DNA of 62,045 bases from the NCBI GenBank assembly GCA_008933835.1, contig WBUG01000011.1:1-62045 (forward strand), given 5' to 3'. Below are positions 1 through 62,045 of the stretch, piece after piece. Positions within the stretch are counted from its first letter, which is position 1. Each line of letters opens with the position of its first letter. Position numbers and translations under genes: made by a program. Origin of the DNA: Bacteroidota bacterium (lineage in GTDB: Bacteria > Bacteroidota > Ignavibacteria > UBA10030 > UBA8401). The notes beneath the pieces were generated by a model. It had not been told where the DNA came from and did no database searches. It saw only the letters and a program-made list of their open reading frames with translations.

Positions 1-74
1 CCCTTCCCCCACCGGGCAACTTTTCCTCCTTTTCTCCATCTTATAGGAGAGAAGGGGGAGCCGTCCGGCCTACC

Positions 75-623
75 ATGACCGACATCGCATCCGATACGAT
101 CCTGGCAGAACAGTACCGCGCGGGGGACCGCACGGCCCTGGCGGAGCTGTACCGGCGTCACCGGCCGGGACTCTTCCGGTTCTGTCTGCGTCTGCTGCGG
201 GACCGCGACTCCGCCGAGGACGCGGTGCAGAGCACGTTCCTGAAGCTGCAGGCGGGAAGTGCGCCGCCGGTGCGCAGCGGTTCCGTGAAGAGCTGGATGT
301 ACGCCGTCGCGAGGAACGAATCGTTCGGCGAACTGCGGCGGAGAAGGAGCGAACCGCTGGACGAGGAGACGGTCTGGAACGGTCCGCCACCCGATGAAGC
401 GCTGGCGGCGAAGGACCGGAACGCGGCGGTGATGGCGGCGCTGGACGCCCTCTATCCATCGTTCCGGGAGGTGATCGTGCTGCGCGAGTTCGAGCAGCTG
501 TCGTACGACGAGATCGCCGCGGTGACCGGAACGACGGTGCCGTCCGTGAAGTCCCGGTTGTTCAAAGCGCGGAAGGCGATGGCCGGAGCGCTCACGTCAT
601 TGATATCGGAGGAACGACGATGA
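75..623 (+). CDS. ECF-family RNA polymerase sigma factor
   Basis: Directs RNA polymerase to a small regulon in response to an envelope or other signal. The 182-residue protein has the two-domain ECF layout: a sigma-2 region at about residues 14-80 (acidic DSAEDAVQ helix followed by FLKLQ) and a sigma-4 helix-turn-helix at about 125-175 (LSYDEIAAVTG, then SVKSRLFKARKAM). There is no sigma-3 or region 1.1, as usual for ECF factors. The ATG at 75 lies 3' of a purine-rich GGAGAGAAGGGGGAG tract. Its stop overlaps the anti-sigma start by 4 bases (ATGA), so the two are very likely translationally coupled. The regulon is not visible here; the downstream TonB-domain gene may be one target. Confidence 0.93.
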   Translation: MTDIASDTILAEQYRAGDRTALAELYRRHRPGLFRFCLRLLRDRDSAEDAVQSTFLKLQAGSAPPVRSGSVKSWMYAVARNESFGELRRRRSEPLDEETVWNGPPPDEALAAKDRNAAVMAALDALYPSFREVIVLREFEQLSYDEIAAVTGTTVPSVKSRLFKARKAMAGALTSLISEERR

Positions 624-1003
624 AGCAGTATGAACATCCAGAAGAATCCATCAGCGCGTACATCGACGGCGAACTGCCGGAAGAGGAGACGCGGAACCTC
701 TTCCGCCATCTCGGCACCTGCGGAGAATGCCGCGGTACGCTGTCGTCCCTGCTCCGGCTGCGGAGTTCGCTGCTTGCCGCCGAGAGGGAGGAGCGGAGTT
801 CCGTCGTCCGCCGGCTGAGCCTGTCCTACCCCGCGGCCGCTGCGGCGGCCGTTCTCATCGTCGCCGCCACGATGGCGGTCGCATCGCTCACCGGCGGCTC
901 CGCAGCGTCGCCGCCGGTGCGCACCGCGTACACCGCCGCTCAGCCCCTTCCCGCCGTCTATGTCATCGAACCGCACACGCCGGAATCGTACCGTACCCAA
1001 TAA
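620..1003 (+). CDS. zinc-finger anti-sigma factor (zf-HC2), membrane anchored
   Basis: Predicted to hold the preceding ECF sigma factor inactive at the inner membrane. The N-terminal 40 residues form a zinc-binding anti-sigma domain with the HxxxCxxC signature (H30, C34, C37) after the typical ISAYIDGELPEEE helix. One transmembrane helix, rich in Ala and Val, spans about residues 73-92. The extracytoplasmic tail is only about 35 residues, so signal detection by a partner protein is more likely than direct binding by a large sensor domain. The start overlaps the sigma stop (ATGA). At 127 aa it is short but typical for the family. Confidence 0.88.
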   Translation: MKQYEHPEESISAYIDGELPEEETRNLFRHLGTCGECRGTLSSLLRLRSSLLAAEREERSSVVRRLSLSYPAAAAAAVLIVAATMAVASLTGGSAASPPVRTAYTAAQPLPAVYVIEPHTPESYRTQ

Positions 1004-1016
1004 TCACGAGGTCACT

Positions 1017-1661
1017 ATGAAACGTACCGCATCCATCTTCACCGCTCTCCTGCTGTTGTTCACCCTTCTTCCGGCCGCCGGCGATTCGCCCGGCACCGTC
1101 ATCGGCACGGTCATCGACGTCGAGACCCGCGCTCCGATCGCCTCGGCCACAGTGTCGCTCATGGGTACCGGGTTCACGGCGAAGAGCGGCCGTGACGGAC
1201 AGTTCCGCATCGACGGAATTCCCGAAGGGTTCTACCAGGTCAAAGCCGAGGCCGCGTCGTACGAGCCGCATGTCATGAACAATCTGTACATCGGAGGAGG
1301 GAGCGGGAAAGTGACCGCCTTCTTCACACTCGCGTCGGCGGAACGGACGAAGGAGGCTGGAGAAGTGGACGTACAGCCCTCGCCCATCCAGCCGTTCATC
1401 GCACCGAAGTATCCGGAAGAGGCCCGTAAGAAAGGGATCGAAGGGACGGTGTTCGTAAAGATGCTCGTTTCGGAGAAGGGGGAGGTGAAGAACGCGCAGG
1501 TGATCCAGACGGACGCCGAAGTGCTGAACCAGGCGAGCATCGAAGCGGCGATGAAGTGGCGCTTCACGCCGGGGGGAAAGAACGGCAAGCCGGTGTCGAC
1601 ATGGATCGTCCTTCCGTTCAAGTTCAAGCTCAATCCGGACGATGTGAAGCCGAAGAACTGA
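1017..1661 (+). CDS. secreted protein with carboxypeptidase-regulatory-like domain and TonB C-terminal domain
   Basis: A 214-residue exported protein. The start at 1017 (MKRTASIF) gives a clean signal peptide (residues 1-21), whereas upstream in-frame codons overlap the anti-sigma gene. Residues 24-110 resemble the carboxypeptidase-regulatory-like beta-sandwich (GTVIGTVIDVETRAPI, then a GxFRIDGIPEGFY strand pair). Residues 125-207 are a TonB C-terminal domain (PKYPEEARKKGIEG, later AMKWRFTPG). It lacks the cytoplasmic helix and Pro-rich spacer of classical TonB, so it probably does not transduce proton-motive force alone. It sits 13 bases after the anti-sigma gene in the same operon, so it may be a regulon member or signal partner. 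The exact role is unknown. Confidence 0.82.
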   Translation: MKRTASIFTALLLLFTLLPAAGDSPGTVIGTVIDVETRAPIASATVSLMGTGFTAKSGRDGQFRIDGIPEGFYQVKAEAASYEPHVMNNLYIGGGSGKVTAFFTLASAERTKEAGEVDVQPSPIQPFIAPKYPEEARKKGIEGTVFVKMLVSEKGEVKNAQVIQTDAEVLNQASIEAAMKWRFTPGGKNGKPVSTWIVLPFKFKLNPDDVKPKN

Positions 1662-1675
1662 CCGTGCACCGCTTG

Positions 1676-1713
1676 ACAACGAAACAGGACGCCGCGGCGT
1701 CCTGTTTCGTTGT
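1676..1713. terminator. 38-bp perfect palindrome, bidirectional intrinsic terminator
   Basis: Two 19-base arms with no mismatch (ACGAAACAGGACGCCG core in the left arm) meet at a CG-rich centre, with short T and A tracts inside the outer arms. It lies between the convergent TonB-domain gene (ends 1661) and the minus-strand ATPase gene (ends 1734), the expected place for a shared terminator. Confidence 0.8.
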
Positions 1714-1733
1714 ACGGTCCGGAGACAGGAGCG

Positions 1734-3428
1734 TCAGCCGATGACCCGTAGATACTCTTCCAGCGAGATCACCCCCGCCATCAGCTTCTTCGCGGCGTCG
1801 AACCGGAGCGATTCGAAACCGCGCCGCGCCGCCGTCTCGCGCAGGACGACCGGCGAGGCCTGTTTGTAGATGAGGTCGCGCAGTTCTTCGTCCACCATGA
1901 GCACTTCGTGGATGGCGATCCGGCCGAGGTGGCCGTCCCCGCCGCAGTACTCGCATCCCTTTCCCTTGAAGAGCGTGACCGCATCCCCCAGCTGGCTCAG
2001 TCCGGCCGCGTGGAGCTGGTGTTCGGTCGGTTTGTAGGGGGTCTTGCAGAACTTGCAGACCCGCCGCGCGAGCTGCTGGAACACGATGCCGTTGATGATG
2101 GGGGCGAGCCACGACGGGGGGATGTCGAAACTGACGAGGCGGGGGATGACCGACATGGCGTCGCTCGCCAGCACGGTGCTGATGACCATGTTGCCGGTGA
2201 GGGTCGCTTCGGCGGCGGCCCGTCCGGCGGCCGGTTCGTTGATGCTGCCGACGAAGATGACGTCCGGATGCTGGCGGAGCACCGCGCGCATCGACGTGGG
2301 ATAGTCCATCTTCTGTTCGGGGTCGATCTCGACCTGACTGGCGAAGTTGAGACGGAACTCGACCGGGTTCTCGATGGTCATGATGCTCTTCTGCGCGTCG
2401 CGCAGACCGGCCAGCAGGGCGTACGCGGTGGTGCTAACGCCGGAGCCGGAGGGACCGGCGATCATCATCAGGCCGCGCGGGCGGTTGATGAGGGAGCGGA
2501 CGCGCGCCAGGTTCTCGCCCGAAAAGCCGAGCTCCTGCATGTCCATGATCCCCTGTCCCTTCCGCACGATACGGATGGCGTACCGTTCGCCTTCGAGGGT
2601 GGGGAGGGTGTTGACGCGGAAGTCGAACTGGAACGGACCGATGTTCTGCGAGTAGCGGCCGTCCTGCGCCTTCTTCTTGTCGAAGAGCTTCAGGCTGCCG
2701 CGCGTACGGAGCACGTTGCAGACGGTCTCGATCATCTCGCGGGGGAACGAGGCGTAGTGGACGAGCACGCCGTCCACGCTGAAGCGCACGCGAAGTTCCG
2801 ATTCCATCGGTTCGAGGTAGATGTCCGTGGCGCCCATCTTGATGCCGCGCACCACGAGCTCGTCCACGATGATGTCGATGTTGGGCATCTTGCCGGAGTG
2901 GAAGATCTCGTAGACCTTCTCCTTCGGCTTGCTCTTCAGGTCGATGGTCTCGAGGGGGAACTTGGAGGGGAGTGTCTGGTACTCCGCCAGTTTCTTGTCC
3001 AGTCCCATCGTGAGCACGGAGAGCATCGCGGAGCGGGGGACGACGACCGGAACGATGAAGGCCTTGGTCTCGTTCCGCATCGCTTCGACGGCGTCCTTGT
3101 ACGGCGGAGCGGTGAAGGCGACGGTGAGTTCGATGCCGCTGCGGATGATGGGGAGGGCGTTGAAGCGTTTGAGGAACGAATCCTTCATCTGCTTGTCCGA
3201 GAACGAGACCATCGACTCGGTCAGGCGGAGGAGCGGCACGTTGCATTCCTCCGCGATGGCGGCGGCCACCGCCTCTTCGTCCACGCCGAGCGTATCCACG
3301 AGCAGGTCGGTGCTCGGTTTCGCGTCCGGGGCGGACATGCCGCGCTGGAACTTCTCGATGCGCGTCTTGTCCAGATGCCCCTTCGTCATCAGCAGACGGA
3401 CGAGGCGGATGTCTTCATCTTTGATCAT
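1734..3428 (-). CDS. PilB/GspE/MshE-like secretion ATPase homologue with degenerate catalytic site
   Basis: Full-length homologue (564 aa) of type IV pilus / type II secretion motor ATPases: N-terminal GspE_N-like domain (1-155), linker domain (about 180-290), RecA-like ATPase domain (about 295-564), and a retained Cys4 zinc site (C458, C461, C492, C495). Nearly every catalytic hallmark is altered. Walker A reads GPSGSGV-ST with Val331 in place of Lys. The Asp-box EDP is ENP (354). The Walker B Glu is Ser395 (VGSINE instead of VGEIRD). The His-box STLHTNDA is STVLASDA with Leu420. The N-domain arginine pair is RFSVDG instead of RFRxDG. ATP hydrolysis is therefore unlikely. No pilin, PilC, PilT or PilM-Q gene is nearby. 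It follows the zinc-ribbon gene by 3 bases, so a scaffold or regulatory role downstream of the receiver is a reasonable inference. Confidence 0.88.
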   Translation of the reverse strand: MIKDEDIRLVRLLMTKGHLDKTRIEKFQRGMSAPDAKPSTDLLVDTLGVDEEAVAAAIAEECNVPLLRLTESMVSFSDKQMKDSFLKRFNALPIIRSGIELTVAFTAPPYKDAVEAMRNETKAFIVPVVVPRSAMLSVLTMGLDKKLAEYQTLPSKFPLETIDLKSKPKEKVYEIFHSGKMPNIDIIVDELVVRGIKMGATDIYLEPMESELRVRFSVDGVLVHYASFPREMIETVCNVLRTRGSLKLFDKKKAQDGRYSQNIGPFQFDFRVNTLPTLEGERYAIRIVRKGQGIMDMQELGFSGENLARVRSLINRPRGLMMIAGPSGSGVSTTAYALLAGLRDAQKSIMTIENPVEFRLNFASQVEIDPEQKMDYPTSMRAVLRQHPDVIFVGSINEPAAGRAAAEATLTGNMVISTVLASDAMSVIPRLVSFDIPPSWLAPIINGIVFQQLARRVCKFCKTPYKPTEHQLHAAGLSQLGDAVTLFKGKGCEYCGGDGHLGRIAIHEVLMVDEELRDLIYKQASPVVLRETAARRGFESLRFDAAKKLMAGVISLEEYLRVIG

Positions 3429-3431
3429 GGG

Positions 3432-3665
3432 TCATCCGAAGAGTTTGTCGATGTCGGTCTGGGTCACCGATGCATTGCTCTCTCCGGCGACGGAGCGCCG
3501 GTTGATGTCGAGCAGCACCCCGAGTTCGTGGTCGGAGAAGTGGCCGGGAGGGGCGAGGAGGGTGGAATGGTCCGGCAGCGGCGCGGCGGTGCCGAACTTG
3601 GCGCCGCAACCGGCGCAGTAGCGGGCGCCGTCCGGGCTTTCCTGGGAACAGGCGGGACACTTCAT
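3432..3665 (-). CDS. small zinc-ribbon protein with FliM-like CheY-binding tail
   Basis: A 77-residue protein starting at the ATG read from 3665, overlapping the receiver gene's stop by 4 bases (ATGA). Residues 3-20 form a zinc ribbon with two CxxC knuckles (C3, C6, C17, C20; CPAC and CAGC). A flexible acidic middle follows, and the last 11 residues are VTQTDIDKLFG. This tail closely matches the N-terminal CheY-binding peptide of FliM (LSQAEIDALL in E. coli), conserving the polar-Gln-x-acidic-Ile-Asp-x-Leu-hydrophobic pattern. A CheY-like receiver is encoded immediately upstream and a pseudo-ATPase immediately downstream, so I infer an adaptor that docks phospho-receiver to the ATPase. I know of no named family for it. 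Confidence 0.8.
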   Translation of the reverse strand: MKCPACSQESPDGARYCAGCGAKFGTAAPLPDHSTLLAPPGHFSDHELGVLLDINRRSVAGESNASVTQTDIDKLFG

Positions 3666-4051
3666 GGCGTCAGGCCCTCCACGTTGAGGAACTTCTGGAT
3701 GATCTCGACCACTTTCGCCTGCGTGTACGGTTTCACCAGATAGAAGCTCGCCCCGCGCTCTTTCGCCTCCTTCACCACTTCGATGGAGGTGACGGCGGAG
3801 AGCATCACCACCACCGCATCGGGGCGGAGTTCGCGCATGCGGCTGAGCGCTTCGAGGCCGTTCATTTTCGGCATCAGGTTGTCGAGGAACACGATGGAAG
3901 GGTTCGTCTTCTGGAACTGTTCGACCCCTTCCTCGCCGTTGGAGGCCATCACGACCGTGCCGATGCCCAGTTTCTTGAGCGTCACGGCGAAGAGGGCGCG
4001 GATGTGCTCGGAATCGTCGACGATGAGGACCGTTACATCTTCCTTTTTCAT
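3662..4051 (-). CDS. CheY-like single-domain response regulator
   Basis: A 129-residue receiver with no output domain. The acidic pocket D12-D13, phospho-acceptor D57 (FLDNLMPKMNG) and Lys in LVKPYT are all present, so it should be phosphorylatable. The start at 4051 (MKKEDVTVL) leaves a leader of about 70 bases after the predicted promoter; the longer in-frame extension is not receiver-like. No histidine kinase is adjacent. It is first in a three-gene operon with the zinc-ribbon/FliM-tail protein and the degenerate PilB-like ATPase, which suggests its output is protein-protein contact and not DNA binding. Confidence 0.92.
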   Translation of the reverse strand: MKKEDVTVLIVDDSEHIRALFAVTLKKLGIGTVVMASNGEEGVEQFQKTNPSIVFLDNLMPKMNGLEALSRMRELRPDAVVVMLSAVTSIEVVKEAKERGASFYLVKPYTQAKVVEIIQKFLNVEGLTP

Positions 4052-4127
4052 GGGGATATTCCGTCGTTCTGCGGTGGCGGTGGTCCGGACCCGGAGGGGT
4101 TCGGGGGATTGTCGTCGTGTCGTTATA

Positions 4128-4156
4128 ATAGTAGAAAGAAATCGTCCGGAATGCAA
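4128..4156 (-). promoter_or_regulatory. predicted sigma-70 promoter of the receiver/zinc-ribbon/pseudo-ATPase operon
   Basis: On the minus strand TTGCAT (4156-4151) is followed after 17 bases by TACTAT (4133-4128), giving a start near 4121 and a leader of about 70 bases. The spacing and hexamers match the other promoters seen in this window. Confidence 0.5.
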
Positions 4157-4218
4157 CCGGTCCGCCGATGCCGAGGGCGTTCCTTGAAACTCTCCGATAT
4201 TTTACGCATTTTGCAGTA

Positions 4219-4246
4219 GGGACGTCACTCGCGTCCCATTTTTTTC
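4219..4246 (+). terminator. terminator-like hairpin directly before hisB (possible attenuator)
   Basis: GGGACG (4219-4224), a 7-base loop and CGTCCC (4232-4237) are followed by ATTTTTTTC. The T tract is on the plus strand and ends two bases before the hisB ATG at 4249. No plus-strand gene lies upstream, so it is either an attenuator for the his operon or stops stray transcripts. A 22-codon open frame (4151-4219, starting MQPVRRC) ends exactly at the hairpin but contains no His codon. Confidence 0.55.
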
Positions 4247-4248
4247 TT

Positions 4249-4833
4249 ATGCGCACATCCACCGTCAAACGAACAACGAAAGAGACCGACATCTCGGTCA
4301 CCGTCGCCATCGACGGCACAGGCCGTTCCACCGCGTCGACCGGCATCGGATTCCTCGACCATATGCTGGACCTGACCGCCAAGCACGGCCAGTTCGATAT
4401 CACCGTTTCGTGCCGCGGGGACCTGCATGTGGACGACCACCATACCACCGAGGATGTCGGCATCGCGCTCGGACGGGCGTTCGCCCAGGCCCTCGGTGAG
4501 AAGAAGGGGATCGCGCGGTACGGCGCGGCGTACGTTCCGATGGACGAAGCGCTCGCGCGCTGCGTGGTGGACCTGAGCGGACGTTCCGCGCTGGTGTTCC
4601 GGGCGGAGTTCAACCGGAAGAAGGTGGGGGACCTCTCCACCGAGATGGTGGAGCACTTCTTCCAGTCCGTCGCCGACAACCTGAAGGCCAACGTGCACCT
4701 GGAAGTGCTCTACGGACGGAACACCCATCATAAGATCGAGGCGCTGTTCAAGGCGTTCGCCCGCGCGATGCGCCAGGCGTGCGCCGCCGACCCCGGCGTG
4801 AAAGGTGTCCTCTCCACCAAGGGGACCCTGTGA
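4249..4833 (+). CDS. hisB: imidazoleglycerol-phosphate dehydratase
   Basis: Catalyses dehydration of imidazole glycerol phosphate in histidine biosynthesis. At 194 aa it is the monofunctional IGPD, without the phosphatase domain of enteric HisB. The manganese-binding signatures are present: DHMLDLTAKH, VDDHHTTED and, near the C-terminus, THHKIEALFKAFARAM. The start at 4249 (MRTSTVKRTTKETD) matches the family's N-terminus; an in-frame ATG at 4168 would add 27 non-conserved residues reading through the leader hairpin. It opens the cluster hisB-hisH-hisA-hisF-hisI. hisG, hisD, hisC and hisE are not in this window. Confidence 0.96.
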   Translation: MRTSTVKRTTKETDISVTVAIDGTGRSTASTGIGFLDHMLDLTAKHGQFDITVSCRGDLHVDDHHTTEDVGIALGRAFAQALGEKKGIARYGAAYVPMDEALARCVVDLSGRSALVFRAEFNRKKVGDLSTEMVEHFFQSVADNLKANVHLEVLYGRNTHHKIEALFKAFARAMRQACAADPGVKGVLSTKGTL

Positions 4834-4855
4834 CCGGGGGAAGGACGCCGCGTCC

Positions 4856-5455
4856 ATGATCGGCATCGTCGACTACCATCTGAACAATCTCCGCTCGGTG
4901 CAGAAGGCGTTCGAGAAGGCGGGGGCGCCGTCGTTCATCTCGGACGACCCCGACCGTCTGCGCGCGGCGGAACGGCTCGTGCTCCCCGGCGTCGGCGCGT
5001 TCGGCAGCGCGATGAAGAACCTCGAGGAGCTCGGACTCCGTTCCGTGCTCGACGGTCACGTCCGCGCCGGCCGTCCGCTGCTCGGCATCTGCCTCGGCAT
5101 GCAGCTCCTCTTCACGCGCAGCAGCGAACACGGCGAGCATGCGGGACTGGACTACATCGCCGGTGACGTGACGGCGTTCCCCACGTCGGTGAAAGTGCCG
5201 CACATGGGATGGAACCAGGTGGAATGGACCGCGCCGACGGCGATGGCGGAGGGGGTCCCGGCCGGGAGCTTCGTGTACTTCGTGCATTCGTACGTCGTCC
5301 GGCCCCGCGGCGCCGAGACGGTGGCGGTGACCGAGTACGCCGGACGGTTCACCTCCGTCGTGCAGCGGGGGAACATCGTCGGCATCCAGTTCCATCCGGA
5401 GAAGAGCCAGGCGGCCGGACTGCGCCTGCTGAAGAACTTTGCCGCGCTGGCGTGA
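4856..5455 (+). CDS. hisH: imidazole glycerol phosphate synthase, glutamine amidotransferase subunit
   Basis: Class I glutaminase that supplies ammonia to HisF. The 199-residue protein has the nucleophile elbow GICLGMQ (C79) and the His-Glu pair in FHPEKS (H180, E182), so the catalytic triad is complete. The start at 4856 (MIGIVDYHLNN) follows a GGGGGAAGGA ribosome-binding site. It lies 22 bases after hisB and 22 before hisA; its partner hisF is the next gene but one, the common bacterial order. Confidence 0.96.
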   Translation: MIGIVDYHLNNLRSVQKAFEKAGAPSFISDDPDRLRAAERLVLPGVGAFGSAMKNLEELGLRSVLDGHVRAGRPLLGICLGMQLLFTRSSEHGEHAGLDYIAGDVTAFPTSVKVPHMGWNQVEWTAPTAMAEGVPAGSFVYFVHSYVVRPRGAETVAVTEYAGRFTSVVQRGNIVGIQFHPEKSQAAGLRLLKNFAALA

Positions 5456-5477
5456 CCGCCGCGCGAAGGACGACACC

Positions 5478-6242
5478 ATGATCCTCATCCTCCCCGCCAT
5501 CGACATCAAGGACGGTCGCTGCGTCCGGCTCGTGCAGGGCGCACCCGGCACCGAGACCATCTACTCCGACGATCCGGTGCGGATGGCCGTGCTCTGGCGC
5601 GGCGAGAACGCGAAGACGCTGCATGTGGTGGACCTTGACGGCGCGTTCGAAGGGCGGATGAAGAACCTTGATACGCTCCGCCGGATGATCCAGGCCGTCG
5701 ATATTCCGGTGCAGATCGGCGGGGGGATCCGGACGTACGACCAGGTGAAACAGCTGCTCGAGCTCGGACTGTACCGCGTCGTCATCGGCACCGCGGCCAT
5801 CGACGACCCCGACCTGGTGGCGCGCTGCGTCAAGGACTTCGGCGCCCGCAAGATCGTGGTGGGCATCGATGCCAAGAACGGCGTGGTGATGACGAAGGGA
5901 TGGCAGGAGAACACGGGCATCGAAGCGGTGTCACTGGCGCTCAACATGAAGGCGCTCGGCGTCTGCCGCATCGTCTATACGGACATCACGCGCGACGGCA
6001 TGCTCACCGGTCCGAACTTCGAGGCGACGAAGCACATCGCGCAGAAGAGCGGGCTCCGGATCACCGCCTCCGGCGGCGTCGCAGGGTACGAGGACCTCGT
6101 CCGCCTGCAGGAGCTCGAACCGTTCGGCGTCGATTCGGTCATCATCGGCAAGGCGCTGTACGAGAACCGCTTCTCCTGCCAGGCGCTCTGGCGGGCGAAC
6201 GAACGGGAACTCGACGACCTCGGTCCCACCCGGCGCATCTGA
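5478..6242 (+). CDS. hisA: phosphoribosylformimino-5-aminoimidazole carboxamide ribotide isomerase
   Basis: ProFAR isomerase, a (beta/alpha)8 barrel of 254 aa that opens the ribose ring by Amadori rearrangement. The two catalytic aspartates are in place: D9 in LPAIDIKDG and D131 in VVGIDAKNG. The phosphate-binding QIGGGIR and ASGGVAGY turns are both present. The start at 5478 follows GAAGGA by 8 bases. It lies between hisH and hisF; its resemblance to HisF reflects their shared half-barrel ancestry. Confidence 0.95.
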
Positions 6243-6249
6243 CGGCCTC

Positions 6250-7026
6250 ATGCTCGCGAAGCGCATCATACCGTGTCTGGACGTGGACCGCGGCCGCGTG
6301 GTCAAAGGGACGAACTTCGTCGGACTCGTGGACGCGGGGGACCCGGTGGAGCAGGCGGCCTTCTACGATGCCGAAGGGGCGGACGAGCTCATCTTCCTCG
6401 ACATCACCGCCTCCTCCGACGGACGCGACACGATGCTGGACGTCGTCCGCCGCACCGCCGAAACGGTCTCCATCCCGTTCACCATCGGCGGAGGCATCCG
6501 CACCACGGACGACATGCGCACGATGCTGCGCAGCGGCGCGGACAAGGTGAGCATCAACTCCGCCGCGGTGAAGGAGCCGGAGCTCATCACGCGCGGCGCG
6601 GAGCGGTTCGGCACGCAGTGCATCGTGGTCGCCATCGACGCGAAACGAACGGGGCCGGGACGGTGGACGGTCTTCACCCACGGCGGTCGCACCGCCACGC
6701 CGCTGGACGCGGTGGAGTGGGCGCGGCGCGCGGAATCGCTCGGCGCCGGCGAGATCCTCCTCACCAGCATGGACCGCGACGGCACCAAGGACGGGTACGA
6801 CATCGACCTTCTGAAGGCGGTCTGCTCCTCCGTCTCCGTTCCGGTCATCGCCAGCGGCGGCGCCGGAACGCTCGAGCATCTCTACCGGGCGTTCGCGGAC
6901 GCGGACGCGGACGCCGTGCTGGCGGCCTCCATCTTCCATTTCCGCGAGTACACCATCGCCCAGGCGAAGGAGTATCTCCGGGAACGCACCATCGTCATCC
7001 GCACGCCGGCGGAGACGGCATCGTAG
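6250..7026 (+). CDS. hisF: imidazole glycerol phosphate synthase, cyclase subunit
   Basis: Cyclase half of IGP synthase, using ammonia from HisH to make imidazole glycerol phosphate and AICAR. The 258-residue barrel carries D11 ([15 protein letters not shown]) and D130 (VVAIDAKR), the acid/base pair of the family. Phosphate sites TIGGGIR and ASGGAGT are present. It starts 7 bases after hisA and is followed 7 bases later by hisI. Confidence 0.97.
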
Positions 7027-7033
7027 GAACCGT

Positions 7034-7423
7034 ATGACGCTTCTCGACACCGTACAGTACGACGCGAACGGCCTCATCCCCGCCATCGCGCAGGACCATG
7101 ACACCGGCGACGTGCTGATGATGGCATGGATGAACCGCGAAAGCCTTGAAGAGACCGTGCGGACCGGACGCGCCGTGTACTGGAGCCGCTCCCGGAAGCG
7201 GCTGTGGCGCAAGGGGGAGGAATCGGGCAACGTGCAGCTCGTGAAGTCGGTCCATCTGGACTGCGACAGCGACGTGCTGCTGCTGAAGGTCGACCAGGTG
7301 GGGGGAGCGGCGTGTCACACCGGACACCGGAGCTGTTTCTACCGCCGGGTGACCGACGGCGGGAACGGCTTCACGGAATCGAACGACATCGTCTTCGACC
7401 CGGCGGCCGTCTACAAGAAATGA
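7034..7423 (+). CDS. hisI: phosphoribosyl-AMP cyclohydrolase
   Basis: Opens the adenine ring of phosphoribosyl-AMP, the third step of the histidine pathway. The 129-residue protein is the cyclohydrolase domain only, without the HisE pyrophosphohydrolase fused in many bacteria. Metal-binding motifs DCDSD and CHTGHRSC are intact, as is the [17 protein letters not shown] substrate loop. Its stop overlaps the next gene's start (ATGA at 7420-7423), tying the his cluster to the following non-his genes. Confidence 0.96.
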
Positions 7424-8325
7424 AGTTCACGCTCATCGGACATCTCTGCGTCGACGTCATCCGCCGGACGGACGGGACGGAAGAACGGCTCTTCGGCGGC
7501 ATCTATCACGCCGTCGCGGCGCTGTCGCGGCTCGCGGGGGAACGGGACACCGTCGTTCCGGTCTTCGGCGCCGGCCGGGAGGACCTCGCCGCGCTCAGCG
7601 AACGCTTCGCCTCCTTCGGCAACGTCGACACCGCCGGACTGTTCGAGCTCGAACAGGGGTCCGGCATCGTGCGGTACGACGAGGCGCATCCCGGCGAACG
7701 GGTGGAGAACATCGCCCCTCCCGTCCCGTTCGACCGCATCCGGAAGTTCCTCTCCGCCGACGGCATCTACGTGAACATGATCTCGGGGCAGGACATCTCG
7801 CTCGAGACCCTCGACCGCATCCGGCTCGAGGTGCGGAGCCGTAAAGTGCCCGTCCATCTGGACCTCCATTGTCTCACGCTCGGCGTGAACCCGGACGGTA
7901 CGCGGTTCCGGCGTGCGGTGAGCGACTGGCGCCGCTGGTGCTTCATGACCGACAGCGTGCAGATGAACCAGGAGGAGGCGCAGGGCATCACCATGGAGCA
8001 TTGGGACGACAACTCCTTCGCGAAACAGATGATGCCGCTCATGGTGAAGGCGTTCATCATCACCCGCGGAGGCGACGGCGTGACCGTGTACCAGGACGAA
8101 CACAAGACCCTCCGCCGCACCGACATCACCGACGGCGCGAACCCTGCTCCCGTTTCCACCGTCGGCAGCGGCGACATCTTCGGGGCGGCGTTCCTGTTCG
8201 CCGCGGCGAAGAAGCGGGACCCTATCACGGCGGCGCGGTACGCGCACACCGTCGCATCGTACAGCACGCGGTTCCCTCTCGACACCAAGCATGCGGAACT
8301 GACGGCGGTCCGGGACCTGCCGTGA
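7420..8325 (+). CDS. PfkB/ribokinase-family carbohydrate kinase
   Basis: A 301-residue kinase whose substrate I cannot assign. The C-terminal PfkB signature [11 protein letters not shown] carries the catalytic base D252 and the anion-hole glycines, and the N-terminus ([11 protein letters not shown], later [12 protein letters not shown]) fits the family's first strand and GG motif. A Thr-Arg-Gly-Gly-Asp-Gly-Val strand ([11 protein letters not shown]) is also typical. It overlaps hisI and the RmlD-like gene by 4 bases on either side, so all three are probably co-translated. The next gene's reductase suggests sugar or nucleoside metabolism. Confidence 0.85.
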
Positions 8326-9233
8326 AACGGGTGCTCGTCTGCGGAAGCAACGGACTGCTGGGACAACATCTGGCGCTCCTGTTCCACCGCACACCGGGCA
8401 CGGAGGTGCTGCACACCTCGCGGCAGCGGTCGTTCATCCTTTCGGGGATGATGGCGGACTATACGCAGCTGGACCTTGAGGTGCGCGGGGATGTGAAGAG
8501 CCTCGTGACGAGCTACCGGCCGGACGTCATCGTCAACGCCGCGGCGATGTCCAACGTGGACGCCTGTGAGACCGAACGGGAGTCCGCCTGGCGCGCGAAC
8601 GTCACCGCGGTGGAGCATCTCGTGGAGGCGGCGCGCCGCATCGGCGCGAAGCTGGTCCATCTCTCCACCGACTACGTGTTCGACGGACGGACGGGGAGCT
8701 ACGGCGAAGGGGACCGGCCGAATCCGGTCAACTACTACGGCAGGACGAAGCTCGCCGGCGAGAACGCCGTGCTGGCAGGGGGCGTTCCGTACGCCATCCT
8801 GCGGACGCAGCTGCTGTACGGCGTCGGTGTGAACGTGAAGAGCGACTTCGGCCTCTGGGCGGTCCGGCAGCTGCGGAGCGGCGCCGTCATCCGCTGCGCC
8901 GACGACCAGATCTGCAATCCCACGGCGGTCACGGACCTCGCCGCGGCCGTCCGGACCGCGGCGCTCGGGGAGGCGTCCGGCGTCTTCCATGTGAGCGGAC
9001 CGGAACCGCTCAGCCGGTACGGGTTCGCGCTCATTGCGGCCGGGGTGTTCGGATACGACGCTTCGCTCATCACCAAAGTGCGCTCCGCCGATCTTGTGCA
9101 GAAGGCGGTGCGGCCTCTCAACACGTCGTTCTCCATCGCCAAGGCGCGCGCAGCATTGGACTACCATCCGATGACCGCGGCGCAGGGGCTGGAAGAGATG
9201 CGACGGGAACTCACGGGAATCAGTCTGAACTGA
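8322..9233 (+). CDS. RmlD-like NAD(P)-dependent sugar reductase (extended SDR)
   Basis: Extended short-chain dehydrogenase of 303 aa, most like dTDP-4-dehydrorhamnose reductase. It has the nucleotide-binding GSNGLLG (from G8), NAAAMSNVDACE, the STDYVFDG strand and the catalytic Y139-x3-K143 pair in YYGRTKLAGE. The start is GTG at 8322, overlapping the kinase stop (GTGA). No rmlA, rmlB or rmlC gene accompanies it, so the exact sugar substrate is uncertain; a role in surface polysaccharide or a related reductase function is possible. Confidence 0.85.
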   Translation: MKRVLVCGSNGLLGQHLALLFHRTPGTEVLHTSRQRSFILSGMMADYTQLDLEVRGDVKSLVTSYRPDVIVNAAAMSNVDACETERESAWRANVTAVEHLVEAARRIGAKLVHLSTDYVFDGRTGSYGEGDRPNPVNYYGRTKLAGENAVLAGGVPYAILRTQLLYGVGVNVKSDFGLWAVRQLRSGAVIRCADDQICNPTAVTDLAAAVRTAALGEASGVFHVSGPEPLSRYGFALIAAGVFGYDASLITKVRSADLVQKAVRPLNTSFSIAKARAALDYHPMTAAQGLEEMRRELTGISLN

Positions 9234-9234
9234 C

Positions 9235-10026
9235 ATGAACAACACCCTCATCATGTTCGCCATTGCGGCGGCGTTCACGGCGTTCTCCTGCGCGCCGTCG
9301 AAAGAGACGGCTGCGGAGGTCCCCGGCGCCGCGCCCGCTCCCATCACGGCCTCCTTCACCATGCTGACCGTCAACCTCGGCCACGGGCTGAAGGACAAGA
9401 CCGACGTCCGCGCGTTCGCGGAGTGGGTGAAGAAGAGCGGCGCGGAGGTGGTGGCGGTGCAGCAGATCGAGCGGGCCACCGATTCGAAGCCCGGGTTCGA
9501 CGCCTACATGGAGCTGCTGAAACGGCTCGACATGCGCGGCACGTTCGCCAAGGCGCGGTACTATCAGGGATGGGATTCCGGCAACGCGCTCTTCTGCCTC
9601 TATCCGATGCTGCAGTCCAACGTGTTCCCCATCCCCACCGGCAAGGGGAAGGTGCGGCGGGCGATGTCGTTCGCCGTGTTCGAACTCGGACTGAAGTCCG
9701 TCGCGTTCGCTTCGGTGGACCTGGACGAGGAGGACCTGGGAGAGCGGGCGAAGCAGGTGTATGAGATCATCGCCGTCCAGCGGACGATGGAGGAGCAGCC
9801 GATGGTGCTCGCCGGACAGTTCGGCGAACCGGCGGGCGGCAAGGCGACCGCGCGGCTGAGCGGGCGGTACACCGCGGCGAATCCGCTCGCCGAGAACCTC
9901 CGCGGCGTCCGCCAGCATCTGTACGTGCCGACCGGCGCGCGGATGGAGGTGACCGCCGTCCAGCGTCTCGACTACGCGCCGCTCCAGCAGACCGCCCTCC
10001 TGGCGACCATCACCGTCCGTCAATGA
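9235..10026 (+). CDS. lipoprotein with degenerate endonuclease/exonuclease/phosphatase (EEP) fold
   Basis: A 263-residue exported protein with a signal peptide and a lipobox-like AFSC ending at Cys19. The rest follows the EEP (DNase I-like) order: a TVNLGHG strand (N47), VAVQQIE, a GNALFCLYPM strand and RRAMSFAVFEL. The catalytic residues are replaced: the metal-binding QE is QQ (77), TH(L/D) is SVDLD (H lost), the GDFN motif is GQFG (194-197), and the final SDH motif is missing. It is therefore probably a non-catalytic EEP domain at the envelope. It starts one base after the reductase stop and precedes serS by 30 bases. Confidence 0.65.
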   Translation: MNNTLIMFAIAAAFTAFSCAPSKETAAEVPGAAPAPITASFTMLTVNLGHGLKDKTDVRAFAEWVKKSGAEVVAVQQIERATDSKPGFDAYMELLKRLDMRGTFAKARYYQGWDSGNALFCLYPMLQSNVFPIPTGKGKVRRAMSFAVFELGLKSVAFASVDLDEEDLGERAKQVYEIIAVQRTMEEQPMVLAGQFGEPAGGKATARLSGRYTAANPLAENLRGVRQHLYVPTGARMEVTAVQRLDYAPLQQTALLATITVRQ

Positions 10027-10056
10027 CATCATCATCATCACGCAGGGAACGACACC

Positions 10057-11322
10057 ATGCTCGACCTTAAGTACATCCGCGACAACGTCACGCTGGTCAA
10101 GAACGGCATCGCCGCGAAACGCGCCGACGACAACATCGACGAGATCCTCCGCGTCGACGAACAGCGCCGCACGCTCATCGGCGAAGGGGAGGGACTGAAG
10201 GCGAAACGGAACGAGGTCTCCGCGAAGGTGGGACAGATGAAGAAGACGGGGGAGAACGCGGACGCCGTCATCGAGGAGATGAACGCGGTGAAGACGCGCA
10301 TCCAGCAGATCGACGACGAGCTCCGCGCGGTGGAGGAGCGGCTGGAAGGGCTCCTGCTGACCGTGCCCAACGTCCCGCATCCCTCGGTGCCCGTCGGCGC
10401 CGTTCCGGAGGACAATGTGACGGTGCTCGAGTGGGGTGAGAAGCCCCCCGCGGACGTTCCGCTCAAGCCCCATTGGGAACTCCCGGTGGTGAAGCAGGTC
10501 ATCGACTTCGACCGCGGGTCCAAGGTCGCCGGCGCCGGATTCCCGTTCTACGTCGGCAAGGCCGCCCAATTGCAGCGGGCGCTCATCAACTTCTTCCTTG
10601 ACCAGGCCGCCGAGCGCGGATACACCGAACTCCAGGCGCCGGTCGTGGTGAACAAGGACAGCGCCCGCGGGACGGGACAGATCCCGGACAAGGAGGACAT
10701 GATGTACGTCGCCACCCGCGACGACCTGTACCTCATCCCCACCGCCGAAGTGCCCGTGACCAACTTCCACCGCAAAGAGACCTTCGAGGAGAAGGAACTC
10801 CCGGTGAAGTACTGCGGCTACACTCCCTGCTTCCGTCGGGAGGCCGGTTCGTACGGGAAGGACGTGCGGGGGCTCAACCGTCTCCACCAGTTCGATAAGG
10901 TGGAACTGGTGAAGTTCGTCCATCCGTCCGCTTCGTACGACGAACTGGAATCGCTGCGAGGGGACGCGGAAGGTCTGCTCCGGCTGCTGGAACTGCCGTA
11001 CCGCGTGCTGCTGATGTGCACGGGGGACATGGGATTCACCCAGACGAAGAAATACGACCTCGAGGTGTGGGCGGGCGGACAGCGGAAGTGGCTGGAGGTC
11101 TCCTCCTGCAGCAACTTCGAGACCTTCCAGGCGCGCCGGATGAACATCCGGTTCCGTTCGAAGGAGACCGGCAAACCGGAGTTCGTGCACACGCTCAACG
11201 GGTCCGGCCTCGCGCTGCCGCGCATCGTCGCGGCCATCCTCGAGAACGGACAGACGCCCGAAGGGAAGGTCATCGTGCCGAAGGTGCTCCAGCCGTACAC
11301 CAAATTCGCCGTCATCGAATGA
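10057..11322 (+). CDS. serS: seryl-tRNA synthetase
   Basis: Charges tRNA-Ser (and tRNA-Sec where present). The 421-residue class II synthetase has the N-terminal coiled-coil arm (about 25-105), motif 2 (CFRREAGSYGKDVRGLNR) and motif 3 (NGSGLALPRIVAAILE). Length and N-terminus MLDLKYIRDN match the family. It overlaps the following ABC transporter gene by 4 bases (ATGA), placing an essential housekeeping gene inside the long operon. Confidence 0.97.
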   Translation: MLDLKYIRDNVTLVKNGIAAKRADDNIDEILRVDEQRRTLIGEGEGLKAKRNEVSAKVGQMKKTGENADAVIEEMNAVKTRIQQIDDELRAVEERLEGLLLTVPNVPHPSVPVGAVPEDNVTVLEWGEKPPADVPLKPHWELPVVKQVIDFDRGSKVAGAGFPFYVGKAAQLQRALINFFLDQAAERGYTELQAPVVVNKDSARGTGQIPDKEDMMYVATRDDLYLIPTAEVPVTNFHRKETFEEKELPVKYCGYTPCFRREAGSYGKDVRGLNRLHQFDKVELVKFVHPSASYDELESLRGDAEGLLRLLELPYRVLLMCTGDMGFTQTKKYDLEVWAGGQRKWLEVSSCSNFETFQARRMNIRFRSKETGKPEFVHTLNGSGLALPRIVAAILENGQTPEGKVIVPKVLQPYTKFAVIE

Positions 11323-13079
11323 AGCCCCTCTTCCGGCTGCTGCCGTACCTCTCCCGGTACCGGACCACCCTGCTGTGGGGTCTGGCGGCGGTCGTCGTTT
11401 CGAACGTCTTCTCCGTCGCGGCGCCGTGGATCATCGGCGACGCCGTGGACCGGCTGAAGGAGGGACTGGAGCACGGCACGCTCGCCCACAACGACCTGCT
11501 GTGGTACGCCGGCCTCATCGTGGGAGCCGCCGCGCTCGCCGGCGTCATGCTCTTCCTCACCCGCCAGACCATCATCGTGGTGTCGCGCCGCATCGAGTAC
11601 GACCTGCGGAACGACTTCCTGACGCACGTCCAGCGCCTTCCGTACCGCTTCTTCCAGAACACCCCCACGGGCGACCTGATGGCGCTCGCCACCAACGACA
11701 TCAGCGCCGTCCGGAACGTGCTCGGCCCCGGCATCATGTACCCGGCGGACACGCTCATGACCCTGTCGATGTCGCTGGTGCTGATGTTCATCAAGGACTG
11801 GCAGCTCACCCTCCTCGCGCTCGTGCCGATGCCCTTCGTCTCGCTGGCGGTGTACCGCCTCGGCAAGGTCATCCATGCGAAGTTCAACGAACGGCAGGAG
11901 CAGTACGCGCTGCTCACCACGCGCGCGCAGGAGAACCTCTCCGGCGCCCGGGTGGTGAAGGCGTACGTCCGCGAGGAGCACGAGACCGAACAGTTCCGCA
12001 CGGTGAGCTGGGAGTACTTCCGCAAGAACCTCGTCCTCGCCCGGACACAGTCCGTGATGTGGCCCCTCATGTTCGTGCTGGTCGGGCTCTCGCTGCTCAT
12101 CACCGTGTACGTGGGGGGGCTGAAGGTCATCAACGGCACGATGACCATCGGAACGCTCACCGCGTTCTTCACCTACCTCTCGCTCCTCATCTGGCCGATG
12201 ATCGCGTTCGGCTGGGTCATCAACATGTGGCAGCAGGGGTCCGCCTCCATGCTCCGACTGGCGAAGATCTTCGACACGGTGCCGGACATCCGCGACACCG
12301 AGCGGACGGACCGTTCCATCACGTCCGTCGGCGGCCAGGTCGAGTTCCGGAACGTCACGTTCACGCACGACGGTGCGGCGTCCCCCGCGCTCGCCGGCAT
12401 CTCGCTGACCGTGCCGCAGGGGAGCGTGCTCGCGGTGGTCGGATACACCGGGGCCGGCAAGAGCACGCTCGTGAACCTCATCCCGAGGCTCTACGAGGCA
12501 ACGGACGGGGAGGTGCTCATCGACGGCGTGGACGTGCGGCGCATCCCGCTCGAGGTGCTGCGGCGGAACATCGGATACGTGCCGCAGGAGACCTTCCTTT
12601 TCTCCGACTCCATCGCCGAGAACATCCGCTACGGCGACGACGACGCGTCCGCCGAGCTCATCCGGGAGGCGGCGGAGATCTCGCAACTGGCGCGCGACGT
12701 GGCGGACTTCCCGCAGCGGTTCGACACGGTGCTGGGTGAACGGGGCATCACCCTGTCCGGCGGACAGAAACAGCGCGCCAGCATCGCCCGCGCCGTGCTC
12801 CGCCGGCCGGCCATCCTCATCCTGGACGACGCGCTCTCCGCGGTGGACACCCACACCGAGGCCGAAGTGCTCACGCGGCTCCGCGCCCTGATGAAAGGGC
12901 GGACGAGCATCATCATCGCCCACCGCATCTCGACCGTGCAGCTCGCGGACCAGATCGTAGTGCTGGACAAGGGGCGCATCGCCGAACGGGGCACGCACGA
13001 CGAACTCACGGCGCTCGGCGGCATCTACGCCGGCCTCCACCGGAAGCAGCAGCTGGAACGGGAACTCGAGGAGCTCTGA
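11319..13079 (+). CDS. ABC exporter half-transporter, subunit A (degenerate-site Walker B)
   Basis: A 586-residue fusion of a six-helix transmembrane domain (about 1-310) and a nucleotide-binding domain. Walker A is GYTGAGKST (about residue 375), the signature is canonical LSGGQ (about 480), and Walker B reads LILDDALSAVD, with Asp where the catalytic Glu is expected. It pairs with the next gene, whose signature motif is degenerate. Together they give one active and one inactive ATP site, as in heterodimeric exporters such as BmrCD, LmrCD or TM287/288. Likely substrate is a lipid, drug or peptide; nothing here decides. The start overlaps the serS stop. Confidence 0.93.
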   Translation: MKPLFRLLPYLSRYRTTLLWGLAAVVVSNVFSVAAPWIIGDAVDRLKEGLEHGTLAHNDLLWYAGLIVGAAALAGVMLFLTRQTIIVVSRRIEYDLRNDFLTHVQRLPYRFFQNTPTGDLMALATNDISAVRNVLGPGIMYPADTLMTLSMSLVLMFIKDWQLTLLALVPMPFVSLAVYRLGKVIHAKFNERQEQYALLTTRAQENLSGARVVKAYVREEHETEQFRTVSWEYFRKNLVLARTQSVMWPLMFVLVGLSLLITVYVGGLKVINGTMTIGTLTAFFTYLSLLIWPMIAFGWVINMWQQGSASMLRLAKIFDTVPDIRDTERTDRSITSVGGQVEFRNVTFTHDGAASPALAGISLTVPQGSVLAVVGYTGAGKSTLVNLIPRLYEATDGEVLIDGVDVRRIPLEVLRRNIGYVPQETFLFSDSIAENIRYGDDDASAELIREAAEISQLARDVADFPQRFDTVLGERGITLSGGQKQRASIARAVLRRPAILILDDALSAVDTHTEAEVLTRLRALMKGRTSIIIAHRISTVQLADQIVVLDKGRIAERGTHDELTALGGIYAGLHRKQQLERELEEL

Positions 13080-14854
13080 TGGCCATCCAGGACGACGACA
13101 TCCTCGGCAAAGCGTACGACGCGCAGCTCATGCGCCGCCTCATCCGCTACCTCCGTCCGTACCGGTGGCAGGTGGGGCTGGCCATCCTGCTCTCCGTCGC
13201 GGTCTCCGGACTGGAGGCGGTCCGCCCGTACTTCACCAAGATCGCGGTGGACGTCCACATCGCGCAGAAGGACGCCGACGGCCTGCTGCGGCTGACGCTC
13301 CTCTTCTTCGTCCTGCTCGTGCTCCGCGGCGTGGTGCAGTACTACAACGCCTACGTCACGCAGAAGATCGGACAGCACACCATCTTCGACCTGCGGATGG
13401 AGCTCTTCCGCCACCTGCAGCGCCTCTCGCTCCGTTTCTACGACCGCAACCCCATCGGCCGGCTCATCACCCGCGTGACGAACGACGTGGAGGTACTGAA
13501 CGAAATGTTCTCCTCCGGCATCGTCATGGTGTTCAGCGACGTCTTCATGATCGTCGGCATCCTCTGGTTCATGTTCGCGATGAACTGGCAGCTGGCGCTC
13601 CTTTCCCTCAGCGTGCTCCCGTTCCTCTTCTACGGCACCTTCCTCTTCCGGCGGAAGGCGCGCGACGCGTACCGCGAGGTGCGGCTCTACATCGCCCGCA
13701 TCAACACCTTCATGCAGGAGCACATCACCGGCATGCTGGTGGACCAGATCTTCGGCCGTGAACGCCGCGCGTTCGAGGAGTTCGAACGGCACAACGCCGG
13801 CCACCGCGAGGCGAACATCCGCTCCATCTTCTACTACGCCGTCTTCTATCCCGTGGTGGACCTGATCGGCGCGGCGGCCGTGGGGCTCATCATCTGGTAC
13901 GCCGGCGGCAACGCGCTGGACGGCACCGTCACCATCGGCACCGTGATGGCCTTCCTGCAGTTCAACGAGATGTTCTGGCGCCCCATCCGCGACCTCTCGG
14001 AGAAGTACAACATCATGCAGACCGCGATGGCGTCGTCCGAGCGCATCTTCAAACTGCTGGACGACCGGACGTTCATCCCCGAACCGGCGGCGACGGTGCC
14101 GCTCGGCGCGGTGAAGGGGCGCATCGAGTTCCGGAACGTCTGGTTCGCGTACAGCGGGGAGGACTGGGTGCTGAAGGACGTCTCGTTCGTCATCGAGCCG
14201 GGCCGCACCGCCGCGTTCGTCGGTCACACGGGGGCCGGCAAGACCACCATCATCAACCTGCTCTCGCGGTTCTACGACGTGCAACGGGGCGAGATCCTCG
14301 TGGACGGCGTGAACGTGCGCGACGCGGCGCTGCCGGAGCTCCGCCGTCACATCGCGGTGGTGCTGCAGGACGTCTTCCTCTTCTCGGGCGACGTGAAGGG
14401 GAACATCGGGCTCGGCGCCGCCCACATCACGCCGGAACGCATCCGCGCCGCGGCGGCGATGGTGGGGGTGGACCGGTTCATCGATACGCTCCCCGGCGGA
14501 TACGACGCCGAGGTGAAGGAGCGCGGCGCCACCTTCTCCGTCGGCCAGAAGCAGCTCCTGTCGTTCGCCCGCGCGCTCGCCTTCGACCCGCGCATCCTGG
14601 TGCTGGACGAGGCCACCTCGAGCGTCGACACCGAAACGGAGATCCTCATCCAGCGCGCCATCCGCACATTGCTCGCGGACCGCACCGCCATCGTCATCGC
14701 GCACCGCCTCTCCACCATCCAGACCGCGGACATCATCATCGTGATGCACAAGGGGGAGGTCCGCGAACGGGGTTCGCACCAGGAACTGCTGGCGCAGAAG
14801 GGGATCTACCACCGGCTCTACCAGCTCCAGTACAAGGAACAGGAACCGTCCTGA
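13079..14854 (+). CDS. ABC exporter half-transporter, subunit B (canonical Walker B, degenerate signature)
   Basis: Second half-transporter, 591 aa, sharing one base with the previous stop (TGATG). The transmembrane domain covers about 1-320. The ATPase domain has Walker [10 protein letters not shown] (about 380), Walker [12 protein letters not shown] with the catalytic Glu, and an altered signature FSVGQ (about 486) in place of LSGGQ. In an A/B heterodimer the FSVGQ motif faces subunit A's Asp-type Walker B, forming the degenerate site, while subunit A's LSGGQ faces this subunit's intact Walker B. It is the last gene of the his-to-ABC operon; fbp has its own promoter. Confidence 0.93.
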
Positions 14855-14869
14855 CCCGGCCTGCGCGCC

Positions 14870-14898
14870 TTGCCTCTCCACGCCGTTTTCTGTACCTT
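14870..14898 (+). promoter_or_regulatory. predicted sigma-70 promoter of fbp
   Basis: TTGCCT (14870-14875), a 17-base spacer and TACCTT (14893-14898) lie 39 bases before the fbp ATG, in the short gap after the ABC operon. Confidence 0.5.
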
Positions 14899-14937
14899 CC
14901 TCACACGACTCACCGGAACCAACCGTATCGGAACGTC

Positions 14938-15945
14938 ATGAGCCAGCAGCAGAAGATCGTCACCCTCGAACGCCACATCATCGAGATGGAGCGCCAGCAC
15001 CCCGGCGCGAGCGGGAACTTCTCGAACATCCTCCGCGACCTCTCGCTGGCCGTCAAGATCATCTGGCGCGAAGTGAGCAAGGCGGGCCTCGTCAACATCC
15101 TCGGCGCGGCCGGCACGCAGAACGTCTCCGGCGACGCGGTGAAGAAGCTCGACGTCTTCGCCGACGAGACCATCTACAAGGCGATGGACCACGGCGGGCA
15201 CCTGTGCGTGATGGCGTCCGAGGAGCACGAGAACATCGTCCGTATCCCGGCCCAGTACCCCAAAGGGAAGTACGTGCTGCTGTTCGACCCGCTGGACGGT
15301 TCCGGCAACATCGACGCCAACGTGAGCATCGGCACCATCTTCTCCATCTACCGGCGCATCTCGACGGGCGGCGACGGGACGCTGGAGGACGTGCTGCAGC
15401 CCGGCTACAAGCAGATCGCCGCCGGTTACGTCGTCTTCGGTTCGAGCACGATGCTCGTCTACACCGCCGGTGACGGCGTACACGGCTTCACCCTGGACCC
15501 GAGCATCGGCGAGTTCCTGCTCTCCCACGAGAACATCCGCATCCCGAAGAGGGGGAAGATCTACAGCGTGAACGAGGGGAACTACAAGTGGTGGGAGGGG
15601 GGCGTGAAGAAGTACATCAAGTACTTGCAGGAGGAGGACGGAGAGACCGGAAGGCCGTACACCAGCCGGTACATCGGGTCCCTCGTCGCGGACTTCCACC
15701 GCAACCTGCTCTACGGCGGCATCTATCTCTACCCCGGAGATTCGCGCAACCGGAACGGCAAGCTCCGGCTCATGTACGAGAACAATCCGCTGGCGTTCAT
15801 CTGCGAACAGGCGGGGGGACGGGCCATCGACGGGACGAAACGCATCCTGGACGTGGTCCCGACGGAACTGCATCAGCGGACGCCGCTCTTCATCGGCAGC
15901 GAAGAGGATGTGACCATCTGTGAGCGGTTCCTGCGGGAGGGATGA
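14938..15945 (+). CDS. fbp: fructose-1,6-bisphosphatase, class I
   Basis: Gluconeogenic phosphatase converting fructose 1,6-bisphosphate to fructose 6-phosphate. The 335-residue protein has the metal-binding signature [19 protein letters not shown], an upstream ASEEHE acidic loop and the GKLRLMYE segment of the sugar-binding pocket, all in family order. The start at 14938 ([13 protein letters not shown]) follows its own promoter. It is monocistronic and ends at a strong hairpin terminator. Confidence 0.96.
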
Positions 15946-15964
15946 GACGGAGGGACGGGCTCCA

Positions 15965-15997
15965 ATGAAAAACCCCCGCGGTGCGGGGGTTTTTCAT
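15965..15997. terminator. bidirectional intrinsic terminator
   Basis: A 15-base stem (GAAAAACCCCCGC paired with GCGGGGGTTTTTC, plus one AT step at each end) with a GGT loop lies between convergent fbp and the CpoB-like lipoprotein gene. T tracts exist on both strands. Confidence 0.92.
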
Positions 15998-16016
15998 GTA
16001 CGGACCGTGATATCGT

Positions 16017-16841
16017 TCAGCGGAGCTTCGCGCGGGCGCGGCCGGCGTATTCGCTCGTCGGATACTGTTCCGCCAGTTTCTTGTACTCGGTCAGCGCCTT
16101 CTCCTTCTCTCCCATCCGTTCGAAGCACTGCGCGATGATGAGCTGGGCGTCGTCCTTCTTCTCCGAGAAGCGGTAATTGCCCACCTGCCGGAGATGTTCG
16201 AGCGCGTTCTGATACTGCTTCATCTGGAAGTAGCTCAGGCCGATCCAGTAGTGGCAGTTGTCCGCGTAGTCGTCCTTGATGCCGGTGTTCAGCAGTGTCT
16301 GGAACTCCGAGACGGCGTCCGCATACGCCTTGGCGTTGAACTTCGCGACAGAGGCCTTGTAGGCGCGCACCTCTTCGGACGAGGATCGTCCGGGGGCGGA
16401 TGCGGTGCGGGCGGGACGGACCGGAGCGGGTTTCTCGGCCTGCTGCTGTTTCAGAGCCTGGTTGGCCGCTTCAAGGTCCGAGATCTTCGCCTGCAGGTCG
16501 CGGTTGTTCTGTTCGGTGGAGGTGAGCTGGTCCTTCAGCTGGATGTTCTCGGTCTTCAATCCGTCGATCTCGGACTGCAGCTGCTCCTTGCTCGGACCTT
16601 CCGGCTGCTCCTGTACCGGCTCGGGAGCCGGAACGGCGGTCTCCGCCGGTGCTTCCGCCGGCGCCTCTTCCGCCGGGACCTCTTCCGTCTCAGCAGGGAC
16701 CTCTTCACTGAAACCGGTATCGGTCACCATCTCGTCTTCGGACATCGCCTCTTCGGAACTTCCGCAGCCGACATACGCGAGGGAGAACACCGCGATGGCC
16801 GCCAGGACCAGAAGGGAACGGAGCGATACGGTCGGATTCAT
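16017..16841 (-). CDS. CpoB/YbgF-like lipoprotein with coiled coil and TPR repeats
   Basis: A 274-residue exported protein. The signal peptide ends in a lipobox-like YVGC (Cys26). An acidic, Pro/Ala/Glu-rich linker follows (about 30-75), then a coiled coil at about 78-135 (QSEIDGLKTENIQLKDQ heptads) and about three TPR-like helical pairs at 155-274 (NCHYWIGLSYFQMKQY, later AQLIIAQCFERMGEKEKA). Coiled coil followed by TPRs is the CpoB/YbgF layout, although no tol-pal genes are adjacent. Envelope integrity or division is the likely role by analogy. A GGAGGA ribosome-binding site precedes the ATG. Confidence 0.82.
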   Translation of the reverse strand: MNPTVSLRSLLVLAAIAVFSLAYVGCGSSEEAMSEDEMVTDTGFSEEVPAETEEVPAEEAPAEAPAETAVPAPEPVQEQPEGPSKEQLQSEIDGLKTENIQLKDQLTSTEQNNRDLQAKISDLEAANQALKQQQAEKPAPVRPARTASAPGRSSSEEVRAYKASVAKFNAKAYADAVSEFQTLLNTGIKDDYADNCHYWIGLSYFQMKQYQNALEHLRQVGNYRFSEKKDDAQLIIAQCFERMGEKEKALTEYKKLAEQYPTSEYAGRARAKLR

Positions 16842-16887
16842 GATTCCTCCAATGAAAAGGTCTTCGGGTGATGGAACACGTAGCGTT

Positions 16888-16916
16888 AATGTATTAAGTG
16901 CGTGTTACAAAGTCAA
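16888..16916 (-). promoter_or_regulatory. predicted sigma-70 promoter of the CpoB-like gene
   Basis: On the minus strand TTGACT (16916-16911), 17 bases, TACATT (16893-16888). The -35 element overlaps the last codons of the ATP-grasp gene. Predicted start is near 16881, a leader of about 40 bases. Confidence 0.65.
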
Positions 16917-17839
16917 GGTTCCTTTTTACACACCGCTTTAACTTTCATCGCTAAGTGATGCTGTATCACGCCGATGAGGCGGTCCGGAACGCCGTCCTGG
17001 TGCTTCGATTGGTGGCGCATGTCACAGATTTCATTCACATAATCCACCGCCACGAACCGTCCGTTCAGCGTCAGCGCGATCTCGGTGGAGAAGAAATCGA
17101 GCCGGCAGATGCGCTGGATGGTGTGGACGATGTCCCGCAGCGGCGAGAGAGCATGCTTCTTTTCGTCGGTCTCGGTCAGGGTATGATACAGGTGGGTCTC
17201 GTTGTTCCACCAGCAGGGTATGACCGCCCCGAACGCGTAGAAGACCCGGAACCATCCGCGCCGCCCCTCCAGCACGGCCGGGACGATGGTCTCCTGCAGC
17301 AGGTAGATGTCGTCCTTGTGCGATTTCCGCGAGACGATGATCTCCTTCAGCGATTCCGCGCCGAGCACCACGCCGATGCCGCCGCCGGTGGTGTTGGCCG
17401 GCTTGATGATGAACGGGCGCCCGAGGTGCGCCAGTTCGGTGAGGCTCAGCTCCACCTCCTTCCGCTGCGCGTACGGCTTGATGATGATGCTGTACGGCAC
17501 GTTCACCCCTTCGCCCAGGCAGGCAAGATGCATGTTCGCCTTGTCCTTGGCGTATTCGGTCATCGCGTAGGGATTGAAGATGTGCGTACGAGACGAGGCC
17601 AGCAGTCCGGCGAGAGGGAGGAACTCCTTGTCATCGTCCGATGCGCGGTCCAGGAAGGTACGGAACCGGAGACGCCCCGCCTTGAACCGGCGGGTGATGT
17701 CCCGGACATTGTGCGGTTCGATGCGGTACGTGGTCAGGCCGAGCTTCTGGCACTCCCGTTCGATGCCGTGCACGAAATCGGCGTCGAACTCCCAGTTCCA
17801 GGCGATCCCCAGGTCGTATGTGTCGATGCGCGGAGGCAT
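16913..17839 (-). CDS. ATP-grasp family enzyme of unknown substrate
   Basis: A 308-residue protein with ATP-grasp architecture: an N-terminal pre-ATP-grasp region (1-100), a nucleotide-binding strand-loop FIIKPANTTGGGIGVV (about 143-158), a LLQETIVP hinge (about 180) and a C-terminal metal-binding strand FVAVDYVNEICDMRHQS, where Asp, Asn and Glu resemble the usual D/E-x-N-x-R metal site. This indicates carboxylate-amine or similar ligation using ATP. No obvious acceptor or carrier gene is adjacent. A TATATT -10 element lies 12 bases upstream of the ATG, so its leader is very short. Confidence 0.78.
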   Translation of the reverse strand: MPPRIDTYDLGIAWNWEFDADFVHGIERECQKLGLTTYRIEPHNVRDITRRFKAGRLRFRTFLDRASDDDKEFLPLAGLLASSRTHIFNPYAMTEYAKDKANMHLACLGEGVNVPYSIIIKPYAQRKEVELSLTELAHLGRPFIIKPANTTGGGIGVVLGAESLKEIIVSRKSHKDDIYLLQETIVPAVLEGRRGWFRVFYAFGAVIPCWWNNETHLYHTLTETDEKKHALSPLRDIVHTIQRICRLDFFSTEIALTLNGRFVAVDYVNEICDMRHQSKHQDGVPDRLIGVIQHHLAMKVKAVCKKEP

Positions 17840-17851
17840 GGTCGGAACCCC

Positions 17852-17880
17852 AATATATCAAATTCGGGGATGTCTTGGCA
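17852..17880 (-). promoter_or_regulatory. predicted promoter of the ATP-grasp gene, near-leaderless
   Basis: On the minus strand TGCCAA (17880-17875), 17 bases, TATATT (17857-17852). The expected start is near 17845, only about 6 bases before the ATG at 17839. The -35 is weak. Confidence 0.4.
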
Positions 17881-17900
17881 CCGGAATTTCCGGCGGACGT

Positions 17901-20261
17901 TCAGTAGCGGTACGCTTCGCGGTGGTGGAAGATGGGGGAGGCCGAGGGGCGGTTGGAATAGTAGGCGGACTGGATGTACGGGAACGCCAGGGGGGCGTCC
18001 GTGCCGTCGTAGAACGTCACGCTCACATAGGCATGGGCGCTGACGAAGGAGGACCATGCGAGCGGGAAGACCTTTTCGTTCGGCGCGGTGAGCGAGTACT
18101 TCATTTCGACCTTCTTCAGGTCGTCGGCGCGGTAGGTGAACGCACGGGAGGCGGCGATGCCGGAATCGAGCGACACGTCGAACGTGTACGTGCGCGCGGT
18201 GCCGCGCTGCAGGTTGAACGCGAAGGCGAACTGGTACCGGCCGCTCATGTCGGAGACGAACTTCACCGGCGGCTGGAACGCGGTCATCATGCCGCCCCCC
18301 ATCCCCACGTACGCGTGACCCGTCGCTTTGTGCACGATCCCTTCGATGTAACTGAAGTTCCCTTTCTCCGCCGGACCGAACGGAGCACCGGCCTCGTCCA
18401 CGGGCGACATCGCGATGCGGTGCCGCGCCTCCTTCCGGTCCACCGACACGGGCGTGCGTCCCGACACCCGCAGTCCCTCTTTTACTACGTACGAACCGCC
18501 GAAGAAGGCGGTCACGGCGTCGTACGTCCCCTCGTTCACCACCAGCGTGGAGATGCGTCCCTTCGGTACGAACGTCGCGGCGTAGGTGCCGCCGTTGTGG
18601 ACGAGCACCTGCCATGGCACTGTACTGAACTGCAGCTGCAGCACGTTCCCCTTGAAGAACGTGAAGGGGATGCGGACCGAGTCCCCCGCTCCGGTGCCGA
18701 GCAATGTTCCGGCCGTTCCGTCGGCGAACGAACGCCCGTTGGGGAGGTAGAGGTTGTTGACGGTCAGGGTGACGGCGATGCGGACGCTCCCGTTCGCCGG
18801 CACGGTTGCGGCGGCGGGTACGGCGGTGAGCGAGACGGCGGGATTGCCCGTCACGGCGGCGAACGCGTAGGTGCGCGGTTCGGCCGTTCTGTTCACGAGC
18901 GTTACGGTGTCCGACGCGCTCCAGGTCCCAGCGGACGGGTCGTCGAATCCGAAACTGAGCCCGGACGGTTCGGCGATGATCTCCGCCCGTATCGCGTCGG
19001 ACATCTCCACCAGCCCGTTCCCCTGCGCGAAGAGGGGGAGTTTCAGGTCCTGTGCGCGGGAGAGGATGGCGTGCTTGAGTTCGGCCGCGCTCCACTCCGG
19101 ATGGAGCTCCTTGAGCAGAGCCGCCGCCGCGGTGACGTACGGTGCGGCCATGGAGGTGCCGCTCATGACGGTGTAGCCGCCGCCGTTCTTCGCGGAACGG
19201 ACGGCGCTCCCCGGCGCGACCACGTCCGGTTTGATGGCGTACGTGAGCGAGACCGGTCCTTTCGAACTGAAGGAGGCGACGGAACGTCCTTCCGACGCGC
19301 CGACGGTGAGCGCCTCCGCCGCGATACCGGGCGAAGTGACGGATTCGAACTCGCCCGCGTTCCCGGCGGCCGTCACCACGAGGATGCCGGCCCGAACGGC
19401 GCGGTTCACCGCTTCGCAGAGCACGTCGTTCGGGTCCGCGGAGGGGGAACCGAGGCTCATGTTGATGATGTCGACGCTGTCCGCCACCGCTCGTTCGATG
19501 GCGGCGATGACCGCCGCGGCTCCGCCGCTGCCTCGCGCGTCGAGCACCTTGTACGCGAAGAGCTCCGCTCCGCGGCCGGCGGACTGCAGTTCGGGCGAAC
19601 GCCCGGCGATGATGCCGGCGACGTGCGTGCCGTGTCCGTTATCGTCCATCGGATCGGCGTCGTTGTTCACGAAATCGTATCCCCCCGCTACGGCGTATCC
19701 GGCGCCGAATCCGCCGCCGAACGCTTCATGCGCATAGTCGATGCCGGAGTCGATGACGCCGATGCGCACCCCTTTCCCGCTCGCGGCACTGACGGCGGTG
19801 CTCTGCGGCGGAGCGGCGGCCGTGACCGCGGCGGGGCTCCCCGTCACGGTCATGTCGTCGTACACGCGCTTCACGCCGTCGAGCGCTGCGATGCGTTCCG
19901 CGTCGTCCGCGTCCGCCTGCACCGCGACGGCGTTGAAGAGCAGCGTGAAGCTCCGGGTCACCGCGGCTTCGGGGGCGGTCGTGGCGATGCGCTGCCGCAC
20001 GCCGGACTGGCTGGCGGTGACGGCCGCCGCGCTCCGGCGCTGCGCCGGACGCTGCAGAAGTGAAGGCTCGGTGAGTTCCACGATGTAGCTCCGCCGGGGG
20101 GCCGCGGCGGCGTCAGCGATGTTGAGGGAGGCTCCCGTGACGCCGGCCTGTACGACGCCGGACGTCGGGATGTTCGTCGTGCCGCTCTTCGTCGTCACGA
20201 CCAGCTGCTGTGCCGGCGCGGCGAAGACGATGAGGAGCATATGGAGGAGGAGACGCTGCAT
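17901..20261 (-). CDS. secreted subtilisin-like serine protease (S8) without its own sorting domain
   Basis: A 786-residue subtilase with signal peptide (1-18), an inhibitor-I9-like propeptide (about 57-137) and a catalytic domain with complete triad: D171 (GVIDSGIDY), H210 (DNGHGTHVAG) and S370 (SGTSMAAP); N301 (AAGN) supplies the oxyanion hole. Residues 400-786 form beta-rich extension domains, including AxPAAATVPANGS-type stalk repeats. Despite the type IX context there is no C-terminal sorting domain; it ends FHHREAYRY. It starts one base after the stop of a small protein that consists mainly of such a sorting domain, so the pair is likely co-translated. Confidence 0.93.
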   Translation of the reverse strand: MQRLLLHMLLIVFAAPAQQLVVTTKSGTTNIPTSGVVQAGVTGASLNIADAAAAPRRSYIVELTEPSLLQRPAQRRSAAAVTASQSGVRQRIATTAPEAAVTRSFTLLFNAVAVQADADDAERIAALDGVKRVYDDMTVTGSPAAVTAAAPPQSTAVSAASGKGVRIGVIDSGIDYAHEAFGGGFGAGYAVAGGYDFVNNDADPMDDNGHGTHVAGIIAGRSPELQSAGRGAELFAYKVLDARGSGGAAAVIAAIERAVADSVDIINMSLGSPSADPNDVLCEAVNRAVRAGILVVTAAGNAGEFESVTSPGIAAEALTVGASEGRSVASFSSKGPVSLTYAIKPDVVAPGSAVRSAKNGGGYTVMSGTSMAAPYVTAAAALLKELHPEWSAAELKHAILSRAQDLKLPLFAQGNGLVEMSDAIRAEIIAEPSGLSFGFDDPSAGTWSASDTVTLVNRTAEPRTYAFAAVTGNPAVSLTAVPAAATVPANGSVRIAVTLTVNNLYLPNGRSFADGTAGTLLGTGAGDSVRIPFTFFKGNVLQLQFSTVPWQVLVHNGGTYAATFVPKGRISTLVVNEGTYDAVTAFFGGSYVVKEGLRVSGRTPVSVDRKEARHRIAMSPVDEAGAPFGPAEKGNFSYIEGIVHKATGHAYVGMGGGMMTAFQPPVKFVSDMSGRYQFAFAFNLQRGTARTYTFDVSLDSGIAASRAFTYRADDLKKVEMKYSLTAPNEKVFPLAWSSFVSAHAYVSVTFYDGTDAPLAFPYIQSAYYSNRPSASPIFHHREAYRY

Positions 20262-20262
20262 A

Positions 20263-20793
20263 TCACTTCATGGCGACCATCTTCTTCGTGTCGACCGTGA
20301 CCGCACCGGACTTCGCGGTGGAGACCATGCGGTACACGTAGGTTCCGCTGGCCAGTCCGTTCTTCCCGAATCCGACGCTGTACGTTCCGGCCGCCTGGTT
20401 CGAATGTACCAATGTTTCGATCTCCCTGCCAGTGATATCATACACCGTGATGGTGACGTCCGATTCCTCGCTCACCGCGTAGCGGATGACCGTGGAACCG
20501 TTGAAGGGATTCGGATAGTTCTGTTCGAGCTTGAACGACGAGACGACCGGCGCAGAGGGACCGACCGACGTGGCCGCCTTCTGACCGACCACGAAGGTGT
20601 CGTTGCTGACCACCGCGAACGGGCTGGCGAAATTGGCGCTGCTGTACAGGCTCATGGCGTTGTTCTGGATGGTGAAGAAGGGGCTTTCGGCGATCTTACT
20701 CTGCGCACCGGCGGTCATCAGATCGAAGGTCTGGGCGCTCGCGAACTTGCTTGCGAAGAGGGTTGTGAGTATTATGGTCAGGAGGTATTTCAT
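20263..20793 (-). CDS. small type IX secretion cargo with C-terminal sorting domain
   Basis: A 176-residue protein: signal peptide 1-20 (ends FASA), about 65 residues of unrecognised mature sequence, then a Por-type sorting domain from about 86 to 176. The domain has the typical LEQNYPNPFNGSTVIRY opening, VYDITGREIETLV in the middle and LASGTYVYRMV near the end. It is predicted to be exported across the outer membrane by the type IX system and anchored at the surface. It is the first gene of a two-gene operon with the subtilase; with so little cargo of its own it could serve as a partner or carrier for the protease. Confidence 0.87.
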   Translation of the reverse strand: MKYLLTIILTTLFASKFASAQTFDLMTAGAQSKIAESPFFTIQNNAMSLYSSANFASPFAVVSNDTFVVGQKAATSVGPSAPVVSSFKLEQNYPNPFNGSTVIRYAVSEESDVTITVYDITGREIETLVHSNQAAGTYSVGFGKNGLASGTYVYRMVSTAKSGAVTVDTKKMVAMK

Positions 20794-20935
20794 CGTTCGC
20801 TCTTGACCGTATTGATTTCACCCGCGGTGCCACGGGAAAAACCGGCCAGAACGAACGGTTTTCAGTCATTTTTTGGACGTCCCTCGAATTTTCTCACCTT
20901 TATTCTATGATTTTGTAGAAATTACATCGTCGAAA
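20794..20935. other. divergent intergenic region
   Basis: A 142-base gap between the type IX cargo gene (minus) and hpnC (plus). The hpnC side (about 20865-20930) is AT-rich compared with its surroundings and must hold that promoter, but no convincing -35/-10 pair is visible on either strand. Confidence 0.4.
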
Positions 20936-21763
20936 ATGGACGAAAATCCCGAAAAACTGGCGCAGACGCATTACGAAAACTTCCCTGTCGGTTCCTTCTT
21001 GATACCCCGTGAGCTTCGCGGCGTCGTGCACAGGATCTATGCATTCGCACGGACGGCGGATGATTTCGCGGATGAAGGGGAGCGGAGCACCGAGGAACGG
21101 CTGCGGCTGCTGACGGATTGGGAGGAACGGCTCAAGAGCCATCTTCGCGGAGAGGGGGGCGGCGGATTCTTTGCGGACCTGGCAGCGGATGTGCGGACGC
21201 ATGGATTGGACGCTCAATCGCTGTTCGATCTCATCACCGCCTTTAAAATGGATGCGGAGGGAAGAAGGTACCGGACCTTCGATGAACTGCGGGGATACTG
21301 CCGGTACTCCGCCGAACCGGTGGGACGGCTCATGCTGGACCTCTTCCGTGCGCGGTCGGCGGAGAACGACCGGATGTCCGATGACATCTGCACGGCGCTC
21401 CAGTTGACGAACTTCTGGCAGGATATTTCGGTTGATACAGCGCGGAATCGTCTCTATATTCCCCGTGACGAACTGACCGGTTTCGGTCTCTCCGAACAGG
21501 ACCTGAGCGGCGGGACGGAAACGGAACGCTTCACGTCGCTGATGCGTTTGCAGGTGGAACGGACACGCGGGCTCTTCACGGCGGGCCGTCCGCTCATCGA
21601 AAGAGTGCCGAAGCGGTTCCGGCTGGAACTGGCGCTCACCTGGCACGGCGGCATGCGCATCCTGCGCCGTATCGAGCGGATGGGTCACGACACGCGGAAG
21701 CGCCGCCCCGCGCTCACGCTCCTCGACAAGGCGGCCATGCTCTTCACATCATTGCGGGATTGA
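20936..21763 (+). CDS. hpnC: squalene synthase HpnC
   Basis: Member of the trans-isoprenyl diphosphate synthase (squalene/phytoene) family, 275 aa. The HTHYENFPVGSFLIP-like N-terminus (QTHYENFPVGSF) and the first Asp-rich motif (RTADDFADEGE) mark HpnC; the second is LTNFWQDISVD. In the three-protein route HpnC converts presqualene diphosphate to hydroxysqualene. I chose ATG 20936 because the family N-terminus begins there; an upstream TTG at 20873 would add 21 unconserved residues. Its stop shares one base with hpnD (TGATG). Confidence 0.9.
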   Translation: MDENPEKLAQTHYENFPVGSFLIPRELRGVVHRIYAFARTADDFADEGERSTEERLRLLTDWEERLKSHLRGEGGGGFFADLAADVRTHGLDAQSLFDLITAFKMDAEGRRYRTFDELRGYCRYSAEPVGRLMLDLFRARSAENDRMSDDICTALQLTNFWQDISVDTARNRLYIPRDELTGFGLSEQDLSGGTETERFTSLMRLQVERTRGLFTAGRPLIERVPKRFRLELALTWHGGMRILRRIERMGHDTRKRRPALTLLDKAAMLFTSLRD

Positions 21764-22605
21764 TGGAACACCTTCTCACAGCGGACATCGTCGACAAGAA
21801 CAAGAGGAGCAATTTCTATTACTCCTTCCTGCTCCTGCCGAAGCCCAAACGCGAAGCGATGAACGTGTTGTACGCCTGGTGCCGCGTCGCCGACGACATC
21901 GTGGACGACGAGGGCCAGGTCTCGGCGAAACGCCAGCGTCTGCTCTCGTGGGCGAAGGAGTTCGAGAAGGGACTGGACGGCGCCTCGGCGTACGCCCTCG
22001 TGAACCGGCTCGCCGCCATCATCCGGCGGTTCAACATCCCGGCCGAACACTTCCGCGAGCTCATCCGCGGGATGGAGATGGACCTCCTCACGGTCCGCTA
22101 TGCGACCTTCGCCGACCTGCGCGTATACTGCTACCGCGCCGCGTCGACGGTCGGGCTCATCAGCACCGAGATCTTCGGATACCACCGGGAGGAGGCGAAG
22201 GAGTACGCGGTGAACCTCGGCATCGCCCTGCAGCTCACCAACATCCTCCGCGACGTCGCCGCCGACGCGGCGAAGGGACGCATCTACCTTCCGAAGGAGG
22301 ACATGGAACGGTTCGGGTACACCGAGGACGAACTGCTCGCCGGCGTGTACAACGGGCGTTTCCGCGCGCTCATGGAGTTCGAAGCGGGCCGCGCCCGCGC
22401 CCACTTCACCGAGGCGATGCGCCACCTCTCGGCCGAGGACCGGCCCCTCTTCATCGCCGCGCTCATCATGCAGGAGATCTACTTCCGCCTGCTGCAGAGC
22501 ATCGAAAAGGCGGAGTACGATGTCTTCACCCACCGCATCCGCATCTCCACATTCCGTAAACTCCTCATCACCGCGCATGTCTGGCGGAACAACCGCTCGC
22601 GCTGA
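21763..22605 (+). CDS. hpnD: presqualene diphosphate synthase HpnD
   Basis: Condenses two farnesyl diphosphates to presqualene diphosphate. The 280-residue protein has first Asp motif RVADDIVDDEG, second LTNILRDVAADA and the RGMEMDL helix, all as in HpnD/phytoene synthase-type enzymes. It lies directly between hpnC and hpnE. Carotenoid phytoene synthase is the main alternative, but the HpnC-HpnE neighbours argue for squalene. Confidence 0.9.
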   Translation: MEHLLTADIVDKNKRSNFYYSFLLLPKPKREAMNVLYAWCRVADDIVDDEGQVSAKRQRLLSWAKEFEKGLDGASAYALVNRLAAIIRRFNIPAEHFRELIRGMEMDLLTVRYATFADLRVYCYRAASTVGLISTEIFGYHREEAKEYAVNLGIALQLTNILRDVAADAAKGRIYLPKEDMERFGYTEDELLAGVYNGRFRALMEFEAGRARAHFTEAMRHLSAEDRPLFIAALIMQEIYFRLLQSIEKAEYDVFTHRIRISTFRKLLITAHVWRNNRSR

Positions 22606-23935
22606 CGCGCCGGACGTGCTCGTCATCGGCGGCGGTCTCGCCGGTCTGAGCGCCGCGGTACGCTGCCTTCAGGAAGGACGCACCGTTCTCCTCGCAGAGC
22701 GCCGCCCGTACCTCGGAGGGCGCGCCCGTTCGTTCCCGCACCCCGAAACGGGGGACGAGGTGGACAACGGTCAGCACCTCATGATGGGGTGCTACCATGC
22801 GTCGTTCCGGTTCCTTCGCACCATCGGTGCGGACCATCTCGTGCATCTCCAGAAGCGCCTCTCCATCCTCTTCCGTCATCCGGAGGGAGCGCCGGATCGT
22901 CTCACCGCATCGGACCTGCCGGCACCCTTCCATGTCCTGACCGGACTCCTCGGACTCCGCCGCCTCGCGCCCGGACAGCGCGCCGCGCTGCTGCGGGTCG
23001 GTCCCGCGCTCTTCGGCACCGATCCGGAGCGGAACGAGCGGCTCCGGCGGATGTCGGTGTCGCAGTGGCTGGACCGGATGGGTCAGCCGGAGGAGAACCG
23101 CCGCTTCCTGTGGGACATCATCGCCGTCGGCGCCCTCAACGATTCCACCGACCGCATCTCCGCCGCCCTGTTCGTGAAGGTGCTCCGCAGCGCCTTCCTC
23201 GGCTCGCGCCGCAACGCCGCCATGGCGGTGCCGCTGCGCGGACTGAGCGCGGTGCTGTCGGACCCGGCGGAACGGTTCATCACGGAACACGGCGGCACCG
23301 TCCTGAAAGGGAACGGCGCGGAACGGGTGGAGATCGACGGCGGACGCGTCACCGCGGTGACGCTGCAGGACGGCCGTCGTCTCACGCCGCGTCACGTCAT
23401 CAGCGCCGTTCCGTATTTCGATCTGCCGAAGGTCTTCGGCGACACTGCTCAGCTCGGCGTGACCGGACTCGATGCGTTCGTTTCGTCCCCCATCGTCACC
23501 GTCCATCTCTGGTTCGGACGGCATTTCGTGGATGAGCCGTTCGCCGCGCTCATCGGTTCGCCGCTCCACTGGGTGTTCAACCGTTCCGTCATCACGGGAC
23601 GGGGAGCGGACGGACCGATGTACCTCGCCATCGTCGTGAGCGGTGCGCACGCGCTGACGGAGATGACGAACGACGATATCGTGTCGCTCGCCTGCCGGGA
23701 ACTGCGGCGGTTCTATCCCGGCGCGGCGGACGCCGTTCCGGAACATTCCCTCGTGGTGAAACAGAAAAGGGCCACCTTCTCACCCGGTCCCGCAACGGCC
23801 TACGGCCGGCCGGGACCCCGGACCGCGGTACGGAATCTCTTCCTGGCGGGCGACTGGACCGATACGCGGCTTCCCGCCACCATCGAAGGGGCCGTTCAGA
23901 GCGGACACGATGCGGCGGGGCTGGTGACGGGATAG
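22577..23935 (+). CDS. hpnE: hydroxysqualene dehydroxylase HpnE
   Basis: FAD-dependent amine-oxidase-fold enzyme (452 aa) that reduces hydroxysqualene to squalene. It has the dinucleotide-binding VLVIGGGLAGLSAAVRC near the N-terminus, followed by AERRPYLGGRARSF, and the C-terminal FAD motif LFLAGDWTDTRLPATIEGAV. The most plausible start, ATG 22577, lies 29 bases inside hpnD, leaving ten residues before the Rossmann strand. No hopene cyclase or other hopanoid gene follows; a terminator does. Confidence 0.88.
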   Translation: MSGGTTARADAPDVLVIGGGLAGLSAAVRCLQEGRTVLLAERRPYLGGRARSFPHPETGDEVDNGQHLMMGCYHASFRFLRTIGADHLVHLQKRLSILFRHPEGAPDRLTASDLPAPFHVLTGLLGLRRLAPGQRAALLRVGPALFGTDPERNERLRRMSVSQWLDRMGQPEENRRFLWDIIAVGALNDSTDRISAALFVKVLRSAFLGSRRNAAMAVPLRGLSAVLSDPAERFITEHGGTVLKGNGAERVEIDGGRVTAVTLQDGRRLTPRHVISAVPYFDLPKVFGDTAQLGVTGLDAFVSSPIVTVHLWFGRHFVDEPFAALIGSPLHWVFNRSVITGRGADGPMYLAIVVSGAHALTEMTNDDIVSLACRELRRFYPGAADAVPEHSLVVKQKRATFSPGPATAYGRPGPRTAVRNLFLAGDWTDTRLPATIEGAVQSGHDAAGLVTG

Positions 23936-23959
23936 CGGAGCGAAGAACGGCCGGAAACG

Positions 23960-23996
23960 AAAAAACCCGGACCGATGGTCCGGGTTTTTCTTTTTT
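23960..23996. terminator. bidirectional intrinsic terminator
   Basis: AAAAACCCGGACC, a GAT loop and GGTCCGGGTTTTT followed by CTTTTTT, between convergent hpnE and the CNB-GAF histidine kinase gene. Confidence 0.92.
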
Positions 23997-24011
23997 CGAA
24001 GGAGAGAGAGC

Positions 24012-25646
24012 TTACGGCAGGGTGGGAAGCATCATCCGGATGGTCGTTCCCTTACCGAGTTCGCTGTCGATCTCGATCTTCCCCTTGTGGTCGTCCACCA
24101 CCTTCTTCACGATGGACATCCCGAGCCCTGTCCCGTGCTTCTTCCCGTACGTGACGAACGGCTCGAAGATGCGCCGTTTCACTTCGTCCGGCATGCCGGT
24201 GCCGGTGTCGGTGAACTCCACCTTCACCATGCCGCCCAGGTCCTCCGTCGAGACGGTCAGCGTACCGCCGTTCGCCATCGCGTCGCGCGCGTTGCTGGCG
24301 ATGTTGTAGAAGACCCGCACGATCTTGTCCTGGTCCAGCCGAACCCGTCCCTTGAAGTTCAGCCGCCGTTCCAGTGCGACGTTGTTCTTCGTCAGGTCCT
24401 TCTCGATGAAGAGGAGCACCCCTTCCATCACCTCCTCGAACGCCGTCTCCTCCATGTTCGTCGCGCTGACGCCGCGGCTGAAGTCGAGGATCTCCTGCGC
24501 CATGTTGACGAACCGGTCCACCTGGTGGATCATCTCGTCCGCCATCTTCGCCGCCTCTTCGTTGCCGGACTTCTTCTTCATCACCTGCGCGTAGACCCGC
24601 AGCGTGCCCATCGGGTTCTTGATGTCGTGGATGATGGTGCTCGCCATGCGTCCCACGGCGGAGAGCCGTTCGTTGTTCACCATCTCCTGCGCGAGGCGGG
24701 CGTTCTCGATGGCGATGGAGGCGTGGATGGAGAGGGCGTTCAGGAACTCCTCGTCCTGCGGCGTGAACGGGCCCCCCTTCTTGTTGAGCATCTGGAAGAC
24801 GCCGATGATCTTTCCGTCCCGGTTCCGCATCGGCATCGTCAGCATGTTGTTGGTGCGGTAGCCGGTCTTCTTGTCCACCTCCGGATTGAACCGGGGGTCG
24901 TTGTAGGCGTCGGGGATGTTGACGATCTCGCCGGTCTTCGCCACGTAGCCGGCCAGTCCCTTGCCGAGCGGCAGACGGATCTCGATGACCTCCGACCCGC
25001 GCAGCGCTTTGGACCAGATCTCCCCCTTCAGTTCGTCCACCAGGTAGAGCGTGCCGCGGTCGGACTGGATGGAACGGATGGCGGTCTCGAGGATGACGTC
25101 CAGCAGTTTGTCCAGGTCGAGCGTGGAGTTGACCGACTTGGCGGCGTCGATGAGGGTGTTGAGCTTGTTGATGTGCTGCTTCGAGATCTCGACGGTGCGG
25201 TCCAGTTCGTTGACGATGGTCTGGTCCGCCGTCCGGAGCCGCTTCGTGACGCTCTTCAGGATGTTGAGCTGGATGATGTTGTTCGATTTCAGCAGGTTGT
25301 CGAAGTCCTGCTTTCCGATCCCCGCCAGCACGGTGTTCTCCACCGCCGTCGTCCGGGCGGAGCGGACCTGGTCGTCCAGCAGTTCCATCTCGCCGAAGAA
25401 GTCCCCTTTGGTCAGGTACGCCAGCACCGTTTCGGCGCCGTACTTCGTCACTTTCGATATCTTCACCCGTCCGTCCAGCACGAAGTAGAGCCGTTCGCCG
25501 CGGGTGTTCTCCTGGAAGATGACGGTGTTGGCGTTGTACCGCTCTTCACGGCACATCTTGACGATGGAGGCGAGGCTGTTGTCGGCGACGTACTTGAACG
25601 CGGAGTTGTAGCGGAGATTTTCGACCGTGAGGAGAGACTGTTCCAT
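24012..25646 (-). CDS. histidine kinase with N-terminal cyclic-nucleotide-binding and GAF domains
   Basis: A soluble 544-residue sensor kinase. Residues 15-125 are a cyclic-nucleotide-binding domain whose phosphate cassette FGEMELLDDQVRSART keeps the key Glu and Arg, so cNMP binding is plausible. Residues about 180-318 are a GAF domain (DRGTLYLVDE, later PLGKGLAGYVAKTGE). The kinase core has H340 (HDIKNPMG), N-box NIASNARDAM, G1 DTGTGMP and G2 GTGLGMSIV. No transmembrane segment is present. I chose M at 25646 because upstream residues are not conserved. No response regulator is adjacent, but several orphan receivers occur in the window. Its promoter lies at 25678-25706. Confidence 0.92.
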   Translation of the reverse strand: MEQSLLTVENLRYNSAFKYVADNSLASIVKMCREERYNANTVIFQENTRGERLYFVLDGRVKISKVTKYGAETVLAYLTKGDFFGEMELLDDQVRSARTTAVENTVLAGIGKQDFDNLLKSNNIIQLNILKSVTKRLRTADQTIVNELDRTVEISKQHINKLNTLIDAAKSVNSTLDLDKLLDVILETAIRSIQSDRGTLYLVDELKGEIWSKALRGSEVIEIRLPLGKGLAGYVAKTGEIVNIPDAYNDPRFNPEVDKKTGYRTNNMLTMPMRNRDGKIIGVFQMLNKKGGPFTPQDEEFLNALSIHASIAIENARLAQEMVNNERLSAVGRMASTIIHDIKNPMGTLRVYAQVMKKKSGNEEAAKMADEMIHQVDRFVNMAQEILDFSRGVSATNMEETAFEEVMEGVLLFIEKDLTKNNVALERRLNFKGRVRLDQDKIVRVFYNIASNARDAMANGGTLTVSTEDLGGMVKVEFTDTGTGMPDEVKRRIFEPFVTYGKKHGTGLGMSIVKKVVDDHKGKIEIDSELGKGTTIRMMLPTLP

Positions 25647-25677
25647 GGGGGTCTTTTCGGATTGTGGATTCTTGCAG

Positions 25678-25706
25678 AAAATACACAAGTACCCAGCCAT
25701 ATGCAA
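25678..25706 (-). promoter_or_regulatory. predicted sigma-70 promoter of the CNB-GAF kinase
   Basis: On the minus strand TTGCAT (25706-25701), 17 bases, TATTTT (25683-25678); leader about 25 bases to the ATG at 25646. It is divergent from the EttA promoter 26 bases away. Confidence 0.6.
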
Positions 25707-25731
25707 GGAGAGCGGACACAGCCGCGGCGAA

Positions 25732-25760
25732 GTGACCGGTGCGGAAAAATTGCGTATATT
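25732..25760 (+). promoter_or_regulatory. predicted sigma-70 promoter of the ettA operon
   Basis: GTGACC (25732-25737), 17 bases, TATATT (25755-25760). Expected start near 25767, giving a leader of about 63 bases to GTG 25830, or about 9 bases if ATG 25776 were used. Confidence 0.5.
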
Positions 25761-25829
25761 GCATCACTGCAGTTGATGGAGCCGTCGGACGACGACTCCA
25801 TTCTTATTATAGAACAGAAAGGCGGTTCC

Positions 25830-27503
25830 GTGAGCGATACCAAGATCATCTTCTCCATGATCGGCGTCGGGAAGGTGCATAAACCGAACAGACAGGTCCT
25901 GAAAGACATCTACCTCTCTTTCTACTACGGCGCGAAGATCGGCGTGCTCGGACTCAACGGCGCCGGTAAATCGACGCTCCTGCGCATCATCGCGGGGGTC
26001 GACACCGATTACCTCGGCACCATCAACGCGCAGAAAGGGATCACGTTCGGGTACCTTTCGCAGGAACCGGAACTCGACCGCGAGAAGACGGTGAAGCAGA
26101 TCGTGGAGGAGGGGGCGCAGGAGACGGTGGACCTGCTGAAGGAGTACGAAGCGGTCACCGCTCGGTTCGCCGAACCGGACGCCGACTTCGACAAGCTCCT
26201 CGAGAAACAGGGGGCGCTGCAGGAGAAGATCGACCATCTCAACGCGTGGGACCTGGACAGCAGACTGGAACAGGCGATGGACGCCCTCCGCTGCCCGCCG
26301 GGCGAGACGCCGGTCTCGGTCCTCTCCGGCGGCGAACGGCGCCGCGTGGCGCTCTGCCGGCTGTTGCTGCAGGAACCGGACGTGCTGCTGCTGGACGAGC
26401 CCACCAACCATCTGGACGCCGAATCGGTCTCCTGGCTCGAGCAGCATCTGGCGCAGTACAAGGGGACGGTGCTGGCGGTGACGCACGACCGGTACTTCCT
26501 CGACAACGTGGCGGGCTGGATCCTGGAACTCGACCGGGGAGAGGGGATCCCGTTCGAGGGCAACTACTCCTCCTGGCTGGAGCAGAAGCAGAAGCGGCTG
26601 GAGGTGGAGGAGAAGCAGGAATCGAAGCGCCAGAAGGTGCTGAAGCGCGAGCTGGAATGGGTGCGGATGAACCCGAAGGGACGCCACGCGAAGAGCAAGG
26701 CGCGCATCTCGTCGTACGAACAGCTGCTCTCCGAAGAGCACGAGAAACGGAACGAAGAGATCGAGATCTTCATCCCCAAAGGACCGCGCCTCGGCGACGT
26801 CGTCATCCGGGCGGAGAACGTCTCGAAGGCGTACGGCGACAACCTGCTCTACGAGAACATGAGCTTCGACCTTCCGCCGGGGGGCATCATCGGCGTCATC
26901 GGTCCCAACGGCGCCGGCAAGACGACCCTGTTCCGGATGATCACCGGACAGGAGAAGCCCGACGCCGGCGTCATCACCATCGGCGAGACGGTGAAGCTCG
27001 CGTACGTGGACCAGAACCGTCCGCTCGATCCCGAGAAGACCATCTGGGAAGAGGTCTCGGGCGGCGAGGAACTGCTCCGCTTCGGGACGCGCGAAGTGAA
27101 CTCCCGCGCGTACGTCGCCCGGTTCAACTTCAGCGGCGGGGACCAGCAGAAACTGGTGGGACAGCTCTCCGGCGGCGAGCGGAACCGCGTGCATCTGGCC
27201 AAGACGATGAAGCAGGAGGCCAACGTGCTGCTGCTCGACGAACCGACGAACGACCTGGACGTGAACACCCTCCGCGCGCTCGAAGAGGCGCTGGCGGAGT
27301 TCGCCGGCTGCGCGGTGGTCATCTCGCACGACCGCTGGTTCCTGGACCGCGTCGCGACGCACATCCTCGCGTTCGAAGGGGAGAGCCAGGTGCAGTGGTT
27401 CGACGGGAACTACTCGGAGTACGAGGAGTTCCGGAAGAAGAAGCTCGGCATCGCGGCGGACCAGCCGCACCGCATCCGCTACAAGAAGCTCGTCCGTCAG
27501 TGA
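25830..27503 (+). CDS. ettA: ABC-F translation factor, EttA type
   Basis: Ribosome-associated ATPase with two ABC domains and no membrane part, 557 aa, close to E. coli EttA's 555. Walker A motifs are GLNGAGKST and GPNGAGKTT, signatures LSGGERRRVAL and LSGGERNRVHL, and Walker B sequences LLLDEPTNHLDAES and LLLDEPTNDLDVNT; the arm and P-site tip helices lie between (about 240-310). The start is taken as GTG 25830 because the following residues align with the EttA N-terminus (FSMIGVGKV); an in-frame ATG at 25776 would add 18 residues. It probably gates elongation according to energy state. Confidence 0.93.
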   Translation: MSDTKIIFSMIGVGKVHKPNRQVLKDIYLSFYYGAKIGVLGLNGAGKSTLLRIIAGVDTDYLGTINAQKGITFGYLSQEPELDREKTVKQIVEEGAQETVDLLKEYEAVTARFAEPDADFDKLLEKQGALQEKIDHLNAWDLDSRLEQAMDALRCPPGETPVSVLSGGERRRVALCRLLLQEPDVLLLDEPTNHLDAESVSWLEQHLAQYKGTVLAVTHDRYFLDNVAGWILELDRGEGIPFEGNYSSWLEQKQKRLEVEEKQESKRQKVLKRELEWVRMNPKGRHAKSKARISSYEQLLSEEHEKRNEEIEIFIPKGPRLGDVVIRAENVSKAYGDNLLYENMSFDLPPGGIIGVIGPNGAGKTTLFRMITGQEKPDAGVITIGETVKLAYVDQNRPLDPEKTIWEEVSGGEELLRFGTREVNSRAYVARFNFSGGDQQKLVGQLSGGERNRVHLAKTMKQEANVLLLDEPTNDLDVNTLRALEEALAEFAGCAVVISHDRWFLDRVATHILAFEGESQVQWFDGNYSEYEEFRKKKLGIAADQPHRIRYKKLVRQ

Positions 27504-28459
27504 ACGCCCCGCTCCCCACGGTGCGCCGACTTCTGGCGACGGCGCTGCTCGCGGCCTCATCCGCCGCCGCGCAGGACCCGCCGCCGCTCCGGACCGACGA
27601 CGCGCTCACGACGGCGATGACCGGCATCGTCGCCGGACTCGGTCTCGACGCCGAGTTCGACACCGGCGAGGACGGCATGGAACATATCTCCTTCGCGGTG
27701 GTCGACCTCTCCGGTACCGAGCCGCGGTTCGCCGGCGTCCATGCGGACACCTTCATCTATCCCGCATCGGTCTACAAGATGTACGTCGCGGCCGAAGTCC
27801 TCCGGCAGGTCTCGCAGGGACGCACCTCGCTCACCGCGCCGGTCATCGTGCGCGCGCCCAACGACGTGGACAGGACGAAGGAGCTGGCGTGGGACCCGCG
27901 GCCGCTGCTGCGGGACGGCGACACCGTGACCGTCGCCTATCTGCTCGACCTGATGGTGACCCGCAGCGACAACTCCGCCGCCAACTGCCTCATCGACCTC
28001 GCCCGGCGGGAGAACATCAACGCGATGATGCGGCAGTACGGATGGAACGGAAGCGAGGTGACGCGCAAGTTCCTCTCCCGCCGTTTCGAAGACTCCGCCT
28101 ACGTGAAGGTCCGTTCCACCGAGACCTGCGCCCGCCATGCCGCCGAGTTCCTCCTCCGCATCCACACCAACACGCTCGTCGACCCGTGGGTGAGCCAGCA
28201 GATGCGCTCTCTCCTCGGACGCCAGCTCGATACGACGAAGCTCCAGACCGGACTCCCGGCTCGCGCGATGTTCTACCATAAGACCGGCTGGTACGCCTCA
28301 TGGACGCACGACGCCGGCATCGTGGACGACGGCACGGTCCGGTACATCATCGCCTGTTTCCTTCCGCTGCCGGAAGCACGAGCGCTCCCTCTGATGCGCC
28401 GGCTCGCTGAGCAGGTCCATGCTCATTTCATCGAGCGGGCCCGTTTGCGGTCGAAGTGA
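27500..28459 (+). CDS. exported serine hydrolase with class A beta-lactamase fold
   Basis: A 319-residue protein with signal peptide (1-24, ends AAA-Q) and penicillin-recognising motifs in order: S90-V-Y-K93 (SxxK), S156-D-N158 and K261-T-G263. The class A omega-loop Glu-x-x-Leu-Asn is not recognisable, so true beta-lactamase activity is doubtful; a peptidase or esterase of the same fold is equally possible. The start is GTG 27500, overlapping the ettA stop (GTGA), which means export is coupled to an unrelated translation factor's mRNA. Confidence 0.8.
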   Translation: MNAPLPTVRRLLATALLAASSAAAQDPPPLRTDDALTTAMTGIVAGLGLDAEFDTGEDGMEHISFAVVDLSGTEPRFAGVHADTFIYPASVYKMYVAAEVLRQVSQGRTSLTAPVIVRAPNDVDRTKELAWDPRPLLRDGDTVTVAYLLDLMVTRSDNSAANCLIDLARRENINAMMRQYGWNGSEVTRKFLSRRFEDSAYVKVRSTETCARHAAEFLLRIHTNTLVDPWVSQQMRSLLGRQLDTTKLQTGLPARAMFYHKTGWYASWTHDAGIVDDGTVRYIIACFLPLPEARALPLMRRLAEQVHAHFIERARLRSK

Positions 28460-28557
28460 CCTCCTTTTTCCCTCTCGGCGGCGAACCAGCCGCTCCTTCC
28501 CAGTGTTCAGAAGATGATCCGCGCCGAAAATGAATGAATTTGGGAGACTCCCGGCGC

Positions 28558-28586
28558 TTTAATAACTGGCGCGAAAATCGTATATT
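28558..28586 (+). promoter_or_regulatory. predicted promoter of the 2-oxoglutarate dehydrogenase gene
   Basis: TTTAAT (28558-28563), 17 bases, TATATT (28581-28586); leader about 36 bases. The -10 is good and the -35 weak. Confidence 0.45.
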
Positions 28587-28628
28587 TCAGTCCGTTTTCA
28601 TCCCCTCCTGTGCTTTCGAAAGAATGGT

Positions 28629-31600
28629 ATGTCCAAGAACTCCGTCTCTGAAAAATTCGAGCAAGTGCTGGAATCGTTCGGTCCCAACACCGGTTATGTC
28701 TGGGATGTGCTCCAGCAGTACATCGATGATCCGTCGTCCGTGAACGAGACGTGGCGGCAGCTCTTCGCCGAGGTGGTCGCCTCCGGCACCGTCATCCTTC
28801 CGCAGCGCCGCGAAACGCCCTCCGCCGAGGCCGCCGTCCCCGCTCCGGCGAAGAAGGGGGCGAAGGCGCCGTCGGCCGACGCCGTCCGCAAGCAGCTCTC
28901 CGCCATCAGCGGTGTCGCGGCGAAGATCGTCGAGAACATGGAGGCGTCCCTCTCGCTCCCCACCGCCACCTCGCTGCGCGTCATCCCGGTGAAGGTGCTG
29001 GACGAGAACCGTTCGCTCCTCAACAAGTACCTCTCCTCCCGTTCCCGCGGCAAGGTGTCGTACACCCACATCGTGGCGTGGGCCGTGGTCAAAGCGCTCA
29101 TGCGCTTTCCGAACCTCAACGCGTCGTTCGCGCGGGTGGAAGGGCAGGCATACCGGGACGACAAACCGCAGATCAACATCGGCATCGCCGTGGACATGGC
29201 GCGGAAGGACGGCTCCCGCTCGCTGCTCGTTCCGAACATCAAGGGGGCCGAGGCGATGGACTTCGCGCGCTTCGTGGAGGCGTACGACGCCGTCATCGAC
29301 AAGGCGCGCCGCGCTGCGCTCGACCCGTCGGACTTCCAGGGGACCTCCATCTCGCTCACCAATCCCGGCACCGTCGGCACCGTCGCCTCCGTTCCGCGCC
29401 TGATGCCGGGCCAGGGTTCCATCGTCGCCACCGGCGCCATCGGATACGACGCCGCTCATCAGGGGATGTCCCCGCAGACCCTCTCCGCGCTCGGGGTGAG
29501 CAAGGTCATGAACATCACCTGCACGTACGACCACCGCATCATCCAGGGGGCGGAGTCGGGACAGTTCCTGCAGTACATCCATACGCTGCTGGTCGGCGAG
29601 GAGCGGTTCTACGAGGAACTGTTCGGGGACCTGCGCATCCCGTTCAGTCCGGTGAAGTGGGCGGCGGACGTCACCGCGGTGCCGGTCGGCGGCGGCGCGG
29701 GGGACGACCATGTGGAGAAGCAGGCGCGCGTGCAGCAGCTCATCAACGCGTACCGTGTGCGCGGACATCTCGTGGCGCACCTGGACCCGCTGGTGGACGA
29801 ACCGAAGAACCATCCCGAGCTGGACCCGGGATACTACGGCCTGACGGTGTGGGACCTCGACCGGGAGTTCCTCTACACGAACAGCGAAGGGTATTCGAAA
29901 GCGACGCTGCGCGAGATCCTGGACATCCTCCACGCCACGTACTGCGGCTCCATCGGCGCGGAGTTCATGAACATCCAGGACCCGGAGCAGAAGAAGTGGC
30001 TCATCCAGGCGATGGAACCGTCGCGCAACCGGACGCTGCTGCCGCGGGAGCGGAAGCTCCAGATACTGAAGAAGCTCATCCATGCGGAGGGGTTCGAGCG
30101 GTACCTCCACACGAAGTTCGTGGGACACAAGCGGTTCTCGCTCGAAGGGGCGGAGTCGTTCGTCTCCATCGTGGACGTGGTGCTGGACGAGCTGGCGAAC
30201 CACGGCGCGGAGCGGGCGGTGATCGGCATGGCGCACCGCGGCCGGCTCAACATCCTCGCCAACGTCATCGGCAAGTCGCTCGCCCGCATCTTCTCCGAGT
30301 TCGAGGGGAGCATCGACCCCTCCACCATCCAGGGCTCCGGCGACGTGAAGTACCACCTCGGGGCGCACGGGCTCCACACCACGCTCAACGGCCGGGAGAT
30401 CACGGTGGAAGTGGCGCCGAATCCGAGCCATCTCGAAGCGGTGAATCCGGTGGTGGAGGGGATGGTCCGCGCGATGCAGGACCGTTCCGGGGACCTGGAA
30501 CGGAACCGCGCCGTCCCCATCCTGGTGCACGGGGACGCGGCGTTCGCCGGTCAGGGGATCGTCGCCGAAACGCTCAACCTCTCCCAGCTCAAAGGATACC
30601 GCACCGGCGGCACCATCCACGTCATCATCAACAACCAGATCGGCTTCACCACGTCGCCGGACGATGCGCGCTCCACCCCGTACTGCACGGACGTCGCCAA
30701 GATGGTGCAGGCCCCCATCTTCCACGTGAACGGCGACAATCCCGAAGCGTGCGCCCGCGTTGCGGCGCTGGCGGTGGCGTACCGGACGCGGTTCAAGAAG
30801 GACGTCGTCATCGACATGTTCTGCTACCGGAAGTACGGCCATAACGAGGGGGACGAACCGAGCTACACGCAGCCGCTGCTCTATAAGAAGATCAAATCCC
30901 ACCCCTCCACGCGCGAGATCTACGGGGAGCGGCTCATCCTGGACCGCGAGATCACCCGGGAGGAGTACGAACGGATGCAGCAGGAGGCGAAAGAGCGGTT
31001 CGAGCGGGCGCACGAGGCGAGCCATCTCCGCGAGATGCACATGCGGCCCGAGGTGGCGCTGGCGGTGACGGCGGAACAGATCGCGGCGATGCAGCCCTTC
31101 CGCGAAACGAGCGTGCCGTTCGGCGTGCTGCGCGACGTGGCGGTCCGGCTGGGGAGCGTTCCGGAGGACTTCGCCGTCAATCCGAAGCTCGTCAAGATGC
31201 TCGAGCAGCGCCGGCATTTCAACGAGACGACGAAGATCGACTGGGGCTTCGCGGAATCGCTCGCGTTCGGCACGCTCGTGTACGAAGGGAACGGCGTGCG
31301 TGTGAGCGGCGAGGACGTCGGCCGCGGCACCTTCAGTCACCGTCACGCGAAGCTGTACGACGCCAACACCGGCCGGGAGCACGTCCCGCTGCAGCATGTA
31401 CGGGAGGGACAGGGGCCGTTCAACGTCTTCGACAGTCTCCTGTCGGAGTTTGCCATCCTCGGGTACGAGTTCGGCTACAGCGTGTCCGACCCGCTCTCGC
31501 TCGTCATCTGGGAGGCGCAGTTCGGCGACTTCGCCAACGGCGCGCAGGTCATCATCGACCAGTTCCTCGCCGCGTCCGAAGCGAAGTGGCAGCAGCCGTG

Positions 31601-32258
31601 CGACCTCGTGCTGCTGCTACCGCACGGCTATGAAGGACAGGGGCCCGAGCACTCGAGCGCGCGTCTGGAGCGGTACCTGCAGCTCTGCGCGGAGGAGAAC
31701 ATGCAGGTCTGCAACCTCTCCACGCCGGCGCAGTTCTTCCATGCGCTCCGCCGCCAGCTGCGCGACGCCCGCCGCCGCCCGCTGGTAGTGATGACCCCCA
31801 AGTCGCTCCTGCGGCATCCGATGGTCACCTCGCTGCCGATGGAGTTCACTGACGGCGCCTTCCGTCCGGTCATCGACGACCGTTCCGCATCGCCGCTCGA
31901 CGCGACGCGGGTGGTGGTCTGTTCCGGCAAGGTGTACTACGACGCGCTGCAGATGCTGCAGGAGAAGCGGGTGGACACGGTGGCGCTCGTCCGTCTGGAA
32001 CAGTACTATCCGTATCCACAGAACGAACTCCGGGAGCTCTTCGCGAAGTACTCGGCGGCGCAGGACGTCGTATGGCTGCAGGAGGAACCGCAGAACATGG
32101 GGGCGTGGAACTTCCTGGCAGAACGGCTGCGCGGGGACCTGCGGCCGGACCAGCGGCTTCGCTACAGCGGACGCGCCGCTTCCGCCAGCACCGCCGCCGG
32201 TTCGCTCAAGCGCCACCAGTACGAACAGGAACGCCTGCTCTCCGAAGCGCTTCTGTAA
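28629..32258 (+). CDS. kgd: fused 2-oxoglutarate dehydrogenase E1 / E2 succinyltransferase core (Kgd type)
   Basis: A 1209-residue TCA-cycle enzyme like mycobacterial Kgd (about 1230 aa). After a short N-terminal helix region (1-50) and an Ala/Pro/Lys linker (60-80), residues about 85-330 are an E2 acyltransferase core with the Kgd-style YDHRIIQGAESGQFL in place of HRxxDG. The E1 part (about 360-1209) has GMAHRGRLNILAN, a thiamine-diphosphate segment HGDAAFAGQG ending in NNQIGFTT, and the C-terminal GYEGQGPEHSSARLER substrate loop. No lipoyl domain is included, so a separate lipoylated E2 is needed. It is monocistronic with its own promoter. Confidence 0.94.
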   Translation: MSKNSVSEKFEQVLESFGPNTGYVWDVLQQYIDDPSSVNETWRQLFAEVVASGTVILPQRRETPSAEAAVPAPAKKGAKAPSADAVRKQLSAISGVAAKIVENMEASLSLPTATSLRVIPVKVLDENRSLLNKYLSSRSRGKVSYTHIVAWAVVKALMRFPNLNASFARVEGQAYRDDKPQINIGIAVDMARKDGSRSLLVPNIKGAEAMDFARFVEAYDAVIDKARRAALDPSDFQGTSISLTNPGTVGTVASVPRLMPGQGSIVATGAIGYDAAHQGMSPQTLSALGVSKVMNITCTYDHRIIQGAESGQFLQYIHTLLVGEERFYEELFGDLRIPFSPVKWAADVTAVPVGGGAGDDHVEKQARVQQLINAYRVRGHLVAHLDPLVDEPKNHPELDPGYYGLTVWDLDREFLYTNSEGYSKATLREILDILHATYCGSIGAEFMNIQDPEQKKWLIQAMEPSRNRTLLPRERKLQILKKLIHAEGFERYLHTKFVGHKRFSLEGAESFVSIVDVVLDELANHGAERAVIGMAHRGRLNILANVIGKSLARIFSEFEGSIDPSTIQGSGDVKYHLGAHGLHTTLNGREITVEVAPNPSHLEAVNPVVEGMVRAMQDRSGDLERNRAVPILVHGDAAFAGQGIVAETLNLSQLKGYRTGGTIHVIINNQIGFTTSPDDARSTPYCTDVAKMVQAPIFHVNGDNPEACARVAALAVAYRTRFKKDVVIDMFCYRKYGHNEGDEPSYTQPLLYKKIKSHPSTREIYGERLILDREITREEYERMQQEAKERFERAHEASHLREMHMRPEVALAVTAEQIAAMQPFRETSVPFGVLRDVAVRLGSVPEDFAVNPKLVKMLEQRRHFNETTKIDWGFAESLAFGTLVYEGNGVRVSGEDVGRGTFSHRHAKLYDANTGREHVPLQHVREGQGPFNVFDSLLSEFAILGYEFGYSVSDPLSLVIWEAQFGDFANGAQVIIDQFLAASEAKWQQPCDLVLLLPHGYEGQGPEHSSARLERYLQLCAEENMQVCNLSTPAQFFHALRRQLRDARRRPLVVMTPKSLLRHPMVTSLPMEFTDGAFRPVIDDRSASPLDATRVVVCSGKVYYDALQMLQEKRVDTVALVRLEQYYPYPQNELRELFAKYSAAQDVVWLQEEPQNMGAWNFLAERLRGDLRPDQRLRYSGRAASASTAAGSLKRHQYEQERLLSEALL

Positions 32259-32295
32259 CGGTGTGAACGCGGTTCCCGGGCCGGGGAGAGCCGGT

Positions 32296-32323
32296 TTGAC
32301 TTTCCCTGAAAAACCCGTATCTT
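32296..32323 (+). promoter_or_regulatory. predicted sigma-70 promoter upstream of the PorV-like gene
   Basis: TTGACT (32296-32301), 16 bases, TATCTT (32318-32323). Predicted start near 32330, so the transcript begins about 134 bases before the PorV-like ATG and includes two hairpins and a small open frame. Confidence 0.65.
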
Positions 32324-32341
32324 GGTTCAGTAAAGAGGAGA

Positions 32342-32467
32342 ATGAAAAAGGAAGAATTGTTAGAGATCTCCATGGTTCCGGTCGTACCGTCCATCTCTAA
32401 CAACATTGCCGAATTCCGCTGCCGCAATGGAGAGGGATTCGGCTTTTTCATTGAAGAGGGGTTATGA
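32342..32467 (+). CDS. possible 41-residue leader peptide, coupled to the PorV-like gene
   Basis: An open frame starting MKKEELLEISMVPVV and ending EGFGFFIEEGL. It is preceded by an ideal Shine-Dalgarno tract (AAAGAGGAGA) 12 bases after the predicted transcription start, and its stop overlaps the PorV-like start (ATGA, 32464-32467). The sequence also folds into two hairpins, so it may be a regulatory leader more than a functional protein. I recognise no family. Confidence 0.4.
   Translation: MKKEELLEISMVPVVPSISNNIAEFRCRNGEGFGFFIEEGL
32357..32403 (+). promoter_or_regulatory. leader hairpin 1 upstream of the PorV-like gene
   Basis: TTGTTAGAGAT (32357-32367) and ATCTCTAACAA (32393-32403) are perfect 11-base inverted arms around a 25-base loop, inside the small leader frame. 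Confidence 0.55.
32408..32448 (+). terminator. terminator-like leader hairpin 2 upstream of the PorV-like gene
   Basis: GCCGAAT (32408-32414) pairs with ATTCGGC (32437-32443) and is followed by TTTTTC, ending 15 bases before the gene's ATG. Two further G-C pairs form with one bulged base. With the T tract on the plus strand and a promoter upstream, this is the shape of a transcription attenuator. Confidence 0.5.
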
Positions 32468-33501
32468 ACAGGGTCTCGTTCCTCATCATCATGGTCCTCC
32501 TTCCGCTGACCGCCTCCGCCCAGGAGTTCGGCAAGTACGCGGGAGAGTTCATGTCCATCGGCGTCGGCGGCCGTGCGCTCGGTCTCGGCAGCGCCTACAC
32601 CGCGCTCGCCGGCGACGTCACCGCCGGATATTGGAATCCAGCCGGCCTGGCGCGCATCGACTATCCGCAGATCGCCCTCTCGCACGACGAACGGTTCGGC
32701 ACGCTCGTCAACTACGACTACGGCGCCGTGGCGGTGCCGTACGGCGCCAACACGGTCGACCCCGCGACGGGCGCCACGATCTATAACGCCTCCTCCTTCG
32801 CCGTCAGCGTGATGCGGCTCGGCGTGGACGGCATCCACAAGGCGGACTCCAACGTGTGGAACGGCGACGCGGCGGTGCTGCCCAAGTACGACCTCATCAC
32901 CTTCTTCAATGCCGCGGACTGGGTGGTCTACGGCACGTACGCCCGCCAGCATTCGGAGGAGCTCTACTTCGGCTTCAACGTCAAGTTCATCCACCGCAGC
33001 ATCGGCGACGACCACGGCAACGGCATCGGCTTCGATGCGGGAGTGCAGTACCTCGCCACGGACCGGCTCACGCTCGGTGCGACGCTGCAGGACGCCGTCA
33101 CCACCCTCGTCGCCTGGAGCACCGGAACGAACGAACTCATCTCGCCCACGCTGAAGCTCGGCGCGGCGTACCGCCTGGAGCTCCTTGGCGGCCGGCTCAC
33201 CCCCGCCGTCGGCGCGGACGTGCGGTTCGAGAACCGCCGGTTCTCCTCCGCGATGAACGTCGGCCCCGTCAGCTTCGACCCGTACGGCGGCGTGGAGTTC
33301 GATTATAAGGACCTCTTCGCCCTCCGGGCCGGCTACAATGAGGTCGGCACCATGACCATCGGCGCCGGCATCCACCTCCGCAAACTGGACATCGACTACT
33401 CCTTCGCAAAGTTCGATGCCGCGGACCAGCTCGGCAACACGCACCGCATCTCGCTCCGCCTCACTCTGGAGGAGGACCGGTACCGCCGCGGCGCGGAGTG
33501 A
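32464..33501 (+). CDS. PorV/PorQ-family outer-membrane protein
   Basis: A 345-residue outer-membrane beta-barrel of the FadL-like PorV/PorQ family linked to type IX secretion. Signal peptide 1-20 (ends TASA-Q), then the diagnostic FMSIGVGGRALGLGSAYTAL and GYWNPAGLA segments, then amphipathic strands ending in ISLRLTLEEDRY. PorV shuttles cargo carrying sorting domains to the surface sortase; whether this paralogue does so or is one of the many PorV-like proteins of Ignavibacteria cannot be told from sequence alone. It has an unusually structured leader and is followed by a lipoprotein gene. Confidence 0.85.
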   Translation: MNRVSFLIIMVLLPLTASAQEFGKYAGEFMSIGVGGRALGLGSAYTALAGDVTAGYWNPAGLARIDYPQIALSHDERFGTLVNYDYGAVAVPYGANTVDPATGATIYNASSFAVSVMRLGVDGIHKADSNVWNGDAAVLPKYDLITFFNAADWVVYGTYARQHSEELYFGFNVKFIHRSIGDDHGNGIGFDAGVQYLATDRLTLGATLQDAVTTLVAWSTGTNELISPTLKLGAAYRLELLGGRLTPAVGADVRFENRRFSSAMNVGPVSFDPYGGVEFDYKDLFALRAGYNEVGTMTIGAGIHLRKLDIDYSFAKFDAADQLGNTHRISLRLTLEEDRYRRGAE

Positions 33502-33517
33502 CCGCTTGACCGGCACG

Positions 33518-34108
33518 ATGCACCGGGTCACCGCCTCCGCGGCCGTTCTGGCCGCCGTGCTCCTCTCCGGCTGCGCATCGGAGGCGCCCATTGTACGGCC
33601 TTCCGTCTCCGTTCCTTCCGTTCCGCACACACCGTCCGGAGCCGCAACGCTCGTGCCGGAGGGTTGGACCCCGTTCGCTGACACCTCCGGCGATCCTTCG
33701 CTCCGCATGGCGCTCCGCTCCGCGGACGGTACCGCGCTCATCGCCCTGCGTGAATTCATCGTCACCGAATCGGCCGACTCGTCGCTCCGGCGTTCCGGGC
33801 CGTGCGCCGCCGCGCAACTTTCCGCCCGGCTCCGGCTGGCGTCCGAACGCGGGCGGGTCCGGCTCACGCGCGCTCCCGCTCCGCTGAACGGCATGATGGA
33901 GACGTGTTACTTCGTGACGGACGCGGACGGACTGCTCGTCCGCGTCGCCGTGTTCCGCAAGAACGGTTCGTACTTTGAGCTGGAAGCGCGACAGCACACC
34001 GCGGACGCGGCGATGGACACCCTCGCGCGGGTCCAGTCCGACATGCTTCTCCGGATGCAGCGCGCCGAACCGGACCGGTTCCGATCCCTTCTCTCCACCG
34101 CACCGTAA
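33518..34108 (+). CDS. lipoprotein of unknown function
   Basis: A 196-residue protein starting at ATG 33518 (MHRVTASAAVLAAVLLSGC) with a textbook lipobox LSGC (Cys19), 16 bases after the PorV-like stop. A Pro/Ser/Val-rich linker precedes one compact domain (about 45-185) with alternating strands and helices (EGWTPFADTSGDPSLRM, ETCYFVTDADGLLVRVAVF). The pattern resembles small periplasmic domains that compare a mean with a predicted error, but I recognise no family. Operon position suggests an accessory to the barrel protein. Confidence 0.7.
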   Translation: MHRVTASAAVLAAVLLSGCASEAPIVRPSVSVPSVPHTPSGAATLVPEGWTPFADTSGDPSLRMALRSADGTALIALREFIVTESADSSLRRSGPCAAAQLSARLRLASERGRVRLTRAPAPLNGMMETCYFVTDADGLLVRVAVFRKNGSYFELEARQHTADAAMDTLARVQSDMLLRMQRAEPDRFRSLLSTAP

Positions 34109-34248
34109 CGCTCCGTCCATGCATGCACCCTCCGACCGGCCGGAAGACCGCGCCGGACGGAGTCGCTCTGTCCGATGGATGTGGAACAGAAGATGGAGGG
34201 GGGAGGATCCAGGAGGGGTGACGGGAGAACGGTCGTGCGGCGGACCCG
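34109..34248. other. convergent intergenic gap, no visible feature
   Basis: 140 bases between the convergent lipoprotein gene and the cyclase gene. I see short GC-rich inverted segments (ACCGGCCGGA) but no T-tailed terminator and no open frame worth calling. Confidence 0.3.
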
Positions 34249-36456
34249 TCACTTCGATTTCATCTCGTACACGCCGTTCCAATCCTCCGGCGGCGGAGAT
34301 TTCATGAAGCGCTGGGAGCGTTCGAAGTAGAGGTTCGACGGGCCGTCGTCCGGGTCCGTCTGCAGGGCCTGATAGAACTGGTGCATGGCGTCGGCGAACC
34401 GGCGGGCGTGGTAGAGGTCGAGTCCGCGCCGGTATGCCGCGAGCATTTCGAGCCGCGCGGTGTCGGTGAACGAGGCGGCCGCTCCCACCAGTTCGAAGAC
34501 GCGGATGGGCTGCGACTTCCCCTTCACACGGATGAGGTCCAGTTCCCGGCAGAGCATCTCCTCCTTCACCAGTTCATACGTCCGTTCGCTGATCATGATC
34601 TGCGTGCCGTACGTCTTGTTCGCCCCTTCGAGCCGCGAGCCGAGGTTCACCGCGTCGCCGATGACGGTGTAGTCGAACCGGCTCGAGCCGCCCACGTTCC
34701 CGACCACCATCCGGTCGGTGTTCAGTCCCATCCGCACCACCAGTTCCGGTTTCCCTTCGTCCTTCCACCGTTCCGCGATGCGGTGCGTGGCCGTCTGCAT
34801 CTGTAAAGCGGCGCGGCAGGCGTTCAGGGCGTTGTTCGGCAGTTCCACCGGCGCCCCCCAGATGGCCATCACCGCGTCCCCCACGTACTTGTCCAGCGTG
34901 CCGTCGTGCCGGAGGATGATGTCGGTCATCTCGCTCAGGTACTCGTTGAGGAGGTGCACCAGTTCCACGGGGTCCAGCTTCTCGGAGAAGTTCGTGAACC
35001 CGGCGATGTCCGAGAAGAAGACGGTCAGTTCCTTCTTCTCGCCGCCGAGCCGGAGCTTCTCCGGATGGGCGATGAGCTCGTTCACGACGGAAGGATTGAG
35101 GTACTGGCTGAACATCCCCTTGATCATCGTCTTCTGCCGCCGTTCCGTCAGGTACTGGTACACGGCGCTGCCGGCGTAGTTGAGCGCCACGGCGGCGATG
35201 GGGGGCACCACCGGCAGCAGGACGGAGTACGCGGTGAAGGAATGATAAAAGAGGGCGAGCAGTCCGTAGATGAGCAGTCCCGCCACCGCAAGCGCGGCCA
35301 GCTCGTGCAGGTACGCCTTGCCGGTCCGGAGCGTCTTGAGGGCGCTCACGCTGCCGAACGTCACGAAGGAGAGGAGGAGCACCATCAGCGATTCCGCGGC
35401 GGGGGAGAGCCGGCGGATGAACGACCGGTCCATCAGCGTCTGGAGGGCGTTGGCGTGCAGTTCCACGCCGTACATCTGGTTGCGGTCGGCAGCCCCCTCC
35501 TCGGAGACCGAGACGTTGAAGAGGTCCTTCGATTCGGAGAAGTACGGACCGATGAGGACGATCTTGCCGCGGAAGACGCCGTCCTGCAGCAGTCCGAAAT
35601 CGGGGTCGTCGAAGACGTTGATGGAGGTCCGGAGCTCGCGCTCTTCGGTCGTTTCGAATCCGGCGTCGTCCAGCACGTTGACGATGTCGTACTCCGCGAA
35701 GGTCTTTCCGGCGGGACCGTGGTAATTGATGAGCATCGAGATGTCGTCGTACTTCGGAACGGAGAGATCCGGGAGCACGAAGGCGTCATCGTCCACATCG
35801 GTGTGCGCCAGGGAAGGGAGCCCGGCCGCCTTATTATAGACGGCGAAGGCGAACGACGGAATGTAGCGTTCCTGTCCCGGCATCTTGGCGAAGGGCATGT
35901 AGCGCCGGAAGACACCGTCCGCATCGTTGGGCACGAACACGCTCCCCACGGCGCTGTCCGCCGTGAAGAAGATGGAATGGAAGTTCTCCTCCTCGCGTTC
36001 CACCGTCGCCTCGTCCGTGCGCATCGCCGTCTTGCCCGCCACCACCACGTTGCGGCACTCCCGGATGGCGGCGAACAGCTCGTCATCGTGGTGCGGTCCC
36101 CGCACGTCCGGCTGTTCGAACGTGAGGTCGATGCCGATGGCCCGGGCGCCGGCGCGGTTGAGGTTCCGGACCGCGCGGGCGTAGTAGCTGCGAGGGAACG
36201 GATAGCGTTCCGGAACGGTCGTTTCGGACTTGTCCGATATGGAGACGATGATGACGTCCAGTGAATCCTTCGGCAGGGGAAGCGGTCCGCGGCGGGCGAA
36301 GGCGCGGTCGATGAACGAGAGGGAGAGGCGGTCGAACAGACCGAAGGGGACGAGCGCGTCCTGCACGAACACCATCACGCCGAGGGCGATGCCGGCGCTG
36401 ACCGCCAGCCGGGTGAGCCATGCGCGAGAGCGGCGCCGGGACGCGGAGGGTTCCAT
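34249..36456 (-). CDS. CHASE2-domain class III adenylate cyclase
   Basis: A 735-residue membrane cyclase. One N-terminal helix (about 15-38) leads to an extracytoplasmic CHASE2 sensor domain (about 45-320), then three transmembrane helices (about 340-420), a class III cyclase domain (about 470-640) and a TPR-like tail. Both metal aspartates are present (FFSDIAGFT and YVGDAVMA), Lys in LDKYVGD and Thr in DYTVIGDAVN favour ATP, and the transition-state Asn and Arg are in GDAVNLGSRLE. It is the last gene of the operon, 2 bases after the barrel gene, so its sensor domain probably monitors the other three products or the envelope they sit in. Confidence 0.92.
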   Translation of the reverse strand: MEPSASRRRSRAWLTRLAVSAGIALGVMVFVQDALVPFGLFDRLSLSFIDRAFARRGPLPLPKDSLDVIIVSISDKSETTVPERYPFPRSYYARAVRNLNRAGARAIGIDLTFEQPDVRGPHHDDELFAAIRECRNVVVAGKTAMRTDEATVEREEENFHSIFFTADSAVGSVFVPNDADGVFRRYMPFAKMPGQERYIPSFAFAVYNKAAGLPSLAHTDVDDDAFVLPDLSVPKYDDISMLINYHGPAGKTFAEYDIVNVLDDAGFETTEERELRTSINVFDDPDFGLLQDGVFRGKIVLIGPYFSESKDLFNVSVSEEGAADRNQMYGVELHANALQTLMDRSFIRRLSPAAESLMVLLLSFVTFGSVSALKTLRTGKAYLHELAALAVAGLLIYGLLALFYHSFTAYSVLLPVVPPIAAVALNYAGSAVYQYLTERRQKTMIKGMFSQYLNPSVVNELIAHPEKLRLGGEKKELTVFFSDIAGFTNFSEKLDPVELVHLLNEYLSEMTDIILRHDGTLDKYVGDAVMAIWGAPVELPNNALNACRAALQMQTATHRIAERWKDEGKPELVVRMGLNTDRMVVGNVGGSSRFDYTVIGDAVNLGSRLEGANKTYGTQIMISERTYELVKEEMLCRELDLIRVKGKSQPIRVFELVGAAASFTDTARLEMLAAYRRGLDLYHARRFADAMHQFYQALQTDPDDGPSNLYFERSQRFMKSPPPEDWNGVYEMKSK

Positions 36457-36458
36457 CG

Positions 36459-38813
36459 TCAGAAGTCGATGCGGTACAGCAGGCTGACGAACGAATCGTT
36501 CCGGCTCGTCAGCGAGGCGAGGGCCGAAGAGGTGTTGCGGATGAACTGCGCCTGCAGCACGGCGGTCTGATGTTCCGTGATCTGGTACTGCAGGCTCGAT
36601 TCGAGCAGCAGGCGTCCCAGGTCGCCGAACGTCGGCGCGGCGGTGGCGGTGAGGCGGAGGATGTCGCGGTAGAGCAAGTAGCGCGCGCTGAGCGTGACGG
36701 TCTGGTACGCCATCGAACCTTCCGTCACCGCGCCCAGCGAATCGGCCTGGGGGAACGACAGGCTGCTCAGCGAGAGTCCGGCGGTGCTCTCCAGCCGGTC
36801 GGTGTGCGCCGTGTTCACCAGCAGCACGGTGTTGAGGGTGGAAACGTCCTGCTGCTTCGGTGTCCGGTCGTCCTTGGAGGAGACGTCGATGTTCAGCGTG
36901 AGATTGTGCCGTCCCCAGTACGAGAAGTCGTACGAGGTCTGCAGGTACCAGCGGTTCGTACGGTCGTCGATGGCCCGGAGGGCGATCTGCGCCGCCACGC
37001 CGGCGGTGTCGAGCGGATCGATGGGATTGCTGTTCCGGTTCAGGCCGTACCCCACCGTCACGTTCGGCCAGGAGCGCGCCGGGTAGTACGAGACGGACGA
37101 GTTCACCGTCGTGTAGGTGGTGGTGGCGATCTCGGTGCCGGAGGTGTTGTTGGCCAGACGCTCGTAGCTGGCGGAGAGGAAGAGGCGGTTGTCCAGCAGC
37201 CGCAGTCGGTCGGACACGTTGAATCCGCGGATGTCGCGCCGGATGGTGGTGGCGCCGAACGACGTGTAGTCCTTCCCGTGGAAGAGGTACGACGCCTTGA
37301 GGTAGTTGCCGAAGTAGTTGAACGCCAGCGCCGTCTCGTACACCAGCGACGTGAGCCCGCGCGGGTCCAGCGGCGCGAGGTTCTCGTTCACCGTCAGGAA
37401 CGGACGGGCGAACGGCATGATGCGTTTCAGGTCCGCCCCCTCGGATGCGGAGAGCGTTCCCCGGGCCACCGCGGCGTCGATGCTGTCTTCGTTGAACTCC
37501 GTCACCGAGATGTCGACGTTGTTCATGCTCAAGGCGCTCTGCGCCGTCAGTTCGATGCGCCGGTTGTCGAAGCCCACCATCAGGTCGGTGCCGAACACGA
37601 CGTTCTCCTGCGGACGGACGGTGAGGGGCTGGTTGGCGTCGAAGGCGTCCTTCGACTTCAGGTAGGTGAAGCCCCACTGGAACCGCTCGCCTGCGCCGAA
37701 GCTGGGCCGTACGACGGTCATCTCCCGCTTCAGGGTCTGCACGGCCCCGTTCGATTCCACCCGCCGCAGCACTTCACCCCCGGCGACGTTGAGATTGAAC
37801 GCGCCGAGCAGCAGGTCGGCGGTGTAGCCTCGGATGCGCCGTCCGTCCATCATCGTGTACGGGAAGCGCGGATACGCGTCGCCGAGGCCGAGCCGGACAT
37901 ACCGCGCGTCGAGCCCGATGAAGTACCGGTTCTGCGGCTGGTTCTCCGGCCGCTCTTCGGAGGTGACCGTGAGGTTCGTCTGCGCCTTCAGGAAGTCGAG
38001 GTACACCGCCTGTGCCCGCACATCGAGCCGGTTGTACGTCTTGGCGGTGCCTTTGATGTTCTCGCGGCGTGTCTCGGCCTGCGCGTTGCCGAACGCGCGG
38101 AACGATTCGCGGATCTCTTCAGCCTCCTGTTCGGTCACCACCTGGAAACCGCGGGTCACGCTCGAGAGGGGGGCCCCCGATGCGTCGAACGAACGCACTT
38201 CCAGGTTCGCCCCGCCGGAGAGCAGTCCGGGGGGAATGGCTTCCGGCGGTACGATGAGCAGGTCGTCGAACAGCACCGCGCTCCCGGACAGGTCCACGCC
38301 GTTCAGCATCACCGTCGTCCGTCCCTTGTCGGTCCGTTCGTCCGCGAAGACGAACGAGACGGAGATGTACGTCTCTCCCTCGGTGATGCGTTCCCCCTCC
38401 TCCGGACTGAGCACGATCAGTTCCGACGCCTCGGCGGCGGTGACCATGAGACGGGCGGGGTTCACTTCCGGATTCTCGGACGGGAAGGTCTCCGTGCCGC
38501 CGTTCTGGTCGAGCGCGGAGATGTAGTACTCCACGAACGGCGCCTGGACGTCGGCGGCGGGGATCTCGACGGAGGCGGAATCGCGGCCCACCGGCATCTC
38601 CACGGCGCGGTACTCGCTGGCGCCGAAGGCGCGGTAATGGAGGACGACGCGGACGAGCGGAACGGAGGGGCCGAGTTCGACGGAGAGACGGACGGGGCGG
38701 CGTTCCTCGGCGGTCAGCGGACGGACCGAACGGAGGACGGTGTTGACCTGCGGATGGAGCAGCGCCGGCACGACACAGCACACGAACAGTGAACGGAGGA
38801 GCGCTTGCAGCAT
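36459..38813 (-). CDS. outer-membrane beta-barrel protein with N-terminal adhesion-like module
   Basis: A 784-residue exported protein; M at 38813 begins the signal peptide (MLQALLRSLFVCCVV). Residues about 54-124 form a beta-sandwich module (VEIPAADVQAPFVEYY, ETFPSENPEVNPARL) that is clearly related to the C-terminal module of the neighbouring FecR protein. A second beta domain covers about 128-235 (SPEEGERITEGETYISVSF), and a helix-rich linker about 240-280. From about 300 to the end there are repeated amphipathic strands with aromatic girdles, ending FVSLLYRIDF, as expected of an outer-membrane barrel with a terminal Phe. I recognise no named family. Confidence 0.72.
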   Translation of the reverse strand: MLQALLRSLFVCCVVPALLHPQVNTVLRSVRPLTAEERRPVRLSVELGPSVPLVRVVLHYRAFGASEYRAVEMPVGRDSASVEIPAADVQAPFVEYYISALDQNGGTETFPSENPEVNPARLMVTAAEASELIVLSPEEGERITEGETYISVSFVFADERTDKGRTTVMLNGVDLSGSAVLFDDLLIVPPEAIPPGLLSGGANLEVRSFDASGAPLSSVTRGFQVVTEQEAEEIRESFRAFGNAQAETRRENIKGTAKTYNRLDVRAQAVYLDFLKAQTNLTVTSEERPENQPQNRYFIGLDARYVRLGLGDAYPRFPYTMMDGRRIRGYTADLLLGAFNLNVAGGEVLRRVESNGAVQTLKREMTVVRPSFGAGERFQWGFTYLKSKDAFDANQPLTVRPQENVVFGTDLMVGFDNRRIELTAQSALSMNNVDISVTEFNEDSIDAAVARGTLSASEGADLKRIMPFARPFLTVNENLAPLDPRGLTSLVYETALAFNYFGNYLKASYLFHGKDYTSFGATTIRRDIRGFNVSDRLRLLDNRLFLSASYERLANNTSGTEIATTTYTTVNSSVSYYPARSWPNVTVGYGLNRNSNPIDPLDTAGVAAQIALRAIDDRTNRWYLQTSYDFSYWGRHNLTLNIDVSSKDDRTPKQQDVSTLNTVLLVNTAHTDRLESTAGLSLSSLSFPQADSLGAVTEGSMAYQTVTLSARYLLYRDILRLTATAAPTFGDLGRLLLESSLQYQITEHQTAVLQAQFIRNTSSALASLTSRNDSFVSLLYRIDF

Positions 38814-38908
38814 CGGATTGGCGGACGGTGGTGGAAAAAAGAACGCTTGCAATCTATCAAAACGACGATAGAGTTGCAAGCGTCCGGGGAACGCGCCGTA
38901 CCGCAGGG

Positions 38909-39988
38909 TCACTTATATTCGATGACCATCGTCTTCTTCTTGCCGCTCGGATCGGTGAACTCGATGCGCAGTTCGTTCTTCGCTCCGGCCTGCACCGGCA
39001 GCACCACGGGATTCGTCTCCGGCGACTGCGACGGCGAAGTGAACGTGGAGCCGTCGTTCAGTTTCAGCAGCGCGAACACCTGCATCGTCGGCGCGAAGAC
39101 GTCCGCCGCCGGGATGACGAAGCGGTTCGAACGTCCCGAGAAGACCGTGCGCAGCGGCTTGTACTCTCCGTCCGGTTTCCCGCGGTAGAAGAGGGCGAAG
39201 TCCGCCACGGACTTCGTCAGCGAATCGAGCGGCAGCGACGACTGCGTCACCTCCACGGTCACGGTCATCTCGCGGTTCTCCTTCGCCGGCGGCGCACTGA
39301 CCGCCATGCCGAGCGAGATGCCGGTCTGGGAGGTCGAGCCGGTGTCCGGTACGGCGTTCGAACCTTCGTTCTTTCCGCTGTCGGACGGCGCGGGGGAGGA
39401 CTGGTTCAGGAGCCGTTTCTCCTCGTCGCTCGAAGACGCGACGCGGATGGTGCCGTCGGACATCGAGTACGCGGTCTGGCCGCCGTTCACGCTGGCGATG
39501 AAGTTCGAGAGGAGGTTCTTCAGGTCCACGGTGCCGCTGCCGAGGATGAGGACGTCGTTGCTGTCCTGTCCGGCGATGAGCAGTCCGCCGGTGCCGCGGA
39601 TGGACGCGACGCTGGTGGGGGTGGAGAACTCGAACTTCTCGTTCGGCCGTTTCTTCACGTTGAAGCCGAGCTCGCCGCGGTCCAGATGCACGTTCTTCGA
39701 GAACTCCCCTTTGGCGATCTCGCCGCTGATGGTGACCTCGGACTTCTCCTGCACCCGCAGGACGGAGTTCTCGAGGAACTTCACGATGGCGAACGAGCTC
39801 TCGCCGGTGCGGACCTGGTCTCCGGCCGCGAGCGGCGTGGCGGGTTTGGCCTTCGCCCACTCCTTGTCGCCGGCCTTCACGTCCACCGCGCCGACCGGTT
39901 TGAACACGGTGGCGATGGTGCGCTTCTTCTGTGCCTCCGCCGCCGCGAACAGCACGAGCGACGCCAGCACGATGACGATGGTCTTCAT
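38909..39988 (-). CDS. secreted FecR-domain protein with barrel-shared C-terminal module
   Basis: A 359-residue exported protein (signal peptide 1-19, ends AAAEA-Q) starting at 39988. Residues about 25-150 are a FecR domain: GDQVRTGESSFAIVKFLENS, a VHLDRGELGFNV strand and a TSVASIRGTGG strand. A Ser/Asn-rich linker follows (about 185-235). Residues about 262-331 form a module (FVIPAADVFAPTMQ, TFTSPSQSPETNPVVL) matching residues 54-124 of the next gene's barrel protein. It lacks the inner-membrane anchor of iron-siderophore FecR regulators and has no sigma gene alongside, so it is more likely a periplasmic or surface structural/sensory protein. Confidence 0.85.
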   Translation of the reverse strand: MKTIVIVLASLVLFAAAEAQKKRTIATVFKPVGAVDVKAGDKEWAKAKPATPLAAGDQVRTGESSFAIVKFLENSVLRVQEKSEVTISGEIAKGEFSKNVHLDRGELGFNVKKRPNEKFEFSTPTSVASIRGTGGLLIAGQDSNDVLILGSGTVDLKNLLSNFIASVNGGQTAYSMSDGTIRVASSSDEEKRLLNQSSPAPSDSGKNEGSNAVPDTGSTSQTGISLGMAVSAPPAKENREMTVTVEVTQSSLPLDSLTKSVADFALFYRGKPDGEYKPLRTVFSGRSNRFVIPAADVFAPTMQVFALLKLNDGSTFTSPSQSPETNPVVLPVQAGAKNELRIEFTDPSGKKKTMVIEYK

Positions 39989-40002
39989 GGTCGTTCCCTT
40001 CC

Positions 40003-41142
40003 TTAATCCTCGATGCGCACCGAGGTGATGCGCTCTTTGTTCTCCGTCAGGAGCCGCTGCAGGTCCTGCGACGTGATGCGGACGCCGTTCAGCAGGATGC
40101 CGTTCGCGTTGATCTGCAGGTTCATGTCCTGGATGGCGTTGAAGACGGTCTGGAACTCCCCGCTGGAGAGGGCGTTCTGGAGCATGTTCACCACCACCTG
40201 GCCCTGCGGGTCGGCGACGACGAACGAACGGACGGTGCGCAGCGGCTCGACCTCGACTCCGAACGCGGTCCGAAGACCGTCCAGCACCACGACGTACATC
40301 TTCCCGCGTTCGAGCTGGCGCGGTCCGCGGAGGAACTCCACGCCGAATCGCGCGGCGGCGGACTGCGGATAGGTGAAGGTGGAGAGGTTCCCCGATTCTT
40401 TCCGGCTGATGCGGACCTGCAGGTGCGGGTCCGATGCGCTCACGGCGTCTTCGAGGGACTGATGCTCGGGACGCTTCTCGTACACGGAGAGCATCACGGC
40501 GCGCGTGTCGTACGTCCACTGGAACTGCGGGAAGGGGGTCGGATAGACGTAGCCGTTGTTGAACGGAACGTCGAGCACGGCGGTGGTGGGATTGGTGACG
40601 TTCACCGAACGGTCGATCTGCACCGGCGGTTCGCTCTTCGCGGCGCCGCCGACGGAATCGACGGTGACGACGATGCGGATCTCGTACAGACCGGAGGGGG
40701 CCCGGCCGCCGCTCACCGGGTCCATGATGCGGTCCTTCAGTTTCTTCTTCAGGTCCTCATTGATGGTCACCGACAGGTCGATGTCCGACGACGGGTCGTC
40801 GGCGTCCTTGCTCGTGAAGAGACGGCCGGTCTCGGGGACGAGGAACGGCTTCTTCGTCCGGGCGGGACCGAAGAACATCGGCGTTCGGGTCCGGTCCTCC
40901 TCCAGCGTCACGTACGCCTCGATCTCCATGCTCACCTTCACCGGTACGCGGGGTGAGGTGAGATTGAGGATGTTCAGCGAGAAGGTGGAGGGGGAGAAGG
41001 TCTTGATCTTCTCCGCCAACGGATCGACGAGCACCGACGCGTTGATGATGTCGGCGTCCGTGATGACCGGAACGACGGAGATGGACGGCTGGGCGAACGC
41101 CAGCGATGAGCACAGTACGGCGCTGAGAACGAACCGCTTCAT
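40003..41142 (-). CDS. secreted protein of unknown function, first gene of the CHASE2 operon
   Basis: A 379-residue protein with a signal peptide (MKRFVLSAVLCSSLAFA-Q) and no recognised domain. Three parts can be seen: a beta-rich N-terminal half (PSTFSLNILNLTSPRVPVKV, a long-strand pattern), a central segment with PFNNGYVYPTPFPQFQWTYD, and a C-terminal helical part (NMLQNALSSGEFQTVFNAIQDM) followed by short strands. The start at 41142 has an excellent ribosome-binding site (AAGGAGGAAATCCC). It is 14 bases before the FecR gene in the same operon, and its promoter carries a CRP-like palindrome. Confidence 0.8.
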   Translation of the reverse strand: MKRFVLSAVLCSSLAFAQPSISVVPVITDADIINASVLVDPLAEKIKTFSPSTFSLNILNLTSPRVPVKVSMEIEAYVTLEEDRTRTPMFFGPARTKKPFLVPETGRLFTSKDADDPSSDIDLSVTINEDLKKKLKDRIMDPVSGGRAPSGLYEIRIVVTVDSVGGAAKSEPPVQIDRSVNVTNPTTAVLDVPFNNGYVYPTPFPQFQWTYDTRAVMLSVYEKRPEHQSLEDAVSASDPHLQVRISRKESGNLSTFTYPQSAAARFGVEFLRGPRQLERGKMYVVVLDGLRTAFGVEVEPLRTVRSFVVADPQGQVVVNMLQNALSSGEFQTVFNAIQDMNLQINANGILLNGVRITSQDLQRLLTENKERITSVRIED

Positions 41143-41168
41143 GGGATTTCCTCCTTATACCGACGGAT

Positions 41169-41210
41169 AAAATACCGTTTTTCCGGTACCAACATGTGTC
41201 AATTGTCACG
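41169..41210 (-). promoter_or_regulatory. promoter of the CHASE2 operon with CRP-like operator
   Basis: On the minus strand a TATTTT -10 (41174-41169) has no matching -35 at 17 bases (ACATGT). In its place lies CGTGACAATTGACACA (41210-41195), close to the CRP consensus TGTGA-N6-TCACA (read on the plus strand as TGTGT-CAATTG-TCACG, two mismatches). Its centre falls about 40.5 bases before the predicted start (near 41162), the position of a class II activator. Confidence 0.45.
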
Positions 41211-41253
41211 TCCCCGCGGTCGGAACACCGTAACGCCGCCGAACGGCCCGGTT

Positions 41254-42615
41254 TTAGCCGAAGATATCGTTATAGAGGACGAAGAGCATGAACGTGAGCA
41301 GGATGGCCATGCCCGCCTGCTGGATGCGTATCTGCACGGTGTGAGGGAGAGGCTTCCGCGCGATGAGTTCGTAGAGGAGCACGATGAAGTGGCCTCCGTC
41401 GAGCGCCGGGAAGGGAAGGATGTTCATCACCGCCAGCGAGATGCTCAGCAGCGCCATGAACGCGAGGAAGCTCACGACGCCCGACTCGGCGCTGCGCGTG
41501 GCCATCTGCGCGATCTTCACCGGTCCGCCGACCGACTTCGAGAACTCCGCCTTTCCCGCCACCAGCTGCCAGATGGAGTGCGCGAAGAGCGACGTCGCCG
41601 TGACGGTCTGCTGCACCCCTTTCGGGAACGATTCGAACAGTCCGTACCGCACGACGGTCACGGGACCGGTGTAGCGGGCGGTGACGCTGACGCCGATGAG
41701 CCCTTCGGCGGAGGGCGTCACCGGTACGGTGCGCATGCTCCCTTCTCGTCCGATGAGGAGCGACACCTCCGTGCCGGGATGGGCGCGGATGATGCGGATG
41801 ACCTGCTCCTGGTTCACCACCTTCTCGCCGTTGATGGAGAGGATGACGTCGCCCGGCAGCAGTCCTGCCGCTTCCGCCGGTCTCCCTCCGATGACCTCCA
41901 CGATCACCGCCTCGGTGTGGTCCGGAACGATTCCGAAGGTGCTTTCGCCGATCTCCGGTATGTCGTTCCGGGAGATGGAGAGGGTCCGCTCGGCGCCGCC
42001 GCGCAGCACCGCCATCGTGATGTCCTGGCCGATGAAGTCGAAGTAGACGGCGGACTGGATGGCGTCCCAATGGTCCATCGTGCGTCCGTTCACGGAGAGG
42101 ATGCGGTCGCCGGCGAGCAGTCCCGCCTTCTCCGCCGGGGAATCCTTCACCACCATCCCGATCCCGGTGGTCTGCATGCTCGATTCGCCCTGCACGTAGT
42201 TGATGCCCCAGAAGATGCCGACCGCGAGCACGATGTTCATGATGACGCCGGCGGTGATGACGATCATCCGTTTCCACACCGGCTTCGCACGGTACTCCCA
42301 CGGCTGCGGTTCGCTTCCGGCGCTCTCCGTGTCCAGGCTCTCGTCCACCATCCCGGCGATCTTCACGTAACCGCCGATGGGGAACGCCGCGACGCGGTAG
42401 TCCGTGTGGTCACCCAGGTCGATGGTCTCCGGCAGCCTTCCGAACGTGAAGCCGGTGATGCGGTTCCAGCCGAAGAGCCGGTTCCCCATCCCCAGCGCGA
42501 AGACGTCGGCGCGCATGCCGCACGCCACCGCCGCGAGGAAGTGGCCGAGTTCGTGCACGAACACGAGCACGCCGATGGTGATGAGGAAATAGAGGGTGGT
42601 CGAAAGGAACTCCAT
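41254..42615 (-). CDS. rseP: RseP-type site-2 zinc metalloprotease
   Basis: Intramembrane protease that cuts anti-sigma factors or signal-peptide remnants. The 453-residue protein has HELGH (H21, E22, H25) in the first transmembrane helix, two tandem PDZ domains (about 120-210 and 215-300) and the second active-site motif PFPALDGGHF near the C-terminus. It lies 18 bases after dxr, a common neighbour. It could process the anti-sigma factor at 620-1003, but that is a guess. Confidence 0.95.
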   Translation of the reverse strand: MEFLSTTLYFLITIGVLVFVHELGHFLAAVACGMRADVFALGMGNRLFGWNRITGFTFGRLPETIDLGDHTDYRVAAFPIGGYVKIAGMVDESLDTESAGSEPQPWEYRAKPVWKRMIVITAGVIMNIVLAVGIFWGINYVQGESSMQTTGIGMVVKDSPAEKAGLLAGDRILSVNGRTMDHWDAIQSAVYFDFIGQDITMAVLRGGAERTLSISRNDIPEIGESTFGIVPDHTEAVIVEVIGGRPAEAAGLLPGDVILSINGEKVVNQEQVIRIIRAHPGTEVSLLIGREGSMRTVPVTPSAEGLIGVSVTARYTGPVTVVRYGLFESFPKGVQQTVTATSLFAHSIWQLVAGKAEFSKSVGGPVKIAQMATRSAESGVVSFLAFMALLSISLAVMNILPFPALDGGHFIVLLYELIARKPLPHTVQIRIQQAGMAILLTFMLFVLYNDIFG

Positions 42616-42633
42616 AACGGTCCGGGTCTGGTG

Positions 42634-43794
42634 TCAGAATGTGGAAAGGATGTCGCGGGTCCATCCGTCTGCTTCAACAATATCTTCGAGCGTCGGGTTC
42701 TCGCGGAGCACGTGCCGGTCCATCGCGGTCTCGATGAGCACCGGGATCTGCGTGAACGGGACCGCGCCGGCCAGGAACCGGGCGACCGCCACTTCGTTGG
42801 CGGCGTTGAGCACCGCCGGCATCGTGCCGCCGGCGCGCAGGGCGTCGTACGCCAGCCGAAGACAGGGGAACCGCTCCGTGTCGGGGGAAAAGAAGGTCAT
42901 CTCGCGGAGGGAGGGAAAATCGACCCGGCGGGTCGGGGTCGGGAAGCGGTCGGGATAGGTGAGGGCGTACTGGATGGGAATGGTCATGTCCGGCACCCCG
43001 AGCTGCGCCTTCACGGAACCGTCCGCGAACTCCACCATCGAATGGATGATGGACTGCGGATGCACCACCACGTCGATGCGTTCCGCCGGCATGCCGAAGA
43101 GCCAGTGCGCTTCGATCACCTCCAGCCCTTTGTTCATCAGCGTCGCGGAATCGATGGTGATCTTGCTTCCCATGGACCAGTTGGGATGCTTCAGCGCCTG
43201 CTCCACCGTCACCGTCCGGAGCTCGTTCGCGCTGAGGGAACGGAACGGTCCGCCGGAGGCGGTGAGGATGATCCGGGTGACGCTCCCCGCCGGTTCGCCG
43301 GTGAGACATTGGAAGATGGCGGAATGCTCGCTGTCCACCGGCAGGAGGCGGACGTTGTGCCGCTCCGCCAGGGGCATCATCACGGAACCCGCCACGACGA
43401 GGGTCTCTTTGTTCGCCAGGGCGATCCGTTTGCCGGCGGTGATGGCGTCGACCGTGGGACGAAGTCCCGCGAAACCGACCAGGGCGCTCACCACAGTGTC
43501 GACCTCGGTGCGGCGGACCACGTCGCTCAATCCTTCCGGACCGGTCAGCACTTCCACCTCCGGTCCGCAGCGGCTGCGGACCGTCTCCGCGGCCGCCGGA
43601 TCGAGCACGACGACCCCTTTCGGACGGAACCGTTCCACCTGCCGCAGGAGGAGAGGGATATTGTTGTTGACGGTCAGATACGCCGCCGTGAACCGGTCCG
43701 GATAGGAGGCGATGACCTCCAGTGTCTGGGTGCCGATGGAGCCGGTGGAACCGAGGATGGCGATGTTCTGGTGCAAACGGACCTTCACGTTCAT
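42634..43794 (-). CDS. dxr: 1-deoxy-D-xylulose-5-phosphate reductoisomerase
   Basis: Second step of the MEP isoprenoid pathway, making 2-C-methyl-D-erythritol 4-phosphate with NADPH. The 386-residue protein has the nucleotide-binding GSTGSIGTQTLEV, the metal/substrate loop PVDSEHSAIFQCL, ASGGPFR and the NPKWSMGxKITIDSATLMNKGLE region (here HPNWSMGSKITIDSATLM). Together with ispE in this window it indicates the MEP route. The predicted promoter puts the transcription start about three bases before its ATG. Confidence 0.97.
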   Translation of the reverse strand: MNVKVRLHQNIAILGSTGSIGTQTLEVIASYPDRFTAAYLTVNNNIPLLLRQVERFRPKGVVVLDPAAAETVRSRCGPEVEVLTGPEGLSDVVRRTEVDTVVSALVGFAGLRPTVDAITAGKRIALANKETLVVAGSVMMPLAERHNVRLLPVDSEHSAIFQCLTGEPAGSVTRIILTASGGPFRSLSANELRTVTVEQALKHPNWSMGSKITIDSATLMNKGLEVIEAHWLFGMPAERIDVVVHPQSIIHSMVEFADGSVKAQLGVPDMTIPIQYALTYPDRFPTPTRRVDFPSLREMTFFSPDTERFPCLRLAYDALRAGGTMPAVLNAANEVAVARFLAGAVPFTQIPVLIETAMDRHVLRENPTLEDIVEADGWTRDILSTF

Positions 43795-43803
43795 TGATGC
43801 GAC

Positions 43804-43832
43804 AAAATAGTCAAATACGCAGAGTGAATCAA
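43804..43832 (-). promoter_or_regulatory. predicted sigma-70 promoter of dxr-rseP, leaderless
   Basis: On the minus strand TTGATT (43832-43827), 17 bases, TATTTT (43809-43804). The expected start is near 43797, about three bases before the ATG at 43794. Confidence 0.6.
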
Positions 43833-43845
43833 CGCCGCGCTCCGT

Positions 43846-43873
43846 TTGAGGCCACCGTCGGAATTCGTATATT
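43846..43873 (+). promoter_or_regulatory. predicted sigma-70 promoter of the TPR gene, leaderless
   Basis: TTGAGG (43846-43851), 16 bases, TATATT (43868-43873). Only CCTCC separates the -10 from the ATG at 43879, so transcription would begin at or beside the start codon. Confidence 0.5.
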
Positions 43874-43878
43874 CCTCC

Positions 43879-45726
43879 ATGCGAAGCGTACTGCTCATCC
43901 TCTCCCTGTTCCTGTCCGCCGTCGTGCTGTTCGGACAGGCGCCGAACAGCGAAAGTCTGCTCCGTCTGGCGCAGTCGTTCGAACAGCAGGGGGACTTCGA
44001 ACGGGCGCTGGACCTGTACGGTTCCCTCTACGCGTCCGATTCCGCCAACTATGGATTGTTCGACGCGGTGCGCCGGATGACCGTCCAGCTGAAACGGTAC
44101 GACGAAGCCGTCGCGCTGAGCCTCCGCCGGCTGCGCATGACGCCGTACGACGCGGCGCTGCAGGCGAACATCGGCGGTCTCTATTATATGGCAGGACGGG
44201 AACGTCAGGCGGATTCCGTGTGGAACCTCATCCTTGCCTCGTCAGGAAAGAACCAGCTCGTCATCCGGACCGTGGCGGGTGAACAGATCGCCCACCGGCT
44301 CTTCGACCGGGCGGTGAAGACGTACCTCGGCGGCCGCATCACCCTCGGGGACCGGTACGCGTTCGCCAACGACCTCGGATATCTGCACGGCGTGCTGATG
44401 GACTACCGGAGCTCCGTGCGGGAGTACCTGCTGCTGCTCCGGCAGAACGAACAGCAGTACGATTTCGTGCAGTCCCGTCTCGCGGCGATGGTCTCGAAGC
44501 CGGACGCGCTCACGGCCGCGTCCGCCGTGGTCGGAGAGGAGCTCGCCGGAACGCGCACCGTTCCGCTGCTCCGGCTGCAGCAATGGCTCTTCCTCGAAGC
44601 GAAGCGGTTCGCCGACGCGTTCGGGGTGGCGCGGTCCATCGAACAGCTGCTCACGTCGAACGGCGTCGAGATGTTCCAGTTCGCGGAGCGGCTGTCGCGC
44701 GAGAAGGAGCACCGCATCGCCGCACTGGCGTACGCCGCGGCGCTCTCGCGCACCCTTCCGGTGCAGCACGTGCCTGCGGCGCGTTTCGGCTACGCCCGCT
44801 GCATCGAGGAGCTCGGCGCCGCCGGCGATTCGGCCGCCGCCGTTCCCGCGCTTCCGGGTGCCGCCGTATCGGAGACCCGGCCGGTGCTCACCGCCGCGCT
44901 CTCATTGTATTCGGCCCTCGCCGCGGAGTATCCGTACACCAACACCGGCGCCGGCGCGCTCTTCCGCATCGGCATGGTCCGCTACCGGCAGATGAACGAC
45001 CTGGACGGGGCGCTGACGGTGTTCGATTCGGTCCTCTCCGTCTCGCCCGCCGGACCCATGCTGGCGACGGTGCAGTCCGTCGCCGGCGAGATCCTCACCG
45101 CGCAGAACCGTCTGCCGGAGGCCGCCGCGCGCTACCGCATCATCGCCCGTTCGCCGCACGCGGACGCGGACCGGAGAACGAACGCGCTCTTCCGGCTGGC
45201 GGAGCTCGAATACTTCCGCGCGAACTTCGACAGCGCGCTGGCGCTGCTGCGCCCCCTCACCGAGAACCTGCGGACCGACGAAACGAACGACGCGCTGCTG
45301 CTCCAGTACCTCATCACCGAGAACCGGCTCGAGCATCCCGACGCGCTGCAACGCTTCGCCCGCGCCGAGCTGCTCGCGCGGCAGAACCGGATGAGCGAGT
45401 CGGTACGGGAACTGCTGGAGATCGTGGAACTCGACCCGGCCGCGCCGCTGTCGGACAACGCCCTGCTGACGGCGGGGGAACGGTCCGTACGGATGGGACG
45501 GTATCAGGACGCGATGGCGCAGTACCGGCGTCTGCTGGAGGAGTACAAGACGAGCAATGAGCGGGAGAAGGCGTGGTTCCGCATCGGCGAACTCTATCAG
45601 TTCCATCTGTTCGACGCGGCGAAAGCGGTCGAAGCCTACGGCACGCTGCTGGAGCGGCATCCCTTCTCACTGCTGACGGAGGAGGCGCGGAAACGCATCC
45701 GCCTGCTCCGGGGAGACGCGCTCTGA
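43879..45726 (+). CDS. secreted tetratricopeptide-repeat protein
   Basis: A 615-residue exported protein (signal peptide 1-20, MRSVLLILSLFLSAVVLFG) made almost entirely of TPR-like helix pairs, for example RLAQSFEQQGDFERALDLYG near the start and MAQYRRLLEEYKTSNEREKAWFRIG near the end. It has no catalytic domain, so it is presumably a periplasmic scaffold. It shares one base with the YjbR gene's start (TGATG). No specific family recognised. Confidence 0.85.
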   Translation: MRSVLLILSLFLSAVVLFGQAPNSESLLRLAQSFEQQGDFERALDLYGSLYASDSANYGLFDAVRRMTVQLKRYDEAVALSLRRLRMTPYDAALQANIGGLYYMAGRERQADSVWNLILASSGKNQLVIRTVAGEQIAHRLFDRAVKTYLGGRITLGDRYAFANDLGYLHGVLMDYRSSVREYLLLLRQNEQQYDFVQSRLAAMVSKPDALTAASAVVGEELAGTRTVPLLRLQQWLFLEAKRFADAFGVARSIEQLLTSNGVEMFQFAERLSREKEHRIAALAYAAALSRTLPVQHVPAARFGYARCIEELGAAGDSAAAVPALPGAAVSETRPVLTAALSLYSALAAEYPYTNTGAGALFRIGMVRYRQMNDLDGALTVFDSVLSVSPAGPMLATVQSVAGEILTAQNRLPEAAARYRIIARSPHADADRRTNALFRLAELEYFRANFDSALALLRPLTENLRTDETNDALLLQYLITENRLEHPDALQRFARAELLARQNRMSESVRELLEIVELDPAAPLSDNALLTAGERSVRMGRYQDAMAQYRRLLEEYKTSNEREKAWFRIGELYQFHLFDAAKAVEAYGTLLERHPFSLLTEEARKRIRLLRGDAL

Positions 45727-46139
45727 TGGACCAGGAGGATGTGCGGCGGCATTGCCTGCGGAAGCGGGGGAAGATTACGGAGGAGTTCCCGTTCGATGAG
45801 GAGGTGCTCGTCTACAAGGTGCACGGGAAGATCTTTTTGCTGACGAACGTGGACGAACTTCCGCTGTCGATGAACCTGAAGTGCGACCCGGAACGCGCCG
45901 TGGAATTACGTGAACGGTACGCTGCCGTGCGGCCGGGCTACCACATGCACAAGAAGCACTGGAACACCGTCACGGCGGACGGCACCGTGCCGGACGACGT
46001 GCTGTACGGGCTCATCGATCATTCGTACGACGAGGTGGTGAAGGGACTGCCGGCGGCGGTGCGGAAGGGATTGGAGTCCGGGCGGACGCCTCAGTCGAGG
46101 AATTCCCACGAGACGCCGAAGCGGACGTTGCGCTCGTAG
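45726..46139 (+). CDS. MmcQ/YjbR-family protein with antisense-derived tail
   Basis: A 137-residue MmcQ/YjbR protein (CyaY-like fold, often called DNA-binding). The family motifs are present: KITEEFPFDEEVLVYKVHGKIF, LSMNLKCDPERAVELRERY, and PGYHMHKKHWNTV followed by LIDHSYDEVVKGL. Conserved sequence ends near residue 119; the last 18 residues (RTPQSRNSHETPKR...) read through the 3' end of the convergent TonB-dependent receptor gene, a 49-base overlap. The start is the ATG at 45726. Confidence 0.85.
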   Translation: MDQEDVRRHCLRKRGKITEEFPFDEEVLVYKVHGKIFLLTNVDELPLSMNLKCDPERAVELRERYAAVRPGYHMHKKHWNTVTADGTVPDDVLYGLIDHSYDEVVKGLPAAVRKGLESGRTPQSRNSHETPKRTLRS

Positions 46140-47989
46140 AGAGGATAGACGGGAGCGAGGAGGTACCGGGTGTTCGTGACGTTCTCCCAGATGAGATGGA
46201 TGTACGCGTCGCCGATCCGGCCGACCGCGAAGAGGTCCATCGAACCGCTCGGCCCGTACGTCAGTTGCGACGACGGCAGCCACACACCCAGACGGTCGTA
46301 CGGTTCCATGCCGCTCTGCTCACCGTAGAACCATCCCCGCACCCCCGCCTTCAGGTCCAGATGTCCGTCCGCCAGCGCCCCCCGGAAGTACGCCGAACCG
46401 CTCAGTACGACCTCCGGATACAATGTGAGCGACGTGCCGTTGCGCAGGGGGGAACCCTGCATCAGGTACTGCGCCGTTCCTTCCAGATGGAACTCTCCGA
46501 GCATCACATGCCCCGACGCGACCACGGATTCGAAGTGGTCTGCCGACCCGGTCAGGTCCGCCGCGGTGGTGTCGTAGTATTCGATGCGGGAGAGCGTACG
46601 GTAGATCACTCCCGCACGTCCATCGAAGAAGTCCGGAACGGTGACACGGACGCCCGCATCGGCGCTCTGCATCGACTGCGCCGCTGTGGCGTGCAGCCGG
46701 GTGATGTTCGTCAGTCCCGAAGCGTCGGCACCGCCGGCGTACAGTGCGAGCCACGGCGTGAGACGGAACTCCGCCTCCGCACCGTACGACAGTCCGTCAG
46801 CGTAGGTCGCGAACACGGTCAGGTGGAGCGGTTCCAGCGGCGACCAGCGGTCCTTCACTCCGGCGGACTGCCGGCGGATGAACGGTCCGGGGCCGAGTTC
46901 GTCCACAGAGGTGAAGAACTGCAGCCGGTGTTCGGACATCGCGAACGAGAAGCGCGCCATGACGCCGCGGCGGATGGAGCTCTGGTCCAGCTGTTCGAAC
47001 AGACCGTTCGCCTGGCTCCGGTTCTCTTCGTCGCGATATTGACGGAGCCGGTCATGGTAGTACGCGGAGAGCGTCAGCAGGTTCAGCGAATCGCCGAACG
47101 GCGCTGCGGCCAGCGAAACGGCGGTCTGGCTGTGGAAGAGTTTCTCGTACGAATCATAGTTTTCCACCTCGGCCTGGTATCCGTCGAAGATGACGCTGGA
47201 GGTCTCGTAGTTCACGCCGCCGTGCAATCCGGTGCGTGTACGGTTGGAGAGATGTGAGACCGACAGCGAGAGCCGGTCGCTGAGGTCGTACCGGAGCTTG
47301 CCCCGGAACGACCACGCGTCGTCGTTGGAGTTGAAGAAGCGTCCGCGGAAGAGGGAGAGCTCCTTCGACGTTCCGAAACCGTGATGCGACATGCCGAGCG
47401 AGAGGTTGAGGTTCCGCATCACGTTCTGCGCGAAACCGACGTCGGTATGCACGTAGTTGTCCACCCCCTGACTGTACCGAAGCCGGGTCACGGGCCGGTT
47501 GTTGCTGAAGTCCTTCGTCACGATGTTGACGGTGCCGCCGGGGGACCATCCGTCGCTGAAGAAGGCGCCCGCGCCGAGGGAGAGTTCGACGCGGTCGATC
47601 ATGTCCACCGGAATGTTCCACAGGTTGTACGACCATCCGTTGCCGTCGTTGTACGGCACGCCGTCCACCATCACCGCCACCGAAGCGTCGTGCAGACCGT
47701 TGACGACGATCTGGTTCTTCTGTCCCGGCGCCGCCAGGTCCCGCACGAAGATGCCCGCTTCCCCCGCGAGGATGTCGTAGAGCGAGCGGTACTCCTTCAG
47801 CGTCATCTCGTTGGCGGTGATGATGCGGAGCGAGGGATCGAAGGGGGCGATGCTTCCGGTGTTCGGAAGGGGGTCGAAATAGACGATGGTGTCCCTGGCG
47901 GCGGCAACGGTGTCGGGCTCTGCCGTACCGGCAGTGAGGCGCGCGGCGAGCAGGGCGGTGCCGGTGAGTATCGGAATGAGCCGTTTCAT
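46091..47989 (-). CDS. TonB-dependent outer-membrane receptor
   Basis: A 632-residue receptor with signal peptide (1-20), plug domain (about 55-165: LYDILAGEAGIFVRDLA, VNGLHDASVAVMVDGVPY, DRVELSLGAGAFF and TVNIVTKDF) and a 22-strand-type barrel ending FGVSWEFLD. It has no N-terminal carboxypeptidase-regulatory domain and is shorter than SusC proteins, closer to vitamin B12 or siderophore receptors. The substrate is not evident. It is downstream of ispE by a 4-base overlap (ATGA) and overlaps the YjbR gene at its 3' end. Confidence 0.9.
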   Translation of the reverse strand: MKRLIPILTGTALLAARLTAGTAEPDTVAAARDTIVYFDPLPNTGSIAPFDPSLRIITANEMTLKEYRSLYDILAGEAGIFVRDLAAPGQKNQIVVNGLHDASVAVMVDGVPYNDGNGWSYNLWNIPVDMIDRVELSLGAGAFFSDGWSPGGTVNIVTKDFSNNRPVTRLRYSQGVDNYVHTDVGFAQNVMRNLNLSLGMSHHGFGTSKELSLFRGRFFNSNDDAWSFRGKLRYDLSDRLSLSVSHLSNRTRTGLHGGVNYETSSVIFDGYQAEVENYDSYEKLFHSQTAVSLAAAPFGDSLNLLTLSAYYHDRLRQYRDEENRSQANGLFEQLDQSSIRRGVMARFSFAMSEHRLQFFTSVDELGPGPFIRRQSAGVKDRWSPLEPLHLTVFATYADGLSYGAEAEFRLTPWLALYAGGADASGLTNITRLHATAAQSMQSADAGVRVTVPDFFDGRAGVIYRTLSRIEYYDTTAADLTGSADHFESVVASGHVMLGEFHLEGTAQYLMQGSPLRNGTSLTLYPEVVLSGSAYFRGALADGHLDLKAGVRGWFYGEQSGMEPYDRLGVWLPSSQLTYGPSGSMDLFAVGRIGDAYIHLIWENVTNTRYLLAPVYPLYERNVRFGVSWEFLD

Positions 47990-48825
47990 CGTTCCTGCGG
48001 GGCCGGTGCGGTCACATGCGTGAAAAAACGCCCGCGGAACTGAGCGGCCGCCGCTGCTGCGGCGTGTTCATCCGAGAAAAGTCCGAAAACGGAGGAGCCG
48101 CTGCCGGACATCATCGCGATGACCGCGCCCGCGCCGCGCAGGTGGTCGCGCACGTCGCGGATGACCGGGTGGGCGGGGAAGACCACCTCTTCGAAATCGT
48201 TGCCGAGCTCCGCGATGCGCTCCATGCCGGTGAACCAGTTCCGCATCGGTTCCCGCTCCGGGTGCGCTCCGTTGCGCTGTTCCGACAATGCGCGGTACGC
48301 CCAGGGGGTCGACACGTGAACGCCGGGGTGGACGAGTACGGTCCAGTACGGCAGCATGATGTCGACGGGCGTGAGGACCTCGCCGCGCCCCTCGCCGAAC
48401 GCGGAACGTTCCTGCAGGAAGAACGGAACGTCCGAACCGAGCCGCAGGGCGATGCGCTGCAGTTCGTCCGGCGGTACGGCGCCGCCGAGCAATGCCGGCA
48501 GATGCCGGAGTACGGCGGCGGCGTTGCTGCTTCCTCCGCCGAGTCCCGCCCCCGACGGTATCCGTTTGGTGATGGTGACCGCGGCGCTCCGCCGGGAGCC
48601 GAGCGCGCGGAGGACCGCTTCGGCAGCGGACCAGCAGAGGTTCTCCGGTCCGGAGGGAACGGCCGGGTCGGTGCACGAGACGGAAAGAGCGGGAGCCGGG
48701 AGCAGTTCGATGTCGTCGAACAGGCCGATGCGGTGGAACAGAGTGTCGATGTCGTGGAACCCGTCCGGCCGCCGCCGGACGATGCGGAGCCCCAGGTTGA
48801 TCTTGGCGTACGAGCGGATAAGCAT
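47986..48825 (-). CDS. ispE: 4-diphosphocytidyl-2-C-methyl-D-erythritol kinase
   Basis: GHMP-family kinase of the MEP pathway. The 279-residue protein has catalytic Lys8 (SYAKINLGL), the ATP loop PSGAGLGGGSSNAAAVL and catalytic Asp in GSDVPFFLQ. It starts at 48825 and overlaps the TonB-dependent receptor gene by 4 bases, an odd operon partner for a metabolic enzyme. With dxr it supports a complete MEP pathway in this organism. Confidence 0.95.
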   Translation of the reverse strand: MLIRSYAKINLGLRIVRRRPDGFHDIDTLFHRIGLFDDIELLPAPALSVSCTDPAVPSGPENLCWSAAEAVLRALGSRRSAAVTITKRIPSGAGLGGGSSNAAAVLRHLPALLGGAVPPDELQRIALRLGSDVPFFLQERSAFGEGRGEVLTPVDIMLPYWTVLVHPGVHVSTPWAYRALSEQRNGAHPEREPMRNWFTGMERIAELGNDFEEVVFPAHPVIRDVRDHLRGAGAVIAMMSGSGSSVFGLFSDEHAAAAAAAQFRGRFFTHVTAPAPQER

Positions 48826-48908
48826 GCGTGCTCAAGATACGAGAAGATGGCGGAAGGAGCAAGAAGGGCGGAGGGCTCCGGAAGCCCCGTTCCTTAGGAA
48901 CTTTTATA

Positions 48909-48937
48909 TTGATTTTTGCGGGTGGTTTGCCTATACT
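48909..48937 (+). promoter_or_regulatory. predicted sigma-70 promoter of the response-regulator pair
   Basis: TTGATT (48909-48914), 17 bases, TATACT (48932-48937); leader about 33 bases to the ATG at 48977. Confidence 0.65.
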
Positions 48938-48976
48938 AAGCCAAATTATCAGCCCCACTTATTCACGAAGGACTGT

Positions 48977-49348
48977 ATGGCACAGCCGTTCAACATCCTG
49001 GTGGTCGACGACGAAGACGCGCTACGCAACGTCCTGAGCAGTGAGTTGCAGAGCGAGGGGTATTCCGTCGTCTCCGCGGCGGACGGGGATGAGGCGATTT
49101 CGATCCTGCAGCAGAAGTCGTTCGATCTGGTGTTACTGGACATCAAGATGCCCCGGGTGGACGGGTTCGAGGTGCTGCGCTTCATCAAGGAACGCTACGC
49201 CAACACCAAAGTGATCATGCTGACCGGTTTCGCGGACCTCAAGAACGCCATCGAGTCCAAGAAGCTCGGCGCCGAGGACTTCGTCAGCAAGCCGTACGAC
49301 CTGGTCGACCTTCTGACGACCATCGAGCGCGTGCTCTCGGCCGAGTAA
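48977..49348 (+). CDS. single-domain response regulator
   Basis: A 123-residue receiver with the acidic pocket D11-D12, phospho-acceptor D55 (LLDIKMPRVDG) and Lys in VSKPYD. It has no output domain. It is very similar to the receiver of the next gene (LGAEDFVSKPYD versus LGAYDFVSKPYN), so the two may compete for one kinase or form a phosphorelay. It is 44 bases upstream of that gene. No kinase is adjacent. Confidence 0.92.
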   Translation: MAQPFNILVVDDEDALRNVLSSELQSEGYSVVSAADGDEAISILQQKSFDLVLLDIKMPRVDGFEVLRFIKERYANTKVIMLTGFADLKNAIESKKLGAEDFVSKPYDLVDLLTTIERVLSAE

Positions 49349-49392
49349 TTCCCGTCCTTCCCTCCAACGGACCCCCTCTCCACGGCCCCTTC

Positions 49393-50760
49393 ATGGTGCG
49401 CAGTCACTCCATACTCATCGTTGACGACGAACCGAGCGTCTGCTTCCTGCTGAAGGAGGAACTCTCCGAGAAGAAGCAGTTCACCGTCCACACCGTCAAC
49501 GACGGCGCCGAGGCGCTCAACGCGCTCCAGCGGCATCCGGCGGACGTGGTGCTGCTCGACGTGCGGATGCCCCGTATGAACGGCCTCGAAGTGCTGAAGT
49601 ACATCCGCGAGAACCATCCCACCACCCAGGTCATCATGCTGACCAACTTCGCCGACGTGAAGACCGCCATCGAAGCGACCAAGCTCGGCGCGTACGACTT
49701 CGTCAGCAAACCGTACAACCGCGACGAACTGATGTCCACCGTGCTCCGCGCGATGGAGCACCGCCGCCTCACCATCGACAACGAGGTGATGAAGTACGAG
49801 CTGCAGCGGAAGCGCGGACAGCGCGAGATCATCGCGCGCAGTCCGGCGATGCAGACCGTGCTCGAGACCGCGAGGAAGGTGGCGCCGAGCGAGGCGTTCG
49901 TCCACATCTGCGGACCGAGCGGCACCGGCAAGGAGCTCATCGCGCACCTCATCCATACCGAGAGCGGCCGGAAGGACCGCCCCTTCGTGGTGGTGAACTG
50001 CGCCGCCCTGCCGGACGCGCTGCTGGAGAGCGAGCTCTTCGGACACGAGAAGGGGGCGTTCACGAACGCGTACCAGACGAAGCAGGGGCTCGTGGAGGTC
50101 GCCAACGGCGGGTCGCTCTTCCTCGACGAGGTGGGGGACATCAGCGCCGCCGTGCAGCCGAAGCTGCTGCGGTTCCTGGAGACGGGCGAGTTCCGCCGCG
50201 TCGGCGGCACCATCACGATGAAGGTCGACGTCCGCGTCGTCTCCGCCACCAACAAGGACCTGCCGACCGAGGTGAAGGCGGGACGCTTCCGCGAAGACCT
50301 GCTCTACCGTCTCAACGTCGTCACCATCAAACTGCCCCCGCTCCGGGAGCGCCGTGAGGACATCCCGCTCCTCGCCCAGCACTTCCTCCAGAAGAACCAG
50401 ACCACCCGCACGCCGCGTACGCTCGGCGCGGACGCGCTGCAGGCGCTCCTCACGCACGACTGGCCGGGCAATATCCGCGAACTCGAACACGCCATCGAAG
50501 GGGCGCTGCTCATGGCGCACGGCGACGAGATCGTGCGCAAAGACCTGCTCCTCTCTCCCGGCGACGCGGCCCCCGCCTCGGCCGGACCGGCTGCGCCGGG
50601 CGTGATGACCATCGAAGAGCTGGAGCGGATGCACATCGAACATACGCTGAAACACTTCCGGTACAACCGCGCCAAGAGCGCCGCCGCGCTCGGCATCACG
50701 GTGAAGACCCTCTACCTCAAGATCAAACGTTACGGCATCGCCACTCCCGATCCCGCCTGA
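49393..50760 (+). CDS. NtrC-family sigma-54 response regulator with variant GAFTNA loop
   Basis: A 455-residue regulator: receiver (1-120, D56), AAA+ domain (about 145-375) with Walker A GPSGTGKE (174-181) and Walker B SLFLDE, and a Fis-type helix-turn-helix at 418-450 (NRAKSAAALGITVKTLYLKIKRYG). The sigma-54 contact loop is G221-A-F-T-N-A226 in place of GAFTGA, so its interaction with sigma-54 may be altered, although natural variants at this position exist. It is paired with the upstream single-domain receiver. A 16-bp palindrome overlaps its stop codon. Confidence 0.93.
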   Translation: MVRSHSILIVDDEPSVCFLLKEELSEKKQFTVHTVNDGAEALNALQRHPADVVLLDVRMPRMNGLEVLKYIRENHPTTQVIMLTNFADVKTAIEATKLGAYDFVSKPYNRDELMSTVLRAMEHRRLTIDNEVMKYELQRKRGQREIIARSPAMQTVLETARKVAPSEAFVHICGPSGTGKELIAHLIHTESGRKDRPFVVVNCAALPDALLESELFGHEKGAFTNAYQTKQGLVEVANGGSLFLDEVGDISAAVQPKLLRFLETGEFRRVGGTITMKVDVRVVSATNKDLPTEVKAGRFREDLLYRLNVVTIKLPPLRERREDIPLLAQHFLQKNQTTRTPRTLGADALQALLTHDWPGNIRELEHAIEGALLMAHGDEIVRKDLLLSPGDAAPASAGPAAPGVMTIEELERMHIEHTLKHFRYNRAKSAAALGITVKTLYLKIKRYGIATPDPA

Positions 50761-50772
50761 ACAATTGTTCAG
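50757..50772. promoter_or_regulatory. 16-bp perfect palindrome, possible operator
   Basis: CTGAACAATTGTTCAG overlaps the NtrC-type stop codon and lies about 100 bases before the small exported protein's ATG. It has no T tract, so it is not a terminator; a dimeric regulator site is the simplest reading. Confidence 0.45.
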
Positions 50773-50857
50773 AAACTGGTCCCGCTCCGCGCGCTCCCGT
50801 AACTTTCCCCCCGTGCTCCTCGAATACTCTTCCGAACCATCACGAGGAGAGGAACCC

Positions 50858-51265
50858 ATGAGAGCACGTCATTTCACCGTCACCGCCGCGTTCATCCTGC
50901 TGTCGACCGCGTCCGCATTCGCCACCACCCCGTCCGCCCGCGTCATCGACTGGGCGTCCGCCGAAAAGAACTACATCGCCGCCGTGCAGTCGCAGAACAC
51001 CGGACTCCAGCAGAGCGCCGCGCAGTTCATCGGCGAGTACCGGCTGAAAGGGGCCGTGTCCGAACTGGCGCGCGTGCTCCGTGAAGATCCGGTGGAAACG
51101 ACCCGCATGAAGGCGGCCGCATCGCTCGTCCGCATCGGCGGCGACGAGGCGCTCACGGCGGTCCGCGAAGCGGTCCTTTTCGACGGCAGCGACAAAGTCG
51201 TTCGATTCTGCGAGAAACTGATGGAGTCCGCGTCGGAACAGCACGACCTGAGCATGAAGAATTAG
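50858..51265 (+). CDS. small exported HEAT-repeat-like protein
   Basis: A 135-residue protein with a signal peptide (MRARHFTVTAAFILLSTASAFA-T) starting at 50858 behind a GAGGAGAGGA ribosome-binding site. Residues about 55-125 read as two HEAT/armadillo-like helix pairs (LKGAVSELARVLREDPVETTRMKAAASLVRIGG). Function unknown. It follows the sigma-54 regulator, but no sigma-54 promoter with correct GG-N10-GC spacing is visible before it. Confidence 0.75.
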   Translation: MRARHFTVTAAFILLSTASAFATTPSARVIDWASAEKNYIAAVQSQNTGLQQSAAQFIGEYRLKGAVSELARVLREDPVETTRMKAAASLVRIGGDEALTAVREAVLFDGSDKVVRFCEKLMESASEQHDLSMKN

Positions 51266-51285
51266 GGAGAGACACTCCCTGCTTG

Positions 51286-51340
51286 AAAAAGCCAGACGGC
51301 AGCGTTCGGTGGGGTCCGCTGCCTCTGGCTTTCCTGTTTT
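51286..51340 (+). terminator. intrinsic terminator
   Basis: AAAAGCCAGA-C-GGCAGCG pairs with CGCTGCC-TCTGGCTTT (one bulged base) around a 12-base loop and is followed by CCTGTTTT. A smaller AGGGAG/CTCCCT hairpin (51264-51280) precedes it. Confidence 0.85.
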
Positions 51341-51358
51341 AAAGCCCTCCTCCCTTCC

Positions 51359-51387
51359 TTGAAAATCCGTCCATTTTTTTCTATTTT
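51359..51387 (+). promoter_or_regulatory. predicted sigma-70 promoter of the acyl-CoA dehydrogenase gene
   Basis: TTGAAA (51359-51364), 17 bases, TATTTT (51382-51387); leader about 38 bases. Confidence 0.65.
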
Positions 51388-51431
51388 GTCGCACAACAAC
51401 CGTTCAACGTCTTTCTGACAAGGATCCCCCC

Positions 51432-52601
51432 ATGGCGAAATTCCTCGGCCTCGACTACTATAATATGGACTCCCTTCTCTCCGAAGAGGAGATCCTCGTC
51501 CGCAACACCGTCCGCGAGTTCGTGGACGATCAGGTGCTCCCCATCATCGAGAAACATAACCGCGCCGGCACGTTCCCGAAGGAACTGGTGAAGGGGATGG
51601 CGGACCTTGGACTGTTCGGCGCCACGCTGCCGGCGAAGTACGGCTGTGCGGAACTGAACAACGTGGCGTACGGACTGATGATGCAGGAGCTGGAACGCGG
51701 CGACAGCGGCATCCGCAGTTTCGCGTCGGTGCAGAGCAGTCTGGTGATGTATCCCATCCATGAGTTCGGCAGCGAAGAGCAGAAGGATTTCTGGCTGCCG
51801 AAGCTCGCCAAGGGGGAGAAGATCGGCTGCTTCGGTCTGACGGAGCCCGATTTCGGTTCGAACCCCGGCGGCATGATCACGCGGGCGGAGAAGAAGGACG
51901 GAGGCTACCTCCTCAACGGCGCCAAGATGTGGATCACCAACGGTACCATCGCCGACGTCGCGGTGGTGTGGGCGAAGCTCGACGGCACCGTGCGCGGGTT
52001 CCTGGTGGAGAAGGGGACGAAGGGCTTCACAGCGCCCGAGATGCACGGCAAGCATTCGCTCCGCGCGTCGGTCACCTCCGAGCTCGTGTTCCAGGACTGC
52101 CTCATTCCCGAAGCGAACATCCTTCCGAAGTCCGGCGGACTCAAGTCCCCGCTCATGTGCCTGAGCCAGGCGCGGTACGGCATCGCGTGGGGTGCGCTCG
52201 GCGCCGCCATGGCGTGCTACGATTCGTCGCTCAACTACGCCAAGTCGCGCATCCAGTTCAGCAAGCCCATCGCCGCGTACCAGATGACGCAGGAGAAGCT
52301 CGTCCACATGGTCAACGAGATCACGAAGGGACAGCTCCTCTGCCTGCAGCTGGGACGGCTGAAGGACCTGGGAAAGGCGAAGTTCACGCAGATCTCCCTC
52401 GCCAAACGGAACAACGTGCACCACGCGCTGGAGATCGCCCGCATGGCGCGCGAGATCCACGGCGCCAACGGCATCCTGGACGAGTACCCCATCATGCGCC
52501 ACGCCGCGAACCTTGAGTCGGTCAAGACGTACGAAGGGACGCACGAGATGCACACGCTCATCATCGGCGAAGACATCACGGGATTCGCCGCGTTCGAATA
52601 A
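51432..52601 (+). CDS. glutaryl-CoA dehydrogenase-like acyl-CoA dehydrogenase
   Basis: FAD-dependent acyl-CoA dehydrogenase, 389 aa. The GCDH-type signature RSFASVQSSLVMYPIHEFGSEEQ carries the substrate-binding Arg, CFGLTEPDFGSNP binds FAD and the C-terminal YEGTHEMH holds the catalytic Glu. These favour glutaryl-CoA (lysine and tryptophan breakdown), converting it to crotonyl-CoA with decarboxylation. It has its own promoter and heads an operon with the toxin-antitoxin pair 12 bases downstream. Confidence 0.9.
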   Translation: MAKFLGLDYYNMDSLLSEEEILVRNTVREFVDDQVLPIIEKHNRAGTFPKELVKGMADLGLFGATLPAKYGCAELNNVAYGLMMQELERGDSGIRSFASVQSSLVMYPIHEFGSEEQKDFWLPKLAKGEKIGCFGLTEPDFGSNPGGMITRAEKKDGGYLLNGAKMWITNGTIADVAVVWAKLDGTVRGFLVEKGTKGFTAPEMHGKHSLRASVTSELVFQDCLIPEANILPKSGGLKSPLMCLSQARYGIAWGALGAAMACYDSSLNYAKSRIQFSKPIAAYQMTQEKLVHMVNEITKGQLLCLQLGRLKDLGKAKFTQISLAKRNNVHHALEIARMAREIHGANGILDEYPIMRHAANLESVKTYEGTHEMHTLIIGEDITGFAAFE

Positions 52602-52613
52602 CGCCGGAGAACG

Positions 52614-52814
52614 ATGGGGAAGCTCGAGGACATCCAGACGCTCATCTTCGAACTCGGACCGGACGAACGCGCCCGGCTGCGTGAGTGGTTCGACGAGTAC
52701 GACGGCGACAGCTGGGACCGCCGGTTCGAGCAGGACGTGAAGGATCGCAAGGTCCACCCCCTCGGCGAGAAGGCGCGGAACGACCTGCGCGACGGACGGG
52801 TCCGCGACGTATGA
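52614..52814 (+). CDS. antitoxin-like protein of a type II toxin-antitoxin pair
   Basis: A 66-residue acidic protein with the pattern of ParE-partner antitoxins: an N-terminal helix (KLEDIQTLIFELGPDERARL), the REWFDEYDGDSWDRRFEQDV segment and a C-terminal GEKARNDLRDGRVRDV toxin-binding tail. No DNA-binding domain is obvious. Its stop overlaps the toxin start (ATGA), the normal pair arrangement. It has no promoter of its own. Confidence 0.78.
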   Translation: MGKLEDIQTLIFELGPDERARLREWFDEYDGDSWDRRFEQDVKDRKVHPLGEKARNDLRDGRVRDV

Positions 52815-53065
52815 AGCACGCGGCGACCGACGGGTTCCGGGAGCGGTACGAACGGCTCCCCGTTCCGGTGCGGCGGCTGACGGACAACGGGTTCGCCACC
52901 ATACGGCAGTACCCGCGCCACCCGCTCCTCCGGCTGCTGACGTTCGACGATTACGTCTCGATGCGCATCGGCAGCCGCCACCGCGCGCTGGCGGTGCAGG
53001 AGAACGACACACTCATCTGGTTCTGGATTGGCACGTACACCGAATACCGGCGACTGTTCGAATGA
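52811..53065 (+). CDS. ParE/RelE-superfamily toxin
   Basis: An 84-residue basic protein with the ParE/RelE pattern: a helix pair (RERYERLPVPVRRLTDNGFATIRQYPRHPLL is its N-terminal half in outline), a strand SMRIGSRHRALAVQEN and the final WFWIGTYTEYRRLFE. The RHRALAV strand and WFWIGTHxEY-type tail match a family found widely beside the antitoxin type encoded just upstream. Target (gyrase or mRNA) is not predictable. Confidence 0.8.
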   Translation: MKHAATDGFRERYERLPVPVRRLTDNGFATIRQYPRHPLLRLLTFDDYVSMRIGSRHRALAVQENDTLIWFWIGTYTEYRRLFE

Positions 53066-53095
53066 CCGGCCCCACCACGGGACGCACGGGTCCGC

Positions 53096-53126
53096 GAAGG
53101 ATGCAGTACGCATCCTTCGTCTGTTT
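53096..53126 (+). terminator. intrinsic terminator of the dehydrogenase / toxin-antitoxin operon
   Basis: GAAGGATGC, an AGTAC loop and GCATCCTTC followed by GTCTGTTTT. It lies 19 bases before the guaB ATG, so it may also act on guaB leader transcription. Confidence 0.85.
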
Positions 53127-53144
53127 TGACGCGAAAGGAACGCT

Positions 53145-54605
53145 ATGAAACATCCCAAGATCATCGGCGAAGCCATCACCTACGACGACGTCCTCCTCGT
53201 CCCCGGGCGCTCCTCGGTCCTCCCCCGGGAGGTCGACGTCACGACGAGGCTCACCCGCTCCATCACCCTCAACGTCCCGCTCCTCTCCGCCGCGATGGAC
53301 ACGGTCACCGAATCGGAGATGGCCATCGCCCTGGCGCGCGAAGGGGGCATCGGCATCGTCCATAAGAACATGCGCATCGAGCGGCAGGCGGAGGAGGTGG
53401 ACAAGGTGAAGCGCTCCGAGAGCGGCATGATCATGAACCCCGTCACCCTCACTGCGGACAAGACGGTGGGGGACGTGCTCGACCTGATGGCGAAGTTCAG
53501 CGTCTCCGGCATCCCCATCGTGGAGGAGGGACGCCTCGTCGGCATCCTCACCAACCGCGACCTCCGCTTCCAGCCCAACCGGGGGCTCCGCGTGGCGGAG
53601 GTGATGACCTCGGCCAACCTCGTCACCGCGCCGGTCGGCACCACGCTCGACGAGGCGGAGGCGATCCTGCAGCGGCACAAGATCGAGAAGCTGCCGGTGG
53701 TGGACAAGGCGGGACGGCTGAAGGGTCTCATCACCTTCAAGGACATCCAGAAGAAGAAGCGGTACCCCAACGCGTGCAAGGACAAGCACGGCCGGCTCCG
53801 CGTCGGTGCGGCGGTGGGCGTCGCGGCGGACACCGTCGACCGGGTTCGCGCCCTCATCGGCGCGGGGGCGGACGTCGTCGTCATCGACACCGCGCACGGC
53901 CATTCCAAGGGCGTGCTCGAGATGATCCGGAAGGTGAAGTCCTCGTTCGACATCGAGGTCATCGCCGGGAACGTCGGCACGCGCGAGGCGACGGTGGACA
54001 TCATCAAGGCGGGAGCGGACGCCGTGAAGGTCGGCATCGGTCCCGGCTCCATCTGCACCACCCGCATCGTGGCGGGCGTCGGCGTTCCGCAGGTCACCGC
54101 GGTGATGGAGTGCGCCGCGGCGGCGAAGAAGTACCGCGTCCCGGTCATCGCGGACGGCGGCATCAAGCAGACAGGCGACATCGCGAAGGCGGTCGCGGCC
54201 GGGGCGGACTCCGTCATGATCGGCGGACTCTTCGCCGGACTGCAGGAGAGTCCGGGCGAGAAGATCCTCTACGAGGGTCGCACGTACAAGATCTACCGCG
54301 GCATGGGCTCGCTCGGCGCGATGAAGGAGGGGAGCAAGGACCGGTACTTCCAGGACGTGGAGGACGACATCCAGAAGCTGGTGCCCGAAGGGATCGAAGG
54401 CCGCGTGCCGTACAAGGGGGAACTGAGCGGCACCGTGTACCAGATGGTGGGCGGCCTGCGCGCGGCGATGGGATACTGCGGCGCCGAGAACATCGCGGCG
54501 ATGCAGACGAAGGCCCGGTTCGTCCGGATGAGCGACGCCGGCCTGCGCGAGAGCCATCCGCACGACATCAAGATCACCAAGGAAGCGCCGAACTACCACG
54601 GCTGA
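53145..54605 (+). CDS. guaB: inosine-5'-monophosphate dehydrogenase
   Basis: Converts IMP to XMP with NAD in guanine-nucleotide synthesis. The 486-residue protein has the catalytic loop GPGSICTTR (C304), an inserted pair of CBS domains (about 95-205) and the flap ending [21 protein letters not shown]. Length and order are typical. It is the first gene of a run (guaB, aminopeptidase P, GT4, purD, epimerase, meaB) with very short gaps, although its promoter is not clear in the 79 bases upstream. Confidence 0.97.
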
Positions 54606-54623
54606 GCGGTGCCCCCCACGCGC

Positions 54624-55697
54624 ATGGACCATCCCGCCCGCATCGCCTCGCTCCGCGCCGCCCTCGGCGCGCGCGGGGCCGACGCGTACATCACGACGCA
54701 CCTTCCGAACGTGCGGTACCTCTCCGGCTTCACCGGCTCGAACGCGCTGCTGCTCGTCACGGCGGAGAGGACGTGGTTCCTCACCGACTTCCGGTACCGT
54801 GCCCAGACCGCCGCCGAAGTGACCGCGGACCGGGCCTTCTTCGGTCAGGGCTCGCTCATCGAACTGGCGCGCGTCAACGGACTCTTCCGGCACACGCGCG
54901 CGGTGTCGTACGACCGGAGCCGGCTCACCGTGGCGCAGTACGACGAACTCGGCCGCGCCGCCGGTTTCGACCGGCTCGTGGGACAGGAGAACCTCGTCGA
55001 AGAACTGCGGCATGTGAAGGACGCCGACGAACTGGGACTCGTCCAACGGGCCGCCGCCGTCACGGACGCGGTGTTCGCCCGTCTGCTGCCGATGATCCGG
55101 CCGGGCGTACGAGAGTGCGACATCGCCGCCGAGATCGCGCGGATGCATCGCCGCGGCGGGGCCGAGAAGGACGCGTTCGACACCATCACGGCGAGCGGTC
55201 CACGCAGCGCGCTTCCGCACGGACGCGCGACGGAACGCATCATCGGCATGCGGGAGTTCGTCACGCTCGACTTCGGCTGCGTGGTGGAAGGGTACCATTC
55301 GGACATGACCCGCACCGTCTGCGTCGGGAATCCCACGGCGGAGATGAAGAAGGTGTACGGCATCGTCCTCGAAGCGCAGCGCCGGGGAACAGAGGCGGTG
55401 AAGACCGGCGTTCCCGCCCGAACGGCGGACGCCGCCGCGCGGGAGCACATCACGTCGAAGGGGTACGGGGAGTACTTCGGCCATTCGCTGGGTCATGGCG
55501 TCGGACTCGAGATCCACGAATCGCTCCGGCTCTCCGCCGCCAGCGGCGCGACGCTGCGGAACGGCCACCTCGTCACCGTGGAGCCGGGCATCTACCTCCC
55601 CGGAAAGTTCGGCGTCCGCATCGAGGACATGGTCGTCGTCCGCGACGGCGGCGCCGAGGTCCTCACCGCATCGCCCAAGGAACTCATCGTCCTGTAA
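54624..55697 (+). CDS. Xaa-Pro aminopeptidase (M24 family)
   Basis: Metallopeptidase releasing N-terminal residues before proline. At 357 aa it has the N-terminal creatinase-like domain (1-130) and a pita-bread domain with the five metal ligands: LDFGC and HSDMTRT (Asp, Asp), GHSLGHGVG (His), TVEPGIYLPG (Glu) and RIEDMV (Glu). I chose ATG 54624; a GTG at 54609 would add five residues. It follows guaB by 18 bases and meets the GT4 gene with no gap. Confidence 0.9.
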   Translation: MDHPARIASLRAALGARGADAYITTHLPNVRYLSGFTGSNALLLVTAERTWFLTDFRYRAQTAAEVTADRAFFGQGSLIELARVNGLFRHTRAVSYDRSRLTVAQYDELGRAAGFDRLVGQENLVEELRHVKDADELGLVQRAAAVTDAVFARLLPMIRPGVRECDIAAEIARMHRRGGAEKDAFDTITASGPRSALPHGRATERIIGMREFVTLDFGCVVEGYHSDMTRTVCVGNPTAEMKKVYGIVLEAQRRGTEAVKTGVPARTADAAAREHITSKGYGEYFGHSLGHGVGLEIHESLRLSAASGATLRNGHLVTVEPGIYLPGKFGVRIEDMVVVRDGGAEVLTASPKELIVL

Positions 55698-56966
55698 ATG
55701 AAGAACGTCCTCGTCATCGCCTATTACTTCCCCCCGCTCGGCGGGAGCGGCGTGCAGCGCATCATGAAGTTCGTGAAGTACCTTCCGCAGTACGGATGGC
55801 AGCCCACGGTGCTCACGGTCGGTCCGACGGCGTACTACGCCAAGGACGAATCGCTGCTGAAGGAGCTCGAGCCGTACAACATCCGCATCGTCCGCACCTC
55901 GTCGGCGGACCCGAACGCGGTGGTCCACCGCCGTCAGGCGGTCGTCCGCCAGCCGAAGGAGGGGACGCGCCGGCTGCTGAGCTGGTTCAGCGACCTCCTC
56001 TTCATCCCGGACAACAAGATCGGGTGGAAGCGGAAAGCGGTGAAGGCCGCCTCGGAGCTGCTGCGCCGGGAACGGTTCGACGTCATCCTTGCCACCGCGC
56101 CCCCCTCCACCGACTTCCTCATCGGCGCCGAACTGAAGCGGAAGTTCAAGGTCCCGCTCGTGCTGGACTACCGCGACTCGTGGATGAACTACCCCTTCAA
56201 GCACTTCCCGACCGCGCTGCACCGGTACCTCCACTACCGGCTGGAACGCTCGGTGCTCCGCGCATCGGACATGGTGGTGACCACCAGCCGCCGGACGAAG
56301 GAGGAGGTGCTCCGCCGCCACCGTTTCCTCACGCACAAGGACATCATGATCCTCTCCCACGGCTTCGATCCGGACGATTTCCGGGTGCCGTCGGACGGCG
56401 TGCTGCCCCGCATCGAGAAGATGCGCATCACGTACTCGGGGCTCTTCTACGCCAGCATCACGCCGGTCCACTTCCTGCAGGCGCTCGCGAAGGTGTTCAA
56501 GGAGAATCCGGCGCTGCGCGGACGCATCGAAGCGTGCTTCGTCGGGCTCACGCGGCCGGAGCACATCAACCTCGTCAATTCCCTCGGCCTGCAGAACGCC
56601 GTGAACATGCTCGGCTATCTCGAACACCGCGAAGCGGTGCGGTACCTGCTGGCGTCGGACGTGCTGTGGGTGATGACGCAGGACGACCTCACCACGCCGG
56701 GGAAGATCTTCGAGTACATCGGCGCGCAGAAGAAGATCCTCGCGTGCATGCCCAAAGGGTACATCTCCGCCCTCATCGAAGAAGCGGGAGGCGTGCGGGT
56801 GGACCCGACGGACGTACAGGGGATCGCCGACGCCATCGTCGACCTCTACCGGCAGTACGAACGGAAGGAACTGCGGGGACCGAGACCGGAGGTGACGGAC
56901 AAGTACAACCGCGTGAAGCTCACCGGCGAACTCTCCAAGATCTTCACCCGCTTCCTGGAGGTGTGA
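55698..56966 (+). CDS. GT4-family glycosyltransferase
   Basis: A 422-residue GT-B glycosyltransferase with the N-terminal YYFPPLGGSGVQRIMKF loop and the C-terminal nucleotide-sugar site TPGKIFEYIGAQKKILA, near the family's E-x7-E region. The donor and acceptor are unknown. The NAD-dependent epimerase two genes downstream hints at exopolysaccharide or lipopolysaccharide sugar supply. It starts directly after the aminopeptidase stop and is 2 bases before purD. Confidence 0.85.
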   Translation: MKNVLVIAYYFPPLGGSGVQRIMKFVKYLPQYGWQPTVLTVGPTAYYAKDESLLKELEPYNIRIVRTSSADPNAVVHRRQAVVRQPKEGTRRLLSWFSDLLFIPDNKIGWKRKAVKAASELLRRERFDVILATAPPSTDFLIGAELKRKFKVPLVLDYRDSWMNYPFKHFPTALHRYLHYRLERSVLRASDMVVTTSRRTKEEVLRRHRFLTHKDIMILSHGFDPDDFRVPSDGVLPRIEKMRITYSGLFYASITPVHFLQALAKVFKENPALRGRIEACFVGLTRPEHINLVNSLGLQNAVNMLGYLEHREAVRYLLASDVLWVMTQDDLTTPGKIFEYIGAQKKILACMPKGYISALIEEAGGVRVDPTDVQGIADAIVDLYRQYERKELRGPRPEVTDKYNRVKLTGELSKIFTRFLEV

Positions 56967-56968
56967 CG

Positions 56969-58243
56969 ATGAACGTGCTCGTGGTCGGTTCCGGCGGACG
57001 GGAACACGCCATCGCGTGGCGGCTCCGGCAGAGTCCGCGCGTGACGCGCCTGTGGTGCGCTCCGGGGAATGCCGGCATCGCCTCCGTCGCCGAATGCGTC
57101 CCGCTCAAGGCGGAGGACATCCACGGACTGGCGCAGTTCGCCGCGACCAACGCGGTGGACCTCACCGTCGTCGGAAGCGAAGGTCCGCTGGTGAAAGGGA
57201 TCGCGGACCTGTTCGAGGAGCGCGGACTGGCCCTGTTCGGTCCGTCTCAGGCGGCCGCACGGGTGGAGGGGAGCAAGAAGTTCCTGAAGGAGTTCCTGCA
57301 GCGGCACCGCATCCCGACCGCGGCGTACCGTTCGTTCGGTCCGTCGGAGTACGGCGAGGCACAGGCGTACGTCCGGTCGGTGCCCGGTCCGTACGTCATC
57401 AAGAGCGACGGACTGGCGGCGGGGAAGGGTGTCGTCATCGCCGGGAGCACGGCGGAGGCGCTCTCGGCGCTGAAGGAGTATTTTGAGGCGAAGGTGTTCG
57501 GCGACGCCGGCACCACGGTCGTCATCGAAGAGTTCATGACCGGCGAAGAGGCCTCCCTCTTCGTCCTGTGCGACGGAGACCGGTACGTGGTGCTCCCCGC
57601 GGCGCAGGACCATAAGCGCATCGGCGACGGGGACACCGGCAAGAACACCGGCGGCATGGGAGCGTACGCCCCCGCGCCGGTCGTCACGCCGGATATCCTC
57701 GAACGGGTGGAGCGCGAGATCGTCCGCCCGACCCTCGCAGGCATGCGGGCGGAAGGGCATCCGTACAAAGGGTGTCTCTACGTGGGATTGATGATCACCC
57801 CGCAGGGACCGAAAGTGGTGGAGTACAACTGCCGGCTCGGCGATCCCGAAACGCAGGCGGTGATGCCGCTCATCGAGAGCGACCCGTTCGAACTGTTCGA
57901 CGCCTGCGCGCGCGGAACGCTCGCTTCGTACGAACTGCGCGTACGATCGCAGACTGCCGTCTGCGTCGTCGTCGCGTCGAAGGGATATCCGGACGCGTAC
58001 GAGACCGGCAGGCCGGTGAACGGTCTGGACGATGCGGAACGGCGCGGAGCGCTGGTCTTCCACGCCGGCACGAAGCGCGAAGGGGAACGTCTGCTCACCG
58101 CCGGCGGCCGCGTCTTCGGCGTGACCGCGCTGGGGAACGGACTGCCGGATGCCATCGCGAAGGCGTACGAGGGGGTCTCGTGCGTCTCGTTCGACGGCGC
58201 ATACAGCCGGACCGACATCGGCCGGAAGGGGCTCCCGCGGTGA
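56969..58243 (+). CDS. purD: phosphoribosylamine-glycine ligase
   Basis: ATP-grasp ligase joining glycine to phosphoribosylamine in purine synthesis, 424 aa. The N-terminal GSGGREHAIAWRL loop, PYVIKSDGLAAGKGVVIA ATP-grasp core, MGAYAPAPVVT and EYNCRLGDPETQAVMPL metal site are all in place. It shares a purine theme with guaB four genes upstream, although interleaved with unrelated genes. Confidence 0.97.
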   Translation: MNVLVVGSGGREHAIAWRLRQSPRVTRLWCAPGNAGIASVAECVPLKAEDIHGLAQFAATNAVDLTVVGSEGPLVKGIADLFEERGLALFGPSQAAARVEGSKKFLKEFLQRHRIPTAAYRSFGPSEYGEAQAYVRSVPGPYVIKSDGLAAGKGVVIAGSTAEALSALKEYFEAKVFGDAGTTVVIEEFMTGEEASLFVLCDGDRYVVLPAAQDHKRIGDGDTGKNTGGMGAYAPAPVVTPDILERVEREIVRPTLAGMRAEGHPYKGCLYVGLMITPQGPKVVEYNCRLGDPETQAVMPLIESDPFELFDACARGTLASYELRVRSQTAVCVVVASKGYPDAYETGRPVNGLDDAERRGALVFHAGTKREGERLLTAGGRVFGVTALGNGLPDAIAKAYEGVSCVSFDGAYSRTDIGRKGLPR

Positions 58244-58280
58244 ACACGTCACAACAGAACGGCGGAAGGATGCTGACGAT

Positions 58281-59201
58281 ATGAAGATTCTGGTCACCGG
58301 CGGCGCCGGTTTCATCGGTTCGAACATCGCGGACGCGTTCGTGGAGGCGGGGCATTCCGTCGTCATCGTGGACGACCTCTCCGGCGGCCGCGAGGAGAAC
58401 GTCCATCCGAAAGCGAAGCTCTACCGCATGGACATCCGCGACGCGGCGGTGGAGAACGTCTTCCGCGAGGAAGGCTTCGACGTGATGTGCCATCACGCCG
58501 CGCAGATGGACGTGCGGCGTTCGGTGGCCGATCCGGCGTTCGACGCGTCGGTCAACGTGCTGGGTTTCCTCAATCTGATGGAGGCGGGACGGAAGCACGG
58601 CCTGAAGAAGGTGCTCTTCGCCTCCACCGGCGGCGCCATCTACGGCGAACAGGACTATTTCCCGGCGGACGAACGGCATCCCACCCGTCCGCTCTCTCCG
58701 TACGGCATCACGAAATTGGTGACGGAGAAGTACCTCTTCTTCTATAAGGAGACGTACGGCATCGACCACGTCATCCTCCGCTATGCGAACGTCTACGGAC
58801 CGCGCCAGAGTCCGCACGGCGAAGCGGGCGTGGTGGCCATCTTCACGTCGAAGATGTTCAAGGGGGAGCAGCCGGTCATCAACGGCGACGGGACGCAGAC
58901 GCGCGATTACGTCTTCGTGGGGGACGTGGTGAAGGCGAACCTGCTCGCGCTCGGGATGCCGGGCTCCGACATCTTCAACATCGGCACCGGCATCGAGACC
59001 GACGTGAACGAGCTCTTCCGCGTCATCCGGAAGCATACCGGTTCCGCCTGCGAGGAACGTCACGTGCCGGCCAAGGCGGGCGAGCAGAAGCGGAGCGTCA
59101 TCTCCTCCGCCAAGATCGGCGCGGCGCTCGGCTGGTCCCCCTCCGTCCGCATCGACGAGGGACTGAAACGGACCGTCGACTTCTTGCGGAGCCGCCGGTA
59201 G
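58281..59201 (+). CDS. NAD-dependent nucleotide-sugar epimerase (GalE-like)
   Basis: Extended SDR of 306 aa with GGAGFIGSNIADAF, HHAAQMDVRRSV, FASTGGAIYGE and the catalytic Tyr-x3-Lys in SPYGITKLVTEKY. ILRYANVYGPRQSP fixes the substrate loop. UDP-glucose/galactose or a related 4-epimerase activity is likely. The start at 58281 lies 37 bases after purD; a short out-of-frame ATG at 58270 overlaps it. It probably supplies the GT4 enzyme. Confidence 0.9.
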   Translation: MKILVTGGAGFIGSNIADAFVEAGHSVVIVDDLSGGREENVHPKAKLYRMDIRDAAVENVFREEGFDVMCHHAAQMDVRRSVADPAFDASVNVLGFLNLMEAGRKHGLKKVLFASTGGAIYGEQDYFPADERHPTRPLSPYGITKLVTEKYLFFYKETYGIDHVILRYANVYGPRQSPHGEAGVVAIFTSKMFKGEQPVINGDGTQTRDYVFVGDVVKANLLALGMPGSDIFNIGTGIETDVNELFRVIRKHTGSACEERHVPAKAGEQKRSVISSAKIGAALGWSPSVRIDEGLKRTVDFLRSRR

Positions 59202-59210
59202 TTCACGACC

Positions 59211-60164
59211 ATGACCTCCACCGTCGATATCGAGAAACTGTACCGCGGCGACCGCCGCACCGTCGCCCGCGCCATCACGCTGGTGGAGAACGGCGGGGAA
59301 GGGGCCGAACGGTTCCTGACCGGACTCTTCGGCCGGACCGGCGGCGCCTACCGCATCGGCATCACCGGTCCCCCGGGCGCCGGCAAGAGCACCCTCACCA
59401 ACCGCTTGGCGAAACAGTACCGGGCGCTCGGCCGGAAGGTGGGCATCATCGCGGTGGACCCGACGAGTCCTTTCACCGGCGGAGCGCTGCTGGGTGACCG
59501 CGTCCGGATGAGCGACGTCGAGACCGACGAAGGGGTCTTCATCCGTTCGATGGCGTCGCGCGGTTCGCTCGGCGGACTGAGCAAGAAGACGCGCGAGGCG
59601 GCCGACGTGCTCGACGCGGCGGGGTTCGACATCATCCTGTTCGAGACGGTCGGCGTCGGCCAGTCCGAACTCGACATCGCCGGAGCGGCCGACACCACCG
59701 TGGTGGTGCTCGTGCCGGAATCCGGCGACGGCATCCAGGCGATGAAGGCGGGACTGATGGAGATCGCCGATTTCTTCGTGATGAACAAGGCAGACCGTCC
59801 CGGCGCCGAACAGGCGGTGATGTCCATCCGCATGATCCTCGGATTCCGTCCGCACGACGAGCAGAGCTGGCTCGCCGACGTGGTGATGACCACGGCGAGC
59901 GAAGGGAAGGGGATCGACGGGGTGACGGAACAGATCGAACGGCACCGGACGTTCATGCAGCGGAGCGGCGGATTCGCGCGCCGGCGCGCGGACCAGATGC
60001 GCGCCCGCGTCGAAGAGATCGTGGCGGACACGTTCACCGTGCAGTTCTGGAACGCGGAACGCCGAGCCGCGCTGGAGCGGACGCTGCCGGACATCCTGGA
60101 ACGGCACCGCTCTCCCTACGCCGCCGCCGCGGAACTGCTCGGTTCCGCACGCGACGGGAGATGA
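59211..60164 (+). CDS. meaB: MeaB/ArgK-type G-protein chaperone of methylmalonyl-CoA mutase
   Basis: GTPase that protects and reloads cobalamin-dependent methylmalonyl-CoA mutase. The 317-residue protein has the P-loop GPPGAGKST, VDPTSPFTGGALLGDRVRM (switch region), ETVGVGQSE and NKADRPGAE. The mutase genes are not in this window. It follows the epimerase by 9 bases. Confidence 0.95.
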   Translation: MTSTVDIEKLYRGDRRTVARAITLVENGGEGAERFLTGLFGRTGGAYRIGITGPPGAGKSTLTNRLAKQYRALGRKVGIIAVDPTSPFTGGALLGDRVRMSDVETDEGVFIRSMASRGSLGGLSKKTREAADVLDAAGFDIILFETVGVGQSELDIAGAADTTVVVLVPESGDGIQAMKAGLMEIADFFVMNKADRPGAEQAVMSIRMILGFRPHDEQSWLADVVMTTASEGKGIDGVTEQIERHRTFMQRSGGFARRRADQMRARVEEIVADTFTVQFWNAERRAALERTLPDILERHRSPYAAAAELLGSARDGR

Positions 60165-60215
60165 CGCCGTTCCGCGACCGGTCCGGCGACCGATTTCATC
60201 CAATGCGAAGAGGAC

Positions 60216-61730
60216 ATGATGCTGCAGCAATGGCTTGACCACCTGACGACCGGCGACGCCGTCGAATGGCTCCGCGCTGCGGGACTCGCGGCGGCCGTCG
60301 CCGCTGCCGCGTTCCTCCTCATCCTGTTCCTCCAGCGCCTCTTCCTTCCGCTCCACCGGCTCGTCCGGGCGCAGAAAGGGAGCGTCATCCGCGGCATCAC
60401 CGTCGGTTCGTTCCGTCTTGTCAGCGAAGAATCGGTCGTGTCGCTCCTCTTCACGCTGCTGCGCGCCGTCCGGTTCTTCCTTTCGGCGGTGGTCGTCTAT
60501 CAGGCGGTCAAGATCAGCGTCTCCTTCTTTCCGTGGGGGGCCGACAGCATCGTTGAGGAGACGGCGCTGGGGGCGGTCTCCGCGCTCTTCGTCATCATCG
60601 TCTCCGCCGTGCTCATCCGCGGCATGCTCTCCCTGCACCGGCTGACGGAAGCGAAGCTCGACGCGTGGCGCACCGGGCGCACCGAGAAGGTGGTCGGCCT
60701 GCAGATCCTCTCCACCGCGCGCATCGTGGACGGGCTGCTCGGCGTGAACTCGCTGGTGCGTGTCGTCGGATTCACGATGACGCTCTACCTCACCGCGACG
60801 CTGGTGTTCGACCAGTTCACCGTCACCGCCGCCTGGTCGCACGTGCTGTGGGGCTACATCGTCTTTCCGCTCGCGGAGATGTACCGGCAGTTCGTGGAGT
60901 ACCTGCCGAACCTCTTCACCGTCTTCTTCATCCTGCTGGTGGTGCGGTACCTGCTGAAGCTCGTCCGCTTCCTCTTCTATGAGGCGGAGCAGGGCTCCAT
61001 CGTCATCCCGGGCTTCCATCCGGAATGGGCGGAACCCACCTACCAGATCTCGCGCTTCCTCATCTTCGTCTTCACGGCGGTCGTCGTCTTCCCGTACCTG
61101 CCCGGCTCCAACTCCCCGTTCTTCCAGGGGATCTCGGTGTTCGTCGGCGTGCTCCTCTCGTTCGGTTCCTCGTCCGCCATCTCCAACATCGTCTCCGGTA
61201 CCGTGCTCACCTACATGCGCCCGTTCAAGCGGGGGGACGTGGTGTGCATCGGCGAGACGACGGGGGAGGTCATCGAGAAGAGCCTGCTGGTGACGCGGGT
61301 ACGGACGCCGAAGAACGTGGACGTCACCATTCCGAACTCCGCCGTGCTCAGCGGACAGATCCGGAACTACAGCGCGCTCGCCGGCGGACCCGGGCTCATC
61401 CTGAACACGACCGTCACCATCGGATATGACGTGCCGTGGCGGCAGGTGCACGACCTGCTCATCGCCGCCGCGAAGAAGAGCGAGGGGATCCGTGCGACGC
61501 CGGAGCCGTTCGTGCTGCAGACATCGCTCAACGACAGTCACGTCAGCTACGAACTGAACGCCTTCACAGACGTGCCGGTGGTGATGCCGCGGCTCTACTC
61601 CGAACTGCACCGGAACGTCCAGGACGCGTTCGCCGCCGCGGGGGTCGAGATCATGTCCCCGCTCTACGCCGCCGTGCGCGACGGCAATCCCTCCACGCTC
61701 CCCGCCGCTCCGAAGCGGCGGAAGCGGTGA
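60216..61730 (+). CDS. MscS-family mechanosensitive channel
   Basis: A 504-residue channel of the larger MscS type. Several transmembrane helices cover about 20-300 (AAAAFLLILFLQRLFLP first). The conserved pore-lining helix and beta domain follow: FGSSSAISNIVSGTVLTYM, then PFKRGDVVCIGETTGEVIE and NVDVTIPNSAVLSGQIRNYS. The C-terminal domain ends in a basic tail. Its long N-terminal part is bigger than E. coli MscS (286 aa), like MscM-type relatives. It lies 51 bases after meaB. Confidence 0.93.
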   Translation: MMLQQWLDHLTTGDAVEWLRAAGLAAAVAAAAFLLILFLQRLFLPLHRLVRAQKGSVIRGITVGSFRLVSEESVVSLLFTLLRAVRFFLSAVVVYQAVKISVSFFPWGADSIVEETALGAVSALFVIIVSAVLIRGMLSLHRLTEAKLDAWRTGRTEKVVGLQILSTARIVDGLLGVNSLVRVVGFTMTLYLTATLVFDQFTVTAAWSHVLWGYIVFPLAEMYRQFVEYLPNLFTVFFILLVVRYLLKLVRFLFYEAEQGSIVIPGFHPEWAEPTYQISRFLIFVFTAVVVFPYLPGSNSPFFQGISVFVGVLLSFGSSSAISNIVSGTVLTYMRPFKRGDVVCIGETTGEVIEKSLLVTRVRTPKNVDVTIPNSAVLSGQIRNYSALAGGPGLILNTTVTIGYDVPWRQVHDLLIAAAKKSEGIRATPEPFVLQTSLNDSHVSYELNAFTDVPVVMPRLYSELHRNVQDAFAAAGVEIMSPLYAAVRDGNPSTLPAAPKRRKR

Positions 61731-61755
61731 GAGCGTTCGGCATCACTATCCTCCA

Positions 61756-62045
61756 ATGAACGGTACGACCATGGGACGACTTGCATTCATCGCTGTTTGC
61801 CTTCTCCTCCTCGCCGGCTGCGCGCCGACGGTGAACCCGGACCACCTCGTGCGGAACCGCCAGGACTTCAACACGGCCGTGGTGCGGTCGTGGGACGAAC
61901 AGATGCTCCTCAATCTCGTCCGGCTGCGGTACCGCGATACGCCGATGTTCCTCGAGGTCGGCAGCGTGGTGGGGTACCAGAGCGTGAAGACGAACGGCAC
62001 GGTCAGCGCGGGATTGGACAACGACAACGATCCCCCGTACACGGC
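61756..62045 (+). CDS. partial lipoprotein, cut by the window edge
   Basis: The first 96 codons of an open frame that runs off the window. It begins MNGTTMGRLAFIAVCLLLLAGC, with a clear lipobox LAGC, so ATG 61771 (MGRLAF) is an equally good start. The mature sequence QDFNTAVVRSWDEQMLLNLVRLRY, then DTPMFLEVGSVVGYQS, matches a family of uncharacterised bacterial lipoproteins. It follows the MscS gene by 25 bases. Confidence 0.75.
   Translation, partial: MNGTTMGRLAFIAVCLLLLAGCAPTVNPDHLVRNRQDFNTAVVRSWDEQMLLNLVRLRYRDTPMFLEVGSVVGYQSVKTNGTVSAGLDNDNDPPYT

Follow-up and report, generated by a model that had tools for sequence, protein, structure and literature searches.

A conserved receiver, zinc-ribbon and PilB-like ATPase cassette that probably links CheY-type signalling to type IV pilus-family motors

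Cyanobacterial response regulators of the PATAN type are reported to act directly on PilB, the pilus extension ATPase. In these regulators the PATAN domain is fused to the receiver, whereas the cassette described here has a stand-alone receiver and a separate zinc-ribbon protein in a fixed set of three genes. In the flagellar switch, phosphorylated CheY (CheY-P) binds the motif EIDALL of FliM or FliY (PMC9126983). The cassette resembles this switch in its CheY-like receiver with a conserved switch tyrosine and in its client peptide, (S/T)QxDIDxLF as compared with LSQxEIDxLL, each known or predicted to form a short helix. The two differ in the position of the peptide, which is C-terminal, on a zinc-ribbon protein, in the cassette and N-terminal in FliM, and in the partner, a PilB-family ATPase in one case and the C-ring in the other. 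In archaea the dedicated adaptor CheF connects CheY-P with the archaellum, whose motor belongs to the type IV filament superfamily; however, CheF is an unrelated PH-domain protein that uses another side of CheY, acts on ArlCDE and has no EIDALL-type peptide (PMC9126983). In the PilB-PilZ-FimX system a small cytosolic adaptor likewise sits on a pilus extension ATPase and is tied to a signalling protein (PMC8389850, PMC11656802), but the cassette has neither PilZ nor FimX, and its signal would be receiver phosphorylation passed on via the zinc ribbon. PilB of Myxococcus xanthus has a biological output without its Walker A lysine: the K327A mutant, a nucleotide-free form, signals more strongly in exopolysaccharide control (PMC5544727). 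That protein is an engineered mutant of a housekeeping ATPase, whereas the copy studied here is a paralogue that occurs naturally, in its own dedicated cassette. Among the cassette proteins, receiver, zinc-ribbon, MshEN and T2SSE domains were the only Pfam matches of note; PH, PilZ, EAL and PATAN domains were absent. No published description of the cassette was found in the literature, which is weak evidence since subscription papers lay mostly outside the coverage.

The window, i.e., the whole stretch of DNA that was analysed (62,045 nucleotides), is an entire contig (C68). Receiver, zinc-ribbon protein and PilB-like ATPase form a single operon on its minus strand, with the following features.

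3662-4051, minus strand: CheY-like single-domain receiver, RR2 class, 129 aa (from ORF, Pfam and alignment)
3432-3665, minus strand: zinc-ribbon adaptor, 77 aa, one Cys4 ribbon (C3, C6, C17, C20)
3435-3470, minus strand: C-terminal tail of the zinc-ribbon protein, SVTQTDIDKLFG, residues 66-77, proposed receiver-docking peptide like the FliM N-peptide
Zinc-ribbon tail peptide: SNASVTQTDIDKLFG
1734-3428, minus strand: PilB/GspE-like ATPase, ATP2 class, 564 aa, N-terminal MshEN-like domain and T2SSE core
2436-2456, minus strand: Walker A, G-P-S-G-S-G-V, residues 325-331, V331 in place of the catalytic lysine
2244-2264, minus strand: Walker B region, D-V-I-F-V-G-S, residues 389-395, S395 in place of the catalytic glutamate
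2169-2198, minus strand: HIS-box region, T-G-N-M-V-I-S-T-V-L, residues 411-420, H413 changed to N and H420 to L
4052-4248, no strand: divergent intergenic region between receiver and hisB, 197 bases

All three minus-strand ORFs are present and spaced as the first-pass annotation had claimed, the receiver and zinc-ribbon ORFs sharing 4 bases (an ATGA overlap) and the ATPase following the zinc ribbon after a 3-base gap. The single promoter that it had predicted fared less well. The minus-strand sigma-70-like match at 4228-4199 is weak (9 of 12 consensus positions, with 0.5 such matches expected by chance in 6 kb), and what is clear is the 197-base divergent region itself. Contamination was rejected as a source of the contig, since the assembly has only one copy of hisB and the contig resembles C91 of the same genome in composition (4-mer correlation 0.963; GC 0.649 vs. 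0.644). A chance trio was rejected because the gene set is conserved in relatives.

The first-pass annotation had let the proposal stand or fall with conservation of the trio in related genomes, and the trio recurs in Ignavibacteria-type genomes and in Myxococcota. Two more trios lie in tandem on C91 of the same genome. Genomes of the same family carry tandem trios, double or triple, and another family of the order has single trios. Gene order (receiver, zinc ribbon, ATPase) and tight spacing are conserved, Ignavibacteriae and Bacteroidota MAGs are among the named hosts, and loci with all three genes or with zinc ribbon and ATPase were found in at least ten Myxococcota. An adaptor gene was present beside all 26 full-length ATPases and beside none of the 17 N-truncated ones. 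Co-loss of N-domain and adaptor is confined to one clade, and it may thus be a single event; since both were lost together there, the adaptor perhaps binds the ATPase N-terminal domain.

The receiver matches Pfam Response_reg (E 2.8e-26) and has the acidic pair D12/D13, the phospho-acceptor D57, the conserved S/T, K107 and the switch aromatic Y104 (aligned with CheY Tyr106) that are expected of a CheY-like receiver. D57, Y104 and K107 were invariant among 22 aligned receivers. Active-site residues and a switch aromatic are common in receivers and give no proof of FliM-like docking.

The window zinc ribbon scored below Pfam threshold (DZR 1.4e-4; Zn_Ribbon_1 5e-4), yet its CxxC...CxxC pattern is complete. 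Against DZR (PF12773, cut-off 27.3 bits) a relative at locus L104 reached 43.9 bits and the window copy, with one ribbon, 22.3; the second ribbon of the relatives is deleted here. AF2 predicted helices at residues 45-59 and, at the C-terminus, 69-76. Over the retrieved loci, all 45 distinct zinc ribbons encoded beside such an ATPase ended in the motif Q-x-x-(I/L/V)-(D/E)-x-(L/F/M/I)-F, as compared with 1 of the 26 that had no ATPase neighbour and none of ∼2,342 unrelated ORF ends. The association of tail and ATPase gave a Fisher p of 2.6e-18, a value that overstates independence because many of the loci are related; moreover, the zinc-ribbon profile was built from tail-bearing members and favours tail-bearing matches. 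The tail-less double zinc ribbons from the profile search served as control group. As a cross-phylum marker the profile alone was rejected, its matches being mostly double zinc ribbons of long unrelated proteins with neither tail nor ATPase.

A stricter form of the motif, required at an ORF end, matched only cassette zinc ribbons and the genome's own FliM, MAEILSQQEIDSLL, among 826,000 residues of six-frame ORFs. The peptide is LSQQEIDSLL in FliM and VTQTDIDKLF in the window zinc ribbon. Judged by its SQxEIDxLL-like sequence and the predicted short terminal helix, the tail fits a FliM-type docking peptide; the first-pass annotation had given the adaptor no specific feature, and it is here that this FliM-like tail was found. 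One could also suppose that the tail binds another partner, such as the chemotaxis CheY or the cassette ATPase, while the receiver acts on that ATPase directly. Direct receiver-PilB links are known from cyanobacteria, and a tail found only with the ATPase would equally fit an ATPase-binding peptide. We nevertheless think this unlikely, as the motif is close to the published CheY-binding motif of FliM, the genome's own FliM included, and most tail-bearing loci have an adjacent receiver. Docking of the receiver is the function that we propose for the tail.

The ATPase matches T2SSE (PF00437) with E 1.3e-81 (274.6 bits vs. a cut-off of 24.9) and MshEN with E 1.9e-6 over residues 63-138 only. MshEN c-di-GMP receptors have a binding site made of two motifs, and inspection by eye found no canonical RLG motif in the window copy. 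The closest NCBIfam models were PilB TIGR02538 (357.1 bits vs. 675.65) and GspE TIGR02533 (343 vs. 630.25), so it is homologous to both PilB and GspE and falls below both equivalog cut-offs. Its relatives in the PDB are PilF, PilB and GspE, down to E 6e-88. The structure model of the window ATPase was poor (pLDDT 69, pTM 0.38). The cassette ATPases of Ignavibacteria type form one clade (100/100).

With residue roles assigned after a published account (PMC5424180), the window ATPase has four losses, K331V, E395S, H413N and H420L, and all four original residues are present in the ATP1 copies. Among ∼30 aligned cassette ATPases it is the only one without the Walker A lysine. The ASP-box E357, the arginine fingers R271 and R286 and the Cys4 site (C458, C461, C492, C495) are kept and invariant. 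Loss of catalytic residues is graded: ATP1 copies are canonical, ATP2 copies lack the HIS box, and the window copy lacks the lysine and the glutamate as well. The three Myxococcota cassette ATPases that were examined are canonical. The catalytic degeneracy described in the first-pass annotation thus holds for the window copy (V331, S395, N413, L420); as a trait of the whole system it does not, since the loss is limited to one branch, and "pseudo-ATPase" does not define the system.

Redundancy offers one explanation of these losses, namely that the window trio is a decaying duplicate whose Walker changes reflect relaxed selection and not a new role. The genome does carry two other trios, the branch of the window ATPase is ∼3.5 times that of its sister (0.38 vs. 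0.11), the second zinc site is gone from the ribbon, and evolution is very rapid in the genome's other ATP2 copy, which has a branch of 1.15 and differs at 16 of 84 sites that are otherwise invariant. However, the window trio retains three intact frames at operon spacing, its receiver active site and adaptor tail are intact, and its ATPase is changed at 4 of 72 otherwise invariant sites, which is ordinary for the set. In comparison with three relatives, dN was 0.27-0.34 and dS was saturated or nearly so. We therefore regard decay as very unlikely. A second explanation takes the ATPase as a PilB-shaped relay that only signals, to another output such as exopolysaccharide, with the window copy fixed in the nucleotide-free form by V331. 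It is in line with the M. xanthus precedent at the same residue (PMC5544727), with the loss of the Walker A lysine and E395 while other conserved residues are kept, and with the position of the trio outside pilus operons in every locus examined. Against it, Walker A and the catalytic glutamate are retained in most of the family, which rules out nucleotide-free signalling as a general function, and pilin genes adjoin three sister loci. In our judgement the probability of such a relay is low.

The neighbouring genes bear on the target. No usual partner is adjacent to the window trio, as had been noted at first: PilC, PilT, PilM-Q and pilins are not beside it, nor is a cognate kinase. Elsewhere this does not hold. 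A pilin paralogue lies before trio 1 on C91 (E 6.5e-19 to the pilins of contig C73), another precedes the trio at L090 in a second genome, and at L052 in a third genome a pilin follows a related ATPase. A REC-HATPase kinase flanks the trio at L066 and a PAS-HisKA-HATPase-REC kinase at L074. The pilin link is limited to three loci. Membership of the trio in an ordinary pilus locus had been named as grounds for dropping the proposal, and a standard pilus operon was found at none of the ∼20 related loci inspected. Full machinery is encoded in the same genome at C73 (pilins, PilC, PilB, secretin and a PilT-like ATPase). Since a pilin gene belonging to this system lies next to sister copies, we regard a type IV pilus-like machine as the probable target.

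The target could instead resemble type II secretion, with the cassette ATPases as GspE-like regulators. In favour of this, the ATPase scores about as well with the GspE model as with that of PilB (343 vs. 357 bits), and the genome encodes PilC/GspF-type proteins at two loci, C13 and C73. On the other hand, homologues of the C73 pilins lie beside sister cassettes, and C73 also encodes a PilT-like ATPase. To our knowledge, secretion systems normally lack an ATPase of this type. A secretion target is therefore quite unlikely, and we keep to the pilus-like machine.

Taken as a whole, the cassette probably uses its zinc-ribbon adaptor to connect a CheY-like receiver with an ATPase of the type IV pilus family. 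We infer that control would run from receiver to motor. A histidine kinase encoded elsewhere, adjacent in some relatives, would phosphorylate D57. The phospho-receiver would then use its alpha4-beta5-alpha5 face to bind the SQxDIDxLF-type helix at the C-terminus of the zinc-ribbon protein, much as the FliM N-peptide is bound by CheY-P. The zinc-ribbon protein would itself be bound to the ATPase, most likely at the N-terminal MshEN-like domain. Binding of the receiver may alter whether or how the ATPase engages or powers a type IV pilus-like machine whose genes lie elsewhere, here probably that of C73. Where the ATPase is a canonical ATP1 copy, motor activity is the probable output. Lacking the Walker A lysine, the catalytic glutamate and the HIS box, the window copy probably serves as a scaffold or competitor that needs no nucleotide. 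The chain from phospho-receiver through adaptor to ATPase scaffold, as first suggested, thus has strong comparative support in the conserved trio, but its scaffold or pseudo-ATPase end is not general.

More tentatively, the cassette could be an undescribed trans-phylum switch in which type IV filament ATPases are controlled by CheY-type phospho-signals by way of a zinc ribbon with a FliM-like tail, and dead paralogues are built into a mixed motor as its switch or brake subunits. Control of type IV pilus motors by chemotaxis-type receivers is largely open outside a few model organisms. The cassette would provide a concrete route, in which CheY peptide docking has moved from the flagellar switch to a pilus-ATPase adaptor. 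Its series from active to dead ATPases inside one operon family may be useful for studying the role of pseudo-ATPases in hexameric motors, and a set of zinc-ribbon proteins that lack annotation, from two or more phyla, would gain a predicted function.

The first-pass annotation had described three closely spaced genes for a receiver, a zinc-ribbon protein and an ATPase, and these were recovered on the minus strand in the order and spacing it gave:

4051-3662, minus strand: CheY-like receiver, 129 aa (Pfam Response_reg, 2.8e-26)
3665-3432, minus strand: zinc-ribbon protein, 77 aa (Pfam DZR, 1.4e-4, sub-threshold; CxxC...CxxC intact)
3428-1734, minus strand: PilB-like ATPase, 564 aa (Pfam T2SSE, 1.3e-81; MshEN, 1.9e-6)

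The first two genes overlap by 4 bases, and a 3-base gap separates the zinc-ribbon gene from the ATPase gene. The promoter proposed for the trio is a weak match, while the 197-base divergent region between it and hisB is solid. The ATPase is closest to the PilB and GspE models, yet far under both equivalog cut-offs; its relatives of solved structure are PilF, PilB and GspE. The window is the whole of contig C68 in an assembly of 3.57 Mb and 163 contigs. Contamination was ruled out, hisB being single-copy and the composition like that of the rest of the assembly. A separate operon at 75-1661 (plus strand; ECF-type sigma factor, small anti-sigma-like protein and carboxypeptidase-D/TonB-type protein) is, by eye, convergent with the trio. 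At 48980-50760 a receiver protein, 29-32% identical to the trio receiver, is followed by an NtrC-type sigma-54 activator.

Conservation had been set beforehand as a refutation test, and the trio proved to be conserved, the receiver-ribbon-ATPase order recurring in relatives. ATPase and zinc-ribbon searches of 60 related genomes converged largely on the same loci (numbered with L). Two tandem trios lie on contig C91 of the same genome (L058, 9185-13995) and in the same-family loci L060, L061, L063, L065, L072 and L073; in the same family, L064 has three tandem trios and L074 a single one. Single trios occur in another family of the order (L066, L067, L070, L077). Cassettes adjoin the his operon in L060, L061 and L064, as in the window, so that the window trio is the positional counterpart of theirs. 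Named records carrying the cassette are Ignavibacteriae and Bacteroidota MAGs. Myxococcota have all three genes in L103 and L104, and ribbon plus ATPase in L102; a search of 76 relatives of the L103 genome added trios in L169, L170, L171, L174, L177 and L179 and ribbon-ATPase pairs in L173, L175 and L178. In the tree, Ignavibacteria-type cassette ATPases form one clade (100/100) apart from the PilB proteins on contigs C73 and C13 of the same genome, and the ATPase of the related genome G009 is sister to the window ATPase (97/99). The third receiver of L064 (trios at 6207-13498) lacks one acidic-pair residue (DDS to DYS). After the tandem trios of L060 (7602-7997), L061 (11696-12061) and L072 (10145-10516) comes an extra single-domain receiver that has neither a ribbon nor an ATPase to go with it.

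Every zinc ribbon of a cassette has (S/T/G)Qx(D/E)(I/L/V)Dx(L/F)F, or a variant close to it, at its C-terminus: VTQTDIDKLFG in the window, LSQSDLDKLFE and VSQKDVDALFE on C91, LGQDQIDALFG and IGQDDLDRLFG in Myxococcota. A similar C-terminal peptide of CheZ binds CheY. The tail closely resembles EIDALL, the CheY-P binding motif of FliM/FliY (PMC9126983). The genome studied here is flagellated, and its own FliM has the N-terminus MAEILSQQEIDSLL. A scan of six-frame ORFs totalling 826,000 residues, taken from the loci collected up to that stage, placed the motif at an ORF end only in cassette ribbons and FliM. Among distinct zinc ribbons, the tail was present in 45/45 next to an ATPase vs. 1/26 others (Fisher 2.6e-18), and about 2,342 unrelated ORF ends gave none, the one background match being itself a cassette ribbon. 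The p-value is indicative only, since tail-bearing proteins served to train the profile and related loci do not count as independent. All catalytic residues are present in the receivers, and the residue aligned with Tyr106 of E. coli CheY is a tyrosine in every one. For the window ribbon protein, AF2 predicted helices at residues 45-59 and 69-76, the second of them formed by the tail, at modest confidence. Most of these proteins have two ribbons; the second is lost in the window protein (3432-3665) and its nearest relative (L059, 2101-2343), both from the same ATPase sister pair. In Myxococcota, a zinc-ribbon protein with the docking-like tail VQDQAELDALFGG (L189, 1225-2316) has no ATPase detected within 1.2 kb downstream and is either a solo adaptor or one with a broken neighbour. 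Long Pro/Ala-rich linkers between ribbons and tail in the Myxococcota versions (Kofleriaceae; L102, 7262-7723; L103, 6973-7845) suggest a flexible tethered arm.

In one clade of related ATPases (families f3 and f6), some 150 residues are missing from the N-terminus. Where enough upstream sequence was available, a zinc ribbon accompanied 26/26 full-length ATPases and 0/17 truncated ones, the latter including one from outside the cassette clade. This pattern suggests the N-terminal MshEN-like domain as the contact site of the ribbon. The truncated members group in a single clade, however, so that domain and ribbon may have been lost in a single event.

The ATPase had been called catalytically degenerate, and its residues agree. 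Residue numbers match those of Geobacter PilB, for which the roles of the motifs have been reported (PMC5424180). The Walker A lysine is replaced by V331, the catalytic glutamate by S395 and two HIS-box histidines by N413 and L420; ASP-box E357, arginine fingers R271 and R286 and the four zinc cysteines are retained. Among about 30 aligned relatives, only the window copy lacks the Walker A lysine. The loss of chemistry is graded: one class of cassette ATPase (ATP1) has fully canonical motifs (GPTGSGKST, GEIRD, STLHTND), all members of the other (ATP2) have lost the HIS box but mostly retain Walker A and the glutamate. Within ATP2, the window protein is an extreme case. Its branch is longer than its sister's. 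Nevertheless, changes at sites invariant in other ATP2 members are ordinary in number (4 of 72), and dN is 0.27-0.34 in comparisons with three relatives, in which synonymous sites are at or near saturation, a pattern that argues against a dying gene. The second ATP2 copy, on C91 (L058, 12307-13995), has 16 changes at 84 otherwise invariant sites, a very long branch (1.15), the Walker A lysine and no catalytic glutamate (GALT); it is a second ATPase, and its degeneration is independent. Since nucleotide chemistry is lost, the natural reading of the window copy is a scaffold or competitor. A serious rival is a signalling-only role: in M. xanthus PilB, replacing the same lysine (K327A) yields a form that signals more actively (PMC5544727).

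That no pilus partner is adjacent holds in the window and fails at some sister loci. A pilin paralogue (L058, 8317-8742; E 6.5e-19 to the C73 pilins) and a small membrane protein precede the first C91 trio, a like pair lies upstream of the trio in L090, and a pilin starting MGQQQLLL immediately follows a truncated ATPase in L052. The C73 locus encodes two such pilins, PilC, PilB, putative minor pilins, a PilT-like ATPase and a secretin. Proteins starting MGQQQLLL(I/V)ILG (L084, 4609-5504; L058, 8317-8742; L052, 3014-3394) have no Pfam match and lack the glutamate at +5 usual in type IV pilins; they seem to be the C73 machine's pilins. Because pilins of this family adjoin sister cassettes and the C73 locus carries pilus machinery, this type IV pilus-like machine is the likeliest target of the cassette. 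A kinase lies beside the trio in L066 (REC-HATPase) and L074 (PAS-HisKA-HATPase-REC).

Most of the receiver-adaptor-ATPase chain of the first-pass annotation therefore stands, in a more specific form whose binding steps are proposals. A kinase would phosphorylate the receiver, which would then dock on the tail of a zinc ribbon seated on the ATPase N-domain, and engagement of the pilus motor would be altered. Literature searches, with subscription papers mostly outside their coverage, found no published description of the cassette. As proposed, it resembles the CheY-FliM switch in peptide docking and archaeal CheY-CheF in placing an adaptor at a type IV filament motor, without belonging to either system, and it differs from PilB-PilZ-FimX and from PATAN regulators. 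There is a fair chance that the cassette is a distinct switch.
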